DNA of 64,000 nucleotides, taken from assembly GCF_900188415.1 (NCBI RefSeq), contig NZ_FZNV01000003.1, positions 248,001 through 312,000 on the forward strand. The letters run 5' to 3'. Source of the stretch: Maribacter sedimenticola (lineage in GTDB: Bacteria; Bacteroidota; Bacteroidia; Flavobacteriales; Flavobacteriaceae). Under the pieces are notes generated by a model. That model saw only the letters and a program-made list of their open reading frames with translations, was not told where the DNA came from and did no database searches. Each line of letters opens with the position of its first letter. The stretch's first letter is position 1. This document shows positions 1-64,000 of this stretch, piece after piece. The position numbers and the translations under genes were made by a program.

Positions 1-274
1 AAGGGCCGTACTGGCCAACCCAAGAATCTTGATTTTGGACGAGGCAACCTCAAATCTGGATACCGAAAGTGAATCATTAATACAAAAAAGTTTGGCCGAA
101 CTTACCAAGGGAAGAACAACCTTTGTCATAGCCCACCGCTTGAGCACCATTAGAAAGGCCAATCAAATTTTGGTCATTGAAAACGGACGTATTGCAGAAC
201 AGGGCACCCATGAAGAACTGATTGCCAAAGAAGGCAGATACCATAACTTGTTCACCTATCAGGCAAGGATATAA
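1..274 (+). CDS. ABC exporter ATP-binding domain (MsbA/LmrA-type), C-terminal fragment
   Basis: Only the last ~90 residues are in the window; the frame is open from base 2, so the gene begins outside. Visible are the Walker B segment LILDEATS, the D-loop SNLD, and the H-loop AHRLST followed by the [16 protein letters not shown] stretch. This order is typical of exporters in which the membrane domain is fused to the nucleotide-binding domain (lipid, peptide or drug flippases). The substrate cannot be judged because the membrane half is missing. A run of TTGTTGG heptamers starts two bases after the stop codon. Confidence 0.9.
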
Positions 275-276
275 GA

Positions 277-317
277 TTGTTGTTGTTGGTTGTTGGTTGT
301 TGGTTGTTGGTTGTTGG
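277..317. repeat. Heptanucleotide tandem repeat (TTGTTGG)x5
   Basis: Five perfect TTGTTGG units fill 283-317 and are preceded by two extra TTG triplets. The array sits directly after the stop codon of the ABC exporter. A shorter relic of the same unit lies directly after the amidase stop at 5497-5509. No coding role is possible there. It looks like a slippage-prone short tandem repeat, as is common in intergenic DNA. Confidence 0.85.
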
Positions 318-499
318 AAAATAAAAATATGTCAATTCGAGTGAATTGTCCAAGTATAAAAAATTTGTATCGAGAACACTCATTTATATCTCAGATATTC
401 TCGATACACTTTTATATGTATGCTTTACTTTAAACTACAATCACGCGAAATGACTATAGTTCTGAAAAACCATTGTATTGTTTAGCTGATAAGAAACAG

Positions 500-832
500 T
501 TATACATCCTCTGGAGCTAGCTCTACTTTGAGTCCGTCCATTACTTCAGAAATATGCAATTGACAACCTAAACGCGAATTTTCCTTAACATTAAAAGCTT
601 CGGACAACATAGCTTCTTCGTCATCGCTCATTTCCGGCAATTCGTGGTCAGATTCCACATAACACTGGCAAGACGCGCACATGGCCATACCTCCACAAAT
701 ACCTATGGTTCCTTCTGGCGCCAGTTCATACGAACGTACCACTTCCATAAGGTTCATATTCATATCCGTAGGAGCATCTATTTCATGAGTTACTCCGTCG
801 CGGTCTATTATTGTAATTTTTATATCGGTCAT
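500..832 (-). CDS. 2Fe-2S ferredoxin, adrenodoxin type
   Basis: This 110-residue protein has the adrenodoxin/ISC-ferredoxin cysteine pattern: C46-x5-C52-x2-C55 and then C90 in LGCQL. These four residues ligate one [2Fe-2S] cluster. The acidic stretch between C57 and C90 (residues 60-78) is typical of the partner-docking helix. It is the last gene of a minus-strand group with a ferredoxin reductase, Nfu and an Mrp-type ATPase. It therefore probably delivers electrons from that reductase to Fe-S assembly or to an oxygenase. A 261-bp gap separates it from the reductase, so it may have its own promoter. Its usual role is known from the family; its partner is inferred from proximity. Confidence 0.92.
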   Translation of the reverse strand: MTDIKITIIDRDGVTHEIDAPTDMNMNLMEVVRSYELAPEGTIGICGGMAMCASCQCYVESDHELPEMSDDEEAMLSEAFNVKENSRLGCQLHISEVMDGLKVELAPEDV

Positions 833-1093
833 TAAAAGGATTTAGTAGTTAGGCTTTAGTGAACTAGTTTAGTTTATTCACTGAATTAGCACGTAAAATA
901 TTCTAGAAATTTTATTTGACTTTTCAATTAACTCAACTGTTTTTCTTATAAATAATTGACGCTTCAAGTTTAAAGATTTTTTAGTAACTAAAACTCCTAA
1001 ATCTTGTGATTTTTACCACACCATTAAATCTTCCAAAATCTGATTTGTCATCTTAACCAATTCACTATTTCACCAACACACCAATTCACAACT

Positions 1094-2152
1094 TTACTCA
1101 ATCTTCTTCACCACCGCTTTAGGCGCTTCTTTTTTAGTTCCGTCAAAACCGCTTACGCCGCCTACCGTGGTATATTTCATAACGTACTTTTTATCTGGGT
1201 GAATTTTCTGGAAAGCACTTTGGCACATTAGTGTAGCCTCATGAAAACCGCAAAGAATGAGTTTTAATTTTCCAGGATATGTATTTACATCACCAATGGC
1301 ATAAATACCGGGAATATTGGTCTGATAATCAAATGTATCTACCTTAATTGCATTCTTTTCTATTTCTAGTCCCCAATCGCCAATAGGTCCCAGTTTTGGG
1401 GATAGTCCAAACAAGGGTATAAAATGATCAACCTCCAAAAACATTTCTTCCTTTGCTTCGGAAATTTTTCTGACCAGTACGGATTCTAACTTATTTTCCC
1501 CATTTAAACCTATGATTTCCGCTGGTGTAATTAAATTTAATTTTCCTTGGTTTTTTAGTTCCTGAACTTTTTCAACAGAATCCAGTGCTCCCCTAAATTC
1601 ATTTCTTCTATGTATCAAGGTTACCTCAGAGGCTATATCTGCCAAAAAAATACTCCAGTCCAGTGCAGAATCGCCACCCCCGGCAATGACCACCCTTTTA
1701 TTACGGTACACTTCAGGGTCCTTGATCATGTAAGCAACACCGTTGTCCTCATATTTGGACAGGTTATCCAACAGGGGTTTTCTAGGCTCAAAACTGCCCA
1801 ACCCACCGGCGATTGCCACAATAGGGGCATGGTGTTCCGTTCCCTTATTTGTGGTGACCACAAAAGTACCGTCGTCTAATTTCTTAATGGTTTCCGCTCT
1901 TTCACCCAATGTAAATCCGGGCTGAAAGGATTTTATCTGTTCCATTAAGTTATTTACTAAATCCCCGGCCAAGATCTCTGGAAATCCGGGAATATCATAT
2001 ATGGGCTTTTTGGGGTAGATTTCAGCACATTGACCACCTGCCTGTGGCAAGGCATCGATCAGATGACATTTTAATTTTAATAGTCCTGCTTCAAAAACGG
2101 CAAAAAGACCCGTAGGTCCTGCGCCAATTATCAATATATCGGTCTTAATCAT
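1094..2152 (-). CDS. Ferredoxin/flavodoxin-NADP+ reductase, thioredoxin-reductase-like
   Basis: The 352-residue flavoprotein has an N-terminal FAD site (GAGPTG, residues 11-16, then DALPQAGGQC), a central NADPH site (GGGDSALDW, about residue 158), and a C-terminal FAD contact (AIGDVNTYPGKLKL). It lacks the redox CxxC of thioredoxin reductase. That absence, and the IYPKKPIYDIPGFP stretch, place it in the YumC-type ferredoxin-NADP reductase family. It would transfer electrons between NADPH and the 2Fe-2S ferredoxin encoded just downstream. It lies 69 bp after the nfu stop and is probably co-transcribed with it. Confidence 0.9.
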   Translation of the reverse strand: MIKTDILIIGAGPTGLFAVFEAGLLKLKCHLIDALPQAGGQCAEIYPKKPIYDIPGFPEILAGDLVNNLMEQIKSFQPGFTLGERAETIKKLDDGTFVVTTNKGTEHHAPIVAIAGGLGSFEPRKPLLDNLSKYEDNGVAYMIKDPEVYRNKRVVIAGGGDSALDWSIFLADIASEVTLIHRRNEFRGALDSVEKVQELKNQGKLNLITPAEIIGLNGENKLESVLVRKISEAKEEMFLEVDHFIPLFGLSPKLGPIGDWGLEIEKNAIKVDTFDYQTNIPGIYAIGDVNTYPGKLKLILCGFHEATLMCQSAFQKIHPDKKYVMKYTTVGGVSGFDGTKKEAPKAVVKKIE

Positions 2153-2221
2153 TGAAGAAATCGTTTACGCCTTTCAAAATTATAAATCCATTGATTCATA
2201 AATTATGATTTTCATCAGGAT

Positions 2222-2461
2222 TTAACCACCTATATTAATTACGTTCTGTATTTGTGGCGCATATTTCTTAATGGTCATTTCCACACCGCTTTTAAGGGTC
2301 ATTTGATTGACGCTGCAACCAACACAAGCGCCTTCTAACCTTACGGTTACCGACTCTTCCTCAACAGAGATTAGGCTTATGTCACCCCCATCACTCTGTA
2401 AAAAAGGTCTAATTTCAGCCAATGCTTTTTCAACATTCAATGTTAGTTCTTCAAACGTCAT
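2222..2461 (-). CDS. NifU C-terminal-domain Fe-S scaffold/carrier (Nfu)
   Basis: This 79-residue protein consists of a single Nfu domain with the cluster-binding pair C46-V-G-C49 inside GACVGCSVNQMTLKSG. Proteins of this type bind a [4Fe-4S] cluster at a dimer interface and pass it to apo-enzymes. It lies 5 bp downstream of the Mrp-type ATPase and is certainly in the same transcript. The two together form a minimal cluster-delivery module. Confidence 0.93.
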   Translation of the reverse strand: MTFEELTLNVEKALAEIRPFLQSDGGDISLISVEEESVTVRLEGACVGCSVNQMTLKSGVEMTIKKYAPQIQNVINIGG

Positions 2462-2466
2462 ATCTA

Positions 2467-3609
2467 CTATTTCTTAACTGCAGCACAACCTGCCATTGTT
2501 GTAATCTTTATTGCTTCCGTAGGTGGTAAAGTCTTATTTCTACCTACAACTTCCTGTACTACCTGCTTGGTAATCTCCTCAAATGCAGATTCTACAGGTG
2601 TTTGCGTCTGTAAAGCGGCCGGTCTTCCTACATCACCCGCTTCACGAATACTTTGCACCAAAGGTATTTCTCCCAAGAAAGGTACGTTTAAATCTTCTGA
2701 TAGATGCTTGGCACCTTCCTTACCGAAAATATAGTATTTATTCTCCGGTAATTCCGCAGGTGTAAAATAGGCCATATTCTCAATAATTCCCAATACCGGA
2801 ACATTAATGGACGCTTGTTGGAACATAGCAACCCCCTTTCTTGCATCTGCAAGGGCCACTTCCTGTGGGGTACTGACTACAACGGCTCCCGTAACCGGTA
2901 GCGACTGCATTATACTTAAATGAATATCTCCCGTACCCGGTGGAAGATCGATCAGCATAAAATCCAATTCGCCCCAATGTGCATCAAAAATCATTTGGTT
3001 CAAAGCCTTACTGGCCATTGGCCCTCTCCAAATTACCGCTTGATCTCTTTGGGTAAAAAACCCTATCGATAACAATTTAACCCCATAGCTTTCTACAGGT
3101 TTCATTTTAGATTTACCCGCTACATTTACCGCCAATGGTTTTTCATTGGCAACATCAAACATAATGGGCATGGAGGGTCCATAAATATCAGCATCCAAAA
3201 GGCCAACCTTAAATCCCATTTTTGCAAGGGTTACCGCTAAATTAGCGGTAACGGTAGACTTGCCCACTCCCCCTTTACCGGAGGCAACAGCAATTATATT
3301 GGTAATACCTGGAATTGGTTTCCCCTTTATTTCATTGACCTTATTGGGCTTTGCCGCAGGGGCTTCCACCTTTACATTGATCTTGATCTTAGCTTTTTCA
3401 TAGACTTCCCTATGTATAATCTTTAAAATCTCGACCTCCGTTTTCTTTCGCGCCTGTAAACTTGGGTTCTTAATCGTTATATCTACCTCAACCTCATCAC
3501 CAAAAATTTGAACATTGGTTACCGAACCACTCTCTACCATATTCTGACCTTCACCAGGCACTGTAATATGCTCTAAAGCTTTAAGGACATCTTTTTTCTC
3601 TATCTTCAT
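2467..3609 (-). CDS. Mrp/ApbC/NBP35-family Fe-S cluster carrier ATPase
   Basis: The 380-residue protein has an N-terminal MIP18/DUF59 domain (residues 1-85), a proline-rich linker, and a ParA/MinD-like ATPase domain with the deviant Walker A GKGGVGKST (111-119). DLPPGTGD and the switch region GLLDADIYGPSMP are also visible. In most Mrp proteins a CxxC after ENM ligates a bridging [4Fe-4S] cluster. Here the equivalent stretch reads ENMAYFTPAELPENKYY and has no cysteine; the only late cysteine is in GCAAVKK at the C-terminus. From memory this looks like a Bacteroidota lineage trait. It heads the Fe-S operon. Confidence 0.93.
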   Translation of the reverse strand: MKIEKKDVLKALEHITVPGEGQNMVESGSVTNVQIFGDEVEVDITIKNPSLQARKKTEVEILKIIHREVYEKAKIKINVKVEAPAAKPNKVNEIKGKPIPGITNIIAVASGKGGVGKSTVTANLAVTLAKMGFKVGLLDADIYGPSMPIMFDVANEKPLAVNVAGKSKMKPVESYGVKLLSIGFFTQRDQAVIWRGPMASKALNQMIFDAHWGELDFMLIDLPPGTGDIHLSIMQSLPVTGAVVVSTPQEVALADARKGVAMFQQASINVPVLGIIENMAYFTPAELPENKYYIFGKEGAKHLSEDLNVPFLGEIPLVQSIREAGDVGRPAALQTQTPVESAFEEITKQVVQEVVGRNKTLPPTEAIKITTMAGCAAVKK

Positions 3610-3651
3610 TATATAAATTCATTCTTGACCTGCCCGTTTGCAAGTAGGCTA

Positions 3652-3659
3652 CAAAGATA
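3652..3659 (-). promoter_or_regulatory. Flavobacterial -7 box for the Fe-S operon
   Basis: TATCTTTG on the minus strand matches TAnnTTTG exactly. It lies about 43 bp upstream of the Mrp-type ATPase start, which gives a plausible short leader. No clear TTG -33 element was found. Confidence 0.55.
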
Positions 3660-3837
3660 ATCCTTAGATGTTAGATTATGAAGTTAGCGTATTGAAAATG
3701 AAGATGCCATTATAAATAGAATCTGTTATTGCCATAAGTTAAATTCTTACGGAATTCTGGCTTTTTCAATAAGCGGAACCTAGCAAAATCTGTACCTTAG
3801 AATTCCAGCACAATTTAAATAATAGTACGCCCCAACC

Positions 3838-5496
3838 ATGATACGCATAAGATCACTTTTTACATTTATAACACTCTGCTTTATTTTAGCCTGTTCAGGC
3901 ACCAAAAATCAATTTTCAAAAAAAGATGTTCAACGCTCCCAAAAACTTGTAGGCCTCAATTTTGACAAAAAATATATAGATACCCTTTATCCCTACCTAC
4001 AGCGAAATAAAGAAGGGTTTGACAGTTTAAGAAAATACACTTTGGATGCCAACACCATTCCTGCCGTACAGTTTAACCCGCTACCCTTGAATTTTATTCC
4101 GCGTGCGCACAAAGGTTTTCCTGATTGGGAAATACCTGAAGATGTTGCTCTTCCTGCAAAAGAAGCCGATCTGGCCTTTTTTACCATTCCAGAACTAGCA
4201 TCCCTTATTAAAAACAAAAAAATAAGTTCCGTAAAACTTACGCAGTTCTTTATTGACCGATTAAAAAAATACAACCCCATACTTCAATGCACTATAACCA
4301 TTACCGAAGAAATGGCACTAAAACAGGCGAAACTACTAGATGAAGAGCTTGCCGCAGGCCTTTACAGGGGTATCTTACACGGCATACCCTATGGAGTAAA
4401 GGACTTGATGGCAGTAGAGGGCTATAGAACCACATGGGGCGCCGCACCGTACAGAGACCAGGAAATTAATATGACGGCCACGGTGGTCAAGAAATTACAG
4501 GCTGCGGGTGGGGTTTTGGTAGCAAAATTGGTCTCCGGCTCCTTGGCTCGTGGTGATGTATGGTTCAATGGCAAGACCAAAAACCCATGGGATACGGATC
4601 AAGGGGCCTCTGGCTCCTCTGCAGGTTCCGGCGCAGCAACTTCGGCCGGATTGGTTCCTTTTGCATTGGGAACGGAAACATTGGGCTCTATAACCTCACC
4701 CAGTACCCGAAACGGAATAACAGGTTTACGCCCCACGTACGGTAGGGTAAGTAGGCATGGCGTAATGAGCTTAAGCTGGTCAATGGACAAAGTGGGACCT
4801 ATGGCCAGAAGTGCAGAAGACTGTGCCATTGTGTATAGTGTAATAACCGGCAAGGATTCCCTGGACGCTATGACCATGGATTTTCCTGACGGATTTGACC
4901 CTACACGAAATTATCGGGATCTTAAAGTTGCCTACCTAAAGAAAGATATAGAAAAAGATTCCTCGCTTAGCAAGGCCAATGTAGAAAAAGCCATTAAGAC
5001 CTTTATAGAGATGGGAATAGACCTACATGAAGTGGAATTGCCAAAGGATATACCCTACTCTAGCTTTGATGTTATCCTAAGAGCAGAAGCCGGTGCATTT
5101 TTTGACGACTTGGTCCGTTCTAAAAATGTGGACAAAATGGTGGAACAAGATCAACGCTCAAGGGCCAATTCTTTACGCCAGGCGCGTTTTATACCAGCGG
5201 TAGAATATTTACAGGCCAATAGGCATAGACAGATATTGATAGAGAAAATGCAGACAATCATGAAAAATTTCGATGTACTTATCTCGCCGTCATTTGGCAA
5301 TAGGCAATTGATCATTACCAACCTTACCGGTCATCCTGCCATAGCCATACCAACAGGACTGGACAAGGAGAAACACCCAACAAGTATTACCTTGGTGGGC
5401 AACCTATATGACGAAGCAAGTATACTCTTACTTGCCAAAGCATTCCAAGACCAAACTACGTTCGATGAAATGCACCCGGAAGGGTATACAGATTAG
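3838..5496 (+). CDS. Secreted lipoprotein amidase (amidase signature family)
   Basis: The 552-residue protein begins with a lipoprotein signal peptide ending FILAC, with Cys19 as the lipidated residue. The amidase-signature fold follows. The expected Ser-cisSer-Lys triad is visible as K188 (in PYGVKDL), S260 (in GSSAGS) and S284 (in GTETLGS). The Lys-to-Ser and the 24-residue Ser-to-Ser spacings match fatty acid amide hydrolase and peptide amidase. It probably hydrolyses an amide bond of a small molecule or peptide in the periplasm or on the surface. It is not a GatA subunit, because it is exported and no gatB/gatC is near. A TACCTTAG element (3793-3800) is a near-match promoter. Confidence 0.9.
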   Translation: MIRIRSLFTFITLCFILACSGTKNQFSKKDVQRSQKLVGLNFDKKYIDTLYPYLQRNKEGFDSLRKYTLDANTIPAVQFNPLPLNFIPRAHKGFPDWEIPEDVALPAKEADLAFFTIPELASLIKNKKISSVKLTQFFIDRLKKYNPILQCTITITEEMALKQAKLLDEELAAGLYRGILHGIPYGVKDLMAVEGYRTTWGAAPYRDQEINMTATVVKKLQAAGGVLVAKLVSGSLARGDVWFNGKTKNPWDTDQGASGSSAGSGAATSAGLVPFALGTETLGSITSPSTRNGITGLRPTYGRVSRHGVMSLSWSMDKVGPMARSAEDCAIVYSVITGKDSLDAMTMDFPDGFDPTRNYRDLKVAYLKKDIEKDSSLSKANVEKAIKTFIEMGIDLHEVELPKDIPYSSFDVILRAEAGAFFDDLVRSKNVDKMVEQDQRSRANSLRQARFIPAVEYLQANRHRQILIEKMQTIMKNFDVLISPSFGNRQLIITNLTGHPAIAIPTGLDKEKHPTSITLVGNLYDEASILLLAKAFQDQTTFDEMHPEGYTD

Positions 5497-5692
5497 TTGT
5501 TGGTTGTTAGATTATTGAACTTCCAAGTAAAGTCCAGAACTATTTGTTTTTAAATGGATTATGATAACCTCATTATTCAATTAAAAAATTGCAAATGGAT
5601 ACGCTAACTGATATTCGAAAATAACAGTCTTACCCTAAGGTTCTCAACTACGATCAAAATGAAATTCCGTGAAAATCCAATTTTCAATACAG

Positions 5693-6358
5693 TTAAATCT
5701 TTCTACCGTCCAAAAGATTGATAATTCTTGAACCATAGCCGGCATTTTTTTCTGAATGGGTTACTTGAATAATGGTTACACCATCTTCCTTGTTCAGTTT
5801 TTTGAACAGCTCCATAATTTCCTCACTTTGTTGCGAGTTTAAATTTCCGGTAGGCTCGTCGGCCAATATCAATTTTGGATTGCCGATCAATGCACGGGCT
5901 ATACCTACCAATTGTTGTTGCCCTCCACTAAGCTGGGTCGGAAACAAATCTTTCTTGCCCACGATATTAAATCTATCCAACATATCCGCAACCAATGCCT
6001 TACGTTCAGAACCCTTTACTTTTTTATACAGCAAGGGCATTTCCAAATTTTCCTCTACCGTTAGGTCATCCAATAAATGGTAAGATTGAAACACAAAACC
6101 TATATATTCCTTATAAAGATTTGAACGATATTTTTCTTTTAGGGTATGCACGGATTCGCTTAAAAAATCATACTCTCCTTCGTCAAAAGTATCTAACATA
6201 CCAATAACGTTAAGCAATGTAGATTTACCTGAACCTGATGGACCCATAATAGAAATGAACTCTCCTTCTGCAACCTCTAGATTTATATCCTTAAGCAAGA
6301 ATACACGTTGCCCGCCTTGTTGAACCCATTTAAAAATATTTCTTAATTGTAATAACAT
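5693..6358 (-). CDS. ABC transporter ATPase (MacB/LolD type), distal copy
   Basis: This 221-residue nucleotide-binding protein has Walker A GPSGSGKST, the Q-loop region VFQSYHLLDDLT, signature LSGGQQQ, Walker B LILADEP and an H-loop VTHSE. It is the last gene of the 24-kb export locus, 68 bp after permease 8. It differs from the proximal ATPase (26416-27111) at two usually conserved places. The residues after the signature are LVGIARAL rather than RVAISRA. The D-loop reads GNLNS rather than GNLDS. It may be dedicated to permease 8 or be a diverging duplicate. Walker A, Walker B and the H-loop are intact, so ATP hydrolysis is still plausible. Confidence 0.93.
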   Translation of the reverse strand: MLLQLRNIFKWVQQGGQRVFLLKDINLEVAEGEFISIMGPSGSGKSTLLNVIGMLDTFDEGEYDFLSESVHTLKEKYRSNLYKEYIGFVFQSYHLLDDLTVEENLEMPLLYKKVKGSERKALVADMLDRFNIVGKKDLFPTQLSGGQQQLVGIARALIGNPKLILADEPTGNLNSQQSEEIMELFKKLNKEDGVTIIQVTHSEKNAGYGSRIINLLDGRKI

Positions 6359-6426
6359 CTTATATATAGTGAATTAGTTGATTAGTGATATAGTGTATAA
6401 GTGATTGATGGTTAAAATCATATTTA

Positions 6427-8877
6427 TTATTCCGCTCTTAAACTTTTAACAGGATTTATATTAGCGGAATTTACCGTTTTTACCATCATAATCATCAATG
6501 AGACCAATACCATTGCCAATCCGCTGATGGCAAAAATCCACCAACTGATTTCTGTCTTATTGGCAAATTCCTGAAGCCAGATATATAATCCGTACCATGC
6601 AAGGGGTGCCGCAATGACAAATGCTATTAAAACCAGTTTTAAAAAGTCTTTTGACAGTAAGAAATTAAGCTGTATTAAATTGGCACCAAGCACCTTACGT
6701 ATTCCTATTTCCTTGGTTCTACGTTCCGTGGTGTGTATGACCAGACCAAACAACCCTAAACAGCTGATCAGAATTGCAAGACCGGTAGCCCATTGTAACA
6801 AGATTGAGGTTTTTTGCTCACTTTCGTAAAAACGTTTTACGGTATCATCCATAAACGTGTATTCAAAATCAGATGACGGGTACAGCTTGTTCCAAATCGT
6901 TTCAATTTTAGAAAAAGTAGCAGGCCAATCACCCGTGTTTTTACTGCTCAATTTAAAATGAATGGTTTTGAACTGTGTCCACCTACCCCTGTAGGAACCT
7001 CCTGTGAACCCCATTGGGGCCACACCATATTTTAGGGAATGTTGGTTAAAATCATCCATTACTCCAACAATGGGCAAGTTTTCATCATCCACCTTTAGAT
7101 TTTTGCCCACAATATCTTCTGGTTCCGTTATTCCCAACACTTTTAAATACGATCTGTTGACCACAAATTCCCGAATGGAATCGTTCAATGGCATTCTACC
7201 GGCCACCAACTTTAAATCATAAAGTTGAAAATAACGGGCATTACCGTACATCAATTGTAAATTAGAGTTTACTTCCTTATCCCCTTCAACGAACTTAACA
7301 CCCATGCTCATTGTAGAAAATGATGCCGGCGGATTTCCAGAAAGTACCACCTGATCTACCCCCGGCAATTCCTCCATCTGGCGAACGAACCTTGTTCGTT
7401 TTACGGCAGAGGTATCTCGCCATGGTGTTCGGAAATACGCAATAGCCTCTGTTTTAAAGCCCATATCCTTTTTCATGATATAGTTCAATTGCTTACCCAC
7501 CATTAATGTAGCAATGATAAATACCTGTGCAATGACAAATTGAAATACGGTTAAATATTTTCGTAACGAACCCTTATCCGAACTGGGTAGCACCCGCTGT
7601 TTCAACACAGAAACCGGTTTGTACTTGGACATGACAATAGCAGGATAAAAACCCGATAAGACCGTTACCAAGAACAACATGAGGATTATACCCATAATTA
7701 TCCAAGGATTATAGAAAAGTTCAAAAGTGAGTCCCTTAGGTATGAAATCCGAAAATTGGGCAAGCAGCCACTTGGACAGGAAAAAAGAAAGTGTTGCAGC
7801 GGCCAAACTCAAAATGAACGTTTCTCCCAAGAATTGGAGTACCAACTGCTTCCTTGAACTTCCCAAGGTTTTTCTGATTCCTATTTCCTTTGCTCGTTGT
7901 ATGGCTTGGGCCGTATTTAAGTTGATAAAGTTTATACATCCCAAAAGGACAAGAATCACCGCCAATATCAATAAACTTTTTAATGCCGATAACGAAGTGC
8001 GACTATCATCAAAATCAAATGTATGATAATTTGGATTTAAGTGAATATCCGCCAATGGTTGCAAATGGTACGCACTGGTTCTGCCTATGGCCACCATTTC
8101 CGGTTCATCATGTTCTTTTGCTATACGTGAAAGGGTTTCTTGAACCTTTACAGGGTCTGCCCCTTGGGATAATTTCACGAACAATTGAGAGGCCGAGTTG
8201 GTATTGTTCCAATTTGCTTCGTTCACGGCATTGGTCATATCTTGGATAGCAGCGGTTTTTAAAGAGATGAATTCTTCAAATACAATATCCGTTCTTCCTT
8301 TAAAATTTTCCACAATGCCCGATACTGTTGCCAAAATAGTATCATTATAGACTACGGAATTTCCTATAATATTTTGCAGTGCCTGATCGGGAAAATATTT
8401 TTTTGCCCGTTGCCGGCTCAAAACTACCCTATTTGGCTCCGTTAAAGCATTATCGCTATTACCCACCAACCATTGATAATCAAACACCTTAAAATAAGAG
8501 GGGGAGGCATAGGCCACAAATTCAGGATCTTTGAACAAGTGACCCGTTACCTTATTTTGTACATGTAACGGGAATGCTGTGAATATTGGGGCAACAGCAT
8601 TCAACTCGTTCATTTTAAGGTCCACCAACGCTTGCGCCAATGGCACGGTTACGCCTGCATTGTAAAAATCTCCATCCGGACTTTTAAAGGACGTAGTAAC
8701 CCTATATATTTTATCCCCATCTGGATGAAACTTATCAAAAGTAAGATCATAAAATACCATTGCCCCAATTACAAAAGCAGCGCTAAGACCAATAGAAAGC
8801 CCCAAAATGTTTATCAAGGAAAACACTTTATTTTTCCAAACATTACGAAATGCGATTTTTAAATAATTACGTAGCAT
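6427..8877 (-). CDS. Double-FtsX ABC permease (8th in transcription order)
   Basis: This 816-residue protein contains two FtsX/MacB units in one chain: TM1, a large periplasmic MacB_PCD-like domain (about 50-280), three TM helices, a fifth TM (about 440), a second periplasmic domain, and three last TM helices. It therefore corresponds to a fused pair of type VII ABC half-permeases. The cytoplasmic coupling segments are KEIGIRKTLGSSRKQL and KEIGIRKVLGANLIQL. The protein starts MLRNYLKIAFRN and ends NPVKSLRAE, and is the only copy in the array with MLRN and RAE ends. It lies 12 bp after permease 7 and 68 bp before the distal ATPase, its most likely private partner. Confidence 0.92.
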   Translation of the reverse strand: MLRNYLKIAFRNVWKNKVFSLINILGLSIGLSAAFVIGAMVFYDLTFDKFHPDGDKIYRVTTSFKSPDGDFYNAGVTVPLAQALVDLKMNELNAVAPIFTAFPLHVQNKVTGHLFKDPEFVAYASPSYFKVFDYQWLVGNSDNALTEPNRVVLSRQRAKKYFPDQALQNIIGNSVVYNDTILATVSGIVENFKGRTDIVFEEFISLKTAAIQDMTNAVNEANWNNTNSASQLFVKLSQGADPVKVQETLSRIAKEHDEPEMVAIGRTSAYHLQPLADIHLNPNYHTFDFDDSRTSLSALKSLLILAVILVLLGCINFINLNTAQAIQRAKEIGIRKTLGSSRKQLVLQFLGETFILSLAAATLSFFLSKWLLAQFSDFIPKGLTFELFYNPWIIMGIILMLFLVTVLSGFYPAIVMSKYKPVSVLKQRVLPSSDKGSLRKYLTVFQFVIAQVFIIATLMVGKQLNYIMKKDMGFKTEAIAYFRTPWRDTSAVKRTRFVRQMEELPGVDQVVLSGNPPASFSTMSMGVKFVEGDKEVNSNLQLMYGNARYFQLYDLKLVAGRMPLNDSIREFVVNRSYLKVLGITEPEDIVGKNLKVDDENLPIVGVMDDFNQHSLKYGVAPMGFTGGSYRGRWTQFKTIHFKLSSKNTGDWPATFSKIETIWNKLYPSSDFEYTFMDDTVKRFYESEQKTSILLQWATGLAILISCLGLFGLVIHTTERRTKEIGIRKVLGANLIQLNFLLSKDFLKLVLIAFVIAAPLAWYGLYIWLQEFANKTEISWWIFAISGLAMVLVSLMIMMVKTVNSANINPVKSLRAE

Positions 8878-8889
8878 ATTGGTTTAAAT

Positions 8890-11298
8890 TTATTCCGTTC
8901 GTAAACTTTTCACCGGGTTGGCCCTAGCTGCCCTAACCGTACGTGTACCTATGGTAAGAAAGGCTATTACCAAAGCTAAAGCCCCAGCTGCTACAAAATA
9001 CCATATACTTAAATTAATTCTGTAGGCATAGTTCTGTAACCATGAACGCATGGCCCACCATGCAATTGGTGAAGCAATTACAAAGGCAATCAATACCAAT
9101 TTTAAAAAATCCTTGGTCAATATATAGGTAATTGAAGAAACACTTGCCCCTACAACTTTTCTAATGCCTATTTCCTTGGTGCGCTGTGAAACGATTAACA
9201 AAGACATTGCAAATAGCCCCATACAACTTAATATAATTGCCAGTATAGAACCACTTGTTATCATTTTAGCCGTTGTCTTTTCCCTTCTAAAAGTCCTATC
9301 TATATTTTCATCTAAAAAAGACCCTAAGAATTCTGCATTAGGCTCCAGTTTTTTCCAAGCATTTTCTATGGCTGCAAAAGAATTGGCCATATTTGCCGGT
9401 GATACTTTTACAAAGCCATAGGTAAGGTTTTGTTGCCTGCTCATAAAAAAAGTCATGGGTGCAATTTCCTGATCTAAATCCCTGAAGTTGTAATCTTTAA
9501 CAACCCCGTAAACGGGATAGAATACACCATCATCAATCTCTAATTGTGAAACTAACGGATCTTGCTCACCCAATTCTTTGGCCATTGCCTCATTGATCAC
9601 CACCCCTAAGCTATCACCGGCACTCTCAAAATTTCTTCCGGCTACCAAGTTTAACCCTAAGGTCTGAACATATTCATTGTCCACCACCAAAAAATTCGTC
9701 ATTACTATACGGCCTTTATATTCAAAACCGATACCACTAGAAGACCTACTACCATCTTTTCCAAGTCCCAAATTACTGTCAGAACCGCTTACCGAAACTA
9801 TATCCGGATTACCGTTCAACTCATCACGCAACAATGCTACCATATCATGACTATTACGCTTGCCGTTTAATGGAAAGGAGACCACCTGTTCCTTATCAAA
9901 CCCTAAATCCTTATTTCGCATATAATCAATTTGACCCCATAACACCAATGTCCCAATAATCATAAGTATAGCTATGCCAAATTGAAATACCATAAGTACG
10001 TTCCTCACCTTATTATTACCGGAAGATTCCAACTTTCCTTTTAAAGACTGTATGGTTCCCAAACGACTCATCAATAGGGCCGGATAACCACCTACCAACA
10101 TGGTAATAGCAAAAACCGTAAGTAAAAGTCCTATTAAAAACACAGGTGACATAAGTAGTTCTGAAGAAATCTGTGTATTGAATATGGATTTAAAATCACT
10201 TAAAAACACGGCACTGAATACTACACCTATAGTTATGGATAGTAAAAAGACAAACAAACTTTCACTCCAAAATTGAAAAAATAGTTGCTGCCTTTGTGCC
10301 CCTAAGGTTTTACGCATACCTATTTCCTTTAAGCGCTTTGCCGTTTTGGCAATACTCATATTTATATAATTTATACAGGCAATGAACACTATTAACAAGG
10401 CAATACCAAAGATGAGGTACGGCCCACTTCTACTCACCTCAACAAATCCGTTTTTAAAACTTGCAAAATGCACATCTTTAAGTGGTACTAGTTTAAGATT
10501 TATAAAACGGCCATTTTCATCTGCCGTGGCACCGTCTCTTTTTAACCGTTCTATTCCTTCCCCATAATGAAGATCAATAAATGCTTCACTGCTTTTTTCA
10601 AAGTCCGATGCCGCCAAACCTTCCTCAAGTTCTACATATACCGCATGATATTGTCTATCCCATGCTTCTTTACTCACCCCATATTCATTATGACTTTCAA
10701 ATCTAGCAGCTATTTGAAAATCTAAATTGCTCTGTGGAAGAATATTATCCGCGATAGCACTTACCGTGAACGGTTTTTCTTCCCCATTGACCAAAAGATT
10801 AACTGTTTTACCTATAACCTCTGTTGACCCAAATAATTTATCTGCCCCATCTTTGGTCATTACAACAGAATTTAAATTTTCTAAAGGATTCTTGTCATTG
10901 CCATTACGAACAGGGAAGCTGAACATGGAAAAGAATTCCTGGTCTACCCAAATAACATCCATACTTACCTCTTTTCCCTTATAAAGGGCAAGCGTGCCGT
11001 CCTCAACACAGCGGGCAATACGCTTTACCCCTGGAACTTCTGAATATAATGCAGGGGCTAAAGGTGCTGGTTGAACGGCACCCACCTTAGGTCCTTTGGG
11101 TGTTTGTTCCGTACGTACAACTTTATAAATAGCATCTCCATTGGTATGAAAACCATCATAGGAAAGTTGAAAAACAGCGGCCATAGCCAACAATATTGCA
11201 ACGGCAAAAGCTACCGACAATCCCGTTACATTTAAGCCGGTATTTGTTTTGTCCTTTACTAAATTTCGCCAAGCTACTTTTAAATAATTTTTAAACAT
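8890..11298 (-). CDS. Double-FtsX ABC permease (7th in transcription order)
   Basis: 802 residues, start MFKNYLKVAWRN, end NPVKSLRTE. Coupling segments read KEIGMRKTLGAQRQQL and KEIGIRKVVGASVSSI. The first periplasmic domain contains the lysine-rich TPKGPKVGAVQPAPLAP stretch after the first TM; the exposed domains differ clearly from those of its neighbours while the membrane parts are similar. Gaps of 34 bp to permease 6 and 12 bp to permease 8 put it inside one transcript. No separate promoter was seen. Confidence 0.92.
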   Translation of the reverse strand: MFKNYLKVAWRNLVKDKTNTGLNVTGLSVAFAVAILLAMAAVFQLSYDGFHTNGDAIYKVVRTEQTPKGPKVGAVQPAPLAPALYSEVPGVKRIARCVEDGTLALYKGKEVSMDVIWVDQEFFSMFSFPVRNGNDKNPLENLNSVVMTKDGADKLFGSTEVIGKTVNLLVNGEEKPFTVSAIADNILPQSNLDFQIAARFESHNEYGVSKEAWDRQYHAVYVELEEGLAASDFEKSSEAFIDLHYGEGIERLKRDGATADENGRFINLKLVPLKDVHFASFKNGFVEVSRSGPYLIFGIALLIVFIACINYINMSIAKTAKRLKEIGMRKTLGAQRQQLFFQFWSESLFVFLLSITIGVVFSAVFLSDFKSIFNTQISSELLMSPVFLIGLLLTVFAITMLVGGYPALLMSRLGTIQSLKGKLESSGNNKVRNVLMVFQFGIAILMIIGTLVLWGQIDYMRNKDLGFDKEQVVSFPLNGKRNSHDMVALLRDELNGNPDIVSVSGSDSNLGLGKDGSRSSSGIGFEYKGRIVMTNFLVVDNEYVQTLGLNLVAGRNFESAGDSLGVVINEAMAKELGEQDPLVSQLEIDDGVFYPVYGVVKDYNFRDLDQEIAPMTFFMSRQQNLTYGFVKVSPANMANSFAAIENAWKKLEPNAEFLGSFLDENIDRTFRREKTTAKMITSGSILAIILSCMGLFAMSLLIVSQRTKEIGIRKVVGASVSSITYILTKDFLKLVLIAFVIASPIAWWAMRSWLQNYAYRINLSIWYFVAAGALALVIAFLTIGTRTVRAARANPVKSLRTE

Positions 11299-11332
11299 GA
11301 TTCTCGTTTTTGATTGATTGATGACGTATCTA

Positions 11333-13723
11333 TCACTCCGTCCGTAAACTTTTTACAGGGTTTGCCAAAGCCGCACTTATGGCCTGAAAACTAACCGTAA
11401 ACAGCGCTATAAAAAGGGCCAGTATTCCTGCCAATGCAAACACGGTCCAACCCAAGTCAACCCTATATGCAAAATCTTGCAGCCATTTGGTCATTAGCCA
11501 ATATGCCATTGGGAACGCTATGGTAACAGCAACCAAGACCAGTTTTAGGAAATCCTTGGACAACATTTGCGCAATACCTAATACAGAAGCGCCCAATACC
11601 TTCCTGACACCAATTTCCTTTTTACGTTGTTCTGCCGTATAAGCGGCCAAGCCAAAAAGACCCAAACAGGCTACAAAAATTGCCAATACGCAAAATATAA
11701 GCCCCATGAACGCTGTTTTACGTTCTTGTGCATAAAGGCGTTCCATATTTTTGTCCAAAAAGACATATTCAAAGGCGGCATCTGAAATAACGGATTCAAA
11801 GGTTGATTTCAATTGGTTCAACGTTTCCGTTAGGTCTGCACTTTTAACCCGCATAAGAACAAAAGATTTAGCCTCACTTCTAAAATTATGGAACGCATAG
11901 GCCCCTATTGGCCTATGAAGAGATTCGTAATTAAAGTCATCCACTATTCCGGTTATTCTAGCTTTATTACCAAAACCTCCTATCAAAACATTTTTACCTA
12001 TTGCTTCTTTCGGTGAATACCCCAAATAGTCTATGGCCTTTTTGTTCAGAACAACTTCTATAAGCGTATCTCCTTCCTGTTTTACCAATGGCAATGTTTT
12101 ACCTGCCAACAGTTTTAATTTTAATAGCTCAATAACCTCGGCGTCTGAATGATTAGTACTTAATTGGAGACCACTTTCATCGTTCTCATTTTTGAACAAC
12201 ATACGACCGCTAACGGAAATGCCCGGAAAACCTTGGGCCATGGCTACATCAGATACGGAACTTAGTGATTTAAACTCCTCTACCAATGTTTGTTTAATAG
12301 CTGCTCCACGTATTCCTCCCGTGGTTACAGCAATTGTATTTTCAGGTTCATAACCCAGTTTCTGTTGCTGCATAAATTGTAATTGCTGGTTAATAACAGT
12401 TACGGCAACTATTAAAACCACCGATGCCGCAAATTGCAGAACCACCAATCCTTTCCTTAAAGTTATAACCCCTTTACCACTGTTGGTACCTGTATTTAAA
12501 ACAGCTTTTGGTGAGGACCTGGAAAGATAAAAGGCAGGATAGGAACCGGCAACCAAGCTGGTAATTAACCAGAACAAACCCAATCCTAATAACATTTCTA
12601 CGCGTAATAACAATGAAATTTGCAATTCCTGACCTGTTATAGCATTAAATGCCGGAATCAATAAAGCCGAAATACCTATACCAATAAGCAGGGAAATAAA
12701 TGTTACCAAGCCTGTTTCCGCATAAAAACGCACAACCAAACTTTTTGAGGATGCCCCTAAAGTTTTATTTATACCAACATCTTTGGTACGCTTTTGCGAT
12801 TTTGCCGTCATCAAGTTCATGTAGTTGACACAAGCGATCAATAAAATCAATAGTGCAAGAAATGTCAAGTTGCGTATTTCAGCAATGTCCCCAATATTGT
12901 TTGAATAGGAATTGACATACCCTGCAGAAAATAAATGTACTTTTTCCAAAGGCTGCAATGAAAACGAGAACCATTGCCCTGCCTTATCTACATTTTTATC
13001 CAAAACCGTTTGCATTTGCATCTCTGTGGTAGCAACAGATGCATTAGGTTCTAACTGGACATAGGTCTCAAAACTGGAATTTCCCCAACTTGGCTCCTTA
13101 TACGCAAAAGTGGAACTAAATGAACCTATGGCATTATATGAAATCGAACTGTTGGACGCAAAATCCTTAAAAACACCTATAACCTCTAAATGATCTTCAT
13201 TGTCCACTAAAATAGTTTTCCCAATAGGGTTTTCACCGCCAAAATATTTTTTTGCCGTACTCTGGGACAACGCTACCGTATTGGGTCTTTCCAAAGCCTT
13301 GTATGATTTGCCCTCTACGATCTGTATATTAAAAATCTCAAACAGTTCCGGGTCGCACCAGTAAAGTTCTTTTTCTAAAAAATTGGTGTTGCCAACCTTA
13401 ACAAAAGCTGTTTCGCCAAAACCATGTCTTAAGATGCGGGCCGCCTTTTTTACGGTTGGTATATCAGTCTTAAGCGCTGGAGCTACTGCTGCGGGTGCCG
13501 TGCATAGTACTTGCTTATCATAACTTTCATCGGTATGGACCAAAACCCTAAAAATATCTTTCTTTTGCTCATATTCTGTATCAAAACTCCGTTCATAACT
13601 TATAAATAAGAATAGGACAATGGTAATGGCCAAGCCAAGGGAAAGCCCTAAAATATTTATTCCTGAGAACAATCTATTTGTCCTTAGACTTCTCCAAGCA
13701 ATTTTTAAGTTGTTATTGAACAT
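11333..13723 (-). CDS. Double-FtsX ABC permease (6th in transcription order)
   Basis: 796 residues, start MFNNNLKIAWRS, end NPVKSLRTE. The second coupling segment is canonical (KEIGVRKVLGASVLGI). The first reads KDVGINKTLGASSKSL, with Asn where the seven other copies have Arg. This is a charge loss at the surface expected to dock on the ATPase. The 42-bp gap to permease 5 contains a weak form of the shared leader (AAAAAATAAATC before ATG). It belongs to the permease 5-8 sub-operon. Confidence 0.92.
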   Translation of the reverse strand: MFNNNLKIAWRSLRTNRLFSGINILGLSLGLAITIVLFLFISYERSFDTEYEQKKDIFRVLVHTDESYDKQVLCTAPAAVAPALKTDIPTVKKAARILRHGFGETAFVKVGNTNFLEKELYWCDPELFEIFNIQIVEGKSYKALERPNTVALSQSTAKKYFGGENPIGKTILVDNEDHLEVIGVFKDFASNSSISYNAIGSFSSTFAYKEPSWGNSSFETYVQLEPNASVATTEMQMQTVLDKNVDKAGQWFSFSLQPLEKVHLFSAGYVNSYSNNIGDIAEIRNLTFLALLILLIACVNYMNLMTAKSQKRTKDVGINKTLGASSKSLVVRFYAETGLVTFISLLIGIGISALLIPAFNAITGQELQISLLLRVEMLLGLGLFWLITSLVAGSYPAFYLSRSSPKAVLNTGTNSGKGVITLRKGLVVLQFAASVVLIVAVTVINQQLQFMQQQKLGYEPENTIAVTTGGIRGAAIKQTLVEEFKSLSSVSDVAMAQGFPGISVSGRMLFKNENDESGLQLSTNHSDAEVIELLKLKLLAGKTLPLVKQEGDTLIEVVLNKKAIDYLGYSPKEAIGKNVLIGGFGNKARITGIVDDFNYESLHRPIGAYAFHNFRSEAKSFVLMRVKSADLTETLNQLKSTFESVISDAAFEYVFLDKNMERLYAQERKTAFMGLIFCVLAIFVACLGLFGLAAYTAEQRKKEIGVRKVLGASVLGIAQMLSKDFLKLVLVAVTIAFPMAYWLMTKWLQDFAYRVDLGWTVFALAGILALFIALFTVSFQAISAALANPVKSLRTE

Positions 13724-13765
13724 GATTTATTTTTTTGGTTTGATTGATACGTTATGACCTTTCCC

Positions 13766-16165
13766 TTATTCCGTTCGCAAACTTTTTACAGGGTTTGCCC
13801 TTGCTGCCTTGATTGCCTGAAAACTTACGGTAGCTATGGTTACCAACATAGCTCCCATCATGGCCAAGGCGAAAATCCACCATTTAAGAATTACCCGATA
13901 CGGATATTCCTGTAACCAACCGTTCATAATGAAATAAGCTATAGGTACGGCAATAAAACAAGAGATGACCACCAACTTTAAAAAGTCCTTGGAAAGCATG
14001 TTCCATACATTAAAAATAGAAGCGCCCAATACTTTACGTACACCTATTTCCTTTTTACGTTGTTCCGCCACAAAAGATGTCAACCCAAATAGCCCCAAGC
14101 AACTAATTAAAATGGCAAGTGCCGTAAATACTCCGGACAGGGTTCCTATGCGCTCCTCGGATGCAAATTTTTCGCCATATTCACTATCAACAAAATCATA
14201 TTCAAAAGGAATGTCAGGAAAATGCTCCTTAAACACTCGTTCTATCGTTGCAATATTTTGTGATGCACTTTTATCTGGATTTAATCTCAGGTTATAATAA
14301 CTTGCATTATTGAACCGGTCATATACGTACATTCCTTGCTTTACCGGTTCATAAGGAGATTGCGTAATCATATCTTGAACCACCCCTATTATTTTTAATG
14401 GTGGATTTGGATCTTCATCATCATCGTCTCGTAACAACTGCCCTACAGGATTTTCCATACCCAAATATTTTTTGGCCGTTTCATTGATAAGAACGCCCAA
14501 GGAATCGGTTGCAAAATCCCTTGAAAAATCCCTTCCTTCTACAATTTTCATATTAAGGGATTTTGCATATTCCGGAGAAACCTCGGTCCATGCCAAATCT
14601 TCTTGAAAACCTTCTGGTTTCCCCTCCCAAATAAAACCGCTTCTATTGGACCATATTCTGGTGGTTGGGCTACTAGATGTTGACATTTCCACCACAGCAC
14701 CTGAGCCAATGAATTCCGCCCGCATTAAATCATATTTTCCATTAAAGTCCTGACTAAAAGTGGGTATCTGTATTAACCCTTCCTTATCATACCCAACCGG
14801 ACGGTCCTTTGCAAAATTTATCTGTTGCATAACAATAACGGTACCTATAATAAATGCAACGGAGACCGTAAATTGCAACACGACCAGTATCTTTCTGGGC
14901 AAACCTGCATATTTACCCGTTTTAAAAGTGCCCTTAAGCACATCTACGGGCCTAAAGGAAGAAAGATACAAGGCCGGATAACTCCCAGCCACTATTGCCG
15001 TGAACAATATAAATATCAAAGATGCCCCCCAAAACTTAATATTCCCCCAAGGAAAGGAAATCTCTTTTCTGGAGAGTTCGTTAAAACCGTTCAAGGATAG
15101 CAGCACCATTAATAAGGCCACGACAAAAGCAAACAAAACCACAATAAAGGATTCACTCAAAAATTGATAGATCAATTGTCCTCTCTGTGATCCAATAGAT
15201 TTACGTATACCTACTTCCTTGCCCCTTTTCTCTGAACGAGCCGTACTCAAATTCATGAAATTGATACACGCCAATAACAATACAAAAGCACCAATGATAC
15301 CAAATAGCCATACGTATTTTATACGACCACCTACTTGTTCACCATTTTCAAAATTACTTCTCAAGTACCAATCCTTCATAGGAAACAAAAAAATCTGAGC
15401 ATCAAATTCCCTAGAATTTTCATTAAGGTCCTGTTTCACCATTTTAATGGAGTTGGATACTTGCTCCATTGTAGTATTATCCGCTAACTGTACAAACAAT
15501 TGAAAGGAGTTGTTTCCCCACGAATCCTCTGCATTACGAATCCATTCGTTTACTGCTAAATACTTCTCCCAAGGAATGATATAATCGGTGTCGTTAAAGG
15601 AGTTATTTACCGGTATATCCTTATATACCGCGCTGACATTCAACTTATGCTCATTGCTTACCGTGACCGTTTTACCTATTGGATCTTCATTACCGAACAA
15701 GGCATCTGCGGTGGATGCGGATAACATAATAGAATTGATTTCGCGTAACCCATCCTTTTCGCCTTTTATAATTTCTAGGCCAAAAAGTTCCGGTCCATTT
15801 GGCTGCATATAATTACCCGGTCTGGATATGCTCTTTTCACCATATTTTAAGTAATGATCATTGGTCCAAGAACACATGATCACGTGTTTAAAACTATCGC
15901 CATAACCATCTTTTAAGGCTTTCTCCAAAGGTCTTGGAATGGCAGGGCCGGTACCTGTTTCGCCATTAAAGGTTTGCGATTGAAAAACTTGGGCAATACG
16001 ATCTTTATTTTTAAAATAGTCGTTGTAGGTAAGTTCATCTTGAATCCATAGCCCAATGATGAGCGTAACCGCCATTCCCAAGGCTAGTCCACCCACATTT
16101 ATAACAGTATACCCTTTATTTTTAAGAAGATTTCTCCAAGCTATTTTCAGGTAGTTCTTAAACAT
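13766..16165 (-). CDS. Double-FtsX ABC permease (5th in transcription order), first gene of a sub-operon
   Basis: 799 residues, start MFKNYLKIAWRNLLKNKGY, end NPVKSLRTE. Coupling segments read KEVGIRKSIGSQRGQL and KEIGVRKVLGASIFNV. It is preceded by a 227-bp gap that holds a sigma-54-like promoter (16232-16247) and a tandem-palindrome upstream site (16301-16339). It therefore probably starts its own transcript covering permeases 5 to 8 and the distal ATPase. An unusual acidic loop (RDDDDEDPNPP) lies in the second periplasmic domain. Confidence 0.92.
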   Translation of the reverse strand: MFKNYLKIAWRNLLKNKGYTVINVGGLALGMAVTLIIGLWIQDELTYNDYFKNKDRIAQVFQSQTFNGETGTGPAIPRPLEKALKDGYGDSFKHVIMCSWTNDHYLKYGEKSISRPGNYMQPNGPELFGLEIIKGEKDGLREINSIMLSASTADALFGNEDPIGKTVTVSNEHKLNVSAVYKDIPVNNSFNDTDYIIPWEKYLAVNEWIRNAEDSWGNNSFQLFVQLADNTTMEQVSNSIKMVKQDLNENSREFDAQIFLFPMKDWYLRSNFENGEQVGGRIKYVWLFGIIGAFVLLLACINFMNLSTARSEKRGKEVGIRKSIGSQRGQLIYQFLSESFIVVLFAFVVALLMVLLSLNGFNELSRKEISFPWGNIKFWGASLIFILFTAIVAGSYPALYLSSFRPVDVLKGTFKTGKYAGLPRKILVVLQFTVSVAFIIGTVIVMQQINFAKDRPVGYDKEGLIQIPTFSQDFNGKYDLMRAEFIGSGAVVEMSTSSSPTTRIWSNRSGFIWEGKPEGFQEDLAWTEVSPEYAKSLNMKIVEGRDFSRDFATDSLGVLINETAKKYLGMENPVGQLLRDDDDEDPNPPLKIIGVVQDMITQSPYEPVKQGMYVYDRFNNASYYNLRLNPDKSASQNIATIERVFKEHFPDIPFEYDFVDSEYGEKFASEERIGTLSGVFTALAILISCLGLFGLTSFVAEQRKKEIGVRKVLGASIFNVWNMLSKDFLKLVVISCFIAVPIAYFIMNGWLQEYPYRVILKWWIFALAMMGAMLVTIATVSFQAIKAARANPVKSLRTE

Positions 16166-16231
16166 GATGTTCGTTTTTTGGTTGATATTTAGTTAATCCT
16201 AAACATTGATTGATTGATGATATAAAATATG

Positions 16232-16247
16232 GAACTAATTCCGTGCC
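16232..16247 (-). promoter_or_regulatory. Sigma-54-like promoter before permease 5
   Basis: The minus strand reads TGGCACG-GAAT-TAGTT. TGGCACG is a perfect sigma-54 -24 element, and the G of the -12 element is in the correct register (GG-N10-G). The rest of the -12 element is TAGTT instead of TTGCW. The same variant occurs at 18873-18888 and 29856-29871. The predicted leader is roughly 55 bases. Confidence 0.72.
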
Positions 16248-16300
16248 ATTATGTTAAGCATCTAATTACTAGATACTTAAATTACAAGTAAATTTTCATA

Positions 16301-16339
16301 TGTAAAATATTTTGACAAAAGATGTACAATATATTTACA
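16301..16339. promoter_or_regulatory. Enhancer-type site: two tandem TGT-N11-ACA palindromes
   Basis: Site 1 is TGTAAAATATTTTGACA (16301-16317) and site 2 is TGTACAATATATTTACA (16323-16339). Their starts are 22 bp apart, or two helical turns, and the whole 39 bp has dyad symmetry about 16320. It lies 54 bp upstream of the TGGCACG element. This is the layout of a binding site for an NtrC-type activator. I infer that the activator is the regulator encoded at 30033-31397. Confidence 0.68.
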
Positions 16340-16392
16340 AGGACTACTTAAAAATTAGAATGTTACAAGTAGTTTATTACAACTAATCTTAA

Positions 16393-18825
16393 CTACTCTG
16401 ACCGTAAACTTTTCACGGGATTAACGATTGCCGCTTTTATACTTTGGTAGCTTACCGTTAGTATTGCTACGATAATGGCCAATACAGCTGCCAAAAAGAA
16501 TACCCCAACACCAATCTCTATTCTATAAGAGAAATCTTCTAGCCATTTATTCATGACATACCATCCTACGGGCAAAGAAATCAATATGGCTACGCCTACC
16601 AATTTTAGGAAATCTACCGTAAGCCGATATGAAATCTGACTTACAGTAGCCCCCAATACTTTTCTAACGCCAATTTCTTTAGTGCGCTTCTCAGCATTAA
16701 AGGCAGCTAATCCAAATAATCCCAAACAAGCAATGAAAATGGATAGAATAGTAAAAATGAAAAATATCTGACTCAGTTTTTGTTCTGCTTCATAAGTGGT
16801 ATTAAAGGCCTCATCCATAAACCGGTAATCGAAAGGTTGACCTGGCGCCATAGTGTTCCACGTATTTTCAATGGCTTTAATATTATCTGCATAATTTCCT
16901 CCACTCATTCTTACCGCCATGTTTTGGGCATTTGAATTTAAATGCATACCCAAGGCACTAATATTTGTACGCAGCGTTCTATAATGAAAGTCTTTAACCA
17001 CTCCAATTATGGTATAGTAGGTAGGGTTTTCTTGTTCTATTTCTTCTGATATACGTAAGCCTAATGCTTCTTCTGCCGTTACATTTAAAATAGGCAGCGT
17101 AGCTTCATTGATTATTATGGCTGTAGAATCCGATGCATACGTCGGGTTAAAATCACGACCGGCAACCAATTCCATTTCCATAGTTTTTAGATAATCTGTA
17201 TCTACGTCCCACTCTTGCATTTGTATGGCACTTTCTTGATCTCTAGAACCTTCTTCAAAGAATGAAGAGTCTGATCGCCAAGATGGTGTTGGGTAATAAT
17301 TACTTAACGTAGCACTCTTAACAAAACCCATATTCACAATCTGTTCTTTAAAAGCCTTGGTTTTGGACCCTAATGCACCCAATTCATTTATTAACAATAC
17401 TTGGTCCTTGGAGAAGCCCAGATCTTTATTCTGAATGTAATTCAATTGCTGAAATACCACTAAGGTGCTGATAATAAGAAATACCGAAATTGAAAATTGA
17501 AAAATAACTAGGGCATTACGTACCCTACCATTCCCCACACTTTCAGTACTATTACCTTTTAACGTTTTAACGGGTGTAAACCTCGACATAAAAAATGCAG
17601 GATAGCTACCTGACAATATTCCAAGTAACATAGTTGCCCCTATTAATGCCAGCCAGAATAAGGGCTGAGTAAACGGAATTTCAATTGATTTACCCGTAAA
17701 GCCATTGAAAAAAGGCAATGCTACCAGTGTAATCAATAGTGCCGCAAGTAAGGACACAAATGCAATTAATCCTGATTCGGTTAAAAATTGAAAGACCAAA
17801 TTCAATTTATTTGAGCCCAAGGTTTTACGCACACCTACTTCTTTGGCTCTCTTTAACGAATGAGCCGTAGACAAATTCATAAAATTAACACTTGCCAAAA
17901 TAATCAAGAACAGTCCAATAAAAGAAAGAATGTAGATATTCTGAATACTGCTCGTTGCACTCATTTCCGAGCTTTTATCTGAATGCAAATGAATATCGGT
18001 CAAGGGCATGGTGTGGTACCGAATGTAATTACCGGATGCCGCAAACGACTCTGCCGTCATACCCGGAAAATATTTTTGTGCCCATGGCAACATGTAGCGC
18101 TCTAACATACCTTGTAAGGGCTCTTGAAAATCCTCAGCCTTGGCCCCGGGAATTAACTTTATAAATGTAAAATAATTATTACCGCCCCAATTATCTTCTC
18201 TTGATGCCACGTTGCCCGCCATTGCCAAAAACACACTGTAATCATTGAAATAAGAATTTTTGGGCATATCTTCTATGATACCTGTTACCGTATATGTATC
18301 GGTATTATCCAACAATAAATTTTGACCTATAACATCTGTAGAACCAAAATGTTTTTCTGCTGCAGTTTTAGTAAGCACCAAAGAGTTGGTACCCGTTAAT
18401 GCCGTTTTGGCATCACCTGCAAGTAAGTCTATCCCAAAGAATTCAAAAACAGTGGAATCGGCATAGGTAATATAGTTTTCTTTGGCACTTTTATTTCCTC
18501 CAACTTTCTTAACATAAGCACTACCTATAGTTCTAAAACGCACTGAAGCTTCTACCTGCGGATAGTCTCTTTTTAAAGTTTCCGCCATTGGTGCGGCAGC
18601 TTCCCCTGCCTTAATTTCCGCTCCACCAAATTTGATATCAGAATCTATACGATAAATCCTATCTGCATCGGCAAACATTTTATCGTAGCTAAGCTCATCG
18701 TAGATATATAGCGATATAATCAATGCCCCAGCCATACCTATGGCTAGACCAAATGTATTTAGAAAAGTGAAAAAGGCTTGCTTTTTTAGACTCCTCCAGG
18801 CTATTTTAATATAATTCCTAAACAT
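16393..18825 (-). CDS. Double-FtsX ABC permease (4th in transcription order), own promoter
   Basis: 810 residues, start MFRNYIKIAWRSLKKQ, end NPVKSLRSE (Ser in place of the usual Thr). Coupling segments read KEVGVRKTLGSNKLNL and KEIGVRKVLGATVSQI; the following LTVDFLKLV is shared with permease 1, where the others read LSKDF, LTKDF or LSQDF. It has its own sigma-54-like promoter and upstream site in the 161-bp gap on its 5' side, and another such promoter follows it. It can therefore be expressed as a single-gene unit. Confidence 0.92.
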   Translation of the reverse strand: MFRNYIKIAWRSLKKQAFFTFLNTFGLAIGMAGALIISLYIYDELSYDKMFADADRIYRIDSDIKFGGAEIKAGEAAAPMAETLKRDYPQVEASVRFRTIGSAYVKKVGGNKSAKENYITYADSTVFEFFGIDLLAGDAKTALTGTNSLVLTKTAAEKHFGSTDVIGQNLLLDNTDTYTVTGIIEDMPKNSYFNDYSVFLAMAGNVASREDNWGGNNYFTFIKLIPGAKAEDFQEPLQGMLERYMLPWAQKYFPGMTAESFAASGNYIRYHTMPLTDIHLHSDKSSEMSATSSIQNIYILSFIGLFLIILASVNFMNLSTAHSLKRAKEVGVRKTLGSNKLNLVFQFLTESGLIAFVSLLAALLITLVALPFFNGFTGKSIEIPFTQPLFWLALIGATMLLGILSGSYPAFFMSRFTPVKTLKGNSTESVGNGRVRNALVIFQFSISVFLIISTLVVFQQLNYIQNKDLGFSKDQVLLINELGALGSKTKAFKEQIVNMGFVKSATLSNYYPTPSWRSDSSFFEEGSRDQESAIQMQEWDVDTDYLKTMEMELVAGRDFNPTYASDSTAIIINEATLPILNVTAEEALGLRISEEIEQENPTYYTIIGVVKDFHYRTLRTNISALGMHLNSNAQNMAVRMSGGNYADNIKAIENTWNTMAPGQPFDYRFMDEAFNTTYEAEQKLSQIFFIFTILSIFIACLGLFGLAAFNAEKRTKEIGVRKVLGATVSQISYRLTVDFLKLVGVAILISLPVGWYVMNKWLEDFSYRIEIGVGVFFLAAVLAIIVAILTVSYQSIKAAIVNPVKSLRSE

Positions 18826-18872
18826 AGTTCCCGTATTTTGATTGATGATGAATAACTTTATGATGTATAAAG

Positions 18873-18888
18873 AACTAAATTCGTGCCA
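18873..18888 (-). promoter_or_regulatory. Sigma-54-like promoter before permease 4
   Basis: The minus strand reads TGGCACG-AATT-TAGTT, the same -24 element and the same TAGTW -12 variant as at the other two sites. Flanking bases are also shared with the permease 5 promoter (GTTC follows in the transcribed direction here and TTCC there). The predicted leader is about 38 bases. Confidence 0.72.
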
Positions 18889-18941
18889 CTAACGTAATGA
18901 ATTGATTTTCAGAATTATACATTTTCATACATTTAGAATAG

Positions 18942-18980
18942 TGTAAAATTTTTAGACAAAAATTGTCCAATCTTTTTACA
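18942..18980. promoter_or_regulatory. Enhancer-type site: two tandem TGT-N11-ACA palindromes
   Basis: Site 1 is TGTAAAATTTTTAGACA (18942-18958) and site 2 is TGTCCAATCTTTTTACA (18964-18980), again with a 22-bp period. The distance to the TGGCACG element is 54 bp, exactly as at the permease 5 promoter. It ends 6 bp before the permease 3 stop codon, so nearly all of the intergenic DNA is used for regulation. Confidence 0.68.
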
Positions 18981-18986
18981 GGTCGT

Positions 18987-21386
18987 TTATTCCGTTCGTA
19001 AACTTTTAATAGGATTTGCCCTTGCCGATCGTATGGCATGATAGCCAACCGTTATAATGGCGACCACCACCGCAACAAGTCCGGCCAGAACAAATACCCA
19101 CCAATTTATATTTATTTTATAGGCATATATTTTAAGCCACTCGTTCATGGCAAACCATGCCAATGGTGTTGCAACGAAGATGGACACCAACACCAATTTT
19201 ATAAAATCCTGGGACAATAAGGCCACTATACTTGAGACTTCTGCCCCCAATACTTTTCGTATCCCTATTTCCTTTGTACGTAGCATAGCACTATATGTTG
19301 CCAAACCGAACAATCCTAAACAAGCGATCAATATGGCCAAGAAAGAGAAAAGGGTAAACAGTTTTCTAAACCTAAAATCCGCTTGGTATTGCTCGTTGAA
19401 ACTATTATCTAAAAAACGATAAAGAAATGGCCTATGCGGAGCCAATTCTGCCCATTTTTGTTCTACCTGTGCAATAGTACGCTGTATATCTCCAGTCTTG
19501 ATCTTTAGAGATAGGTATTTCCCAAACCTGGAATAGCGCATGGACAATGGGGCCACTTCTTGGTGAAGCGACATATAATTAAAATCCTTAACGACCCCTA
19601 CCACGGTGCCCTCCCTGCCCCATTGCTCAAATTTTTTACCTATAATATCTGCCGGATCGGCATATCCAAATGATTTGACCGCAGCTTCGTTAACGATCAT
19701 TGCACTCACGGAATCCGTTACAAATTCCCTAGAATATGGCCTACCCGCAACCATTTCAATTTCATAATGAGGAATAAAATCAAAGTCTATTTCATACAAA
19801 AAAGGTTCATAATGTTCCATGCCACCATCTACCGTTTCTATTTCCGTGCCCGCTGCAGGGAAATGCGTTCCGGGCACAGTACGCGAACCTGCAACAGAAC
19901 TAACCTCCGGTAATCGTTTAAGCTCGGTTTTGACCATTTCTATATTATCCAGAATTTGACCGTCCCAATTAAAATCTATTATCATTTGCTGGTCCATATC
20001 AAACCCTAAATTTTTGTTCAACATAAAACCCAATTGATAATATACAATTACAGTACTGGCTATTAATGCAATGGAAAGGGTAAACTGAAAAATGACCAAA
20101 CCCTTTCTAAGATTGACCCCTTGTGGCGAAGAACTCACCAAACCCTTTAAAACCCTTGACGGTCTAAAACTTGACAATATAAATGCAGGGTAACTCCCCG
20201 CAAAAAGTCCCGTAAGGACTGCCACACCAATATATAGGGGCAACATGTAAGAACCAAAGACCTCATAAATGCTAAATTGTTTTCCGGTAATGGCAGAGAG
20301 CCAGGGAATACAAACCACAACTACGATCAAACCTATTGCCGCAGCTACCAAGACCATAATCAACGACTCGCTCAAAAACTGATACACAAGACCTTTTTTG
20401 TGTGCACCGATCACTTTTCTTACTCCTACTTCCTTGGCCCGCTCCATAGATCTTGCCGTTGCCAAGTTCATAAAATTTATACTGGCGATAACAAGTATAA
20501 ATAGTCCTATAATGGCAAAAATGTAAATATTGGAAAGGCTACCTACCGTACCGGGTTGCCGTACCGCATCAGAATTTAAATACGCATCCTTTAAAGGCTC
20601 AAAGGAGACATTATAGTAATATTCCTTTTCTTCCTCTGTTTGATGTTTATCCAAGAATGCAGGCATTTTTGACTGAAAAGCAGCTAAATCAAAATTATTA
20701 TCCACCAAAAAATAGGTGTAGAAATCAACATAACCCCAAGCATCGAATATCCCCGGTCTTGTCTGGTAGAACGAACTCATTGAAAGCAATACATCAAAAT
20801 TGAAATGTGAGTTTTGGGGCACATCCTTCATTACCCCTGTAACCGTATACTTTCCGTCGTTAGCACGACCACCAACTCCTTCAATAACCTTGCCCATAGG
20901 ATCTTCATTTCCAAAATACTTTTTTGCGGTACTCTCCGTCAAGACTACGGTATAAGGTGCCTCCAATGCAGTTTTGGGATTTCCGGAAAGTAAGGGCCAA
21001 GTAAAGACATCAAAAACAGTAGCGTCTACATAAAAACAATTACTTTCCTGAAAAGCATTGGCATTATACTTCAATAATACATCTGATCTACCGGAAAACT
21101 GCACTTTTTCAATAACTTCAGAAAAATCTTCCTTCAAGGCCGATCCTATAGGTGCATTGCCCCATATCCATTTGTCCTCTGCCTCGGCAGAGCCCATATG
21201 ATGCACCACCCTATAAATTTGCTCTCCTTTTTCATGATAGTTGTCATATGAAAATTCATTGTTTATGAACATCAAAATCATAAGAAAACACGCCATACCT
21301 ATAGCTAATCCTCCCATATTAACAACGGAATATCCCTTATTTTTCAATAAGTTTCTCCAAGCGATCTTTAAATAGTTCTTGAACAT
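18987..21386 (-). CDS. Double-FtsX ABC permease (3rd in transcription order)
   Basis: 799 residues when started at the ATG ending at 21386, giving MFKNYLKIAWRNLLKNKGYS as in the other copies. A longer reading from 21443 adds 19 residues that none of the paralogues have and overlaps the shared leader AAAAAACGAAAAGC, so I reject it. Coupling segments read KEVGVRKVIGAHKKGL and KEIGIRKVLGAEVSSI. It ends NPIKSLRTE. It is the last gene before the first internal sigma-54-like promoter. Confidence 0.92.
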   Translation of the reverse strand: MFKNYLKIAWRNLLKNKGYSVVNMGGLAIGMACFLMILMFINNEFSYDNYHEKGEQIYRVVHHMGSAEAEDKWIWGNAPIGSALKEDFSEVIEKVQFSGRSDVLLKYNANAFQESNCFYVDATVFDVFTWPLLSGNPKTALEAPYTVVLTESTAKKYFGNEDPMGKVIEGVGGRANDGKYTVTGVMKDVPQNSHFNFDVLLSMSSFYQTRPGIFDAWGYVDFYTYFLVDNNFDLAAFQSKMPAFLDKHQTEEEKEYYYNVSFEPLKDAYLNSDAVRQPGTVGSLSNIYIFAIIGLFILVIASINFMNLATARSMERAKEVGVRKVIGAHKKGLVYQFLSESLIMVLVAAAIGLIVVVVCIPWLSAITGKQFSIYEVFGSYMLPLYIGVAVLTGLFAGSYPAFILSSFRPSRVLKGLVSSSPQGVNLRKGLVIFQFTLSIALIASTVIVYYQLGFMLNKNLGFDMDQQMIIDFNWDGQILDNIEMVKTELKRLPEVSSVAGSRTVPGTHFPAAGTEIETVDGGMEHYEPFLYEIDFDFIPHYEIEMVAGRPYSREFVTDSVSAMIVNEAAVKSFGYADPADIIGKKFEQWGREGTVVGVVKDFNYMSLHQEVAPLSMRYSRFGKYLSLKIKTGDIQRTIAQVEQKWAELAPHRPFLYRFLDNSFNEQYQADFRFRKLFTLFSFLAILIACLGLFGLATYSAMLRTKEIGIRKVLGAEVSSIVALLSQDFIKLVLVSIFVATPLAWFAMNEWLKIYAYKININWWVFVLAGLVAVVVAIITVGYHAIRSARANPIKSLRTE

Positions 21387-21471
21387 GCTTTTCGTTTTTT
21401 GATTTAATTTTATTAAGTAGCTTAAATAAATTTGCATCTTCAACTATGCGAAGAGATAATTATAAAATATA

Positions 21472-23820
21472 CTACTCCGTTCTTAGACTTTTTACCGGGT
21501 TTACCCTTGCTGCATTAAAAGCTTGAAAACTAATGGTCAACAACGCTATTACAATGGCTACCGCCCCGGCAATTATGAACGCCCAAGCATTAATTGAAGT
21601 TCTGTATGCAAAACCCTCTAACCAATTCTGCATTAACAACCAGGCTATTGGCGTTGCAATTATTATTGCCATACCTACCAATTTCATAAAATCTTTAGAT
21701 AATAAGCCCACAATACCTGTAATACTTGAACCTAGCACTTTTCGTACGCCAATTTCCTTTCTACGTTGGTCCGCAGTAAAAGCGGACAAGCCAAAGAGTC
21801 CCAAACAAGATATTAGGATAGCGAGCAGTGCAAAAACTTGAGAAAGGTTCCCAATTAACTGCTCACTCTTAAATTTGGCATCGTAAGTGTCATCTACAAA
21901 TTCATATTCAAAAGGAAACGCAGGGTTAAACTTGTGCAACGTTGCTTCCATTGCATTTAGTGCCAATACTGTTTCCATACCCGTTTTTGTTTTTACATAC
22001 ATAAAACGTGCTTGACTAGGGTCGTTAAAAAAAATGACGGGATCACTTGAACCATACATATCTCCGTACACATAATCTTTTACTACGCCTATCACAGGAT
22101 AATCTTCTTCTATAGTTTTACCTACGGCACTGCCGCTTCCCATAAGTTTAGCAAAAGATTCACTTACAATAATATTGACACTGTCCTGTGCAGGATTGTT
22201 ACTAAATCCGCGTCCATCTATAATCTTCATTCCTGTAGTATTGAAGAAATCTGCTGTAATATCTCTAACCGATACCAGAACATCTTCAGTATCTACTCCG
22301 CCTTGCCAGGATAACCCCGATGTATTATTTCCACCGGATAAAATATCCGTATTAATGAACCCGATGCTTTCTATCATCCCCGAAGCTTTAATATCTTCTT
22401 CAATAGGTTTGAAGTTTTTGATCATATCACCGGTAACGGGAATTTTAACCAGATTCTCTTTATTGTAGCCTAAATCCCGTCCTTTTACATGCTGTACTTG
22501 TTGATAGACTATAATGGTACTAATGATAAATACTATGGATACAACAAACTGTGTAGCTACCAGCCCTTTACGTATCATTGAGGCACTTCCTTTTGTCCTT
22601 CTTGCTCCTTTTAAAACGTCTACAGGTTTAAAAGAGGACAAATAAAATGCGGGATACCAGCCTGCAACCAAACCACAAATCAATGTAATACTTAACAGCG
22701 TTAACAAATGCGTTGGGTTAAACAAGTTTAGCGCTAATTGTTTGCCGATCATCGTATTAAATTGCGGCACCAATAACTTTAACAAAAGCACACTTAACAC
22801 GGCAGATAACCCTGCAGTGATTATCGCTTCTGCCATAAATTGAGAGATCAAACCTTTTCTCCCAGAGCCTAAAACTTTACGCACCCCTACTTCATTCGCC
22901 CTTTTCTCACTACGAGCCGTAGCCAAGTTCATAAAATTGATACAAGCAATTAATAAAATAATGAGTGCAATAAGACTAAACAGTCGTACATACGTTATTT
23001 GTCCTCCTACATTTTTACCGCCTTCAAATGCCGAACGCAAATGCCAATCTTTCATGGAGAATAAAAAAGCGATGGTTTCATCGTCCTCGGTTTTCAATGG
23101 CAGTATTGCCTTTACTTTATTATTGACCACATCAACATTTGCTTCGGGAGAGAGTTCCACAAACGTGTCAGAAAAATTTGCTCCATATTCTTTTACCCAT
23201 TCATTATCCTTTGCAAATCGTTCAAAAGGAGCTACCCAATCAAAACTATAGGTTACGTTGTGCGGCAAATCTTCGTAAACTCCTGTAACCGTAAAATTAG
23301 TTTCGTTATTTATCTTAACCACCTTGTGCATTGCCGAGGTATCCTCACCAAATAATTGAGTGGCCGTTTCTTGCGAAATAACAATAGCATCTACATTTTT
23401 GAAAGCAGTTTCCAAATTACCTTCTACAAATGATAGACTGAACATACTTAAAAAATCAGGATCTGCGTAACGTCCATTTTTATTTATAGCTGTTTCACCT
23501 ACCTGAAATAAAAAATCTTCTCCCTTTGTTCTTGCTGACCCGACAATTCCTGGCACTTCTTCTTTTAAGACCGCTGCTAAAGGACCAGGAGTAGCTTGAA
23601 AAAAGGTACGCCACTCACCTTCATATTGCTGATTGGTGGGTACATAATATACCACGTTTTGCTTATCAAAATTAGCATCGTAACCCACCTCATCTTCAAC
23701 CCAAAGCAAAATCATGGCGGCACAGGTGATACCTATTGCCAAACCAAAAATATTCAGCATACTATAGCCTTTGTTCTTCCAAAGGTTTCTCCAAGCGATC
23801 TTTAAATAGTTCTTGAACAT
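21472..23820 (-). CDS. Double-FtsX ABC permease (2nd in transcription order)
   Basis: 782 residues from the ATG ending at 23820, the shortest of the eight. An upstream in-frame start at 24015 would add 65 residues that read through the end of the preceding permease gene and have no counterpart in the paralogues. Coupling segments read NEVGVRKVLGSGRKGL and KEIGVRKVLGSSITGI, and the end is NPVKSLRTE. The shortened parts lie in the periplasmic domains, which suggests a different cargo or partner surface. Confidence 0.92.
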   Translation of the reverse strand: MFKNYLKIAWRNLWKNKGYSMLNIFGLAIGITCAAMILLWVEDEVGYDANFDKQNVVYYVPTNQQYEGEWRTFFQATPGPLAAVLKEEVPGIVGSARTKGEDFLFQVGETAINKNGRYADPDFLSMFSLSFVEGNLETAFKNVDAIVISQETATQLFGEDTSAMHKVVKINNETNFTVTGVYEDLPHNVTYSFDWVAPFERFAKDNEWVKEYGANFSDTFVELSPEANVDVVNNKVKAILPLKTEDDETIAFLFSMKDWHLRSAFEGGKNVGGQITYVRLFSLIALIILLIACINFMNLATARSEKRANEVGVRKVLGSGRKGLISQFMAEAIITAGLSAVLSVLLLKLLVPQFNTMIGKQLALNLFNPTHLLTLLSITLICGLVAGWYPAFYLSSFKPVDVLKGARRTKGSASMIRKGLVATQFVVSIVFIISTIIVYQQVQHVKGRDLGYNKENLVKIPVTGDMIKNFKPIEEDIKASGMIESIGFINTDILSGGNNTSGLSWQGGVDTEDVLVSVRDITADFFNTTGMKIIDGRGFSNNPAQDSVNIIVSESFAKLMGSGSAVGKTIEEDYPVIGVVKDYVYGDMYGSSDPVIFFNDPSQARFMYVKTKTGMETVLALNAMEATLHKFNPAFPFEYEFVDDTYDAKFKSEQLIGNLSQVFALLAILISCLGLFGLSAFTADQRRKEIGVRKVLGSSITGIVGLLSKDFMKLVGMAIIIATPIAWLLMQNWLEGFAYRTSINAWAFIIAGAVAIVIALLTISFQAFNAARVNPVKSLRTE

Positions 23821-23843
23821 GATTTTCGTTTTTTGATGATGAA

Positions 23844-26261
23844 TTATTCTTTCCTTAAACTTTTTAAAGGCTGTATCAGTGCAGCGCCTATAGATTGATA
23901 GCTTATGGTCAAAATAGCTATGGTCAATGCAATGAATCCTGCGATAAAGAATATGCCCCAACCAATAGTAATGTGGTAGGCAAAATCCTCTAACCAACGG
24001 CTCATTAAATACCACCCTACAGGTACGGCAATGGCGATAGAAATTATAATCAGTTTCATAAAATCTACGGTAAGCAATTTATAGATGCTTTTAAACGGAG
24101 CGCCTAAAACCAGGCGAATGCTGATTTCTTTTTTACGTTGTTCTACCATAAAGGCAGACAGTGCAAACAAACCTAAACAAGCAACTAAAATGGCGAACAG
24201 GGCAAAGCTGTTGAATATTTTACCCATGCGTTCCACATCATCATGCATATGGCTGAACTCTTGATCTAAAAAACTATAATTAATGGACTGACTGGGCACA
24301 TTTTTATCCCAAACCGAAGTAATTGAAGCCAGGGCTTCATTCACATTTCCTTTTTCCAACTTTAGCGATATAGACCCTAAATCTTTACCGATTACGAGCG
24401 ATAGCGAAGAAATATCTTCTTTTAAGGACTTAAAGTGAAAATCATCTATTACACCTATGACCTTAAACTGTTGACCGTTATTGTTTATTTCTTTCCCAAT
24501 AGCATTTTCCAAGCCTAATTCACGTTGCATATTGGCATTTATAATAATTGAGTTTAAAGCATCAGACGCAAATTGCTTAGAAAAATCTCTTCCTGTTTTA
24601 ACCGAAATACCCAGCGTTTTAATGTAATCATAATCTACTCTCCAGATTTGGGCAGGTATACCTCTACCTTCATTTCCTTCATCTTCCCTTCTAAATGTAT
24701 TACCGTTTCTACTACCACCATCTACCGGCAAATAATTAGAAATGGTAGCCGATTTCACTTGTGGCAATTGTAGAAGTTGTTCTTTAAAATTTTCAGCACT
24801 TTCCCCTAAGATTCCGGTACCTTCTAGAACAACAACCTGTTCCTTATCATACCCCAATTCTTTTTGAAGAATAAAGTCCATTTGTTTGTAAATAATCAAG
24901 GTGGCAATGATCAGCACTACCGATGTGGTAAATTGAAAAACAACGAGTCCGCTCCTTAATTTGCCACTCTTACTGCCAATACTAAGACTTCCCTTTAAAA
25001 CATTTACCGGTTTAAATGCCGATAAATAAAATGCCGGATATAAGCCCGCCAAAGCTCCTACCAAAAGAGCAGCAACTACTATTACCGGAACAAACCACCA
25101 AGCAGACCAAGGCATTTCTATCGCTTTAGATGCCATGTTGTTAAATGTTGGCAGTAATGCCCAAGCCAATAGCACGCCTAATAGAAAAGACACAAAACTA
25201 AACACCATAGATTCGGTCAAAAATTGCGTTATCAAATTGCTTTTATAAGCACCAATGGTTTTTCTTAAGCCAACTTCTTTAGCCCTATTGGCAGACTTTG
25301 CGGTAGAAAGATTAATAAAGTTGATTACCGCCAATAATAACACAAAACCGGCTACAGCGGCAAAAAGCCAAACAAAACGTATATCGCCATGCTTTAGACC
25401 ATCTGCCATTTTAATATCCGAATACAAATGAATATCGGTTATAGGCTGTAGTTTGTACTTCATGGTTCTAAGCACCTCAATAAAGTCTGGAGCACGCCCT
25501 CGTTCGCGCTGTGCGGGAATAATATAATCTTCAACAATAGAAACCATTTTTTGCTCCAATTCCCGCACGTTCGTATGGTCATCTACCAACACATAGGTAA
25601 AGTAATTCTGGTTGGTCCAGTTTGCATTGGTGTCTTCAATGGGTAACAGAAAGTCATAGGCCAGATGTGAGTTTTTTGGAGCATCTTTCATGATCCCGGT
25701 TACCGTATACGGAGTACTCGCATCATTATCTAAAATGATGGTTTCGCCCAAAATTTTATCCCCATTAAAATACTTTGCCGCTTTGGATTCCGATATGACA
25801 ATACTTTTTGGATTTGCCAATGCGGTTTTAGGATTACCTTGTTGCAACTTCACTTCCAAAAGTTCAAATGCTTCTTGATCCGCAAGCATAAAGCCGGTTT
25901 CCAAGTTATTTTGAGCTGCCCCAGCTAAGCGAATACCGCGTTTACCTGCCCCAAAAATTTCAATTGTATTTATTTTCCCTGCCTTTACTATTTCTGGAAA
26001 ATCATTTTGCAAGGCTTCTGCAAAGGGTAATTGAAAGTGAGTGCTTTTCATGACTTCACCTTTGTACATGCCTTCTAACACTACTCTATATAACTGATCC
26101 TTTTTGGTATAGTGCTGATCATAACCTACTTCATTGTGAATGAATAAGGCTATTAAAAGACAAGCCGCTATACCAACAGCAAAGCCACCAATTTTAATGG
26201 TGGCAAATAGCGTATCCTTCTTAATACTTCTCCAAGCTATTTTAAGATGGTTTCTGAACAT
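23844..26261 (-). CDS. Double-FtsX ABC permease (1st in transcription order), most divergent
   Basis: 805 residues, start MFRNHLKIAWRSIKKD. It departs most from the array consensus at the conserved ends: the second coupling segment reads KEISIRLVLGAPFKSI (the others have KEIG[IV]RK), and the tail is QPLKSLRKE instead of NPVKSLRTE. The first coupling segment is normal (KEVGLRKTIGAYKSNL). It is separated from the proximal ATPase by 154 bp containing a dyad element (26356-26388). It lies 23 bp before permease 2. Confidence 0.92.
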   Translation of the reverse strand: MFRNHLKIAWRSIKKDTLFATIKIGGFAVGIAACLLIALFIHNEVGYDQHYTKKDQLYRVVLEGMYKGEVMKSTHFQLPFAEALQNDFPEIVKAGKINTIEIFGAGKRGIRLAGAAQNNLETGFMLADQEAFELLEVKLQQGNPKTALANPKSIVISESKAAKYFNGDKILGETIILDNDASTPYTVTGIMKDAPKNSHLAYDFLLPIEDTNANWTNQNYFTYVLVDDHTNVRELEQKMVSIVEDYIIPAQRERGRAPDFIEVLRTMKYKLQPITDIHLYSDIKMADGLKHGDIRFVWLFAAVAGFVLLLAVINFINLSTAKSANRAKEVGLRKTIGAYKSNLITQFLTESMVFSFVSFLLGVLLAWALLPTFNNMASKAIEMPWSAWWFVPVIVVAALLVGALAGLYPAFYLSAFKPVNVLKGSLSIGSKSGKLRSGLVVFQFTTSVVLIIATLIIYKQMDFILQKELGYDKEQVVVLEGTGILGESAENFKEQLLQLPQVKSATISNYLPVDGGSRNGNTFRREDEGNEGRGIPAQIWRVDYDYIKTLGISVKTGRDFSKQFASDALNSIIINANMQRELGLENAIGKEINNNGQQFKVIGVIDDFHFKSLKEDISSLSLVIGKDLGSISLKLEKGNVNEALASITSVWDKNVPSQSINYSFLDQEFSHMHDDVERMGKIFNSFALFAILVACLGLFALSAFMVEQRKKEISIRLVLGAPFKSIYKLLTVDFMKLIIISIAIAVPVGWYLMSRWLEDFAYHITIGWGIFFIAGFIALTIAILTISYQSIGAALIQPLKSLRKE

Positions 26262-26355
26262 GGCTCTCGTTTTTATTGATCGATGATTTAATTATTATCC
26301 GTGATTAAGGGATAAGTTTGGTTGGTTGGTTTGGTTTGGTTGATTACTTATTGCC

Positions 26356-26388
26356 TGTCCCCACCTGAACATTGTTCAATGACGGACA
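26356..26388. promoter_or_regulatory. 33-bp nested dyad between the ATPase and permease 1
   Basis: Arms TGTCC (26356-26360) and GGACA (26384-26388) share their centre, base 26372, with the inner palindrome TGAACA-T-TGTTCA (26366-26378). The one-base inner spacer makes an RNA hairpin unlikely at the centre, so an operator-like protein site is more probable. It can also be read as two TGT-N10-ACA units, similar but not identical to the 39-bp enhancer sites. No promoter element is obvious next to it. Confidence 0.4.
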
Positions 26389-26415
26389 AAATGATTGATT
26401 GATAAATAAACTCCC

Positions 26416-27111
26416 TTACATCATGGCACCTATAGCCCTATTCTGACTTTCAGTTACGATTTGACCGTCGAATAGATTTACAACTCTATGCGCGTAATGT
26501 GAGTCTCTGTCCGAGTGTGTTACCATTACTATTGTGGTTCCTTCTTGGTTCAATTCTGTCAACAAGTTCATTACTTCAATTCCGTTTTTAGAATCCAAGT
26601 TCCCCGTTGGCTCATCGGCAAGTATTAATTTCGGATTGGTAACCACCGCTCTTGATATGGCAACACGTTGCTGCTGACCACCTGATAATTGCTGCGGAAA
26701 ATGTTTTTCCCTATGCGCTATTTTCATACGCTCCAACACCTTCATAACTTTTTCCTTACGTTCTGCCTTTCCCATTTTTAAATAAATCAATGGTAGCTCT
26801 ACGTTTTCAAAAACGGTAAGCTCATCTATTAAATTAAAGCTTTGAAAGACAAAACCTAAATTACCCTTACGCAGTTGGGTACGTTGACTTTCCTTTAAAC
26901 CACCAACTTCATTGCCGGCAAAATTGTAGCTACCCTCCGTTGGGTTATCCAGCATACCAATAATATTCAACAAAGTAGACTTGCCACAACCGGACGGACC
27001 CATAATTGCAACGAACTCCCCGTCCTCTACTTTTAGGTTGACATTGTTCAACGCCAAGGTTTCTACTTCTTCTGTTCTAAAACTCTTTTTTAGGTTTGTA
27101 ATGGTTATCAT
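26416..27111 (-). CDS. ABC transporter ATPase (MacB/LolD type), proximal copy
   Basis: 231 residues with all motifs intact: Walker A GPSGCGKST, VFQSFNLIDELT around the Q-loop, signature LSGGQQQRVAISRAV, Walker B LILADEPTGNLDS and H-loop VTHSD. It is the third gene of the locus, between the adaptor and the permease array. This position makes it the probable energy-coupling subunit for most or all of the eight permeases. The family energises tripartite efflux (MacAB-TolC) or lipoprotein extraction (LolCDE) through mechanical movement of the periplasmic domains. Confidence 0.95.
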   Translation of the reverse strand: MITITNLKKSFRTEEVETLALNNVNLKVEDGEFVAIMGPSGCGKSTLLNIIGMLDNPTEGSYNFAGNEVGGLKESQRTQLRKGNLGFVFQSFNLIDELTVFENVELPLIYLKMGKAERKEKVMKVLERMKIAHREKHFPQQLSGGQQQRVAISRAVVTNPKLILADEPTGNLDSKNGIEVMNLLTELNQEGTTIVMVTHSDRDSHYAHRVVNLFDGQIVTESQNRAIGAMM

Positions 27112-27166
27112 GTTTCCTTCTTTTTGATTGTTATAATGACATCGAAAATTCTCTGATGTGACAGTT

Positions 27167-28417
27167 TTATTTTAAGACGATTCTTTCCGCTTCCCCGAAA
27201 TTATCGTAGTTACTAGTTATTACTTTTTCCCCTGGTTCCAAGCCTTCCAATACTTCATAGTATCTAGAATTCTGTTTCCCTATTCTAATATTTCTTTTAA
27301 TGGCTTCTCCCCCATCTGGATTTACTACAAATATCCATTGCCCGCCGGTACTTTGAAAAAAGCTTCCTTTTGGTAATAACAGCGCATCGTTAGATTCACC
27401 CAATTGTAATTTAATATTGTAACTCTGTCCTGAACGTATGGTCTCTGGCTTATTATCCGTAAATACCAAATCTACCTTGAACCTACCATTTCTAACCTCT
27501 GGATATACTTTACGTAAACGCAACGGAAATTCTGCGCCATTACGCTCTAAAACCGCTGTAAGGTCTCTTTTTACACGATCAATATAATGCTCGTCTATAT
27601 CTGCCTCTATTTTATAATCTGTTAATACGTTGATTTGCCCTATGCGTTGCCCTTGAGCAATACTCTGCCCAATTTCGGCATCTAAAAACCCTAATTGACC
27701 ATCTGCAGGAGCCCGTACATTTAAATGATCCAGCCTTTGGTACACCATACCCAATGTTTTTTGCATACGTGCCAAATCGGTATCCAGACCTCTTAATGAA
27801 GTTTCCCTTAATTCATCATCTTGCTCGGTCTGTAGCTTTACAATTTCATACTGCTTTTGAGACAGTTCATAGTTTTCTTTTGATAGTTGATAGGCTTCCC
27901 TAGAAATCAATTCCTCATCGAACAACGCTTTGTTCTGTTCGTAATTTCTCTTTAAACGCTGCAGATCTGTACTTGCCGTTGCCAATGACTTTCTACCTTC
28001 TACCTGTCTAGAATCGAAATTCAATTTTGTGGAACGCAAATCGTTTTGCTTTAATGCCAGGTTACTTTCACTCGCCAAAATCTGTTCGTACAGATTCATG
28101 TTTTCCAGCTTTAAGATAATATCGCCTTTTTTGACCATAGCACCTTCTTCTATTAACTTTTCGCTTACACGACCACCTTCATAGGCATCCATATAAATAG
28201 TTGCAATAGGCGCAACGTTACCGTTAATGGTAATATAATCATCGAACTTTCCTGCAGACACCTCAGCCACCGATAGTTTATCTTTCTCGGTTCTAAATGT
28301 GGATACCGAACTGGCAAATAACAGTTGGTAACCTACAAATAGTAGCAATACACCCAGGGCAATGTAACCGTAGTGTTTTGGCTTCAATCCTTTTTTCTTT
28401 TCTAATTTTATATCCAT
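27167..28417 (-). CDS. Periplasmic adaptor (HlyD/MacA-family membrane fusion protein)
   Basis: 416 residues. A single N-terminal membrane anchor (about 18-36, GYIALGVLLLFVGYQLLF) is followed by a first lipoyl half (about 75-105, IEEGAMVKKGDIILKLEN). A long helical hairpin rich in Glu, Lys and Gln spans about 110-230. The second lipoyl half (LNVRAPADGQLG) and beta-barrel domains close the chain. It bridges the inner-membrane permeases and the TolC-like channel. It lies 60 bp after tolC and 55 bp before the ATPase gene, in the order outer membrane channel, adaptor, ATPase, permeases. Confidence 0.93.
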   Translation of the reverse strand: MDIKLEKKKGLKPKHYGYIALGVLLLFVGYQLLFASSVSTFRTEKDKLSVAEVSAGKFDDYITINGNVAPIATIYMDAYEGGRVSEKLIEEGAMVKKGDIILKLENMNLYEQILASESNLALKQNDLRSTKLNFDSRQVEGRKSLATASTDLQRLKRNYEQNKALFDEELISREAYQLSKENYELSQKQYEIVKLQTEQDDELRETSLRGLDTDLARMQKTLGMVYQRLDHLNVRAPADGQLGFLDAEIGQSIAQGQRIGQINVLTDYKIEADIDEHYIDRVKRDLTAVLERNGAEFPLRLRKVYPEVRNGRFKVDLVFTDNKPETIRSGQSYNIKLQLGESNDALLLPKGSFFQSTGGQWIFVVNPDGGEAIKRNIRIGKQNSRYYEVLEGLEPGEKVITSNYDNFGEAERIVLK

Positions 28418-28477
28418 GGTAATCGTTTGTTCGTTCTTCGTTATTCGTTTGTTCGTTTGTTCGTTCCAAATAAAAAT

Positions 28478-29830
28478 TTAGTTGGCTTCGATATTAAATA
28501 CTGGTAGTCCTCGGTAAAAGTCCAATGTGCTTTTATTGATCTCTGAACGTAGTTTCACCTGTAAATTCTCATTTTGTGCACTCGCATATAAATTTTTGGC
28601 GGTAAAAAGCTCTAGAGCATTTATCAGTCCTTTTTCATATCTTTTTTGAGCAATGGTAAAGGCTAAATTCTGCGCCTCCATTTTTTGGTTGCTCTGCACC
28701 AATTCTACTACTAATGAATTATAATCTTGCACTAATTGCTGAATGGTTTGAAACAGCTCTTGCTCTTGTGTCTTTAAATTATTCTCTGCACGAAGCTTTT
28801 CTATTTTAGATTGCTTTACCTGTGATCGTGCAGACCAACCGTTACTAATAGGTACACTTAAATTTATTCCCCAGTACTGAGAAGTGTTATCCCTAAACTG
28901 CTGTCTAAAAGGCAAGGTATTCCCCAATGTGTCTCTTGTAGTTTCAAAATACCCAGTACCAATACCTGCAAAGAAAGAAAGTGACGGGTACAATCTTCCC
29001 CTGGAGACTGCAACTTGCTTTTTTGCTGCCTTGGCTCTTAACTCCTGTGCTTTTATCAATGGTAAAAACTCGCGAGCTTCGTTATAAACAGAATCAGATG
29101 TTATTTCGTTAACAGCTGCATCCGCCACTACTTGCGGCAGTTCTTTTGTAATTTCAATTTCAGAGGTGTTCTCCAAGTTCATTTCTTGAATCAAGGTTAA
29201 TTTTGCCGTCGCCAATTGATTGGCACTTTGTGTTACGTTCAATTTATCGGTCAATAGTAACGACTCTGCCTCATAAAGATCGGCACCGGCTTTTAAGCCT
29301 AATTCTACCTGCTTTTCTACCAAACTGTAATTGGTTTGCGATACCGTTAATTGTTCTTTTGAGATTTCTACCAATCCTTCAAAAAACTGAATATCATAAA
29401 AGGCTTGCATTACCCTAAATGCCAATAAATATTTTTGTTGCAGCACATCTTCTTTGGTTGCCTTGAACAATAATTTAGATGCTTTAATGGCATTTATTTT
29501 TTGAAATCCCCGAAACAAATCAATGGAGGACTCCAACGAATAATTATTAGAGTAGAAATCCTGATTTACAAATGTTCCCGTATTGGGATCTTCTGCCCTA
29601 CCATAATTAACAAGATAACTAGATGATGCATTTACCGAAGGCAACAAGTTACGAACCGATTGTCTATAGGTTTCTTTATTAGATTGATTGGTATACTTAA
29701 AATCATTCAACTGTAAATTATGCGCTAAGGCATATGAAACACATTCATCTAATGTCCAACTTTCTTGGGCAAATACAGATGCCCAAATGGTCAGCAGCAA
29801 AAGTGTCGTTATTTTAAATTTTTTAATCAT
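28478..29830 (-). CDS. TolC-family outer membrane efflux protein
   Basis: 450 residues with a signal peptide ending ASVFAQ, followed by the paired outer-membrane-efflux repeats of the TolC family (WTLDECVSYALAHNLQL near the N-terminus; long helices rich in Gln, Lys and Leu). It is the first gene of the 24-kb locus, directly behind the divergent regulatory region. A sigma-54-like promoter is placed 26-41 bp upstream of its start. It would form the outer-membrane exit duct shared by the permeases. Confidence 0.93.
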   Translation of the reverse strand: MIKKFKITTLLLLTIWASVFAQESWTLDECVSYALAHNLQLNDFKYTNQSNKETYRQSVRNLLPSVNASSSYLVNYGRAEDPNTGTFVNQDFYSNNYSLESSIDLFRGFQKINAIKASKLLFKATKEDVLQQKYLLAFRVMQAFYDIQFFEGLVEISKEQLTVSQTNYSLVEKQVELGLKAGADLYEAESLLLTDKLNVTQSANQLATAKLTLIQEMNLENTSEIEITKELPQVVADAAVNEITSDSVYNEAREFLPLIKAQELRAKAAKKQVAVSRGRLYPSLSFFAGIGTGYFETTRDTLGNTLPFRQQFRDNTSQYWGINLSVPISNGWSARSQVKQSKIEKLRAENNLKTQEQELFQTIQQLVQDYNSLVVELVQSNQKMEAQNLAFTIAQKRYEKGLINALELFTAKNLYASAQNENLQVKLRSEINKSTLDFYRGLPVFNIEAN

Positions 29831-29855
29831 TTTTCTATTGGTATGCCATTCTCTA

Positions 29856-29871
29856 TACTATATGCGTGCCA
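29856..29871 (-). promoter_or_regulatory. Sigma-54-like promoter of the export locus (tolC)
   Basis: The minus strand reads TGGCACG-CATA-TAGTA. The -24 element is perfect; the -12 element again has TAGT with the conserved G in register. The inferred leader to the tolC ATG is only about 15 bases. No flavobacterial TAnnTTTG box was seen in this gap on the minus strand. Confidence 0.72.
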
Positions 29872-29934
29872 TAATTTTAAATTATTGATTTACAGTTATT
29901 TACATCATAATTAAATTTAATATTAATATATCAG

Positions 29935-29973
29935 TGTAAAAATGTTGTACAGATATTGTCAAATTTTTTTACA
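29935..29973. promoter_or_regulatory. Enhancer-type site: two tandem TGT-N11-ACA palindromes
   Basis: Site 1 is TGTAAAAATGTTGTACA (29935-29951) and site 2 is TGTCAAATTTTTTTACA (29957-29973), with a 22-bp period as at the other two copies. It lies 64 bp upstream of the TGGCACG element, which is 10 bp, or about one helical turn, further than at the other promoters. It also lies 60 bp upstream of the regulator gene itself, so autoregulation is possible. Confidence 0.68.
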
Positions 29974-30032
29974 GTGATATGAAAATACAAACTTCTATGT
30001 GTAGATTTAAATGAGTTAAAAAGAATGTAACC

Positions 30033-31397
30033 ATGATCGATGCAAAGATTCTTGTAATAGATGATACCAAAAGCGTGCTCAGCGCTCTTGAGATTTTGCT
30101 ACAGTTTGAATATAAAAGTGTACAAACCATTTCTAACCCAAATTTACTTTCATCTTTTCCCAACCTTAAGGAAATAGATATCATATTATTGGATATGAAT
30201 TTTTCTGCCGGGGTAAATACAGGAAACGAGGGTCTATACTGGTTGCGCGAAATAAAAAAGAAGGCTCCCCATATCTCGGTGATTATGATGACCGCCTATG
30301 GAGCGGTAGAATTGGCTGTTGAAGCCCTAAAAGAAGGAGCAACGGATTTTGTGCTGAAACCATGGAACAATGAACGCCTGCTTACAACGGTCAAATCTGC
30401 CTATGAACTTAGAAAATCACAGAAAGAAGTACAACACTTAAAACAGAAAGAGAGTAACCTAAAACAGGTTATCAATCAGAATTCCAATTACATCATTGGT
30501 AATTCAAAAGCACTTAATAGTGTAATGAGCCTTGTGCAGAAAGTTGCCAAAACCGACGTCAATATATTAGTAACCGGGGAGAACGGTACTGGAAAAGAAC
30601 TTATCGCCAGAGAACTTCATAAATCATCTGCACGAAACAATGAGGTTTTTATTTCTGTGGATATGGGTTCTATTTCCGAAAATTTATTTGAAAGCGAACT
30701 TTTTGGCCATGTCAAAGGTTCTTTTACCGATGCCAAAGATGACCGTGCAGGTAAGTTTGAAGCTGCCAATGGCGGCACCTTGTTCCTTGATGAAATAGGT
30801 AATCTTTCCCTACAGATGCAGGCCAAATTATTGTCCGTAATTCAGAACCGGGTAGTGGTACGTGTGGGATCAAACAAACCCATACCGGTAGATATTAGAT
30901 TAATTTGTGCAACCAATTGTAACCTTGATCAAATGGTTGCCGATGGCTTATTTCGCGAAGACCTTTTGTATAGGATCAATACCATACAGGTTCAAGTACC
31001 CCCATTAAGGGAACGCGACAATGATGTGCTGGTCCTATCTGATTTCTTTCTTAAAAAATTCGCCCATAAATATGGAAAACCAAGTTTAAAAATCAACCAG
31101 TCTGCCCAAGAAAAATTAAAAAATTATGCCTGGCCGGGGAACGTAAGGGAGTTGTTACATACTATGGAACGTGCGGTTATTTTATCTGAAGGAAATGTCT
31201 TGAAACCGACCGATTTTCTTTTGGAAACAAAGACGAACATGACCGTTGAAAACGGACCTAAAACTCTTGAAGAAATGGAATTGGTCATGATTAACAAAGC
31301 GTTGGACGATCATGACGGAAACTACAGTGCTGCAGCAGATCAACTAGGTATATCTAGACAGACCTTATATAACAAACTTAAAAAATTCAGTAAATAA
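30033..31397 (+). CDS. Sigma-54-dependent response regulator (NtrC family)
   Basis: 454 residues in three domains. The receiver domain (1-120) has acidic pocket D10-D11, phospho-acceptor D54 and the conserved Lys in VLKPW. The AAA+ domain (about 150-385) has Walker A GENGTGKE (182-189) and Walker B GTLFLDE. A Fis-type helix-turn-helix closes the chain ([20 protein letters not shown]). The sigma-54 contact loop, usually GAFTGA, reads GSFTDA (229-234). It is divergent from the export locus and one base overlapping with its kinase. Inferred role: activator of the three sigma-54-like promoters at 16.2, 18.9 and 29.9 kb. Confidence 0.95.
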
Positions 31398-32743
31398 TGG
31401 TCAGCAAAAGTATTTACTATCAACTTGTTCTAAGAATTGTTCTCATAGCAGCCTGCGCTTTGTTGATCGCTTTCCTATCCTTTAAGGAACACTATCTACT
31501 TTCCATACTGTTCGGGTTTGTATTTATTGCACAAGCTTACGGACTTGTACATTATGTAAACCAGACCAACCGAAAAATTGCCTACTTTTTCGATGCGATC
31601 AAGAATGAGGATTTCACCTTACGTTTTCCAGAAAAACTTAGTGTAAAATCAATAGAAGAGCTGAACCATAGTTTGAATATGTTGAACAATATGATTCAAG
31701 AAATTCATCTTAAAAAGCAAGCCCAAGAACAGTATTACGAGGAAATTTTAAAACAGGCCGATATTGGGATATTTACCATAAACGACAAGGGCCACATTTT
31801 ATATGCCAACCCAACCGTACAAAACCTGCTCAACTACAGACCCCTTAACCATGTTAAGCAATTAAAACAAATAGACCCCAACCTATACGGATTGTTTGAA
31901 AACTTGAAACCTTTTGAAAGTACCATCTATGCACTAGGCAATGAACGGGGCAAAAAAGAATTGACCTTAAAATGCACCCCAATATCCATAGAGAACAAAC
32001 AACTATTATTGGTCATTGTCCATGATATTCAAAAAGAACTGGATGATAAGGAAACAGATTCCTGGGTTAAACTTATTAGGGTATTAACACATGAAATCAT
32101 GAATACCATTACCCCTATAACCTCTATTTCAGAATCAATATTAAAATATTTTAAAAAAGGAAATCAACTTTCTACCCCAGAAGAATTTGGGGAACAACAG
32201 ATAAAAAATTCGGCCAAAGGTCTGGAAGTCATTAAGGAACAAGGTAATGACCTTATGAGTTTTGTACAATCCTATAGAACCTTCTTGAGTGTACCGGAAC
32301 CTGATCGGGAACTTATACCCGCCTCTAAACTCCTAGAAAAAGTTAGAATGTTGCTCCAAGAATATACCAATGGCCATGACATTGTTTTAGAAGTATCTGC
32401 GCACCCGGAAAATCTGGAACTTTATATTGACGAAAAACAACTGACCCAAATTCTTTTAAACCTGGGCAAAAACGCACAACAGGCTTTAATAGGTCATGAA
32501 AATGGGGTAATCACGATTAAGGCAGGAGAGGATGTAAACGGCAAACAATTTATTACCGTAACCGATAACGGACCAGGAATTTCTCCTGAAATGTTAGATG
32601 AAGTATTTGTTCCTTTTTTTACCACAAAAAGCAACGGAACCGGAATAGGACTAAGCCTTAGCAAGCAAATCATGCGCATGCACGGTGGCTCTATACGTGT
32701 TGCATCCAATGAAACAACGACATTTACCTTAACGTTTCAATAA
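31397..32743 (+). CDS. Sensor histidine kinase (NtrY-like)
   Basis: 448 residues. Two N-terminal TM helices (about 10-28 and 33-50) with almost no periplasmic loop are followed by a HAMP-like stretch and a PAS domain (about 115-215). The H-box is VLTHEIMNTITPI with His232. The ATP-binding domain has an N-box around NLGKNAQQAL, TDNGPGIS and GTGIGLSLSKQI. The lack of a large extracellular domain suggests that it senses the membrane itself or a cytoplasmic PAS ligand. The start codon overlaps the regulator's stop by one base (TAATG), so the two are translationally coupled. Confidence 0.94.
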   Translation: MVSKSIYYQLVLRIVLIAACALLIAFLSFKEHYLLSILFGFVFIAQAYGLVHYVNQTNRKIAYFFDAIKNEDFTLRFPEKLSVKSIEELNHSLNMLNNMIQEIHLKKQAQEQYYEEILKQADIGIFTINDKGHILYANPTVQNLLNYRPLNHVKQLKQIDPNLYGLFENLKPFESTIYALGNERGKKELTLKCTPISIENKQLLLVIVHDIQKELDDKETDSWVKLIRVLTHEIMNTITPITSISESILKYFKKGNQLSTPEEFGEQQIKNSAKGLEVIKEQGNDLMSFVQSYRTFLSVPEPDRELIPASKLLEKVRMLLQEYTNGHDIVLEVSAHPENLELYIDEKQLTQILLNLGKNAQQALIGHENGVITIKAGEDVNGKQFITVTDNGPGISPEMLDEVFVPFFTTKSNGTGIGLSLSKQIMRMHGGSIRVASNETTTFTLTFQ

Positions 32744-32745
32744 GA

Positions 32746-33090
32746 CTATAGCTCTGCACGTAATTCTATGTACGGGTCCCAGAAATGTTTATCTAAATTC
32801 ACTATTTGCAAATCTTTAATTAGAACACCTTCTGCCTCTAACAATTGTTGCATGAGGTTGGTACCATCAAAATGATGTTTGCCCGTTAACAATCCTGCTT
32901 TATTGACCACCCTATGGGCAGGAATATCTTCCATGTTATGAGATGCGTTCATTGCCCAACCTACCATTCTTGCACTACGCGCCGCACCCAAATATTTTGC
33001 CACTGCACCATAGGAGGTCACGCGACCCTCTGGTATTAACCTAACCACTTGGTACACCCTTTCAAAAAAGTTTTCATTTTCAGGTTTCAT
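32746..33090 (-). CDS. Alkyltransferase-like protein (ATL; MGMT fold without catalytic Cys)
   Basis: 114 residues matching the DNA-binding half of O6-methylguanine-DNA methyltransferase, with the helix-turn-helix segment YGAVAKYLGAARSARMVGWAMN including the nucleotide-flipping Arg41. The active-site PCHR is PAHR here (residues 57-60), so alkyl transfer is impossible. ATL proteins bind O6-alkylguanine and direct it to nucleotide excision repair. It is the last gene of a trmB-lysE-ATL run and converges tail-to-tail with the kinase gene, with a 2-bp gap. Confidence 0.92.
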   Translation of the reverse strand: MKPENENFFERVYQVVRLIPEGRVTSYGAVAKYLGAARSARMVGWAMNASHNMEDIPAHRVVNKAGLLTGKHHFDGTNLMQQLLEAEGVLIKDLQIVNLDKHFWDPYIELRAEL

Positions 33091-33104
33091 AGGATGACAA
33101 AGTT

Positions 33105-33731
33105 TTAATTAAACAATCTTAAGCAAGTAATAATGAACAATAGTACCATTAATCCACTTAAAATGTAATTACTGTTCTTGGTAAAGGCGGTTGTTTTATG
33201 TTCCCATTTTTTAAAATAGATAACGTACAAATACATGGCCCAAAACGTTCCGCTACCCGCCGCAAGAATGAACAGGACCTCGTCCATAATCATATAGGTC
33301 ATAAAACCTTGGGAATGAAAAACGGTATTCAACCCACTATAATAAGGAATTGCCAAAAGATTGATAAGGGCCAGAAAAATTCCTTTGGAGAAACTGTTGC
33401 GCTTTTTGGCATCGGTAATGATAAATGGCCTATTCACTTGTTTTCTTCCTTTTATAAAAAAGAAAATGGCCAATATAAAAAATACCAAAAGCGCTGTTTG
33501 CAACAATAATTCCACCACATGTTGGTTTCGGGAAATCAGTTTTGCTATACGCACCGCAATATAGGTTTGCAGCATAACCGCAATGGCCACGCCCAAAGCA
33601 AAAATCAATCCGTTTGCCTTTCCTTTTTCAACACTGGTCTTGGCTGCATTTAAATTAAGCAGCCCGGGTGGCAACGATGCTAAAAAAGCGGCTGCGAAGG
33701 TAAATACAAATAAGGTTGGCAATTGTTGCAT
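33105..33731 (-). CDS. LysE-family exporter
   Basis: 208 residues with about six hydrophobic segments and the family's N-terminal signature region (FLASLPPGLLNLNAAKTSVEKGKANGL in short form SLPPGLLNLNAA, residues 19-30). Members export amino acids or related small cations/amines; the substrate here cannot be told. It lies 4 bp after the trmB stop, so it is co-transcribed with it. Confidence 0.8.
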   Translation of the reverse strand: MQQLPTLFVFTFAAAFLASLPPGLLNLNAAKTSVEKGKANGLIFALGVAIAVMLQTYIAVRIAKLISRNQHVVELLLQTALLVFFILAIFFFIKGRKQVNRPFIITDAKKRNSFSKGIFLALINLLAIPYYSGLNTVFHSQGFMTYMIMDEVLFILAAGSGTFWAMYLYVIYFKKWEHKTTAFTKNSNYILSGLMVLLFIITCLRLFN

Positions 33732-33735
33732 TTGA

Positions 33736-34404
33736 TCAGTTTACCTTGAACCTAATAAAGGTAATAGGTTTTCCCTTTTCAAGATACTGATTTTCATAGA
33801 AAGTCTGTATTTCCAAAACCTCTTTGGGGCTTCCTTCATTCTTATACACATCATGGTTGGCATACAGGACTTCCAATCCTAGTCCATGTAGCAGTCCTAA
33901 GGTATAACCGTGCATAAATTCACTATCGGTCTTAAGATTAACAGTACCGTTGGACTTTAAAATTTGCCTATACCGTTCCAAAAACGCCTTATTGGTCATA
34001 CGATGTTTAGTGCGCTTATATTTAATCTGTGGATCGGGAAAGGTAATCCATATCTCGGTAACTTCCTGGGCCCCAAAAATATGGTCGATCAATTCTATTT
34101 GGGTACGTACAAAAGCAACATTGGACAAGTTTTGCTCAATGGCCATCTTGGCACCTTTCCAAAAACGGGCGCCCTTAATATCAATACCTATAAAATTCCT
34201 ATCCGGAAATTTCTTCGCCAGACCAATGGTATATTCCCCTTTTCCACAGCCCAGTTCCAAAACTATGGGATTATCATTTTTAAAGTGTGCCTGCCATTTT
34301 CCTTTAAGCGAAAATCCGCCCACAACCTCTTCCCTAGTTGGCTGAATAACGTTTGAAAACGTTTCGTTTTCCTGAAATCTCTTTAATTTATTTTTGCTTC
34401 CCAC
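33736..34404 (-). CDS. trmB: tRNA (guanine-N7-)-methyltransferase TrmB
   Basis: 222 residues with the SAM site LELGCGKGEYTIGLA and the substrate signature FPDPQIKYKRTKHR, which define TrmB, the enzyme that makes m7G46 in the tRNA variable loop. The start codon is GTG (34402-34404), giving MGSKNKLKRFQEN. A perfect TAGCTTTG promoter box lies 23-30 bp upstream. It is the first gene of a three-gene run with LysE and ATL. Confidence 0.95.
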   Translation of the reverse strand: MGSKNKLKRFQENETFSNVIQPTREEVVGGFSLKGKWQAHFKNDNPIVLELGCGKGEYTIGLAKKFPDRNFIGIDIKGARFWKGAKMAIEQNLSNVAFVRTQIELIDHIFGAQEVTEIWITFPDPQIKYKRTKHRMTNKAFLERYRQILKSNGTVNLKTDSEFMHGYTLGLLHGLGLEVLYANHDVYKNEGSPKEVLEIQTFYENQYLEKGKPITFIRFKVN

Positions 34405-34426
34405 AATTTTCTTATCAATACAAGGG

Positions 34427-34434
34427 CAAAGCTA
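34427..34434 (-). promoter_or_regulatory. Flavobacterial -7 box for trmB
   Basis: TAGCTTTG on the minus strand matches TAnnTTTG exactly. Its position supports the GTG start, because any upstream start would fall within the promoter. Confidence 0.55.
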
Positions 34435-34456
34435 AGAAAAAACAGAAGCTTAGCGC

Positions 34457-35527
34457 TTACTGCTTATCCTCTATTTGGGAAGAACTTTTCTCTAGGGTAA
34501 AGGAAAACTCAGAACCTACCTCAACTGCACTTTCCACAAAAATTTTCTCCCCGTGTGCCTCAATGACATGTTTAACAATGGCAAGGCCCAGACCAGAACC
34601 ACCCTCACGCCTACTACCACTTTGGTCTACCCTATAAAAACGTTCAAAAAGCCTTGGAATATGTACTGCCGGTATTCCCTCACCATTGTCCGTGACCCTT
34701 ACAATTACTTTATTCTTCACTAGATTTTCAACGCTAATTTCCGTGGTACCTTTTTCATTTCCGTATTTAATGGAATTGACCAAAAGATTGGTCAATACCT
34801 GCTGTATTTTTTCTTTATCAGCATAAACCATAATGGGCTCCGGGTAAGGAATATCAAAGGTGAGGGTTATATTTTTCTTATCGGCCTTCATTTCCAACAG
34901 GTCAAAAACGCTCTGTATCAACTCTATGATATTGAACGATTGTTTTTCCAACCTAAGGTCCCCAACTTCCAATTTGGTAATAAGGTCCAGGTCTTTAACA
35001 ATATAGATCAATCTATCAACCGCCTTGTTCGCCCTATAAATATATTTTTTCCTGACGTTTTTATCATCGATCGCACCATCCAATAACGTTTCCAAATATC
35101 CTTGTACGGTAAACAGCGGTGTCTTGAGCTCATGGGATACGTTGCCCAAAAAATCCTTACGGTACTCTTCCCGTATTTTTAAAGTATCGATTTCTATTTT
35201 CTTGTCCTTGGCAAATTTTTCAATTTCCGCGGTCAATGTGCGCATATCCGTGGTTACCGGATATGAGGGCAAAGTGGAAGACTCCAACAACTCCACATCA
35301 TCATAGATCTTTTTGATCTTTTTGTAAATAAACTTATCTATTCTTATCTGTAAGGTCACGAAGGAGGTCACAAAAAGTGTAAGCGCGGTAACTATAACCA
35401 CTACCCAGTTCAACTCATTGAACGACCACAGCAAAAAGGCCATGACCATTGTACTGATCAAAGCGATATAAACAGATGAGCGAAATGCAAATCGATATGA
35501 TTTTTTGGAACGTACCGGCGCTGCCAT
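34457..35527 (-). CDS. PhoR-like sensor histidine kinase
   Basis: 356 residues: two N-terminal TM helices (about 18-36 and 40-60) with a tiny external loop, a cytoplasmic linker, HisKA with SHELKTPLF (His132), and a HATPase_c domain with TDNGEGIP and GSGLGLAIVKHV. Architecture and partner fit the PhoR group, which senses phosphate status through the Pst transporter rather than by a periplasmic domain. The ATG (35525-35527) immediately follows the regulator's stop codon with no spacer. Confidence 0.9.
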   Translation of the reverse strand: MAAPVRSKKSYRFAFRSSVYIALISTMVMAFLLWSFNELNWVVVIVTALTLFVTSFVTLQIRIDKFIYKKIKKIYDDVELLESSTLPSYPVTTDMRTLTAEIEKFAKDKKIEIDTLKIREEYRKDFLGNVSHELKTPLFTVQGYLETLLDGAIDDKNVRKKYIYRANKAVDRLIYIVKDLDLITKLEVGDLRLEKQSFNIIELIQSVFDLLEMKADKKNITLTFDIPYPEPIMVYADKEKIQQVLTNLLVNSIKYGNEKGTTEISVENLVKNKVIVRVTDNGEGIPAVHIPRLFERFYRVDQSGSRREGGSGLGLAIVKHVIEAHGEKIFVESAVEVGSEFSFTLEKSSSQIEDKQ

Positions 35528-36214
35528 TTATAGTACAAACTTATATCCTACCCCTTTTACCGTCTTAAAATGGTCTTCACCAATTTTTTCTCTAAGTTTT
35601 CTAATATGGACGTCTATGGTACGGCCTCCTACGACCACTTCATTACCCCAAACCTTGTCCAGAATTACATCTCTTTTAAATACTTTACTGGGCTTGGAGG
35701 TCAACAATGCAAGGAGTTCAAATTCCTTTCTGGGCAGAATAATCTCAACTCCTTTCTTGATGATCTTATACTCTTCCCTATTGATAACGATATCACCTAC
35801 CTTAACAATATCCTCTTGGGCGTTTTCCTCGTTCTTAAGACGTCTTAAAAGTGCATTGACCTTACTTACCAATACTTTTGGTTTTATGGGCTTGGTAATA
35901 TAATCATCTGCACCAGCATCAAAACCGGCCACTTGGGAATAATCCTCTCCCCTTGCGGTCAAAAAGGTTATGATGGTATTTTCCATACCAGGTGTCTTTC
36001 TTAAAATTTCACAAGCTTCAATACCATCCATCTCTGGCATCATTACATCTAAAATGATCAAGTGTGGTAATTTTTTCTTTGCCTTGGATACTCCGTCCGC
36101 CCCGTTTTTGGCAGTATATACATCATACCCCTCGGCAGAAAGATTATAAGCTACGATTTCAAGAATATCCGGCTCATCATCAACTAAAAGTATCCTAATA
36201 TCCTTCTTTTTCAT
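35528..36214 (-). CDS. PhoB/OmpR-family response regulator
   Basis: 228 residues. The receiver domain has D12-D13, phospho-acceptor D56 in LILDVMMPEMDG, and FLTARGED. The C-terminal winged helix includes WGNEVVVGGRTIDVHIRKLREKIG and TVKGVGYKF. It is divergent from the TonB-dependent receptor; the 184-bp gap between them carries GTAAC-type direct repeats with an 11-bp period, the geometry bound by PhoB-family dimers. The phosphate assignment is inferred from subfamily and repeat layout. Confidence 0.93.
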   Translation of the reverse strand: MKKKDIRILLVDDEPDILEIVAYNLSAEGYDVYTAKNGADGVSKAKKKLPHLIILDVMMPEMDGIEACEILRKTPGMENTIITFLTARGEDYSQVAGFDAGADDYITKPIKPKVLVSKVNALLRRLKNEENAQEDIVKVGDIVINREEYKIIKKGVEIILPRKEFELLALLTSKPSKVFKRDVILDKVWGNEVVVGGRTIDVHIRKLREKIGEDHFKTVKGVGYKFVL

Positions 36215-36239
36215 GGTTTTCTAATTGGATTGATTCGCT

Positions 36240-36247
36240 CAAAAGTA
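36240..36247 (-). promoter_or_regulatory. Flavobacterial -7 box for the phoB-phoR-like operon
   Basis: TACTTTTG on the minus strand is a perfect TAnnTTTG and lies 25 bp upstream of the regulator ATG. Confidence 0.55.
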
Positions 36248-36293
36248 AAGATAATACTATTACAGAAACGTCTCTTAACATTGATTTAATGTA

Positions 36294-36344
36294 GTAACAT
36301 TTAGGTAACACTAAAAAAATAAAGGTTTAACATGGGGGTAACCC
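36294..36344. promoter_or_regulatory. PHO-box-like ladder of 11-bp direct repeats
   Basis: GTAACAT at 36294, GTAACA at 36305, TTAACAT at 36327 and GTAACCC at 36338 all fall in one 11-bp register; the slot at 36316 is degenerate. PhoB-type winged-helix dimers bind 7-bp direct repeats at 11-bp period. The last repeat ends about 15 bp before a -7-like CCTTTG (36366-36371) for the TonB-dependent receptor, a placement typical of an activator replacing the -35 region. Confidence 0.6.
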
Positions 36345-36398
36345 GACCTTTACAACTACTGACGTCCTTTGCCGCTGATTAAAGAATAGAAATAACTG

Positions 36399-39224
36399 AT
36401 GAACAAATTATTAATTTTTACATTCCTATTTGCGCTGGTAAATGTGACTGCACAGGATACCGGAAGCATTGTTGGTACATTAACGGACAAAGAAGTTAAT
36501 GACGAACCCTTGGCATTTGCCAATGTTTTGATCAAAGGCACTACAAAAGGTACAACCTCTGATTTTGATGGATTATATGAAATATCCGGTGTTGAGCCTG
36601 GTATTTACACAATTTCCTATAGCTATTTAGGATATGAAACGGTAGAAATACCCAATGTTGAGGTAATTGCGGGTAAAGTTACCACTATAGATGTACCCTT
36701 AAGTGCATCTCAAGGAGTTTCCCTTGACGAAGTAACCGTTACGACCGTGGCAAGAAAGGACTCTGAAACCGCTTTGTTATTGGATCAGAAGAGAGCCGTT
36801 GAGATAAAGGAAAGTATTGGCGCCGTAGAACTTGCGAAAATTGGCGTTTCCGATGCCGCAACGGCAACTACTAAAATCTCTGGAGTTACCAGTAGTGAAG
36901 CTACCGGGGATGTTTTCGTAAGAGGTTTGGGCGATAGATATCTGTCCTCTACCTTAAATGGTTTGCCCGTACCATCTGACGACATCGACAAAAAGAACAT
37001 AAACCTATCCTTATTTCCTACGCGTGTGCTCCAGAATGTGAGCATCAGTAAAACATACGGGGTAGACGGGTCCGCAGACCAAGCTTCAGGTAACATCAAT
37101 ATTACCTCTAGGGAATTGGCCGGATCAAGCGAATTGGCCGTAGGAGTATCCGGCGGTGTAAATTCAAATGTGGCCAAAAGCGGTGTATTCGATAATTTCA
37201 AAATCTCGCAAAATTCAAAAAATACCACATTTGGATTTTATGACCAAAGCCTTACCACCCAACAGTTAATCACAAATCAAGGCTGGAATACTTTGCAGCA
37301 AGAAAACCCAATGGATTATTCCATGTCCATAACCGCAGGTAAAAAGATAGCGGAACAACTTTCTGTTTTCTTTACCGCTTCCCATTCACGCTCTTTTGAA
37401 CATAGGGAAGGTTTATTTAGACAATTTCGTTCCAACTTTATAGATGATACCATTACCGATGCAACTACGTATCAAAAGAAAATTGTTAATAGTGGCCTAT
37501 TGGACATAACGTACTTGGCCAATGCCAAGAACAAGATAAAATCTAGTACATTTTTTGTAAACAAGCTAGACGAAAATGTTTTTGAAGGCGGGCGCAACGG
37601 GGAAGCCACTATTTTTGAGGAAACCAGTCCAAGTGAAGGTTTGTTCCAATTTATCAGGGACCAAAATACAAAGCAGACAAGATTGTTGATCACCCAGTTA
37701 ATAGGTAGACACCAAATTGGTGAAAAAAATACTTTGCAATGGGCAGGTGGGTATAACCTTCTAAATGCGGATGAACCAAACAGAATTAGGAACGAAGTCA
37801 ATTTTGACCCAGATGGTACATTGGTGCAACTTGGTAGAAATGGCGGTTTTCAACAACGAAAATCAAACCAGAAAATAAAGGACAACGAATTCAGTGCCTA
37901 CTTAAAGGATGAACTTAAGGTTATTGATGAGGAAAATAGAAACTTTAAACTCAACTTTGGAGTTTCCTACAGGAACAAGGAGCGTGATTTCAGCTCTGAG
38001 TTTGTTGGGGTAGAAGAAATAAATACCAATGCGGTCAACCCTACCTCTATTGACAATTTAGGTGTAATTTTTCGCCAATCATATTTTGATGCCGGACTTT
38101 TGGAAATTAACCTTTTAGGTTCCAATGCAAATGGCGAAAGAAAGGATATTTATTTGGGAACCCTAGATTCAAAAGCGGCGTTCTTCTCTTTTAACGTAGG
38201 CCTGGACCAATGGAATTTTGATGCAGGATTAAGATACCAGAGAGATGAAATAGATGTAACCTATGACATAGGCAACCTATCTCCAAGAACAGGTGAAAGT
38301 AATCAAGATTACAGCAATTTTTACCCTAGCTTAAATGTAAAATATACGATCAATGACCTTCATGCATTGCGTTTGGCGGTTAGCCGTACTATTACCCTTC
38401 CGGAATTCAAGGAGATCGCACCTTTCAGTTATGTTTCCCCAACAGGGCAGATTACACGCGGTAATCCAGATTTGATCGCTTCCAAGGATATCAACCTAGA
38501 TTTAAAATGGGAATATTTCCCATCTGCGGGAGAATTAATTTCAGTAGCCGCTTTCTATAAAGATATCTCGGATCCTATCAACAGGGTTAGGGAAAGAGGT
38601 TCCGCCGGTATTTTCTCATATTTCAATTCTGGTGAAAAAGCAGAGATATTCGGTCTGGAAGCAGAGACCAAATTAGACCTTGTAAAACCTACCTTTAACG
38701 ATGATGGCGATGCATCTGGTTATAATCTGAACATGGTTCTTAACGTAACCCGTATGTGGCACCAACAAGATCTAAAGGAAATATATAATGAGCAAGGCGG
38801 TCTACTAAGAAGCTTCCAATACAAAGGAATTACAGAGACCGATTTACAAGGCGCCTCTGACTGGATTTTTAACACCAGCCTAAATTATGATACGGCAGGT
38901 GACAATCCTTTTGCCATATCCTTGAACGCCAATTATGCATCAGATAAAATTTATTCTTTAGGCGTACCAACGGATCAAACCAATAGAGACATATTCTATG
39001 ATGACGCTATTGTAGAAAAGGGATTTGTAGTACTAAATGCACAAATCAGCAAAGAATTTGGCGAGCATCTTAAAGTAAGCCTTTTAGGAAATAATTTATT
39101 GAATCCAGAAATAAAACAAACTCAACTCGTTCGCAATCCTGTTACAGAAATAGAGCAGGAACAAACTGTAAGTTCATACTCAACCGGCATGGGCATTAGC
39201 CTAGGTCTTAATTACAAGTTTTAA
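36399..39224 (+). CDS. TonB-dependent outer membrane receptor with carboxypeptidase-regulatory-like N-terminal domain
   Basis: 941 residues. The signal peptide ends VTAQ; a carboxypeptidase-D regulatory-like beta-sandwich follows (about 20-105, GSIVGTLTDKE...DEVTVTT). The plug domain is next (about 125-235, with DVFVRGLGDRYLSSTLNG), and then a 22-strand barrel ending GLNYKF. It takes up a bound ligand across the outer membrane with TonB energy. No SusD partner follows; instead the next gene is a large duplicated lipoprotein, which may be the surface-bound capture protein. The upstream repeats suggest control by the PhoB-like regulator, so a phosphorus source is a candidate ligand. That is an inference. 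Confidence 0.93.
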   Translation: MNKLLIFTFLFALVNVTAQDTGSIVGTLTDKEVNDEPLAFANVLIKGTTKGTTSDFDGLYEISGVEPGIYTISYSYLGYETVEIPNVEVIAGKVTTIDVPLSASQGVSLDEVTVTTVARKDSETALLLDQKRAVEIKESIGAVELAKIGVSDAATATTKISGVTSSEATGDVFVRGLGDRYLSSTLNGLPVPSDDIDKKNINLSLFPTRVLQNVSISKTYGVDGSADQASGNINITSRELAGSSELAVGVSGGVNSNVAKSGVFDNFKISQNSKNTTFGFYDQSLTTQQLITNQGWNTLQQENPMDYSMSITAGKKIAEQLSVFFTASHSRSFEHREGLFRQFRSNFIDDTITDATTYQKKIVNSGLLDITYLANAKNKIKSSTFFVNKLDENVFEGGRNGEATIFEETSPSEGLFQFIRDQNTKQTRLLITQLIGRHQIGEKNTLQWAGGYNLLNADEPNRIRNEVNFDPDGTLVQLGRNGGFQQRKSNQKIKDNEFSAYLKDELKVIDEENRNFKLNFGVSYRNKERDFSSEFVGVEEINTNAVNPTSIDNLGVIFRQSYFDAGLLEINLLGSNANGERKDIYLGTLDSKAAFFSFNVGLDQWNFDAGLRYQRDEIDVTYDIGNLSPRTGESNQDYSNFYPSLNVKYTINDLHALRLAVSRTITLPEFKEIAPFSYVSPTGQITRGNPDLIASKDINLDLKWEYFPSAGELISVAAFYKDISDPINRVRERGSAGIFSYFNSGEKAEIFGLEAETKLDLVKPTFNDDGDASGYNLNMVLNVTRMWHQQDLKEIYNEQGGLLRSFQYKGITETDLQGASDWIFNTSLNYDTAGDNPFAISLNANYASDKIYSLGVPTDQTNRDIFYDDAIVEKGFVVLNAQISKEFGEHLKVSLLGNNLLNPEIKQTQLVRNPVTEIEQEQTVSSYSTGMGISLGLNYKF

Positions 39225-39265
39225 TGCAAACCAATTAATAATTAGTAACCTTAATGATTTTTATT

Positions 39266-41320
39266 ATGAAATTGAAAACGAGAAATTTTGTAAAAGTTTT
39301 TGTCCTAATGGCAGCAATGACATTTGTGAGCTGTAGCAATGATGACAACGATCCGGACGATGGTCCAGATGCAGTAACACCAACTTGTACCGATGGTATA
39401 AAAAACGGTGATGAAACAGGGGTTGACTGTGGTGGTTCTTGTACTGCTTGCGAAGATACCAACCCAGAAGAAAGCACTACTTTAACCGGACAATTATCCG
39501 AAGAAAGAACGCTGGATGCTTCTAAAACCTACACTTTAGAGAAAAACTACAGTATTGAAGCCGGTGGTAAATTAATTATCCCTGCAGGTACGGTAATCAA
39601 TGCAACGGTGGAGTCCGGTGATGAAACCGAAACGTATATCGTTGTTCAAAGAGGTGGGGAAATAGATATCCAAGGTACTGCTGCGGCTCCCGTAATTATG
39701 CAATCTACAGGTGGAGAAGCCGGTCAATGGGGTGGTTTGGTCTTATTAGGAGACGCTACTACTACTGAAGGTGTTGACGCAACAGCAGAAGTTGGCAACT
39801 TTAAATACGGGGGGTCTAACGATGCCGATAATTCCGGATCCATTAGCTACTTGATCATAAAACATGCCGGTGCGCAAATTAATGCGGAATCGCAGTACAA
39901 CGGACTTACACTTTACGCAGTAGGTTCTGAAACTACTATTGATAACGTAGCTATGATCGATGGGGACGATGATGGTGTTGAGTTTTTTGGCGGAACAGTT
40001 TCTGCTACCAACTTATATTTTGAAAACAACCAAGACGATTCTATCGATTGGACAGAAGGTTGGAACGGAACCGTTACCAATGCGTATGTACTGCATACAA
40101 AAGAAGGTTTCTCAACTGCAGTTGAAGCCGATAAAGCAAACGGAAATCCTAAGCTAATAAACTTTACGGCAGTTTCAACGGTAGGTGGTACCGCTTTACA
40201 ATTTAAAGCAACTTCCGGGGCTACAATTACCGGACTTTCTTTAAGTGGTTATGCTACTTCAATAGACATGAAGGACAATGGTCCTTTGGCCAACGTAATC
40301 ATAGATGGTGTAGCTGGCGACCCAGAAAATAGCTATAATTCCAATGCAACTGTAGATATCGCTATTTTTGATTGGGTAAATACAGATACCACTGTTGGAA
40401 GCAGTATTTTAACAGGGAACTTGACCAGTGACCTTACCTTAGATGCCAACATCAACTACTTATTGTCTAAAAACTATAGCGTTGAAGATGGTGCAACACT
40501 TACTATTCCTGCAGGTACCACCATTAGTGCTCAAGTGGAATCAGGTGATGAAACCGAAACTTACATCGTTGTTCAAAGAGGAGGTAAAATTGTAATAGAA
40601 GGAACAGAAGCCGATCCTGTTGTAATGACCTCTACGAACGACAATCCTGGCGATTGGGGCGGATTGGTGATTTTAGGAGATGCCACTACTACAGAAGGTA
40701 TTGATGCTACTGCTGAAGTAGGCGATTTCAAATACGGTGGCACTAATGATACAGACAACTCAGGTTCTATAAGCTACTTGATCATAAAAAATGCAGGTGC
40801 CCAGATTAATGCCGAGTCTCAGTACAACGGTCTTACTCTTTATGCTGTAGGTTCTGAAACTACTATTGACAACGTTGCAATGATCGATGGTGAAGATGAT
40901 GGTGTTGAGTTCTTTGGCGGTACAGTTTCTGCTTCAAACTTATACTTCGAAAACAACCAAGATGATTCTATTGACTGGACAGAAGGTTGGAACGGAACCG
41001 TAACTACGGCTTACGTTTTGCATAATCAAGAAGGTTTCTCTACCGCTGTTGAAGCCGATAAAGCAAACGGAAATCCTAAGTTAATAGATTTCACTGCTGT
41101 TTCTACAGTTGGTGGTACAGCTTTACAATTCAAAGCTACTTCTGGAGCTACGCTAACAAACGTTAGTCTTTCTGGTTATGATACCAATGTTGACATGAAA
41201 GACAACGGACCATTAGAGAATGTCATCGTAGACGGTACAGCTCTTACTACCGTAGATGATGATGTTTTTAACGGTACTGCTGTTGATGTGGCTATTTTCG
41301 CTTGGGCAACTGGAAACTAA
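39266..41320 (+). CDS. Surface lipoprotein with two 309-residue repeats (beta-helix-like)
   Basis: 684 residues from the ATG at 39266; the upstream ATG at 39254 adds only MIFI ahead of a good lipoprotein signal (lipid Cys23 in FVSC). A short Cys-rich segment follows (C41, C55, C59, C62, with the CTDGIKNGDETG pattern seen in secreted Bacteroidota proteins). The rest is two tandem copies, residues 73-381 and 382-684, offset by exactly 927 bp with no indel over the sampled anchors. Repeated short Gly/Asn/Asp turns (IDNVAMIDG, VEFFGGTVSA) suggest a right-handed parallel beta-helix. I do not recognise a catalytic site. It is probably co-transcribed with the receptor, 41 bp upstream, and ends before a strong terminator. 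Confidence 0.88.
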   Translation: MKLKTRNFVKVFVLMAAMTFVSCSNDDNDPDDGPDAVTPTCTDGIKNGDETGVDCGGSCTACEDTNPEESTTLTGQLSEERTLDASKTYTLEKNYSIEAGGKLIIPAGTVINATVESGDETETYIVVQRGGEIDIQGTAAAPVIMQSTGGEAGQWGGLVLLGDATTTEGVDATAEVGNFKYGGSNDADNSGSISYLIIKHAGAQINAESQYNGLTLYAVGSETTIDNVAMIDGDDDGVEFFGGTVSATNLYFENNQDDSIDWTEGWNGTVTNAYVLHTKEGFSTAVEADKANGNPKLINFTAVSTVGGTALQFKATSGATITGLSLSGYATSIDMKDNGPLANVIIDGVAGDPENSYNSNATVDIAIFDWVNTDTTVGSSILTGNLTSDLTLDANINYLLSKNYSVEDGATLTIPAGTTISAQVESGDETETYIVVQRGGKIVIEGTEADPVVMTSTNDNPGDWGGLVILGDATTTEGIDATAEVGDFKYGGTNDTDNSGSISYLIIKNAGAQINAESQYNGLTLYAVGSETTIDNVAMIDGEDDGVEFFGGTVSASNLYFENNQDDSIDWTEGWNGTVTTAYVLHNQEGFSTAVEADKANGNPKLIDFTAVSTVGGTALQFKATSGATLTNVSLSGYDTNVDMKDNGPLENVIVDGTALTTVDDDVFNGTAVDVAIFAWATGN

Positions 41321-41343
41321 ATTATCGCATATTTTTTAATAAT

Positions 41344-41368
41344 AAGCCCGCAATTTGCGGGCTTTTTT
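41344..41368 (+). terminator. Rho-independent terminator after the receptor-lipoprotein operon
   Basis: Arms AAGCCCGCA and TGCGGGCTT enclose a three-base loop and are followed by a T-run. It closes the 36399-41320 transcript. Confidence 0.9.
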
Positions 41369-41431
41369 GCATTTCATCGAAAAATTTAAAAGAAACGTGC
41401 TAGTCCCTTGACATTCAGGAATCAATATTCC

Positions 41432-41439
41432 TATATTTG
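41432..41439 (+). promoter_or_regulatory. Flavobacterial promoter of the first T9SS mini-protein
   Basis: TATATTTG is a perfect -7 box, with TTGACA (41408-41413) upstream at a spacing fitting the -33 element. It is followed by the ATG at 41461. Confidence 0.65.
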
Positions 41440-41460
41440 TGGTATACATTTTGTATGTAA

Positions 41461-41775
41461 ATGCGTATGAAGCATCTTTACCTCGTTATCTTTTTCCTAT
41501 TTGTATCCTTCAGCTATGGGCAAAGTACCCAAAGCAATGGGGATATTGATGGTTTTAGCATGTACCCAAATCCGGTTACTACAGGTAAAGTTTTTATTTC
41601 AACCGACCTAAATGCTCCCAAGGAAATTTTTATCTACGATGTTTTTGGAACGGTATTGTTAAAAACAACCATATTGGGAAAAGAACTTAATCTTTCCGAC
41701 CTTGATGCCGGTGTATATGTGTTGCGTGTTTTTGAAAAAGATAAAATGGCCACTAGAAAATTGATCGTAAAATAA
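41461..41775 (+). CDS. Mini-protein: signal peptide plus stand-alone T9SS type A sorting domain (copy 1)
   Basis: 104 residues. A signal peptide (ends FSYGQ) is followed by about 12 linker residues and then a complete Por-secretion-tail-like domain: MYPNPVTTGKVFI, IYDVFGTVLL, LNLSDLDAGVYVLRV and RKLIVK at the C-terminus. Normally this tail is attached to a large cargo for type IX secretion and anchoring. Here there is no cargo. ATGs at 41461 and 41467 are both possible starts. It stands alone between a terminator and its near-duplicate. Confidence 0.9.
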   Translation: MRMKHLYLVIFFLFVSFSYGQSTQSNGDIDGFSMYPNPVTTGKVFISTDLNAPKEIFIYDVFGTVLLKTTILGKELNLSDLDAGVYVLRVFEKDKMATRKLIVK

Positions 41776-41958
41776 ATAGGTAATCTATCTCTATTTATTA
41801 AGCCATACCCCAATTACTACAATCGATTAAATACATAAAATTCCGATAAAGAACATTCCGTATCTAATTGACCTACATAATCTTAGCTTTCACAACATTT
41901 TCAAACCCATAGTTTAGCATATAAGTACCTTTATATTGTTGATCCCAAATCAATTAAA

Positions 41959-42282
41959 ATGAAGAAAATCTACTTTTTGCTACTTATGGTACTTTCCTTT
42001 GGTGTTTACGCCCAAGAAACCATTGATATAAATCAATTACACAATGACGAAATTGCTGGATTTAAACTCTATCCAAATCCTGTAATAGCAGATGTGGTCT
42101 ACGTAACTACAGAAAAAAACAATTTAAAGGAAGTGAAAATCTATGACGTTTTCGGTGAATTGGTGCTTACGGATAGATTGCACACCAAGGCCTTGAACAT
42201 TTCCAGACTTTCTGCCGGTGTCTATGTTGTTCAGGTTACCGAGGACGAAAAAACTATTACCCGAAAGTTGATCGTTAAATAA
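41959..42282 (+). CDS. Mini-protein: signal peptide plus stand-alone T9SS type A sorting domain (copy 2)
   Basis: 107 residues with the same plan as copy 1: signal peptide ending VYAQ, linker, LYPNPVIADVVYV, IYDVFGELVL, LNISRLSAGVYVVQV and RKLIVK. The two are recognisable paralogues, conserved mainly in the tail motifs and not in the linker. A near-match promoter TACCTTTA lies at 41926-41933, so each copy seems to have its own promoter. The 183-bp gap between the copies holds no gene. Confidence 0.9.
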   Translation: MKKIYFLLLMVLSFGVYAQETIDINQLHNDEIAGFKLYPNPVIADVVYVTTEKNNLKEVKIYDVFGELVLTDRLHTKALNISRLSAGVYVVQVTEDEKTITRKLIVK

Positions 42283-42331
42283 CGCCCCTTACAATATGCC
42301 CCCAACGAACCAATAAAATAAATTGGTTCAG

Positions 42332-42339
42332 TACCTTTG
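42332..42339 (+). promoter_or_regulatory. Flavobacterial -7 box for the LuxE-like gene
   Basis: TACCTTTG is a perfect match. It ends 19 bp before the ATG at 42359 and lies downstream of the in-frame TTG at 42323, so the TTG cannot be the start of translation of this transcript. Confidence 0.6.
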
Positions 42340-42358
42340 CTTTAAGCGGATATATTCC

Positions 42359-43336
42359 ATGGAGCAAAATTCTATATTTACTATACGCAACCGCGAGGAT
42401 TTTTTAGCCCACGCCCTGCGCATATTTTCATTTCAATACCACAATAACGTTATATACCGTTCCTTTTGTAATCATTTGGGCGTTGATACAGGTACCGTGA
42501 CGAAATTGGAACAGATTCCGTTTTTACCCATAGAATTTTTCAAATCTAAAAAAGTAGTAAGTTCTACCGGCCACGAAGAAATTATTTTTACCAGTAGCGG
42601 TACAACGGGCAGCCAAACAAGCAAACATTTTGTTACCGACCTACAAGTATATGAACATAGTTATTTAAAGGCTTTTACGCATTTTTACGGCGCTATTGAG
42701 GACTATTGTGTACTGGCTCTCTTACCATCGTATTTAGAGCGCACAGGCTCTTCGCTAATTTATATGGTTGAGGACCTGATCACAAAATCCCAACACCCAA
42801 AAAGTGGTTTTTTCCTAAATGAATATGATCGTTTGCACCAGTTGATTTTAGAACTGCAAAGAACCAATACCAAGCTACTTATCATTGGTGTTTCTTTTGC
42901 TCTTTTGGAGTTTACCGAAAAATATCAGTTATCCCTCCAAAATACCATTATTATGGAAACCGGTGGTATGAAAGGCAGACGTAAGGAGCTTGTTCGCCAA
43001 GAGTTGCATCATCTATTAAAAGGTGGTTTTGGAGTATCTGAAATTCATTCCGAATATGGCATGACGGAGTTGTTGTCACAGGCGTATTCCAAAGGTGAAG
43101 GTATATTCCATTGCCCTCCTTGGATGCAGGTACTGATTCGTGATACTGAAGATCCGTTAAGCTATCAAAAAATAGGAAAAAACGGAGGCATCAATATTAT
43201 TGACCTGGCCAACATAAATTCTTGTTCCTTTATTGCTACCCAAGACCTTGGAAAAGTCAACAATGATGGCTCTTTTGAAGTAATTGGCAGATTTGACAAC
43301 TCTGATATAAGAGGCTGCAACCTAATGGTGCTTTAA
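42359..43336 (+). CDS. LuxE-like acyl-protein synthetase/adenylating enzyme
   Basis: 325 residues from the ATG at 42359, giving MEQNSIFTIRN. The central IIFTSSGTTGSQTSKHF is the phosphate-binding loop of the ANL adenylation superfamily in its LuxE form. LuxE activates fatty acids as acyl-AMP and transfers them to its own cysteine. No luxCD or other lux genes are near, so bioluminescence is unlikely. In Bacteroidota such proteins are usually annotated simply as acyl transferases. It converges with the lipoprotein gene on the other strand, the stops overlapping by 4 bp. Confidence 0.85.
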   Translation: MEQNSIFTIRNREDFLAHALRIFSFQYHNNVIYRSFCNHLGVDTGTVTKLEQIPFLPIEFFKSKKVVSSTGHEEIIFTSSGTTGSQTSKHFVTDLQVYEHSYLKAFTHFYGAIEDYCVLALLPSYLERTGSSLIYMVEDLITKSQHPKSGFFLNEYDRLHQLILELQRTNTKLLIIGVSFALLEFTEKYQLSLQNTIIMETGGMKGRRKELVRQELHHLLKGGFGVSEIHSEYGMTELLSQAYSKGEGIFHCPPWMQVLIRDTEDPLSYQKIGKNGGINIIDLANINSCSFIATQDLGKVNNDGSFEVIGRFDNSDIRGCNLMVL

Positions 43337-43782
43337 TTCTTACTCAGCACATAATCCAGACCTGGACCATCACAAGCCATCCATAAACTGGAAATCATGC
43401 TGGAAGTTCTATACATTAACAGTTCCTTATCATCACCTGTACAATTTGCCGCAAGACCATTTCCTGTTGTAAAGGTAAGTTCCAAATAATGTGCATCATC
43501 ATCTTCAAACTCCATAACCTCAAAAGTTCCTTCGGCTATAGTATTGACTTCATCAACCGTACGCGATTTCAAAAAAGTACCTTCTGGGGTAAATATATAG
43601 TACTCTTGCCATGCCATATCACTACCAGTAGTTTCAGTATTTGCCCAACTTTCCGTCATTTTGACCAGCTCCCATTTTTGCTCAGAGAAAACAAATTGTG
43701 TTGATTCCAACCCAAAGTCATCCTCACTGGAACATGAAATCAATAGTAATAATACTAATGTAAAAGCAGCAAATTTTCCCAT
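43333..43782 (-). CDS. Small lipoprotein, lipocalin-like, unknown function
   Basis: 149 residues with a lipoprotein signal peptide (LLISCSS, lipid Cys17). The body, with KWELVKMTESW near the N-terminus, YYIFTPEGTFLKSRT, and alternating strands to the C-terminus, resembles the lipocalin-like domains common in Bacteroidota lipoproteins. The function is not known. It shares 4 bp at its 3' end with the LuxE-like gene. Confidence 0.8.
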   Translation of the reverse strand: MGKFAAFTLVLLLLISCSSEDDFGLESTQFVFSEQKWELVKMTESWANTETTGSDMAWQEYYIFTPEGTFLKSRTVDEVNTIAEGTFEVMEFEDDDAHYLELTFTTGNGLAANCTGDDKELLMYRTSSMISSLWMACDGPGLDYVLSKN

Positions 43783-43851
43783 ATGATGACAGTTTTAACC
43801 TATTAAGTAGATGCCTTAAAACAAAAACGTTGCGTAAAATTCGCCAATAAA

Positions 43852-44385
43852 TTATAATCCTAAAATCTTAGCATCCACAAAAAAGGTAGAATTAACTTCC
43901 AGCTCGTGATCGGAACTCATTAATTCATCTGTAACCGTATTAAGACGTAAGGAAAACTCGTCTTTTTTTATATATTCCTTTAAATCGGCATCAGAAGTCA
44001 ATAAGCTAATGGTATTACCGGCGTTTTCCGGAACTTCGTTCAAGTAAGCAATTTGTATTTCTTCCAAGCCTTCTGCAGAAATGAATACCTCAATGGAATT
44101 TAAAAAACTAAAATCAGAATCATCGGGAGAAAGAATGACCATTTCCAATTCTGTCAATACGATTTCCTCAATAAGGTCTTTTCTGGTATCGTTTACCGCA
44201 AATTTAGATTCTGAGTTTGTTTCGGTCTCCGGAGTAAATACATCAAAAGGTAAATCTATACCCGCAGTAGATGGTATAGTAGCACGCTGGCTATATTCCA
44301 TATCAAATTTTGTTAATTCGTCTAGTTTATCACAAGAAGAAAAAAGAGCGAGTAGACATATAATTGAGATATATTTTTTGATCAT
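43852..44385 (-). CDS. Lipoprotein, unknown function
   Basis: 177 residues, lipoprotein signal peptide ending FSSCDKL (lipid Cys18). The body is acidic (many Glu/Asp) and predicted mixed alpha/beta, with LTELEMVILSPDDSDFSFL and VFISAEGLEEIQIAYL. No known family was recognised. It follows tyrS on the same strand, but a hairpin (44415-44450) separates them, so it may be transcribed only by read-through. Confidence 0.8.
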   Translation of the reverse strand: MIKKYISIICLLALFSSCDKLDELTKFDMEYSQRATIPSTAGIDLPFDVFTPETETNSESKFAVNDTRKDLIEEIVLTELEMVILSPDDSDFSFLNSIEVFISAEGLEEIQIAYLNEVPENAGNTISLLTSDADLKEYIKKDEFSLRLNTVTDELMSSDHELEVNSTFFVDAKILGL

Positions 44386-44414
44386 AGTTCAGGGGTTTTA
44401 TCCTTTATAACGAA

Positions 44415-44450
44415 GTATCCCATTAATTATTTTAAAAATTAAGGGGATAC
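44415..44450 (-). terminator. Hairpin downstream of tyrS, possible terminator
   Basis: GTATCCC (44415-44421) pairs with GGGATAC (44444-44450), and the stem continues as TTAATT/AATTAA around an eight-base loop after one mismatch. No clear T-run follows in the tyrS direction, so attenuator or processing site are alternatives. Confidence 0.4.
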
Positions 44451-44477
44451 ATATACGATATAAAAAAGAACTATTTG

Positions 44478-45776
44478 CTAATCATTGAATACCAGTACAA
44501 AATAATTTTTTTTACCTCTTTGCAAGAGTACAAACTTATTATTGATCAAGTCATTGGGCGTAATGAGATAATCTTCCTTTACTTTCTCTTTATTTACCGA
44601 AATGGAATTTTGTTTCAGTTCTCTCCTTGCTTCCCCGTTGGATCCCAAGAAACTGGTTTTTGCGGACAAGGCACCGATCATATCCAAACCATCAGTCAGC
44701 TCGGATTTTGAAAGTTCCGCTTGGGGGACCCCTTCAAAAATTTCCAAAAACGTTTTTTCGTTCAAGCCTTTTAAATCGGAACCAGTAGATCTTCCAAACA
44801 ATATTTCACTTGCGCGAACGGCATTGTCCAAATCGTCCTGTGAATGAACCATAACGGTGACCTCATCTGCCAAACGTTTCTGCAGTAATCGTAAATGGGG
44901 CGCTTCTTGATGTTTCTCTATCAACGCTTCAATTTCCTGTTGGCCCAGGAAGGTAAAAATCTTTATATATTTTTCCGCATCGGTATCTGAGGTATTCAAC
45001 CAATATTGATAAAATTTATACGGTGAAGTACGCTCTGCATCCAACCAAATATTTCCCCCTTCTGTCTTACCGAATTTTGTGCCATCTGCTTTGGTGATCA
45101 GCGGACATGTAAGCGCATAGCCCTTTCCACCGGCTATTCTTCTAATCAGTTCCGTTCCCGTAGTTATATTGCCCCATTGATCACTACCACCCATTTGAAG
45201 GCTACAGTTATGCTCACGATATAGGTGAAGAAAATCATAACCTTGTACCAATTGGTAGGTAAATTCCGTAAAAGACATGCCCTCCTTGGCTTCCGCGGAC
45301 AACCTTTTTTTAACCGAATCCTTGGACATCATGTAGTTAACGGTAATATGCTTGCCTACATCCCTTATGAACTCTAAAAAAGAAAAATTCTTCATCCAGT
45401 CGTAATTGTTGACCAAGACCGCCGCATTATCTCCATCTACCGAAAAATCCAAAAAGCGGGACAATTGTTCCTTAAGCGCATTTTCATTATGACGCAAAGT
45501 TTTTTCATCAAGTAAATTACGCTCGGCAGATTTTCCCGATGGATCACCGATCATTCCTGTGGCACCTCCTATCAATGCATAGGGCTTGTGGCCCGCCAAT
45601 TGAAAGTGGCGCAACATCATGACACCGACCAAATGACCTATATGCAACGAATCTGCGGTTGGATCAATACCAACGTATGCAGCCTGCATTCCTTCCATAA
45701 GATGTTCTTCTGTTCCCGGCATTGCATCATGCAACATTCCACGCCATTGTAACTCCTTGACAAAATTTGTTGTCAT
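44478..45776 (-). CDS. tyrS: Tyrosyl-tRNA synthetase
   Basis: 432 residues, usual length for bacterial TyrRS. The class I HIGH motif is [13 protein letters not shown], the tyrosine/tRNA site includes [12 protein letters not shown], and the KMSKS equivalent is KFGKTEGG, as in the main bacterial TyrS type. The C-terminal S4-like RNA-binding domain (about 360-430, [11 protein letters not shown]) is present. It charges tRNA-Tyr in the cytoplasm. Confidence 0.97.
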
Positions 45777-45801
45777 CGTATTCTAAATTATAATTGAAAT
45801 G

Positions 45802-45809
45802 CAAATATA
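45802..45809 (-). promoter_or_regulatory. Flavobacterial -7 box for tyrS
   Basis: TATATTTG on the minus strand, a perfect TAnnTTTG, 25 bp upstream of the tyrS ATG. Confidence 0.6.
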
Positions 45810-45868
45810 AATGGAATTCTTGCCAGTACACAGTAGAACAAAGCATGAATTTATCGGCTTGTATTCCC

Positions 45869-45876
45869 TAACTTTG
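45869..45876 (+). promoter_or_regulatory. Flavobacterial -7 box directly before the SDR gene
   Basis: TAACTTTG matches TAnnTTTG exactly and ends only four bases before the ATG at 45881. Transcription would then start at or about the ATG, which suggests a leaderless mRNA. Confidence 0.5.
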
Positions 45877-45880
45877 AAAT

Positions 45881-46891
45881 ATGGTTTTAGTAACGGGAGG
45901 TACAGGTCTTGTTGGATCGCATTTGCTATTGAAATTGGCTATGCAAAATGTACCTGTACGTGCAATTTATAGATCAGTGGAAAAACTGGAACAGGTCAAA
46001 AAGACCTTTTCCTACTACACCACCAACGTTACGGCCCTGTATGACAAAATAGATTGGGTACAAGGGGATATTTTGGATATACCTTCCCTAGATGACGCGT
46101 TCCAAAACGTTACCCATGTTTATCACTGTGCAGCATTAATTTCCTTTAGTCCTTCCGATTTTAACATATTGGACCGTGTCAATAGAGAAGGTACTGCCAA
46201 TATCGTTAACATGTGCATTGCCAAAAACGTACAAAAACTTTGTTATGTAAGTACTATTGGAACTATAGGAAGGACCTCCACCAGCTTGGCAGCAGATGAA
46301 GAAACGGAATTTAACCGACAATTTGCCAACCCTTACGCAATTACCAAACATTTGGCGGAAATGGAAGTGTGGCGCGGTGCTCAGGAACAAATACAAGTTG
46401 TAATCATAAATCCCGGTGTTATCCTTGGACCTGGCTATTGGGAAAATGGTAGTGGTTCGTTTTTTAAAACCGCCCATAAAAATTATTCATACTATCCACC
46501 AGGTGGTTCAGGATTTGTTGCGGTTGCAGATGTGACCGCTATTATGGTACAGCTAATGAATACAGATATTCACGGCGAGCGATATATTGTAGTAGCTTCC
46601 AATAACACTTATAAGGAAGTATTGGAAATGATTTCAAGAGCAATGAACAAAAAGGCTCCTTATAAGAAATTGCAGCCTTGGCAACTTCAAATAGGTAAAT
46701 ATCTGGACCTTTTAAGACATTTACTAACAGGAAAGCCTAGAACCATAACCCACAGCACTATACACGGACTTTTGCACCCTACCACTTTTGATAGTTCTAA
46801 AATTATTAAAACGTTGGATTATACATTTGAACCCTTGGAAAATTCAATTACATTTTCCTCCAGAATTTTCATGAAGGAACATGCAGAATAA
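45881..46891 (+). CDS. NAD(P)-dependent epimerase/dehydratase (extended SDR)
   Basis: 336 residues. The Rossmann motif TGGTGLVG begins at residue 5, so no later start is possible. The catalytic YxxxK is in NPYAITKHLAEME and the upstream Ser is in YVSTIGTIG. Members act on nucleotide sugars, dihydroflavonols or sterol-like substrates; the substrate here is open. It stands alone between tyrS (divergent) and DUF4296 (convergent). Confidence 0.9.
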   Translation: MVLVTGGTGLVGSHLLLKLAMQNVPVRAIYRSVEKLEQVKKTFSYYTTNVTALYDKIDWVQGDILDIPSLDDAFQNVTHVYHCAALISFSPSDFNILDRVNREGTANIVNMCIAKNVQKLCYVSTIGTIGRTSTSLAADEETEFNRQFANPYAITKHLAEMEVWRGAQEQIQVVIINPGVILGPGYWENGSGSFFKTAHKNYSYYPPGGSGFVAVADVTAIMVQLMNTDIHGERYIVVASNNTYKEVLEMISRAMNKKAPYKKLQPWQLQIGKYLDLLRHLLTGKPRTITHSTIHGLLHPTTFDSSKIIKTLDYTFEPLENSITFSSRIFMKEHAE

Positions 46892-46894
46892 GTT

Positions 46895-47299
46895 CTACTT
46901 ATCAACAGCTTCCTTCTTTTTAGGTGCGTTTTTCAACAAATTTAAACTGTCCTTTACTTTTTTTGCGGTTTCCACCTGTTCCCGTTGTTGTTCCAAACTA
47001 GTCTCTACCTGTTTATAGAGCGATTCATAAACCAACGGTAACGAAGCGTAATAACGGTCACTATCCACAAATTGTGCGCTATCTATTTCATACTTTTCAA
47101 AAATAAACTCCGTAGGTTCAATTCCATTATCCTTTAACTTACCTAAATTGGTTCCCTTTGCCGCATTTACTATAGCCATGTCCTTAAGGATCAATACCAT
47201 TTTTTCCTTAGGTATTAAATTATCTGGCTTTTCTATTAAACTTTCGGCACAGGATACAAAAACCAGCATCAATAAAACTATTCCTAGGTATTTTTTCAT
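46895..47299 (-). CDS. DUF4296 lipoprotein
   Basis: 134 residues, lipoprotein signal ending VSCAES (lipid Cys17) and then the DUF4296 pattern LIPKEKMVLILKDMAIV...FEKYEIDSAQF. The C-terminal third is a charged helix (EQQREQVETAKKVKDSL). Its function is unknown. The start overlaps the pyrC stop by 4 bp, so they are translationally coupled. Confidence 0.9.
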   Translation of the reverse strand: MKKYLGIVLLMLVFVSCAESLIEKPDNLIPKEKMVLILKDMAIVNAAKGTNLGKLKDNGIEPTEFIFEKYEIDSAQFVDSDRYYASLPLVYESLYKQVETSLEQQREQVETAKKVKDSLNLLKNAPKKKEAVDK

Positions 47300-48633
47300 G
47301 GCCTATTATAGGTTAATCTTTTGGCATTCCTCATTTCTGAAAACTTTCCGTTGCTATATCCTAAATGGCCGTTAATAAAAGTATGGACCACTTTTGATGA
47401 AAACTCAACCCCTTCAAACGGAGACCATTGACATTTGTAGGCTATATTATCCTTGGTCACCTTCCAGGTGTCATTTAAATTTGCTACCACCAAATCTGCG
47501 TAATACCCTTCACGGATATAACCACGCTTTTTTATCTGGAACAATATTGCTGGATTATGGCACATTTTCTGTACAACTTTTTCTAATGAAATAACACCTT
47601 GCGAAACCTTCTCCAGCATTGCGGGCAAGGCATGTTGTACCAAAGGACCGCCAGAAGGTGCCTTGGTATACACATTGTCCTTTTCCTCCAATAAATGAGG
47701 TGCATGATCGGTAGCAATGACATCCAATCTATCGTCTAAAAGTGCTTTCCATAACAAATTACGATCATTGGCCGTTTTCACTGCCGGGTTCCATTTGATC
47801 AATGACCCTTTTTCATTATAATCTTCATTGGAAAACCACAAATGATGAATGCATACCTCTGCAGTAATCTTCTTTTCCTCTAACGGAATATCATTTCGGA
47901 ACAACTCAGTTTCCTTACCGGTGGATAAGTGGAAAACATGTAAGCGTGCTCCAGTTTTCTTTGCCAAGGCAATGGCCCTGGACGATGATAGGTAACAGGC
48001 TTCCTCACTTCTAATAATAGGATGGTATTTCATTGGGATATCATCCCCAAATTCTGCCTTGTACTTGGCCAGATTTTCTTTAATAGTAGTTTCATCCTCA
48101 CAATGTGCAGAAATAACCATTTCCGTATTACGGAAAATATTTTCTATTACCTTTTCATCATCTACCAACATATTACCTGTAGAGGACCCCAAAAACAATT
48201 TAATTCCGGAACAGGCATTTTTATCCAATCGTTTTAACTCCTCTAGATTATCATTTGTACCACCAAATAAAAATGAATAATTGGCAAAAGATGAGTTCGC
48301 CGCAATTTGAAATTTTTCCTCAAGCTTTTCTATGGTGGTGGTCTGTGGCGTAGTGTTGGGCTGCTCCATATAAGTAGTGATACCACCTGCCAGTGCCGCT
48401 CTACTCTCTGTAGCAATTGTTCCCTTATGGGTTAAACCCGGCTCTCTAAAATGCACCTGATCATCTATGACACCAGGTAAAATATGCAACCCCTGTACAT
48501 TGACCACCTCTGCGTTGGCATCGGTAATATCTTTTGCAATCTTTATGATAATGTCATTTTCGATCAGAATGTCATTTTCGGCAATGATACCCTCATTTAC
48601 CGTAATGCCATTTTTTAAAAGTATTTTACCCAT
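47296..48633 (-). CDS. pyrC: Dihydroorotase, class I type
   Basis: 445 residues. The metal-binding start of the amidohydrolase barrel reads GVIDDQVHFREPG, so the usual first His of HxH is Gln59 while His61 remains. Other ligands and substrate residues are present (SAHCED, HVFHLST, IATDHAPH). The enzyme cyclises carbamoyl aspartate in pyrimidine synthesis. I recall the Gln variant in other Bacteroidota enzymes such as that of Porphyromonas. It is flanked by a GT2 gene (1 bp upstream) and DUF4296 (4-bp overlap) in one operon. Confidence 0.94.
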   Translation of the reverse strand: MGKILLKNGITVNEGIIAENDILIENDIIIKIAKDITDANAEVVNVQGLHILPGVIDDQVHFREPGLTHKGTIATESRAALAGGITTYMEQPNTTPQTTTIEKLEEKFQIAANSSFANYSFLFGGTNDNLEELKRLDKNACSGIKLFLGSSTGNMLVDDEKVIENIFRNTEMVISAHCEDETTIKENLAKYKAEFGDDIPMKYHPIIRSEEACYLSSSRAIALAKKTGARLHVFHLSTGKETELFRNDIPLEEKKITAEVCIHHLWFSNEDYNEKGSLIKWNPAVKTANDRNLLWKALLDDRLDVIATDHAPHLLEEKDNVYTKAPSGGPLVQHALPAMLEKVSQGVISLEKVVQKMCHNPAILFQIKKRGYIREGYYADLVVANLNDTWKVTKDNIAYKCQWSPFEGVEFSSKVVHTFINGHLGYSNGKFSEMRNAKRLTYNRP

Positions 48634-48634
48634 A

Positions 48635-49363
48635 TTAAAATTTATTTTTAAGAAAAAGACTTCTCATTTTCATCACAAACACCCCCCAAATAGCTTCACT
48701 AATTATCGATGAGCTCATTTTGGACTTGCCCAAAACTCGATCTCTAAAAATTATGGAAACTTCTTCTATCTTGAATTTTTTTAAGTAGGCCCTGAATTTC
48801 ATTTCTATTTGAAAGGCATACCCAACAAAACGGACAGAATCCAAATCTATAGCCTCCAAGACCTCTCTCTTATAACATACAAAACCGGCCGTGGGATCAT
48901 GCACCCGCATACCGGTGATCAATTTAACGTAAAAGGACGCCCCGTAAGAGAGCAACACCCTATACAGTGGCCAATCTACAACGTTGACCCCTTTTTTATA
49001 CCTTGAACCCACAGCAACATCCGCCCCGTTCATACATGCCCTTTGCAACCTGATCAAATCTGAAGGGGTATGGGAAAAATCGGCATCCATTTCAAATATG
49101 TAATCATATCCCTTGTTTATTGCCCATTTAAAACCGTGGATATATGCCGTACCCAACCCTGATTTTTCTAACCTAGTTTCCAGAAATAGATTGCCCAAGA
49201 ATTCTGCTTGTAGCTCCTTAACGCGTTCTCCCGTCTGATCGGGAGAATTATCATCAACGATCAACACATGAAAATCTTTTTGCAAATCAAATACCGCCCT
49301 AATGATGGCCTCAACATTTTCAATTTCATTATAGGTAGGTATAATTACAAGACTTTTAGCCAT
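48635..49363 (-). CDS. Polyprenol monophosphomannose synthase-like GT2 glycosyltransferase
   Basis: 242 residues. The GT-A fold starts VIIPTYNEIENV; the nucleotide site LIVDDNSPDQTG and metal-binding DADFSH are present, followed by the SRYKKG and RDRVLGKSKMS segments typical of dolichol/polyprenol-phosphate mannose synthases. No C-terminal TM domain is present. It would make the lipid-linked sugar used by membrane glycosyltransferases such as the divergent GT39 gene next door. It is the first gene of the GT2-pyrC-DUF4296 operon. Confidence 0.93.
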   Translation of the reverse strand: MAKSLVIIPTYNEIENVEAIIRAVFDLQKDFHVLIVDDNSPDQTGERVKELQAEFLGNLFLETRLEKSGLGTAYIHGFKWAINKGYDYIFEMDADFSHTPSDLIRLQRACMNGADVAVGSRYKKGVNVVDWPLYRVLLSYGASFYVKLITGMRVHDPTAGFVCYKREVLEAIDLDSVRFVGYAFQIEMKFRAYLKKFKIEEVSIIFRDRVLGKSKMSSSIISEAIWGVFVMKMRSLFLKNKF

Positions 49364-49384
49364 ATGTTGCGCAATATATTTTCA

Positions 49385-49392
49385 CAAAAGTA
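49385..49392 (-). promoter_or_regulatory. Flavobacterial -7 box for the GT2-pyrC operon
   Basis: TACTTTTG on the minus strand, a perfect match, 21 bp upstream of the GT2 start. Confidence 0.55.
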
Positions 49393-49461
49393 AGGTTTTA
49401 ATAGTCGTATTAAAACGGGCAATGCTACCTTTATGATTTTTTTAGACCGGGCACATGACCT

Positions 49462-49469
49462 TAAATTTG
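49462..49469 (+). promoter_or_regulatory. Flavobacterial -7 box for the GT39 operon
   Basis: TAAATTTG, a perfect match, 22 bp upstream of the ATG at 49492. Confidence 0.55.
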
Positions 49470-49491
49470 TAATTTTACGCACAAGTATCCT

Positions 49492-51171
49492 ATGCGAATG
49501 TTAACAAAAATTCCAAAGCAATTCTATTTTTTTCTCGCTGTCCTATTTGTACTCAATCTTATACAATCCAATTTTACGCAGCTTATATTTGACGAAGCCT
49601 ACTATTGGTATTATAGCCAAAATATGGCTTGGGGATATTTTGACCACCCGCCAATGGTGGCATTAATGATTAAAATAAGTAGTTATTTCTTTGATGGGGA
49701 ATTGGGTGTTAGGCTGGTTAGTTGCCTATTATCGGCACTGAACATTGTTTTGTTATGGTTAATGATAGACAACCCAAAAAAAAACCAATACATTGTTCAT
49801 TTCTTTGTTTTGGTCTTTTCCATGACACTGCTCAACGCCTACGGATTTTTTACCTTGCCGGATACTCCGCTACTTTTTTTTACCAGTTGTTTTTTATTGA
49901 CGTACAAGCATTTTATTAAAAATGAGAACTTACCCTTAGCCATAATATTGGGCATATTTATGGCAGCACTGATGTACAGTAAATACCATGCCGTACTGGT
50001 CATTTTTTTTGTATTGCTTTCCAATATAAAACTAGTTGCCAAACCTTATGCTTGGCTGGCGGTCCTTATTGCTTTATGTTGTTATGCACCCCATTTTTAT
50101 TGGTTGTACGACAATGATTTTGTTTCCATAAAATATCATTTGTACGAAAGGCCCAACGGAGCGTATAGCTTTGAGAAATACACATTGGGCTTTTTTGTAA
50201 ACCTGGTGGCCATTTTTGGCCTTACCTTTCCCTTTATCTATAAGGCCCTTTTAAAGACCAAAAACACCAATTTGTTCAACAAGGCATTGATATATCTTAC
50301 TTATGGGGTTATTCTGTTCTTTTTTATCTCTAGCTTCAACAGAAGAATACAGACCCAATGGATTATAATTATCTGCATTCCCATGGTTGTTATAGCGTTT
50401 AATTATATGTTGAACAACAAACAGGCATTGACATGGATATTTCGATTGGGATTAATCAATGTTATCTTAATTGCCTATTTAAGAATAGGACTTGTACATC
50501 AACCTCTTTTATTTAACTTTTATTACGAAAGTCATGGCAACATCGAATGGGCTACCGCCATTAAGAATGAAGCAGGCAACAGGCCCGTGGTCTTTGAAAA
50601 TTCTTATCGAAATGCCCCCATGTATTCCTTCTATACCAATGGTAGCCCCACATTTTCACTAAATAACTATATGTACCGAAAAAATCAGTATAGTATAGAC
50701 AATTCTGAAGAAAACGTACGGGGAAAAGATGTGGCCTATATATCCAAATACCTAAATGACTTTTCATTTTCCTACCAAAGAGAAGATGGCGGACTTTATA
50801 AAGGAATATTTATTCCTAATTTTCAGTCTTTTAGAAAAGTGGAGTGTATTGTTGAAGAACAAGAGTTAACACTTACTACAGAAAAATCAATTGAACTATC
50901 TGTTTACAATCCCTATGAACAAAACATTTCATTGCAAGATTTAAAATTTGGCATAATTTATATGGATGCGTATAAAACCCCTATACAGACATTGGGTATT
51001 ACACCCACTGCCAATACCCCAAATACCACACAATTGCAAGCAAAGGACACTACAAAATTTAAATTTAGCCTGCCTACAACCAAAAATGAAAACATTGGTT
51101 ATTTTAGGGTCGTCATAGCAGAAAACAATCTACTATTTGGATTGAACGGAAAACCTATCCCCATAAACTAA
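49492..51171 (+). CDS. Membrane glycosyltransferase, ArnT/PMT-like (GT39/GT83 fold)
   Basis: 559 residues with about ten or more TM helices. The first external loop has the family's acidic catalytic region FDEAYYWYYSQNMAWGYFDHPPMVA, represented by DEAYYW and FDHPP. These enzymes transfer a sugar from a polyprenyl-phosphate donor to lipid A or proteins. The divergent GT2 gene could supply the donor. The C-terminal 120 residues form a soluble periplasmic domain. ATG codons at 49492 and 49498 are both possible. The next gene starts inside the stop codon (1-bp overlap). Confidence 0.9.
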   Translation: MRMLTKIPKQFYFFLAVLFVLNLIQSNFTQLIFDEAYYWYYSQNMAWGYFDHPPMVALMIKISSYFFDGELGVRLVSCLLSALNIVLLWLMIDNPKKNQYIVHFFVLVFSMTLLNAYGFFTLPDTPLLFFTSCFLLTYKHFIKNENLPLAIILGIFMAALMYSKYHAVLVIFFVLLSNIKLVAKPYAWLAVLIALCCYAPHFYWLYDNDFVSIKYHLYERPNGAYSFEKYTLGFFVNLVAIFGLTFPFIYKALLKTKNTNLFNKALIYLTYGVILFFFISSFNRRIQTQWIIIICIPMVVIAFNYMLNNKQALTWIFRLGLINVILIAYLRIGLVHQPLLFNFYYESHGNIEWATAIKNEAGNRPVVFENSYRNAPMYSFYTNGSPTFSLNNYMYRKNQYSIDNSEENVRGKDVAYISKYLNDFSFSYQREDGGLYKGIFIPNFQSFRKVECIVEEQELTLTTEKSIELSVYNPYEQNISLQDLKFGIIYMDAYKTPIQTLGITPTANTPNTTQLQAKDTTKFKFSLPTTKNENIGYFRVVIAENNLLFGLNGKPIPIN

Positions 51172-51824
51172 TGGAACCGATCAACAGAACAATTTTACAG
51201 ACAGATTGGATTACAATTACGTTGTTCACTAGTTTTATCTGCGTTCTGATCGCAAAAAGTTTTGATTATACACGCTTTGTCAATTTTATTATCCTACCGT
51301 TCAACAACAAGTATATTACCATATACACCAAGAAAGAAAAACTGTTCAATTGGTTTCATATCCTAATAAGTCTATTTCAAATTATTAACACTACGCTTTT
51401 TATTTATTTTATTTGGCGTGAATTTTTAAATACCGGGGTCGTAAAAAACCCATTCTTATTTCCCATTCTGTTGGTCGTTGTTTTTTTGTTCATCACCTTA
51501 AAGACTGTAGTACAATTGGCCAATGGCTTTGTGTTCAATTCCTACAAAACATTCAATGAATTGATATTCAAGAAATTGACCTACTTAAATTATTCCGGCA
51601 TTGTGCTATGTATCGCCAATATATTTTTAACCTACGTGGCAATAGATCATAAAATCATCATTATAATTGGCTCAATTTTATTTATAGCAATCAATATAAT
51701 AGGCTGGTTGACAGTACTCAGGAATTATCAAAATTTTATTAGCTCCTATTTCTTCTATTTTATTTTGTACCTTTGCGCACTCGAAATTGCACCCTTAGTT
51801 ATAATGGGAAGCTTTCTTAAATAG
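51171..51824 (+). CDS. DUF4271 integral membrane protein
   Basis: 217 residues with about six hydrophobic segments. Its size, topology and position directly before hemD fit DUF4271, which is found next to uroporphyrinogen-III synthase in Bacteroidota. Function unknown. It is translationally coupled to the GT39 gene by a 1-bp overlap. Confidence 0.82.
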   Translation: MEPINRTILQTDWITITLFTSFICVLIAKSFDYTRFVNFIILPFNNKYITIYTKKEKLFNWFHILISLFQIINTTLFIYFIWREFLNTGVVKNPFLFPILLVVVFLFITLKTVVQLANGFVFNSYKTFNELIFKKLTYLNYSGIVLCIANIFLTYVAIDHKIIIIIGSILFIAINIIGWLTVLRNYQNFISSYFFYFILYLCALEIAPLVIMGSFLK

Positions 51825-51832
51825 TGCACCGT

Positions 51833-52576
51833 ATGAAAGTAAAAACGATTTTAGTCTCTCAACCAGAGCCGAAAATGGATAATTCTCCCTATTCCAAACT
51901 TATTGAAAAGGAGAAAGTAAAGGTTGATTTTAGGCCATTCATCCATGTAGAAGCGGTAGATGCAAAAAATGTGCGTCAGCAAAAGATAGATTTAAACGAT
52001 TTTACCGCAATGATACTGACCAGCAGAAATGCGGTAGATCATTTTTTTAGAATTGCCGATGAAATGCGTTTTAAGGTTCCGGATTCCATGAAGTATTTCT
52101 GCCAGTCCGAAGCTGTCGCCTATTATTTACAGAAATATGTAGTTTACAGAAAGCGAAAGATTTACGTAGGCAAGCGTTTATTTACAGATCTTGTACCCTT
52201 GATCAAAAAGTATAAGGATGAAAAATTCCTTCTACCCTCTTCTGATGCCCTAAAGCCAGAAGTACCGGAAACTCTAGAATCATTAGGTATACATTGGAAA
52301 AGAGCTATTTTTTATAAAACGGTCATAAGCGACCTTTCTGATCTTAGAAACGTTTATTATGATATTCTGGTTTTCTTTAGTCCGTCCGGTATAGAATCCT
52401 TACTTCAAAACTTCCCTGATTTTGACCAAAAGGATACTAGAATCGCCGTATTTGGTAATTCTACAGTAGAGGCCGCTACAGGTGCAGGTTTACGTATTGA
52501 TATAAAGGCACCAACGCCTGAGACACCGTCCATGACAATGGCATTACAGAAATATATTACCAGCGTAAATAAATAA
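51833..52576 (+). CDS. hemD: Uroporphyrinogen-III synthase
   Basis: 247 residues from the ATG at 51833 (MKVKTILVSQPE). A GTG at 51824 overlapping the DUF4271 stop is a possible alternative. The two-lobed HemD fold is visible: ILTSRNAVDHFF in lobe one, and FFSPSGIESLLQNF, AVFGNSTVEAA and the TPETPSM tail in lobe two. It closes hydroxymethylbilane to uroporphyrinogen III in tetrapyrrole synthesis. It is the last gene of its operon, before a bidirectional terminator. Confidence 0.92.
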   Translation: MKVKTILVSQPEPKMDNSPYSKLIEKEKVKVDFRPFIHVEAVDAKNVRQQKIDLNDFTAMILTSRNAVDHFFRIADEMRFKVPDSMKYFCQSEAVAYYLQKYVVYRKRKIYVGKRLFTDLVPLIKKYKDEKFLLPSSDALKPEVPETLESLGIHWKRAIFYKTVISDLSDLRNVYYDILVFFSPSGIESLLQNFPDFDQKDTRIAVFGNSTVEAATGAGLRIDIKAPTPETPSMTMALQKYITSVNK

Positions 52577-52593
52577 AATTTCCATCAAATTCA

Positions 52594-52624
52594 TAAAAAA
52601 AGCCTTGCATTAGCAAGGCTTTTT
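52594..52624. terminator. Bidirectional terminator between hemD and pckA
   Basis: AGCCTTGC (52601-52608) pairs with GCAAGGCT (52613-52620); an A-run precedes it and a T-run follows, so it works for both convergent genes. Confidence 0.9.
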
Positions 52625-52627
52625 ATT

Positions 52628-54244
52628 TTAGAAAGCATATCGTTGTGGACCTCCACGCCGTATCTCCTCACTGGCATAACTTTCATATTTTTTAAAGTTT
52701 TCCCTAAAAGCATTGGTAAGCTTAAATGCTGTTGTGTAATATTTTTCATCATTGTTCCAAGTTGCCCTAGGACTTAAGACTGAAGTAGGCACACCAGGAC
52801 ATTCCCTAGGTTGCGCAACACCAAACACGGAGTGTATGTGGTATTTATCATACGAGTAAAGACCAAGCTCACCATTTAGCGCCGCCGTAATCATTGCTCG
52901 CGTATATTTTAACTTCATTCGGGTACCAACCCCGTAAGGACCGCCTGTCCACCCCGTATTGACCAACCAAACGTCCACACCTGATTCTTTCATTTTCTTA
53001 CTTAACATTTCTGCATATTTAGTGGGGTGCAACGGCATAAAAGGTGCACCAAAACAGGCAGAAAAAGAAGGTACCGGCTCTACCACACCGGCCTCAGTAC
53101 CTGCAACCTTTGCCGTATAACCAGAAATAAAATGGTATGCAGCTTGGCTGGGGGTAAGTTTTGATATAGGAGGCAATACCCCAAAAGCATCCGCTGTTAA
53201 AAAGAATATATTTTTGACGTTTTTACCAATAGAAGGCAACTGTATATTATCAATATGGTGAATAGGATAACTAACCCTGGTGTTCTGCGTTATGGAAGTA
53301 TCGGTAAAATCTACATTGCCCTTTTCATCCAAAACCACGTTCTCAAGTATAGCGCCTGGTTTAATTGCCCCAAAAATTTCAGGCTCCTGTTCTTGGGAAA
53401 GGTTGATGACCTTGGCATAACACCCACCTTCAAAATTGAATACGGTATTTCTGCTGGTCCATCCATGTTCATCATCACCAATTAATTTTCTGTTGGGATC
53501 GGTTGACAAGGTTGTTTTTCCAGTACCCGATAATCCAAAAAATATAGCGGTATCACCCTCCTTGCCCACATTCGCTGAACAGTGCATGGGCAACGTCTCC
53601 TTATAAACGGGAAGAATAAAATTCAATGCCGAGAAAATTCCTTTCTTAATTTCACCCGTATAACCTGTCCCACCTATCAAGGCGATTTTTCTAGTAAAAT
53701 TTAAAATAGCGAAGTTATGTTGCCTAGTTCCATCTGCTGCTGCATCTGCCATAAACCCCGGAGCATTTATAACCGTCCATTCCGGTGTAAAATCATCTAG
53801 TTCAGAGGCAGTTGGTCTCAAAAACATATTATATGCAAACATATTGGACCAAGGGTATTCATTGATTACCCTAATATTCAGCCTGTAATCTTGATCTGCA
53901 CACGCATAACTGTCACGCACAAAAAGCTCTTTTTCGTTTAAATAATCAATGACTTTAGCATATAAAGCATCAAATTTTTCACTCTCAAACGGAATATTAA
54001 CCGGTCCCCACCATACCTTATCTTTCGTAATATTATCTTTTACGATGAACCGGTCCATGGGAGACCTACCCGTAAACTCTCCCGTATTTACCGCTAATGT
54101 TCCATTACTGGTTTCAACACCCATATTTTTATCTATGGTTGCCTTTTGAAGTTGTTCCGGCTCTTCTTGATAATGAAAATTGGCGTGTAAAATCCCATAT
54201 TGTTTTAAAGAAATGGTATTCGCATTTGTTGCTGAGCTTTTCAT
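52628..54244 (-). CDS. pckA: Phosphoenolpyruvate carboxykinase (ATP)
   Basis: 538 residues, typical length. The kinase P-loop is FGLSGTGKTTLS, followed by the metal/substrate segment GDDEHGW, and the PEPCK signature around NVGKEGDTAIFF. It converts oxaloacetate and ATP to phosphoenolpyruvate, the entry step of gluconeogenesis. It is monocistronic, flanked by a strong terminator and a 233-bp upstream gap. Confidence 0.97.
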   Translation of the reverse strand: MKSSATNANTISLKQYGILHANFHYQEEPEQLQKATIDKNMGVETSNGTLAVNTGEFTGRSPMDRFIVKDNITKDKVWWGPVNIPFESEKFDALYAKVIDYLNEKELFVRDSYACADQDYRLNIRVINEYPWSNMFAYNMFLRPTASELDDFTPEWTVINAPGFMADAAADGTRQHNFAILNFTRKIALIGGTGYTGEIKKGIFSALNFILPVYKETLPMHCSANVGKEGDTAIFFGLSGTGKTTLSTDPNRKLIGDDEHGWTSRNTVFNFEGGCYAKVINLSQEQEPEIFGAIKPGAILENVVLDEKGNVDFTDTSITQNTRVSYPIHHIDNIQLPSIGKNVKNIFFLTADAFGVLPPISKLTPSQAAYHFISGYTAKVAGTEAGVVEPVPSFSACFGAPFMPLHPTKYAEMLSKKMKESGVDVWLVNTGWTGGPYGVGTRMKLKYTRAMITAALNGELGLYSYDKYHIHSVFGVAQPRECPGVPTSVLSPRATWNNDEKYYTTAFKLTNAFRENFKKYESYASEEIRRGGPQRYAF

Positions 54245-54383
54245 GTTTTAAAGAATTAGTTCACGTAAAACTAAAAAATTTAAACATGAACCCTTGAAAT
54301 TCAGAGCTTAATTAGCCTTTATACTCGTCGAAATACGAATTCTATGAAAGATTGGAAGAAAAGGAAAAATATTCACAGATCAT

Positions 54384-54430
54384 TTATTCAAAATATTGCA
54401 TTATATGAATCAAATATTGATTTTGAATAA
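54384..54430 (-). other. AT-rich inverted repeat between glycerate kinase and pckA
   Basis: TTATTCAAAAT (54384-54394) and ATTTTGAATAA (54420-54430) are exact inverted copies. The loop also contains opposing ATATTG/CAAATATTG segments. It sits about 50 bp after the glycerate kinase stop and could act as a weak terminator, or as an operator in the pckA upstream region. No T-run is present. Confidence 0.4.
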
Positions 54431-54477
54431 ATAATTAGTGATTTTGATTAAAAATTTTAAGAAATAAGCAATTTTCA

Positions 54478-55629
54478 TCACTTTTTTAAAGGGCTATTTT
54501 CCTGCCTTAACAGAAAGAATTCTTTCGCTTTTTGTGATAATAATTCCTTTGCATTTTGCAAATTATACGCAAGATCCTTAGATGGGTTTTGAATTTCAAA
54601 TACATCATAAATACCATGGTCCATTAATTGGTTTTTGGAAATATCCAACTTACCACAAATTGCTATTACCCTAGTATTGTATTTTTCACCAAGCCTCATT
54701 ACACCCTGAATTAATTTACCGTTCATTGTCTGATCATCTATTTTACCCTCGCCAGTAACAATAAAATCAAAGGCCTTGGCCGCCAACAACTTTTCTACTC
54801 CAGACAGACCAAGGATAAAATCAATACCACTTAAGAAATTTGCGCCAAGAAAGGTTTTTAGACCATATGCAGCTCCACCTGCTGCACCTGATCCTGGCAA
54901 ATGGGCATTTAAAAGGCCGTACGTTTCCGCCACTACCCGATCCAAATTTTCCAATCCTTGGTCAAGTACTTTTATAATTTCATCCGTAGCCCCCTTTTGG
55001 CCTGCATATACATAAGCTGCACCCTTAATGCCAAATAACGGATTGCTAACATCATTGACAGCATAAAAGGATACCTCTTTTAAATCATTACCCACCCAAC
55101 TGTCATCTATACTTCTAATCTGCTCTAAACTATTGCCAATGGCCGGCAATTTTTTCCCTTTGGCATCCAGGAACACATAACCCAATGCACGGGCAATTCC
55201 CATACCCCCATCATTGGTAGCACTGCCCCCTAGACCTATGTATATATTCTTAATTCCTTTTTGTACGGCATCCTTTATCTGTAGCCCGGTACCGTACGTA
55301 CTGGTCAACATAGGATTTCTTTCTTCGGGCTTTAATAGTTCCATCCCAGAAGCATTGGCCAGCTCAATATATGCAGCATTATCCTTTTTATTGTACAGGT
55401 AATGGGAGCGTAATGGTTTTCCTAAGGGGTTTTCAGTGACAACCTCAACGGAAATACAGGGCTTATAACTGGCTACGGCATCCATAAAACCATCGCCACC
55501 ATCAGATGCCTTTATGAATTTATAGGTAAAATCCACCCCTGCTTTTTGCACTCCATCTATAAAAGCTTTTGAAACTTCTTCACTGGTTAAGGAGCCTTTA
55601 AACTTATCTGGTATGAGTAGTAGTTTCAT
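54478..55629 (-). CDS. Glycerate kinase (GlxK/GarK family)
   Basis: 383 residues. The N-terminal IPDKFKGSLTSEE, IGLGGSATNDGGMGIARALGY, SGAAGGAAYGL and TGEGKIDDQT motifs define the bacterial glycerate 2-kinase family. It phosphorylates D-glycerate to feed lower glycolysis or serine metabolism. Its start overlaps the stop of the upstream transporter gene by 4 bp, so the transporter probably imports glycerate or a related organic acid. Confidence 0.95.
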   Translation of the reverse strand: MKLLLIPDKFKGSLTSEEVSKAFIDGVQKAGVDFTYKFIKASDGGDGFMDAVASYKPCISVEVVTENPLGKPLRSHYLYNKKDNAAYIELANASGMELLKPEERNPMLTSTYGTGLQIKDAVQKGIKNIYIGLGGSATNDGGMGIARALGYVFLDAKGKKLPAIGNSLEQIRSIDDSWVGNDLKEVSFYAVNDVSNPLFGIKGAAYVYAGQKGATDEIIKVLDQGLENLDRVVAETYGLLNAHLPGSGAAGGAAYGLKTFLGANFLSGIDFILGLSGVEKLLAAKAFDFIVTGEGKIDDQTMNGKLIQGVMRLGEKYNTRVIAICGKLDISKNQLMDHGIYDVFEIQNPSKDLAYNLQNAKELLSQKAKEFFLLRQENSPLKK

Positions 55630-57098
55630 TTAGTAATATTTTTTAGGGGGAAACTATCTATGGAAATGTCCCATAATTCTGGGAGTATAAAATATACGAA
55701 AAAGGTTAATATAATGATTGATATGATATTCATAAAAAATCCTTTGCTGACCATATCAGGAATTCTTAAATATCCCGATCCAAAAACTACAGCATTTGGT
55801 GGCGTGGCGACCGGTAACATAAAGGCACAGGAAGCGGCTACCGCAGCACCTACCATAAGGATAAATGGATGCACATCTATTGATAAGGCCATTGGTGCCA
55901 AAACAGGTAAGAGCATAGCGGTAGTTGCCAAATTTGATGTGATTTCGGTTAAAAAATTTACCGCGGTAATGAGCACCACGATCAATAAAAATATAGGCAA
56001 TCCTGCCAATGATGTCATTTGGTTGCCAATAAAGACGGCCAGCCCACTTACTTCAAATCCTTTGGCCAAAGCCATGCCCCCGCCAAATAATAATATAATA
56101 CCCCAAGGCATTTTTACCGCCTCCTCCCAATTGATCAATTGGTGCCCCTTCTTTTTGGACGGAATCAGAAATAACAAAATAGCAAAAAATATAGCAATAA
56201 TTGTATCATCTAAATTTGGCAATATCCGCTGTAACAAAAAAGAGCGGGTTATCCAGCAAAATGCCGTTAATGCAAACACAAAGGCAATAATCTTTTCTTC
56301 ATAACTGATTTTACCTAAAGTGGACAATAAACGTTTTATCTCCTGTTTGCCCCCCGGAAATGATTTTTGCTTAAACGAAAAAGCAAATCTGGTCAAGTAT
56401 TTCCAGCATATGAACAATAACAATACGGATATTGGCAGCCCAAACATAAACCACTGCATAAATGTTATTTCATACCCGTAGTTATCTAATACAACACCTG
56501 CCAATACTAGATTAGGGGGTGTGCCGATCAAGGTTGCCAAACCTCCAATAGAGGCACTATATGCAATGGCCAACATCAATGCCTTGCCAAATATTTGGTT
56601 TTCATCCTCTATAGTATCTGGGTTGTCCCTTAATTGCTTTATAATAGCTAGTCCTATGGGCAACATCATTACTGAAGTGGCCGTATTGGAAATCCACATC
56701 GATAAAAATGCGGTTGCCACCATAAACCCTAAAATTATCTTACGAACATCTGAACCTATTAAATTAATGATATGGAGGGCAATACGTCTATGCAGGTTCC
56801 ATTTTTCAATGGCAATGGCAATTACAAAGCCACCCATGTAAAGAAATACATATTTATGACCAAATGACCCGGATGTAGCCGCCAAATCCAATCCACCGGA
56901 TAGTGGAAACAAGACCAAGGGCAACAATGCGGTGACCGCTATGGGAATTACCTCCGTAATCCACCAAATGGCTATCCATAATGTAGATGCAAGTACGGCG
57001 TTCGCTTCTTTAGAAAGTCCTTCCGGATGAAAAAAGGAGATAATTAGTATAAAGGATAGCGGACCTAGGACCAAGCCCAACCATTTAATTTTATGCAT
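55626..57098 (-). CDS. DASS/SLC13-family sodium:anion symporter
   Basis: 490 residues from the ATG ending at 57098 (MHKIKWLGLVLG); a TTG 39 bp upstream is less likely. About 11 or more TM helices. The two Na+/substrate tip motifs are visible as LIGTPPNLVLAG and VATPPNAVVFGSG, the SNT-like ISNTATSVMM being in the first half and TSNLATTAMLLP in the second. The family moves di- and tricarboxylates or sulfate with Na+. Coupling to glycerate kinase points to a small organic acid as substrate. Confidence 0.93.
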   Translation of the reverse strand: MHKIKWLGLVLGPLSFILIISFFHPEGLSKEANAVLASTLWIAIWWITEVIPIAVTALLPLVLFPLSGGLDLAATSGSFGHKYVFLYMGGFVIAIAIEKWNLHRRIALHIINLIGSDVRKIILGFMVATAFLSMWISNTATSVMMLPIGLAIIKQLRDNPDTIEDENQIFGKALMLAIAYSASIGGLATLIGTPPNLVLAGVVLDNYGYEITFMQWFMFGLPISVLLLFICWKYLTRFAFSFKQKSFPGGKQEIKRLLSTLGKISYEEKIIAFVFALTAFCWITRSFLLQRILPNLDDTIIAIFFAILLFLIPSKKKGHQLINWEEAVKMPWGIILLFGGGMALAKGFEVSGLAVFIGNQMTSLAGLPIFLLIVVLITAVNFLTEITSNLATTAMLLPVLAPMALSIDVHPFILMVGAAVAASCAFMLPVATPPNAVVFGSGYLRIPDMVSKGFFMNIISIIILTFFVYFILPELWDISIDSFPLKNITK

Positions 57099-57139
57099 AC
57101 ATCTTACATTGTAGATTGAATTTACGGTTTTATCCAATG

Positions 57140-57547
57140 CTATTCAACGCCATATTGCTTTTTGCCAGTATTTGATCGTAAAATACTATAACCCAATAAT
57201 CCCCAACCAGCAATTAAGAAAACTCCGCCTATTGGTGTTAAAAAACCAATGGACCTAAAATCATAGTCCACCACATCATTGAGCGACAAAAGGTAAATTG
57301 AAAATGAAAACAGCACCACCCCTATTAACGTACTTATATATATTGATTTTTTGAACAGGATATTTTCTGGCATCAAACCCAACACAAATAAGAAAAAAGC
57401 ATGATACATTTGATACCGAACACCGGTTTCAAAAGTTGTTACCGCTTCTGTACCTACCAAATTTTTTAAGCCATGGGCACCAAAAGCTCCAAAAACTACC
57501 GCCAACAAACCAAATACGCATGCTGTACTTAAAATTGTTTTTTTCAT
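57140..57547 (-). CDS. DUF423 (YgdD-family) inner membrane protein
   Basis: 135 residues with four TM helices. The N-terminal FGAFGAHGLK and the following YQMYHAFFLF are the family hallmarks. Function unknown. It lies about 40 bp upstream of the DASS transporter and may be in the same transcript. Confidence 0.9.
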   Translation of the reverse strand: MKKTILSTACVFGLLAVVFGAFGAHGLKNLVGTEAVTTFETGVRYQMYHAFFLFVLGLMPENILFKKSIYISTLIGVVLFSFSIYLLSLNDVVDYDFRSIGFLTPIGGVFLIAGWGLLGYSILRSNTGKKQYGVE

Positions 57548-57628
57548 AACTTTATTCTATTATTTTCTTATAAATGTAACATTTTGATACCTTAGTGAAT
57601 AAATACCAATCAAAAATACTGAAATCGT

Positions 57629-59002
57629 ATGATGCGCAAAATTCTAGTTATAGGGGCAGGAAAATCCACTTCATTTTTATTGGATTATCTTTTAAAAAAG
57701 GCTGATGCAGAACAATTAGAAATAACCATTGGCGATATAAATCCCAGTATCATACCCGCTCAAATTACAGACCATGCCCATTGCACTGTAATTACGCTAG
57801 ATATTTTTGTAGAAACCGAACGTAAGCTTGCTATTGCCAATGCTGATCTTGTCATATCTATGTTACCGGCACGATTTCACATCAAAGTGGCCCAAGATTG
57901 CGTTAAACTTAAAAAACACTTGGTAACCGCCTCATATATTAGTCCGGAACTGTTGGCCCTAAACGAAAGCGTAAAGAAAAATAACTTGGTTTTTATGAAC
58001 GAGATCGGGCTAGACCCTGGCTTGGACCACATGAGCGCAATGCAAGTCATTGACCGTATTCGTGAAAACGGGGGAGAAATCATTCTGTTCGAATCTTTTT
58101 GTGGAGGATTGGTAGCTCCCGAAAACGATAATAACCTCTGGAACTATAAGTTTACCTGGAACCCAAGAAATGTGGTACTTGCCGGACAGGGCGGTACGGC
58201 TAAATTCATTCAAGAAGGCACCTATAAATATATCCCTTACCATAGACTTTTTAGAAGAACGGAATTTTTTGAAATTGAAGGATATGGCCGTTTTGAAGGG
58301 TATGCCAATAGGGATTCCCTTAATTATAGGGAAGCCTATAAATTACAGGATGCCCTCACTATTTATAGGGGAACCATGCGCCGTGTTGGGTTTTCCAAAG
58401 CTTGGAATATGTTTATTGAATTAGGGGTAACGGACGATTCCTACACCATTGAAAATTCCGAAAATATGAGCTATAGGGAATTCATTAACCTATTTCTGCC
58501 TTATTCGCCCACAGATTCCGTAGAACTAAAATTAAGACATTATCTGAAACTTGACCAAGATGATATTAGGTGGGACAAACTATTGGAACTGAATATTTTT
58601 GATCATAAAAAAATAATAGGAATACCCAATGCCACACCCGCACAAGCTCTGCAAAAAATCCTTGAGGATAGTTGGACCTTAAAAGCAGACGAAAAAGATA
58701 TGATCGTTATGTACCATAAATTTGGATATAGATTAAATGGTCAAGAAAAACAAATAGATTCCAAACTAGTGGTCACCGGTGAAAACCAAACCTATACCGC
58801 AATGGCCAAAACCGTAGGACTACCCGTGGCCATTGCAGCATTAAAGATTTTAAATGGTAATATTACTACCCCAGGAGTGCAAATACCTATTACCAAAGAG
58901 GTTTACGAGCCCATTCTGGAAGAGTTGAAAACCTATGGTATCAATTTTAAGGAATACGATGTACCCTACTTGGGCTACAACCCTAATGCCGTAGTAAATT
59001 GA
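57629..59002 (+). CDS. Saccharopine dehydrogenase family (C-terminal-type, L-glutamate-forming)
   Basis: 457 residues. The NAD(P) site is ILVIGAGKSTSFLLDYLL (GAGKST in place of GxGxxG). LPARFHIKVAQDCVKLKKHLVTASY and GLDPGLDHMSAM are typical of saccharopine reductase/dehydrogenase. The family splits saccharopine to 2-aminoadipate semialdehyde and glutamate in lysine breakdown. An Lrp-type regulator follows 63 bp later on the same strand, which fits control by an amino acid. ATG codons at 57629 and 57632 are both possible. Confidence 0.9.
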   Translation: MMRKILVIGAGKSTSFLLDYLLKKADAEQLEITIGDINPSIIPAQITDHAHCTVITLDIFVETERKLAIANADLVISMLPARFHIKVAQDCVKLKKHLVTASYISPELLALNESVKKNNLVFMNEIGLDPGLDHMSAMQVIDRIRENGGEIILFESFCGGLVAPENDNNLWNYKFTWNPRNVVLAGQGGTAKFIQEGTYKYIPYHRLFRRTEFFEIEGYGRFEGYANRDSLNYREAYKLQDALTIYRGTMRRVGFSKAWNMFIELGVTDDSYTIENSENMSYREFINLFLPYSPTDSVELKLRHYLKLDQDDIRWDKLLELNIFDHKKIIGIPNATPAQALQKILEDSWTLKADEKDMIVMYHKFGYRLNGQEKQIDSKLVVTGENQTYTAMAKTVGLPVAIAALKILNGNITTPGVQIPITKEVYEPILEELKTYGINFKEYDVPYLGYNPNAVVN

Positions 59003-59065
59003 GCAAATACCAGTATCAATTTAAAAGCAATTAGGTATTTTTATATTTTAATTTGAAACTACTGA

Positions 59066-59536
59066 ATGAAAACACCTACTAGTTTGGCTAAAATTGATGG
59101 TATTGACAAGAAAATCCTAAGATTTTTAATGAAAGATGCCAGAAAACCGGTTCTGGAAATTGCGCGAAGCATTGGAATATCTGGAGCTGCCATACACCAG
59201 CGCTTACGTAAACTTGAAGCATCTGGCCTATTGGCAGGTTCAAAATTCGTAATCAATCCAAAATCACTTGGATATACCACTATGGCCTATATTGGTATAT
59301 ATTTGGACAAAGCCATGAGTAATCCTGTGGCCGTAAAGCAATTGGAAAAAATTCCGGAAATACTTGAATGTCACTATACCACGGGCAACTGGTCTATTCT
59401 TATAAAAGTGTTATGTAGGGACAATGAACATTTAATGCAGGTATTGAACAAGGAAATTCAGCAAATTGAAGGTGTTTCCAGAACAGAAACCTTTATTTCG
59501 CTTGCACAACAAATAGACCGGCAAATATCAATTTAA
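59066..59536 (+). CDS. Lrp/AsnC-family transcriptional regulator
   Basis: 156 residues. N-terminal helix-turn-helix (DKKILRFLMKDAR, then SIGISGAAIHQRLRKLEASG) and a C-terminal RAM domain (about 75-150) for amino acid sensing and octamer assembly. It probably regulates the preceding lysine-degradation gene and possibly alanine dehydrogenase further on; this is inferred from neighbourhood. It overlaps the GNAT gene tail-to-tail by 4 bp. Confidence 0.94.
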   Translation: MKTPTSLAKIDGIDKKILRFLMKDARKPVLEIARSIGISGAAIHQRLRKLEASGLLAGSKFVINPKSLGYTTMAYIGIYLDKAMSNPVAVKQLEKIPEILECHYTTGNWSILIKVLCRDNEHLMQVLNKEIQQIEGVSRTETFISLAQQIDRQISI

Positions 59537-60033
59537 GTGGAGAGCAACAATAGTTCTTCTGAACCAGAACCTAGTTGTATCCTATCTTTTTTTGTAAAAC
59601 CCAATTTACGCAACAATGCCAACGATCGGGTATTGGTTTCCATACATATGGCTAGAATACGTGAGCTTTGTAATTGATTCTTACCAAATTCCATCATAGC
59701 CATAGATGCTTCATACGCACATCCAAAACCTTCGTAAGCAGGTAAGAAGGCAAAGCCCAAATCTATATTATCTAAATAATCCCTTTTCAAAAGTCCGCAA
59801 ATGCCAATGGGTAAACCATTGCCCAAACAAACCTTTAACAATCCAAAGCCATGTTTTTGATATCCTGCCATAAAATTGTTCACGATATAATCTTCCGCTT
59901 TTTTTACGGTAGATAGCTGCTTGTCTCCTATAAACTGTAGCCATCCTTCACTGTTCAATAGTTCATATATAAACGTAGCATCTTCCAAGCTAATGGGTTC
60001 CAAACGCAACCTTTTGGTATTTATCCGATCCAT
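59533..60033 (-). CDS. GNAT-family N-acetyltransferase (RimJ/RimL-like)
   Basis: 166 residues starting MDRINTKRLRLEP, the usual opening of the RimJ/RimL group. The acetyl-CoA region is around PIGICGLLKRDYLDNIDLGFAFLP and the C-terminal NTRSLALLRKLGF. The target is not identifiable. A terminator separates it from the upstream protease gene. Confidence 0.88.
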   Translation of the reverse strand: MDRINTKRLRLEPISLEDATFIYELLNSEGWLQFIGDKQLSTVKKAEDYIVNNFMAGYQKHGFGLLKVCLGNGLPIGICGLLKRDYLDNIDLGFAFLPAYEGFGCAYEASMAMMEFGKNQLQSSRILAICMETNTRSLALLRKLGFTKKDRIQLGSGSEELLLLST

Positions 60034-60052
60034 AAAAAACCATATAAAACAA

Positions 60053-60077
60053 AAAACCCGTCTTTGAGACGGGTTTT
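60053..60077 (-). terminator. Rho-independent terminator of the YugP-like protease gene
   Basis: AAAACCCGTCT (60053-60063) pairs with AGACGGGTTTT (60067-60077) around a three-base loop; on the minus strand it is followed by a T-run. Confidence 0.9.
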
Positions 60078-60098
60078 CTTATGATTATTTTTTTCGTA

Positions 60099-60794
60099 TT
60101 AATCTCTACCGCCAAATACTTGTAACCCCCAGTAAACCAAAGTAGCCAGTGAACCTATTGCAGCAACCAAATAGGTACGAGCCGCCCATTTTAATGCATC
60201 TTCAGAACCTTTATACTCTTCTGGAGTAACTACATTTTTATTCTTTAACCAAGCCAAGGCACGGTTACTGGCATCATATTCAACAGGTAAGGTGACAAAA
60301 CTGAACAACGTTGCCAGTCCCATCATTACCAAACCTGCAATGGCTACCCAGTATCCCAAACCTACACCAGCAGCGGCACCCAATGCCAATCCACCGAATA
60401 CGACCCACATGGACATGCTTGAGGTTACGCTGACAATTGGCACCAATTTGGAACGCATACCCAACCATTCATAAGCTTGGGCATGTTGTACGGCATGACC
60501 CACCTCATGGGCAGAAACTGCCGCAGCGGCTGCATTTCTTTGGTTATACACCCCTTCACTTAAATTTACGGTTTTGTTCTTTGGATTGTAGTGATCCGTT
60601 AACATACCAGGGGTAGATACCACCTTAACATCTCTAATGCCGTGATCAGCCAACATTTTCTCTGCAATTTCTGCACCACTCATTCCATTTTGCAAATGCA
60701 CCTTGGAATAAAACTTAAACTTACTCTTTAATTTACTGCTTACCAACCAGCTTACCAATGCTATGGCTCCGATCAATATATAATATCCCATCAT
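60099..60794 (-). CDS. Membrane zinc metallopeptidase, YugP family
   Basis: 231 residues. The zinc site HEVGHAVQHAQ lies in the middle, after the LSEGVYNQRNAAAAAVSA stretch. TM helices occur at the N-terminus (YYILIGAIALVSWLV) and three more toward the C-terminus. The third ligand is probably the Glu of VEYDASNRAL. This family is a membrane-bound, gluzincin-like protease of unknown substrate. Two adjacent ATGs are possible starts. It is monocistronic. Confidence 0.93.
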   Translation of the reverse strand: MMGYYILIGAIALVSWLVSSKLKSKFKFYSKVHLQNGMSGAEIAEKMLADHGIRDVKVVSTPGMLTDHYNPKNKTVNLSEGVYNQRNAAAAAVSAHEVGHAVQHAQAYEWLGMRSKLVPIVSVTSSMSMWVVFGGLALGAAAGVGLGYWVAIAGLVMMGLATLFSFVTLPVEYDASNRALAWLKNKNVVTPEEYKGSEDALKWAARTYLVAAIGSLATLVYWGLQVFGGRD

Positions 60795-60869
60795 AACGTT
60801 TCTATTTTTAAATCAATTAAATATACTAAAGATTCATACTTAAATTAGAATCCAACCATTTAAAAGCAA

Positions 60870-60906
60870 AAACCCCGCCAAAATCCTTTTGATTTTGACG
60901 AGGTCT
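60870..60906 (-). terminator. Rho-independent terminator of alanine dehydrogenase
   Basis: The stem pairs CCCCGCCAAAATC with GATTTTGACGAGG (one or two mismatches) and is followed on the minus strand by a T-rich tract. It starts about 25 bp after the ald stop codon. Confidence 0.85.
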
Positions 60907-60929
60907 ATTTTACTGACAAAATGTACTTG

Positions 60930-62030
60930 TTATGCTACAATGCCTTCCCAGCCAAAAGCTTCTATTATCTCTTGGTATACTACATTACCATCTACAATAT
61001 TTAAGCCTCTCCTTAAGGAAGCATCCTTATCACACGCTGTCTCCCATCCTAAATTGGCCAATTTTAAGGCATAGGGCAAAGTTACATTGGTCAATGCCAT
61101 TGTAGAGGTATACGGTACGGCCCCTGGCATATTCGCCACCGAATAATGTACAACATCGTCTATGATATAAATAGGATCCTCATGAGTTGTAGGCCTTGTG
61201 GTTTCCACACATCCGCCTTGGTCTACGGCCACATCTACGATTACTGTACCCGGTCTCATTTCTTTAAGCATATCCCTGGTTATTAAATTTGGTGCCTTGG
61301 CCCCTTTTAACAATACACCCCCTATAATTAGATCATGGGTCTTTATAAGCCTTCTAATATTAAATTCATTTGAAAATTCGGTTACTACATGTGGTGGCAT
61401 CACATCATTAACATAGCGCAAACGTTTCATGTTAATATCCAATATGGTAACATGTGCACCCAAACCTGCTGCCATTTTTGCAGCTTGGATACCTACTACA
61501 CCTGCACCAAGTACCAACACTTTGCCCGGTGCCACACCTGGTACACCGCCTAACAATACCCCACGGCCCTTTACCGGTTTCTCCAAATATTTGGCACCTT
61601 GCTGTATGGCCATTCTTCCCGCTACTTCGGACATTGGCGTTAATAAAGGTAACGTACCTTCTTCATCTTCCACGGTCTCATATGCTATACATACCGCTTT
61701 TTGTCTTATCATGGCCTTTGTCAACTCTTCACTTGAGGCAAAATGAAAATATGTAAACAGTATTTGACCCTTTTGTATTAAATCATATTCCTCCTCTATA
61801 GGCTCTTTTACCTTAACGATCATTTCACTCATGGCATATACCTGGCCTATAGTATCCAAAATAATAGCACCTGCTTGTTGATAGTCTTGATTAAAGAATC
61901 CGCTTCCTTCCCCAGCGCCAGATTGCACATAGACTTTGTGATTGTTCTTTACCAATTCAAAAACACCGGCCGGCGTCATGCCTACCCTGCTTTCATTGTT
62001 CTTAATTTCTTTTGGAATACCAACGATCAT
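60930..62030 (-). CDS. ald: Alanine dehydrogenase
   Basis: 366 residues, typical length. The N-terminal GIPKEIKNNESRVGMTP motif carries substrate-binding Arg and the following Lys in VQSGAGEGSGF. The NAD site is VLVLGAGVVGIQAAKMAAGLGA. It interconverts alanine with pyruvate, ammonia and NADH. It is monocistronic with a terminator, and its upstream region has a 24-bp palindrome and further CCCC-type motifs. Regulation by an Lrp-type protein, such as the one at 59066, is possible. Confidence 0.95.
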   Translation of the reverse strand: MIVGIPKEIKNNESRVGMTPAGVFELVKNNHKVYVQSGAGEGSGFFNQDYQQAGAIILDTIGQVYAMSEMIVKVKEPIEEEYDLIQKGQILFTYFHFASSEELTKAMIRQKAVCIAYETVEDEEGTLPLLTPMSEVAGRMAIQQGAKYLEKPVKGRGVLLGGVPGVAPGKVLVLGAGVVGIQAAKMAAGLGAHVTILDINMKRLRYVNDVMPPHVVTEFSNEFNIRRLIKTHDLIIGGVLLKGAKAPNLITRDMLKEMRPGTVIVDVAVDQGGCVETTRPTTHEDPIYIIDDVVHYSVANMPGAVPYTSTMALTNVTLPYALKLANLGWETACDKDASLRRGLNIVDGNVVYQEIIEAFGWEGIVA

Positions 62031-62142
62031 GATGTTATCATTTTATGTTATACCACAAAATTGAAACTAATTATACACATATCAAACATAAAATCGATAA
62101 AATGTAGGGGTTATATGTTTAAATAAGTAATTATATTGAATA

Positions 62143-62166
62143 TACCCCCTAAATTTTTAGGGGGTA
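62143..62166. promoter_or_regulatory. 24-bp perfect palindrome upstream of ald
   Basis: TACCCCCTAAA and TTTAGGGGGTA flank two bases. Related motifs occur nearby (GTAGGGG at 62104, ACCCCCTATA at about 62196). It lies about 115 bp upstream of the ald start. An operator is the most likely role; a terminator for leuS is less likely because no T-run follows. Confidence 0.5.
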
Positions 62167-62371
62167 AACTTAACTAAAATGAAATAAATTATGCTGAACC
62201 CCCTATATTTTAAAAAATTCTGATGAATTGATGATAAGTATAAATGTAACTATTGTAACAAACCACAATCGTTAAACCCAATAAAATAAACGGCACTTTC
62301 ACGGAATAACAACTCTACGCTTAACGTTATATGGGCCGTCTTTTTGTTTAGCGCAACTATGAAAAAAAACA

Positions 62372-62457
62372 AAAACGTCATTACGGGATTACGAAGCAAT
62401 CTGCTAAATCCCAGTTGAGGACTTACTGACCACATCTTTTCGCCGTAATGACGTTTT
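62372..62457. repeat. REP-like inverted repeat element downstream of leuS
   Basis: Exact 15-bp inverted arms AAAACGTCATTACGG (62372-62386) and CCGTAATGACGTTTT (62443-62457) enclose 56 bp. The interior contains ACGAAGCAATCTG. The GTCATTrCGrr...CGAAGCAATCT pattern is that of dispersed intergenic repeats found in many bacterial genomes. It ends 11 bp before the leuS stop codon and may form a transcript-end hairpin. Confidence 0.65.
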
Positions 62458-62468
62458 ACAAATAAGTA

Positions 62469-64000
62469 TTACCCTACGATATTTACAATCTTACCGGGTA
62501 TTACAATTACTTTCTTAGGTTCACGCCCTTGTAATTGCTGTTGTGTTTTTTCGTTGGCCATGACCGCTGCCTCAATTTCATCTTTGGACAAATCCAAGGA
62601 AAGCTCCATGGTAAATTTCATTTTACCGTTAAACGAGATAGGATACTCCTTGCTACTTTCCTTTAAGTATTTTTCCTCGAATTTTGGAAAGGGTGCCGTT
62701 GCAATGGACTCCGTATGGCCCAATTTACTCCAAAGTTCTTCTGCTATATGGGGAGCATAAGGTGATACCAATATGATCAATGCTTCTAACACTTCCTTAT
62801 TTGCGCATTTTTGCGCAGACAGTTCATTAACGGCAATCATGAATGTAGATACTGAAGTGTTGAAGGAAAAGTTCTCAATATCTTCCTGAACCTTTTTAAT
62901 GGTTTTATGCAAAGTCTTCAACGCCTCTTTTGAGGGTTCTTCCTGACCATTATCCTGTGAACCATCTATAAACGGCGCATATAACTTCCATAATTTTTTC
63001 AAGAAACCATGGGTACCTGTTATCCCTGCAGTATTCCAAGGTTTGGATTGTTCCAAAGGACCCAAGAACATTTCATACAAGCGTAGACTGTCTGCTCCAT
63101 ATTCTTCACATATGGCATCGGGGTTTACAACATTAAATTTGGATTTGGACATTTTTTCAACCTCACGACCTACTTTAAATGTACCGTCATCCTCAGTAAT
63201 AAATTCCGCATCCGCATATTCCTCTCTCCACTTTTTGAAACCATCAATATCCAATTCATCCGATGCGTTTACCAATGATACATCTGCGTGTATGGGGACA
63301 ACTTGATTTAACCTCAATTCCGCCTTTGCTAACTTATTATCAAAATAACCGTCAAGCCTATTTTTTAAATTTGCATTAAACTCATTTAACAATTCAGCCG
63401 AATTCCTTAATTGAGAAAACAAACTGAATGAAATATAAACCTGATTCATTTTCTGCTCATCAAAGCCTAAATCAGCACTTCTACCTTCAAAACCAAATGT
63501 TGTAGGCGACAATCGATGCACAAAAGCACTTGTCCCCGTAATCATACCTTGGTTGATCAGCTTTTTCGCGAACTCATCTTTGGGCACCAAACCTTTATCG
63601 AACATGAATTTTTGCCAGAAACGGCTATACAACAAATGCCCGGTTGCGTGCTCACTTCCTCCAATATACAAATCTACATCCTCCCAATAATCAATGGCTT
63701 TCTTTGAAAAAATCTCATCATTATTATTTGGGTCCATATACCTATTAAAGTATTGGGAACTACCTGCCCAACCCGGCATGGTATTCAACTCCAGCGGAAA
63801 AACTGTTGTATGATCAATCTTACTATTTGCCACTACCTTATTCGCTACGGTATCCCACGCCCAAACCTCGGCATTGCCCAAAGGCGGCTCTCCGGTTTCG
63901 GTGGGCAAGTACTTTTCAACTTCGGGCAACTCAATGGGCAGATGTTCTTTTGCAATCATCTGTGGCATACCATCTACATAATACACCGGGAAAGGTTCCC
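62469..64000 (-). CDS. leuS: Leucyl-tRNA synthetase, C-terminal part (5' end outside the window)
   Basis: About 510 C-terminal residues; the frame stays open to the window edge (FPVYYVDGMPQ precedes the first internal Met-like codon). The catalytic lysine loop is EKMSKSKFNV. The preceding GGSEHATGHLLYSRFW segment belongs to the class I Rossmann domain. The anticodon-binding domain follows, with YAPHIAEELW. The HIGH motif and most of the editing domain are outside the window. Confidence 0.96.
   Translation of the reverse strand, partial: EPFPVYYVDGMPQMIAKEHLPIELPEVEKYLPTETGEPPLGNAEVWAWDTVANKVVANSKIDHTTVFPLELNTMPGWAGSSQYFNRYMDPNNNDEIFSKKAIDYWEDVDLYIGGSEHATGHLLYSRFWQKFMFDKGLVPKDEFAKKLINQGMITGTSAFVHRLSPTTFGFEGRSADLGFDEQKMNQVYISFSLFSQLRNSAELLNEFNANLKNRLDGYFDNKLAKAELRLNQVVPIHADVSLVNASDELDIDGFKKWREEYADAEFITEDDGTFKVGREVEKMSKSKFNVVNPDAICEEYGADSLRLYEMFLGPLEQSKPWNTAGITGTHGFLKKLWKLYAPFIDGSQDNGQEEPSKEALKTLHKTIKKVQEDIENFSFNTSVSTFMIAVNELSAQKCANKEVLEALIILVSPYAPHIAEELWSKLGHTESIATAPFPKFEEKYLKESSKEYPISFNGKMKFTMELSLDLSKDEIEAAVMANEKTQQQLQGREPKKVIVIPGKIVNIVG

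Follow-up and report, generated by a model that had tools for sequence, protein, structure and literature searches.

Three putative sigma-54 promoters probably place a MacB-type export locus of Maribacter sedimenticola under its adjacent two-component system

How tandem membrane export genes might be placed under a single switch is the question raised by one locus of Maribacter sedimenticola. In the window (the whole stretch of DNA analysed, 64,000 nucleotides), three units with TolC, HlyD, two ABC ATPases and eight MacB-type permeases follow three similar upstream sites, and a two-component system is encoded divergently (Table 1). A preliminary description of this DNA had proposed sigma-54 promoters with enhancers bound by the adjacent NtrC-type regulator, a reading supported by rpoN, protein domains, clustering of matches and covariation. 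From these comparisons, we put the probability that all three sites act as enhancer-dependent sigma-54 promoters and form one regulon, activated by that regulator, at roughly 0.86; one neighbouring sensor-regulator pair probably switches on the whole export cluster. The type of mechanism is textbook, and the sequence anatomy, conservation, clustering and covariation described below were established directly.

In the window, exactly three matches to TGGCACG-N4-TAGTW were found, all on the minus strand, and 100 shuffled sequences had none. The first bases given earlier hold for P1 and P2, while that of P3 is 16248 rather than 16247. The 39-bp sites (UAS; TGT-N11-ACA-N5-TGT-N11-ACA) lie where the preliminary description had placed them, and none of the six elements (three UAS, three promoters) falls inside any gene, as it had also stated. 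Its order of one longer and two shorter spacings was retained (63, 53 and 52 nt between UAS and TGG for copies 1, 2 and 3), although the third is one less than it gave. A composite matrix, built from 132 distinct sequences of other genomes and run over both strands of the window with gaps of 45-74, recovered all three composites at 85.5-105.5 bits; no other composite scored above 20 bits. Scans for sigma-70-type promoters (52 versus 54.3 in shuffles) and terminators (14 versus 12.0 in shuffles) gave no clear excess.

Table 1. Features of the export locus and the adjacent two-component system, in window positions.
Feature	Position	Strand	Details
Histidine kinase	31397..32743	+	PAS, HATPase, two hydrophobic helices joined by a very short loop
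NtrC-type response regulator	30033..31397	+	receiver, AAA+ with GSFTDA loop, Fis HTH with RQTLYNK helix
UAS1	29935..29973	-	two TGT-N11-ACA dyads, 22-bp period; 52.3 bits; exact pattern and matrix
IHF-consensus-like core 1	29878..29890	-	AATCAATAATTTA; 9/9 core positions
Promoter P1, sigma-54-type	29856..29871	-	TGGCACGCATATAGTA; gap 63 from UAS1; pattern search
TolC-type outer membrane protein	28478..29830	-	first gene of unit 1
HlyD/MacA-type adaptor	27167..28417	-	unit 1
ABC ATPase	26416..27111	-	unit 1
MacB-type duplicated permease	23844..26261	-	unit 1
MacB-type permease	21472..24015	-	unit 1; listed GTG start overlaps upstream gene
MacB-type permease	18987..21443	-	last of unit 1
UAS2	18942..18980	-	exact pattern and matrix
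IHF-consensus-like core 2	18895..18907	-	AATCAATTCATTA; 9/9 core positions
Promoter P2	18873..18888	-	TGGCACGAATTTAGTT; gap 53; pattern search
MacB-type permease	16393..18825	-	unit 2 (P2)
UAS3	16301..16339	-	exact pattern and matrix
IHF-consensus-like core 3	16255..16267	-	AATTAGATGCTTA; 8/9 core positions
Promoter P3	16233..16248	-	TGGCACGGAATTAGTT; gap 52; pattern search
MacB-type permease	13766..16165	-	first of unit 3 (P3)
MacB-type permease	11333..13723	-	unit 3
MacB-type permease	8890..11298	-	unit 3
MacB-type permease	6427..8877	-	unit 3
Second ABC ATPase	5693..6358	-	end of unit 3

Matches to the composite clustered at this export locus in the genus. Of 36 genus genomes, 35 carried the composite, with 89 matches in all versus 1 for the control. 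On its own, the exact 16-mer says little in relatives (in 21 genomes it had 11 matches and its reversed control 8; in the own genome, 3 and 1), and significance rests on the composite; the exact 39-bp site alone gave 26 sites in nine genomes, 25 of them at the locus (control: 5). In stretches read from 30 of the 35 genus genomes with matches, the window's own included, 76 of 80 motif rows had a downstream gene (30 tolC and 46 MacB-type permeases). The gap was 63 before all 30 tolC genes and 52 or 53 before 42 of the 46 permeases (exceptions: two of 63, one of 51 and one of 47); the two main gap lengths lie one helical turn apart, as had been suggested for the window. Among 80 regulator-anchored loci, 62 carried a composite beside the regulator at a gap of 62-64 (one UAS mismatch allowed). 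A follow-up scan covered 17 of the 18 loci lacking a strict match (the contig of the other ends just before the regulator), and since it scored for TTGC and required G14, its promoters lean to that form. Across the order, the strict composite was sparse: 18 of 395 genomes carried it and 377 did not (4 control matches in the set); 10 of the 17 besides the own genome were inspected, and all 10 had matches at such an export locus. These counts overstate the number of events, because the genus sequences are related and some regulator-anchored loci appear to come from the same assemblies as the genus genomes.

The divergent gene had been described as an NtrC-type activator, and its product matched Response_reg (PF00072), Sigma54_activat (PF00158) and the Fis-type HTH (PF02954) above cut-off. 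The loop at the GAFTGA position reads GSFTDA or GAFTDA at 78 of 80 loci (GAFTDS at one, none found at one). In the available text of a Desulfovibrio study, GAFTDA and GSFTGA are listed among activity-keeping loop variants, and GSFTDA is not. The recognition helix RQTLYNK is present at all 67 close loci, whereas all 22 sister loci have R-x-x-LYRR; a UAS pair, with CG letters, was found in 13 of these, and the script detected no UAS-promoter pair in the other 9. In several distant relatives, for which best candidate dyads were listed and pairs named by eye, the same helices go with the same UAS letters (two of these loci gave no clear dyad pair). The UAS letters thus covary with the recognition helix of the activator in close and sister loci and in several distant ones, although part of this could stem from shared ancestry.

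Between UAS and promoter lies a third element that had been overlooked. The preliminary description reported drift between the conserved bases; variable positions are indeed present, but the gap also carries this conserved element, an IHF-consensus-like site by sequence, fixed 19 nt before TGG. The IHF consensus is WATCAR-N4-TTR. At offset -19, the core scored 7.93 of 9 in 96 sequences, 7.87 in 46 and 7.92 in 13 sister sequences, compared with means of 3.78, 3.82 and 3.74 at other offsets; seven rows without G14 were dropped (two wrong-strand palindromes, four sister rows and one MacB promoter). Strict matches to the consensus were found in 33 of 96 gaps in one set (shuffle mean 0.89) and in 15 of 45 in the other (shuffle mean 0.34). 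The own genome encodes two PF00216 proteins, both below the NCBIfam cut-offs for IHF and HU.

Together, these parts suggest a sequence of events in which the kinase at 31397 would phosphorylate the regulator at 30033, which, judging from the covariation of helix and UAS, would bind the paired dyads about 100-110 bp upstream of the predicted starts. An IHF/HU-like protein may then bend the DNA at the conserved element, and such a bend probably takes part in activation; the AAA+ hexamer would, as in its family, remodel sigma-54 polymerase at the -24/-12 box. With gaps of 63 or 52/53, UAS and promoter would lie on the same side of the helix; the difference in gap length is located upstream of the IHF-like site. 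With three copies for three transcription units, the core of TolC, HlyD and ABC ATPase would be switched on together with the additional MacB-type permeases.

The promoters could be of the sigma-54 type and yet have their UAS read by another activator of the genome. Adjacency alone is no proof of target, and the genome holds 13 Sigma54_activat matches, five of them strong; however, among these five only 30033 lies at the locus, the exact UAS pair occurs nowhere else in the genome, and the UAS letters track the 30033-type recognition helix, which makes such an activator improbable. It is scarcely credible that the sites are relic repeats without a regulatory role. The permease genes are tandem paralogues with which promoter copies could have ridden along, but across genera UAS, IHF-like core and -24 box do not change, unlike the positions interleaved with them, the window copies are identical at 25-30 of 52-53 gap positions, and the UAS letters follow the regulator.

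For the third element, a role as a weak extra regulator site, or as sequence that sigma-54 polymerase itself recognises, is unlikely but deserves consideration. The P1 element contains TGTAAAT, resembling a UAS half-site, and the distance between core and TGG is constant, which would also hold for a polymerase contact. In the genus, 43 of 44 matches to element plus promoter, placed by coordinates, lie at these export loci (the pattern is strict, recovering two of three window copies and nothing in 9 of 36 genomes); this near-confinement favours such an alternative, and it weakened the candidate idea of a general sigma-54 promoter feature. Against a non-IHF role, the sister system keeps the element at the same offset although its UAS letters differ, the single off-locus match adjoins a different sigma-54 activator, and the columns fit the IHF consensus, distal TTR included.

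Comparison also supports the earlier sigma-54 promoter reading, except that the -12 box of this family reads T[A/G/C]G instead of canonical TTGC. All three window copies have a TGGCAY -24 box with invariant GG, the -12 G and a GG-to-G distance of 12; in relatives the -24 box is not independent evidence because TGGCA[CT] was imposed in collecting them, and the logos hold TGGCA[CT] and G14 by construction. Among 90 tolC-type sequences, the fraction with A at position 13 is 0.74 and that with T 0.01; C stands at position 15 in 0.18 of these and in 0.02 of 46. One MacB promoter lacks the -12 G, and 13 sister promoters never have G at position 14, with G at position 13 instead in six. A TTGC box was seen at four loci, three of them from the scan scoring for TTGC, and strict TGGCAYRN4TTGCW occurred once in the own genome, below its control of 3. 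Each of 21 genomes had one rpoN match, and the own RpoN has an intact RpoN box (ARRTVAKYRE) and scored 403.4 bits against TIGR02395 (cut-off 277.35). The GxFTDA loop was considered as the cause of the unusual -12 box and dropped, because distant regulators with GAFTDA show TTGC-like boxes. A further TGGCA box of tolC promoters, at offset 23, was likewise rejected as a second promoter, since only 5 of 67 keep the -12 G and a start from the window's copy would be expected to land inside the gene.

The anatomy resembles NtrC/NifA-type promoters in its 17-bp dyads about 100 bp upstream of a -24/-12 promoter, its bend-type site in between and its Fis-type HTH activator. NtrC sites read TGC-N11-GCA, whereas the window sites have TGT/ACA ends, an A/T-rich interior and a T[AGC]G -12 box, and would control MacB-type exporters, not nitrogen genes. 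No published description of the regulon's anatomy was found in the literature searched, where little is printed on sigma-54 regulons of Bacteroidota. A 2025 in-silico study found COG0577 FtsX-like permeases enriched in the sigma-54 regulon of Bacteroidia (PMC12316311); study and window agree in predicting sigma-54 control of the same permease family there. In its available text, no regulator, UAS, IHF site or multi-promoter locus is named for the permeases, and a limited capacity for promoters departing from TTGCT is stated. In Flavobacterium psychrophilum, of the same family as the window's host, -24/-12 promoters (SM4) were mapped by 5'-end RNA-Seq and one was verified by mutation (PMC9723704); the selection printed in its Table 2A comprises chaperone, gliding and envelope genes, and a MacB-type locus is absent from that selection.

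As the kinase is almost without a periplasmic part, the duplicated MacB-type permeases may report to it. An old, phylum-crossing regulon whose exporter senses for itself, with permeases reporting substrate or flux to the kinase, is an idea we hold only speculatively and judge rather doubtful from the sequence. BceAB reports to BceS in this manner; the difference here would be the sigma-54 output. If the exporter does sense for itself, each exporter unit would have been wired in by a single UAS-IHF-promoter cassette gained in the correct helical phase, and regulator lineages keeping their own dyad code would allow parallel systems in one cell without cross-talk. The locus represents a complete, testable putative regulon, with a regulator whose DNA code can be read, the three promoters it would act on, a probable bending site and defined exporters. 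It suggests cassette repetition as a route to one switch over tandem export genes, and the motif could help to locate exporters of this kind, and the signals that induce them, in further species.

The genes form a complete MacAB-TolC-type set (TolC, HlyD/MacA, ABC ATPase and MacB_PCD/FtsX permeases together), with ATPase and permease as separate proteins, in contrast to fused MacB. The real start of the permease at 21472..24015 probably lies further in than the listed GTG. Six of the eight permeases were scanned, and these fell below the curated cut-off of ADOP TIGR03434 (261-307 bits versus 622.3) and that of the darobactin exporter DarB (NF038008; 99-173 versus 700), as did the ATPase for DarD (NF038007; 302 versus 375), while profile matches to these families were near full-length for most of the six.

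The three TGGCACG-N4-TAGTW promoters (P1 to P3) and the three upstream activating sites (UAS, 39-bp paired TGT-N11-ACA dyads) reported in the preliminary description were recovered in the window, and all lie in intergenic DNA, as it had stated. It was off by one in the first base of the third promoter (16248, not 16247) and so in the third spacing; the UAS-to-TGG gaps are 63, 53 and 52 nt. Scored with a matrix built from 132 distinct sequences, all from other genomes, the composites (UAS plus downstream -24/-12 promoter) reached 105.5 (P1), 88.2 (P3) and 85.5 bits (P2), and no further composite in the window exceeded 20 bits. By gene order each promoter heads one downstream unit, whose genes are probably co-transcribed. 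A second ABC ATPase ends the permease array, approximately 20 kb from the first.

Features of the export locus and its surroundings (window positions)
Feature	Position	Description
P1	29856-29871 (-)	promoter
P2	18873-18888 (-)	promoter
P3	16233-16248 (-)	promoter
P1 unit	29830 to 18987	TolC, HlyD, ABC ATPase, three MacB-type permeases
P2 unit	18825-16393	one MacB-type permease
P3 unit	16165 to 5693	four MacB-type permeases, second ATPase
Second ATPase	5693-6358	
Second TGGCA of P1	29848	23 nt past first TGGCA
Regulator	30033-31397 (+)	NtrC-type response regulator
Kinase	31397-32743 (+)	
Second two-component pair and TonB-dependent receptor gene	34457-36214 and 36399-39224	OmpR type, divergent from the receptor gene

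The 16-mer by itself yielded 11 matches versus 8 for a reversed control (21 genomes) and is not convincing alone outside the window. The composite produced 89 matches versus one control match across 36 genus genomes (two of the 89 are wrong-strand readings of the near-palindromic UAS) and was found in 35 of these, the sole exception being a genome that is 68% complete. The exact 39-bp site was matched 26 times in nine genomes, versus five control matches; 25 of these 26 sites fall at the locus, including all three copies in the M. sedimenticola genome, which lie in the window. At order level, the composite was thinner (18/395 genomes, four control matches), and all 10 order genomes fetched, from 17 with a match besides our own, place it at such an export locus.

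As the preliminary description had proposed checking, matches do cluster at export genes: of 80 motif rows in the genus stretches examined, 76 have a gene downstream, and in each case it is tolC or a MacB-type permease (the other four are two wrong-strand palindromes and two rows at fragment ends). The gap was 63 in all 30 rows preceding tolC, and 52 or 53 in 42 of the 46 preceding permeases (63 in two, 51 in one and 47 in one). In 80 regulator-anchored loci (L126-L205), a set partly overlapping the genus genomes (identical sequences were merged for logos), 62 carry the composite beside the regulator with a gap of 62-64, allowing one UAS mismatch. The 18 loci lacking a strict match comprise CGG in place of TGG (L138, L183), a dyad period of 23 bp (L151, L168), a TGGCCT box (L192), interruption at a contig end or by a stretch of Ns (L131, L198, L200, L205), dyad pairs of relaxed geometry (L194-L197, L201, L203), and three with no clear dyad pair on a relaxed scan (L199, L202, L204). 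Of the 96 long-gap promoters, 62 carry a second TGGCA 23 nt past the first, near the predicted transcript start (67 if offsets of 23-25 are counted); none of the 46 short-gap promoters does.

At the C terminus of the regulator, the recognition helix is RQTLYNK in all 67 close loci (L126-L191 and L193), five of which lack a strict composite; in a sister system it is R[ATS][AS]LYRR in 22/22 loci. In distant loci (regulators under about 60% identity), where dyads were chosen by eye from candidate lists, RQT[LI]YNK accompanies A/T dyads (L188, L192), RTSLYRR accompanies TGTTCG or CG-N-ACA letters with N10 rather than N11 (L194, Aminicenantes; L195 and L197, KSB1; L201, Desulfosarcina), and RTT[LM]YRK accompanies TGTTTC-GAAACA-like dyads (L196, L203). 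This covariation is our best evidence that the regulator may bind the UAS, with shared ancestry as a confounder. The GAFTGA loop is replaced by GSFTDA or GAFTDA in 78/80 regulators.

The genome encodes a single rpoN, with the RpoN box ARRTVAKYRE. The -12 box follows the pattern T[AGC]G, and position 13 is preferentially A; a TTGC -12 box was detected in L188 without selection for it, and in L194, L195 and L201 by a scan that scored for TTGC. Counting against a simple reading, sister promoters have G at position 14 in 0/13 and at position 13 in 6/13. Together, locus clustering, rpoN and helix/UAS covariation uphold, at the sequence level, the proposal that these are putative sigma-54 promoters with an enhancer bound by the adjacent NtrC-type regulator.

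Between UAS and promoter lies a third conserved element, omitted from the preliminary description (gap consensus anchored on TGG, TAA-N4-YTGAWWATCAR-N4-TTR). Its core matches the IHF consensus, WATCAR-N4-TTR. At offset -19, mean core scores were 7.93 of 9 in 96 long-gap and 7.87 in 46 short-gap sequences, versus 3.78 and 3.82 at other offsets; strict matches numbered 33/96 and 15/45 (shuffle means 0.89 and 0.34). In the window, the three copies reach 9, 9 and 8. Since the offset from TGG is the same in both classes, the one-turn gap difference falls between the UAS and this element. The element-plus-promoter pattern gave 44 matches in 27 of the 36 genus genomes, with zero control matches. The element could be an extra regulator site or the site of a general bending protein. 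The sister system, found in other genera of the family, bears on this choice: its regulator is ~50% identical and, in four loci read (L210-L213), divergent from HlyD, ABC and MacB-type genes with no TolC in front. A double dyad of 22-bp period and gap 53 was found in 13/22 sister loci, with different UAS letters (CG one base before ACA), and the IHF-like core keeps its offset (mean 7.92 versus 3.74 elsewhere). The element is thus independent of the regulator's code, which favours a bending protein.

The kinase has two hydrophobic helices with about five residues between them, as do, by eye, eight of nine displayed homologues (the ninth has a truncated start); its signal may be sensed inside the membrane or via the transporter.

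In Bacteroidia, COG0577 FtsX-like permeases have been predicted to be under sigma-54 control, which the study terms first evidence (PMC12316311), and a general theme linking sigma-54 and the cell exterior appears in PMC3162934. Sigma-54 -24/-12 promoters were experimentally mapped in another family member (PMC9723704). A search of the open literature turned up no earlier account of this regulator or its UAS, nor of the IHF-like element or the repetition of the cassette. The locus is well conserved and its regulation is of an already known type, this instance being new.

The one off-locus element-plus-promoter match (L253, about 2200-2330, genome G006) precedes a gene that is pirin-like by eye and is divergent from a different sigma-54 activator with a GAFTGA loop; it has the same promoter anatomy and is a candidate target of that activator. 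At another locus (L209, 9984), TGGCATAATTTCTGCC lies upstream of 92-aa and 544-aa genes, GroESL-like by eye, near another NtrC-like gene; PMC9723704 lists groESL among F. psychrophilum sigma-54 targets.
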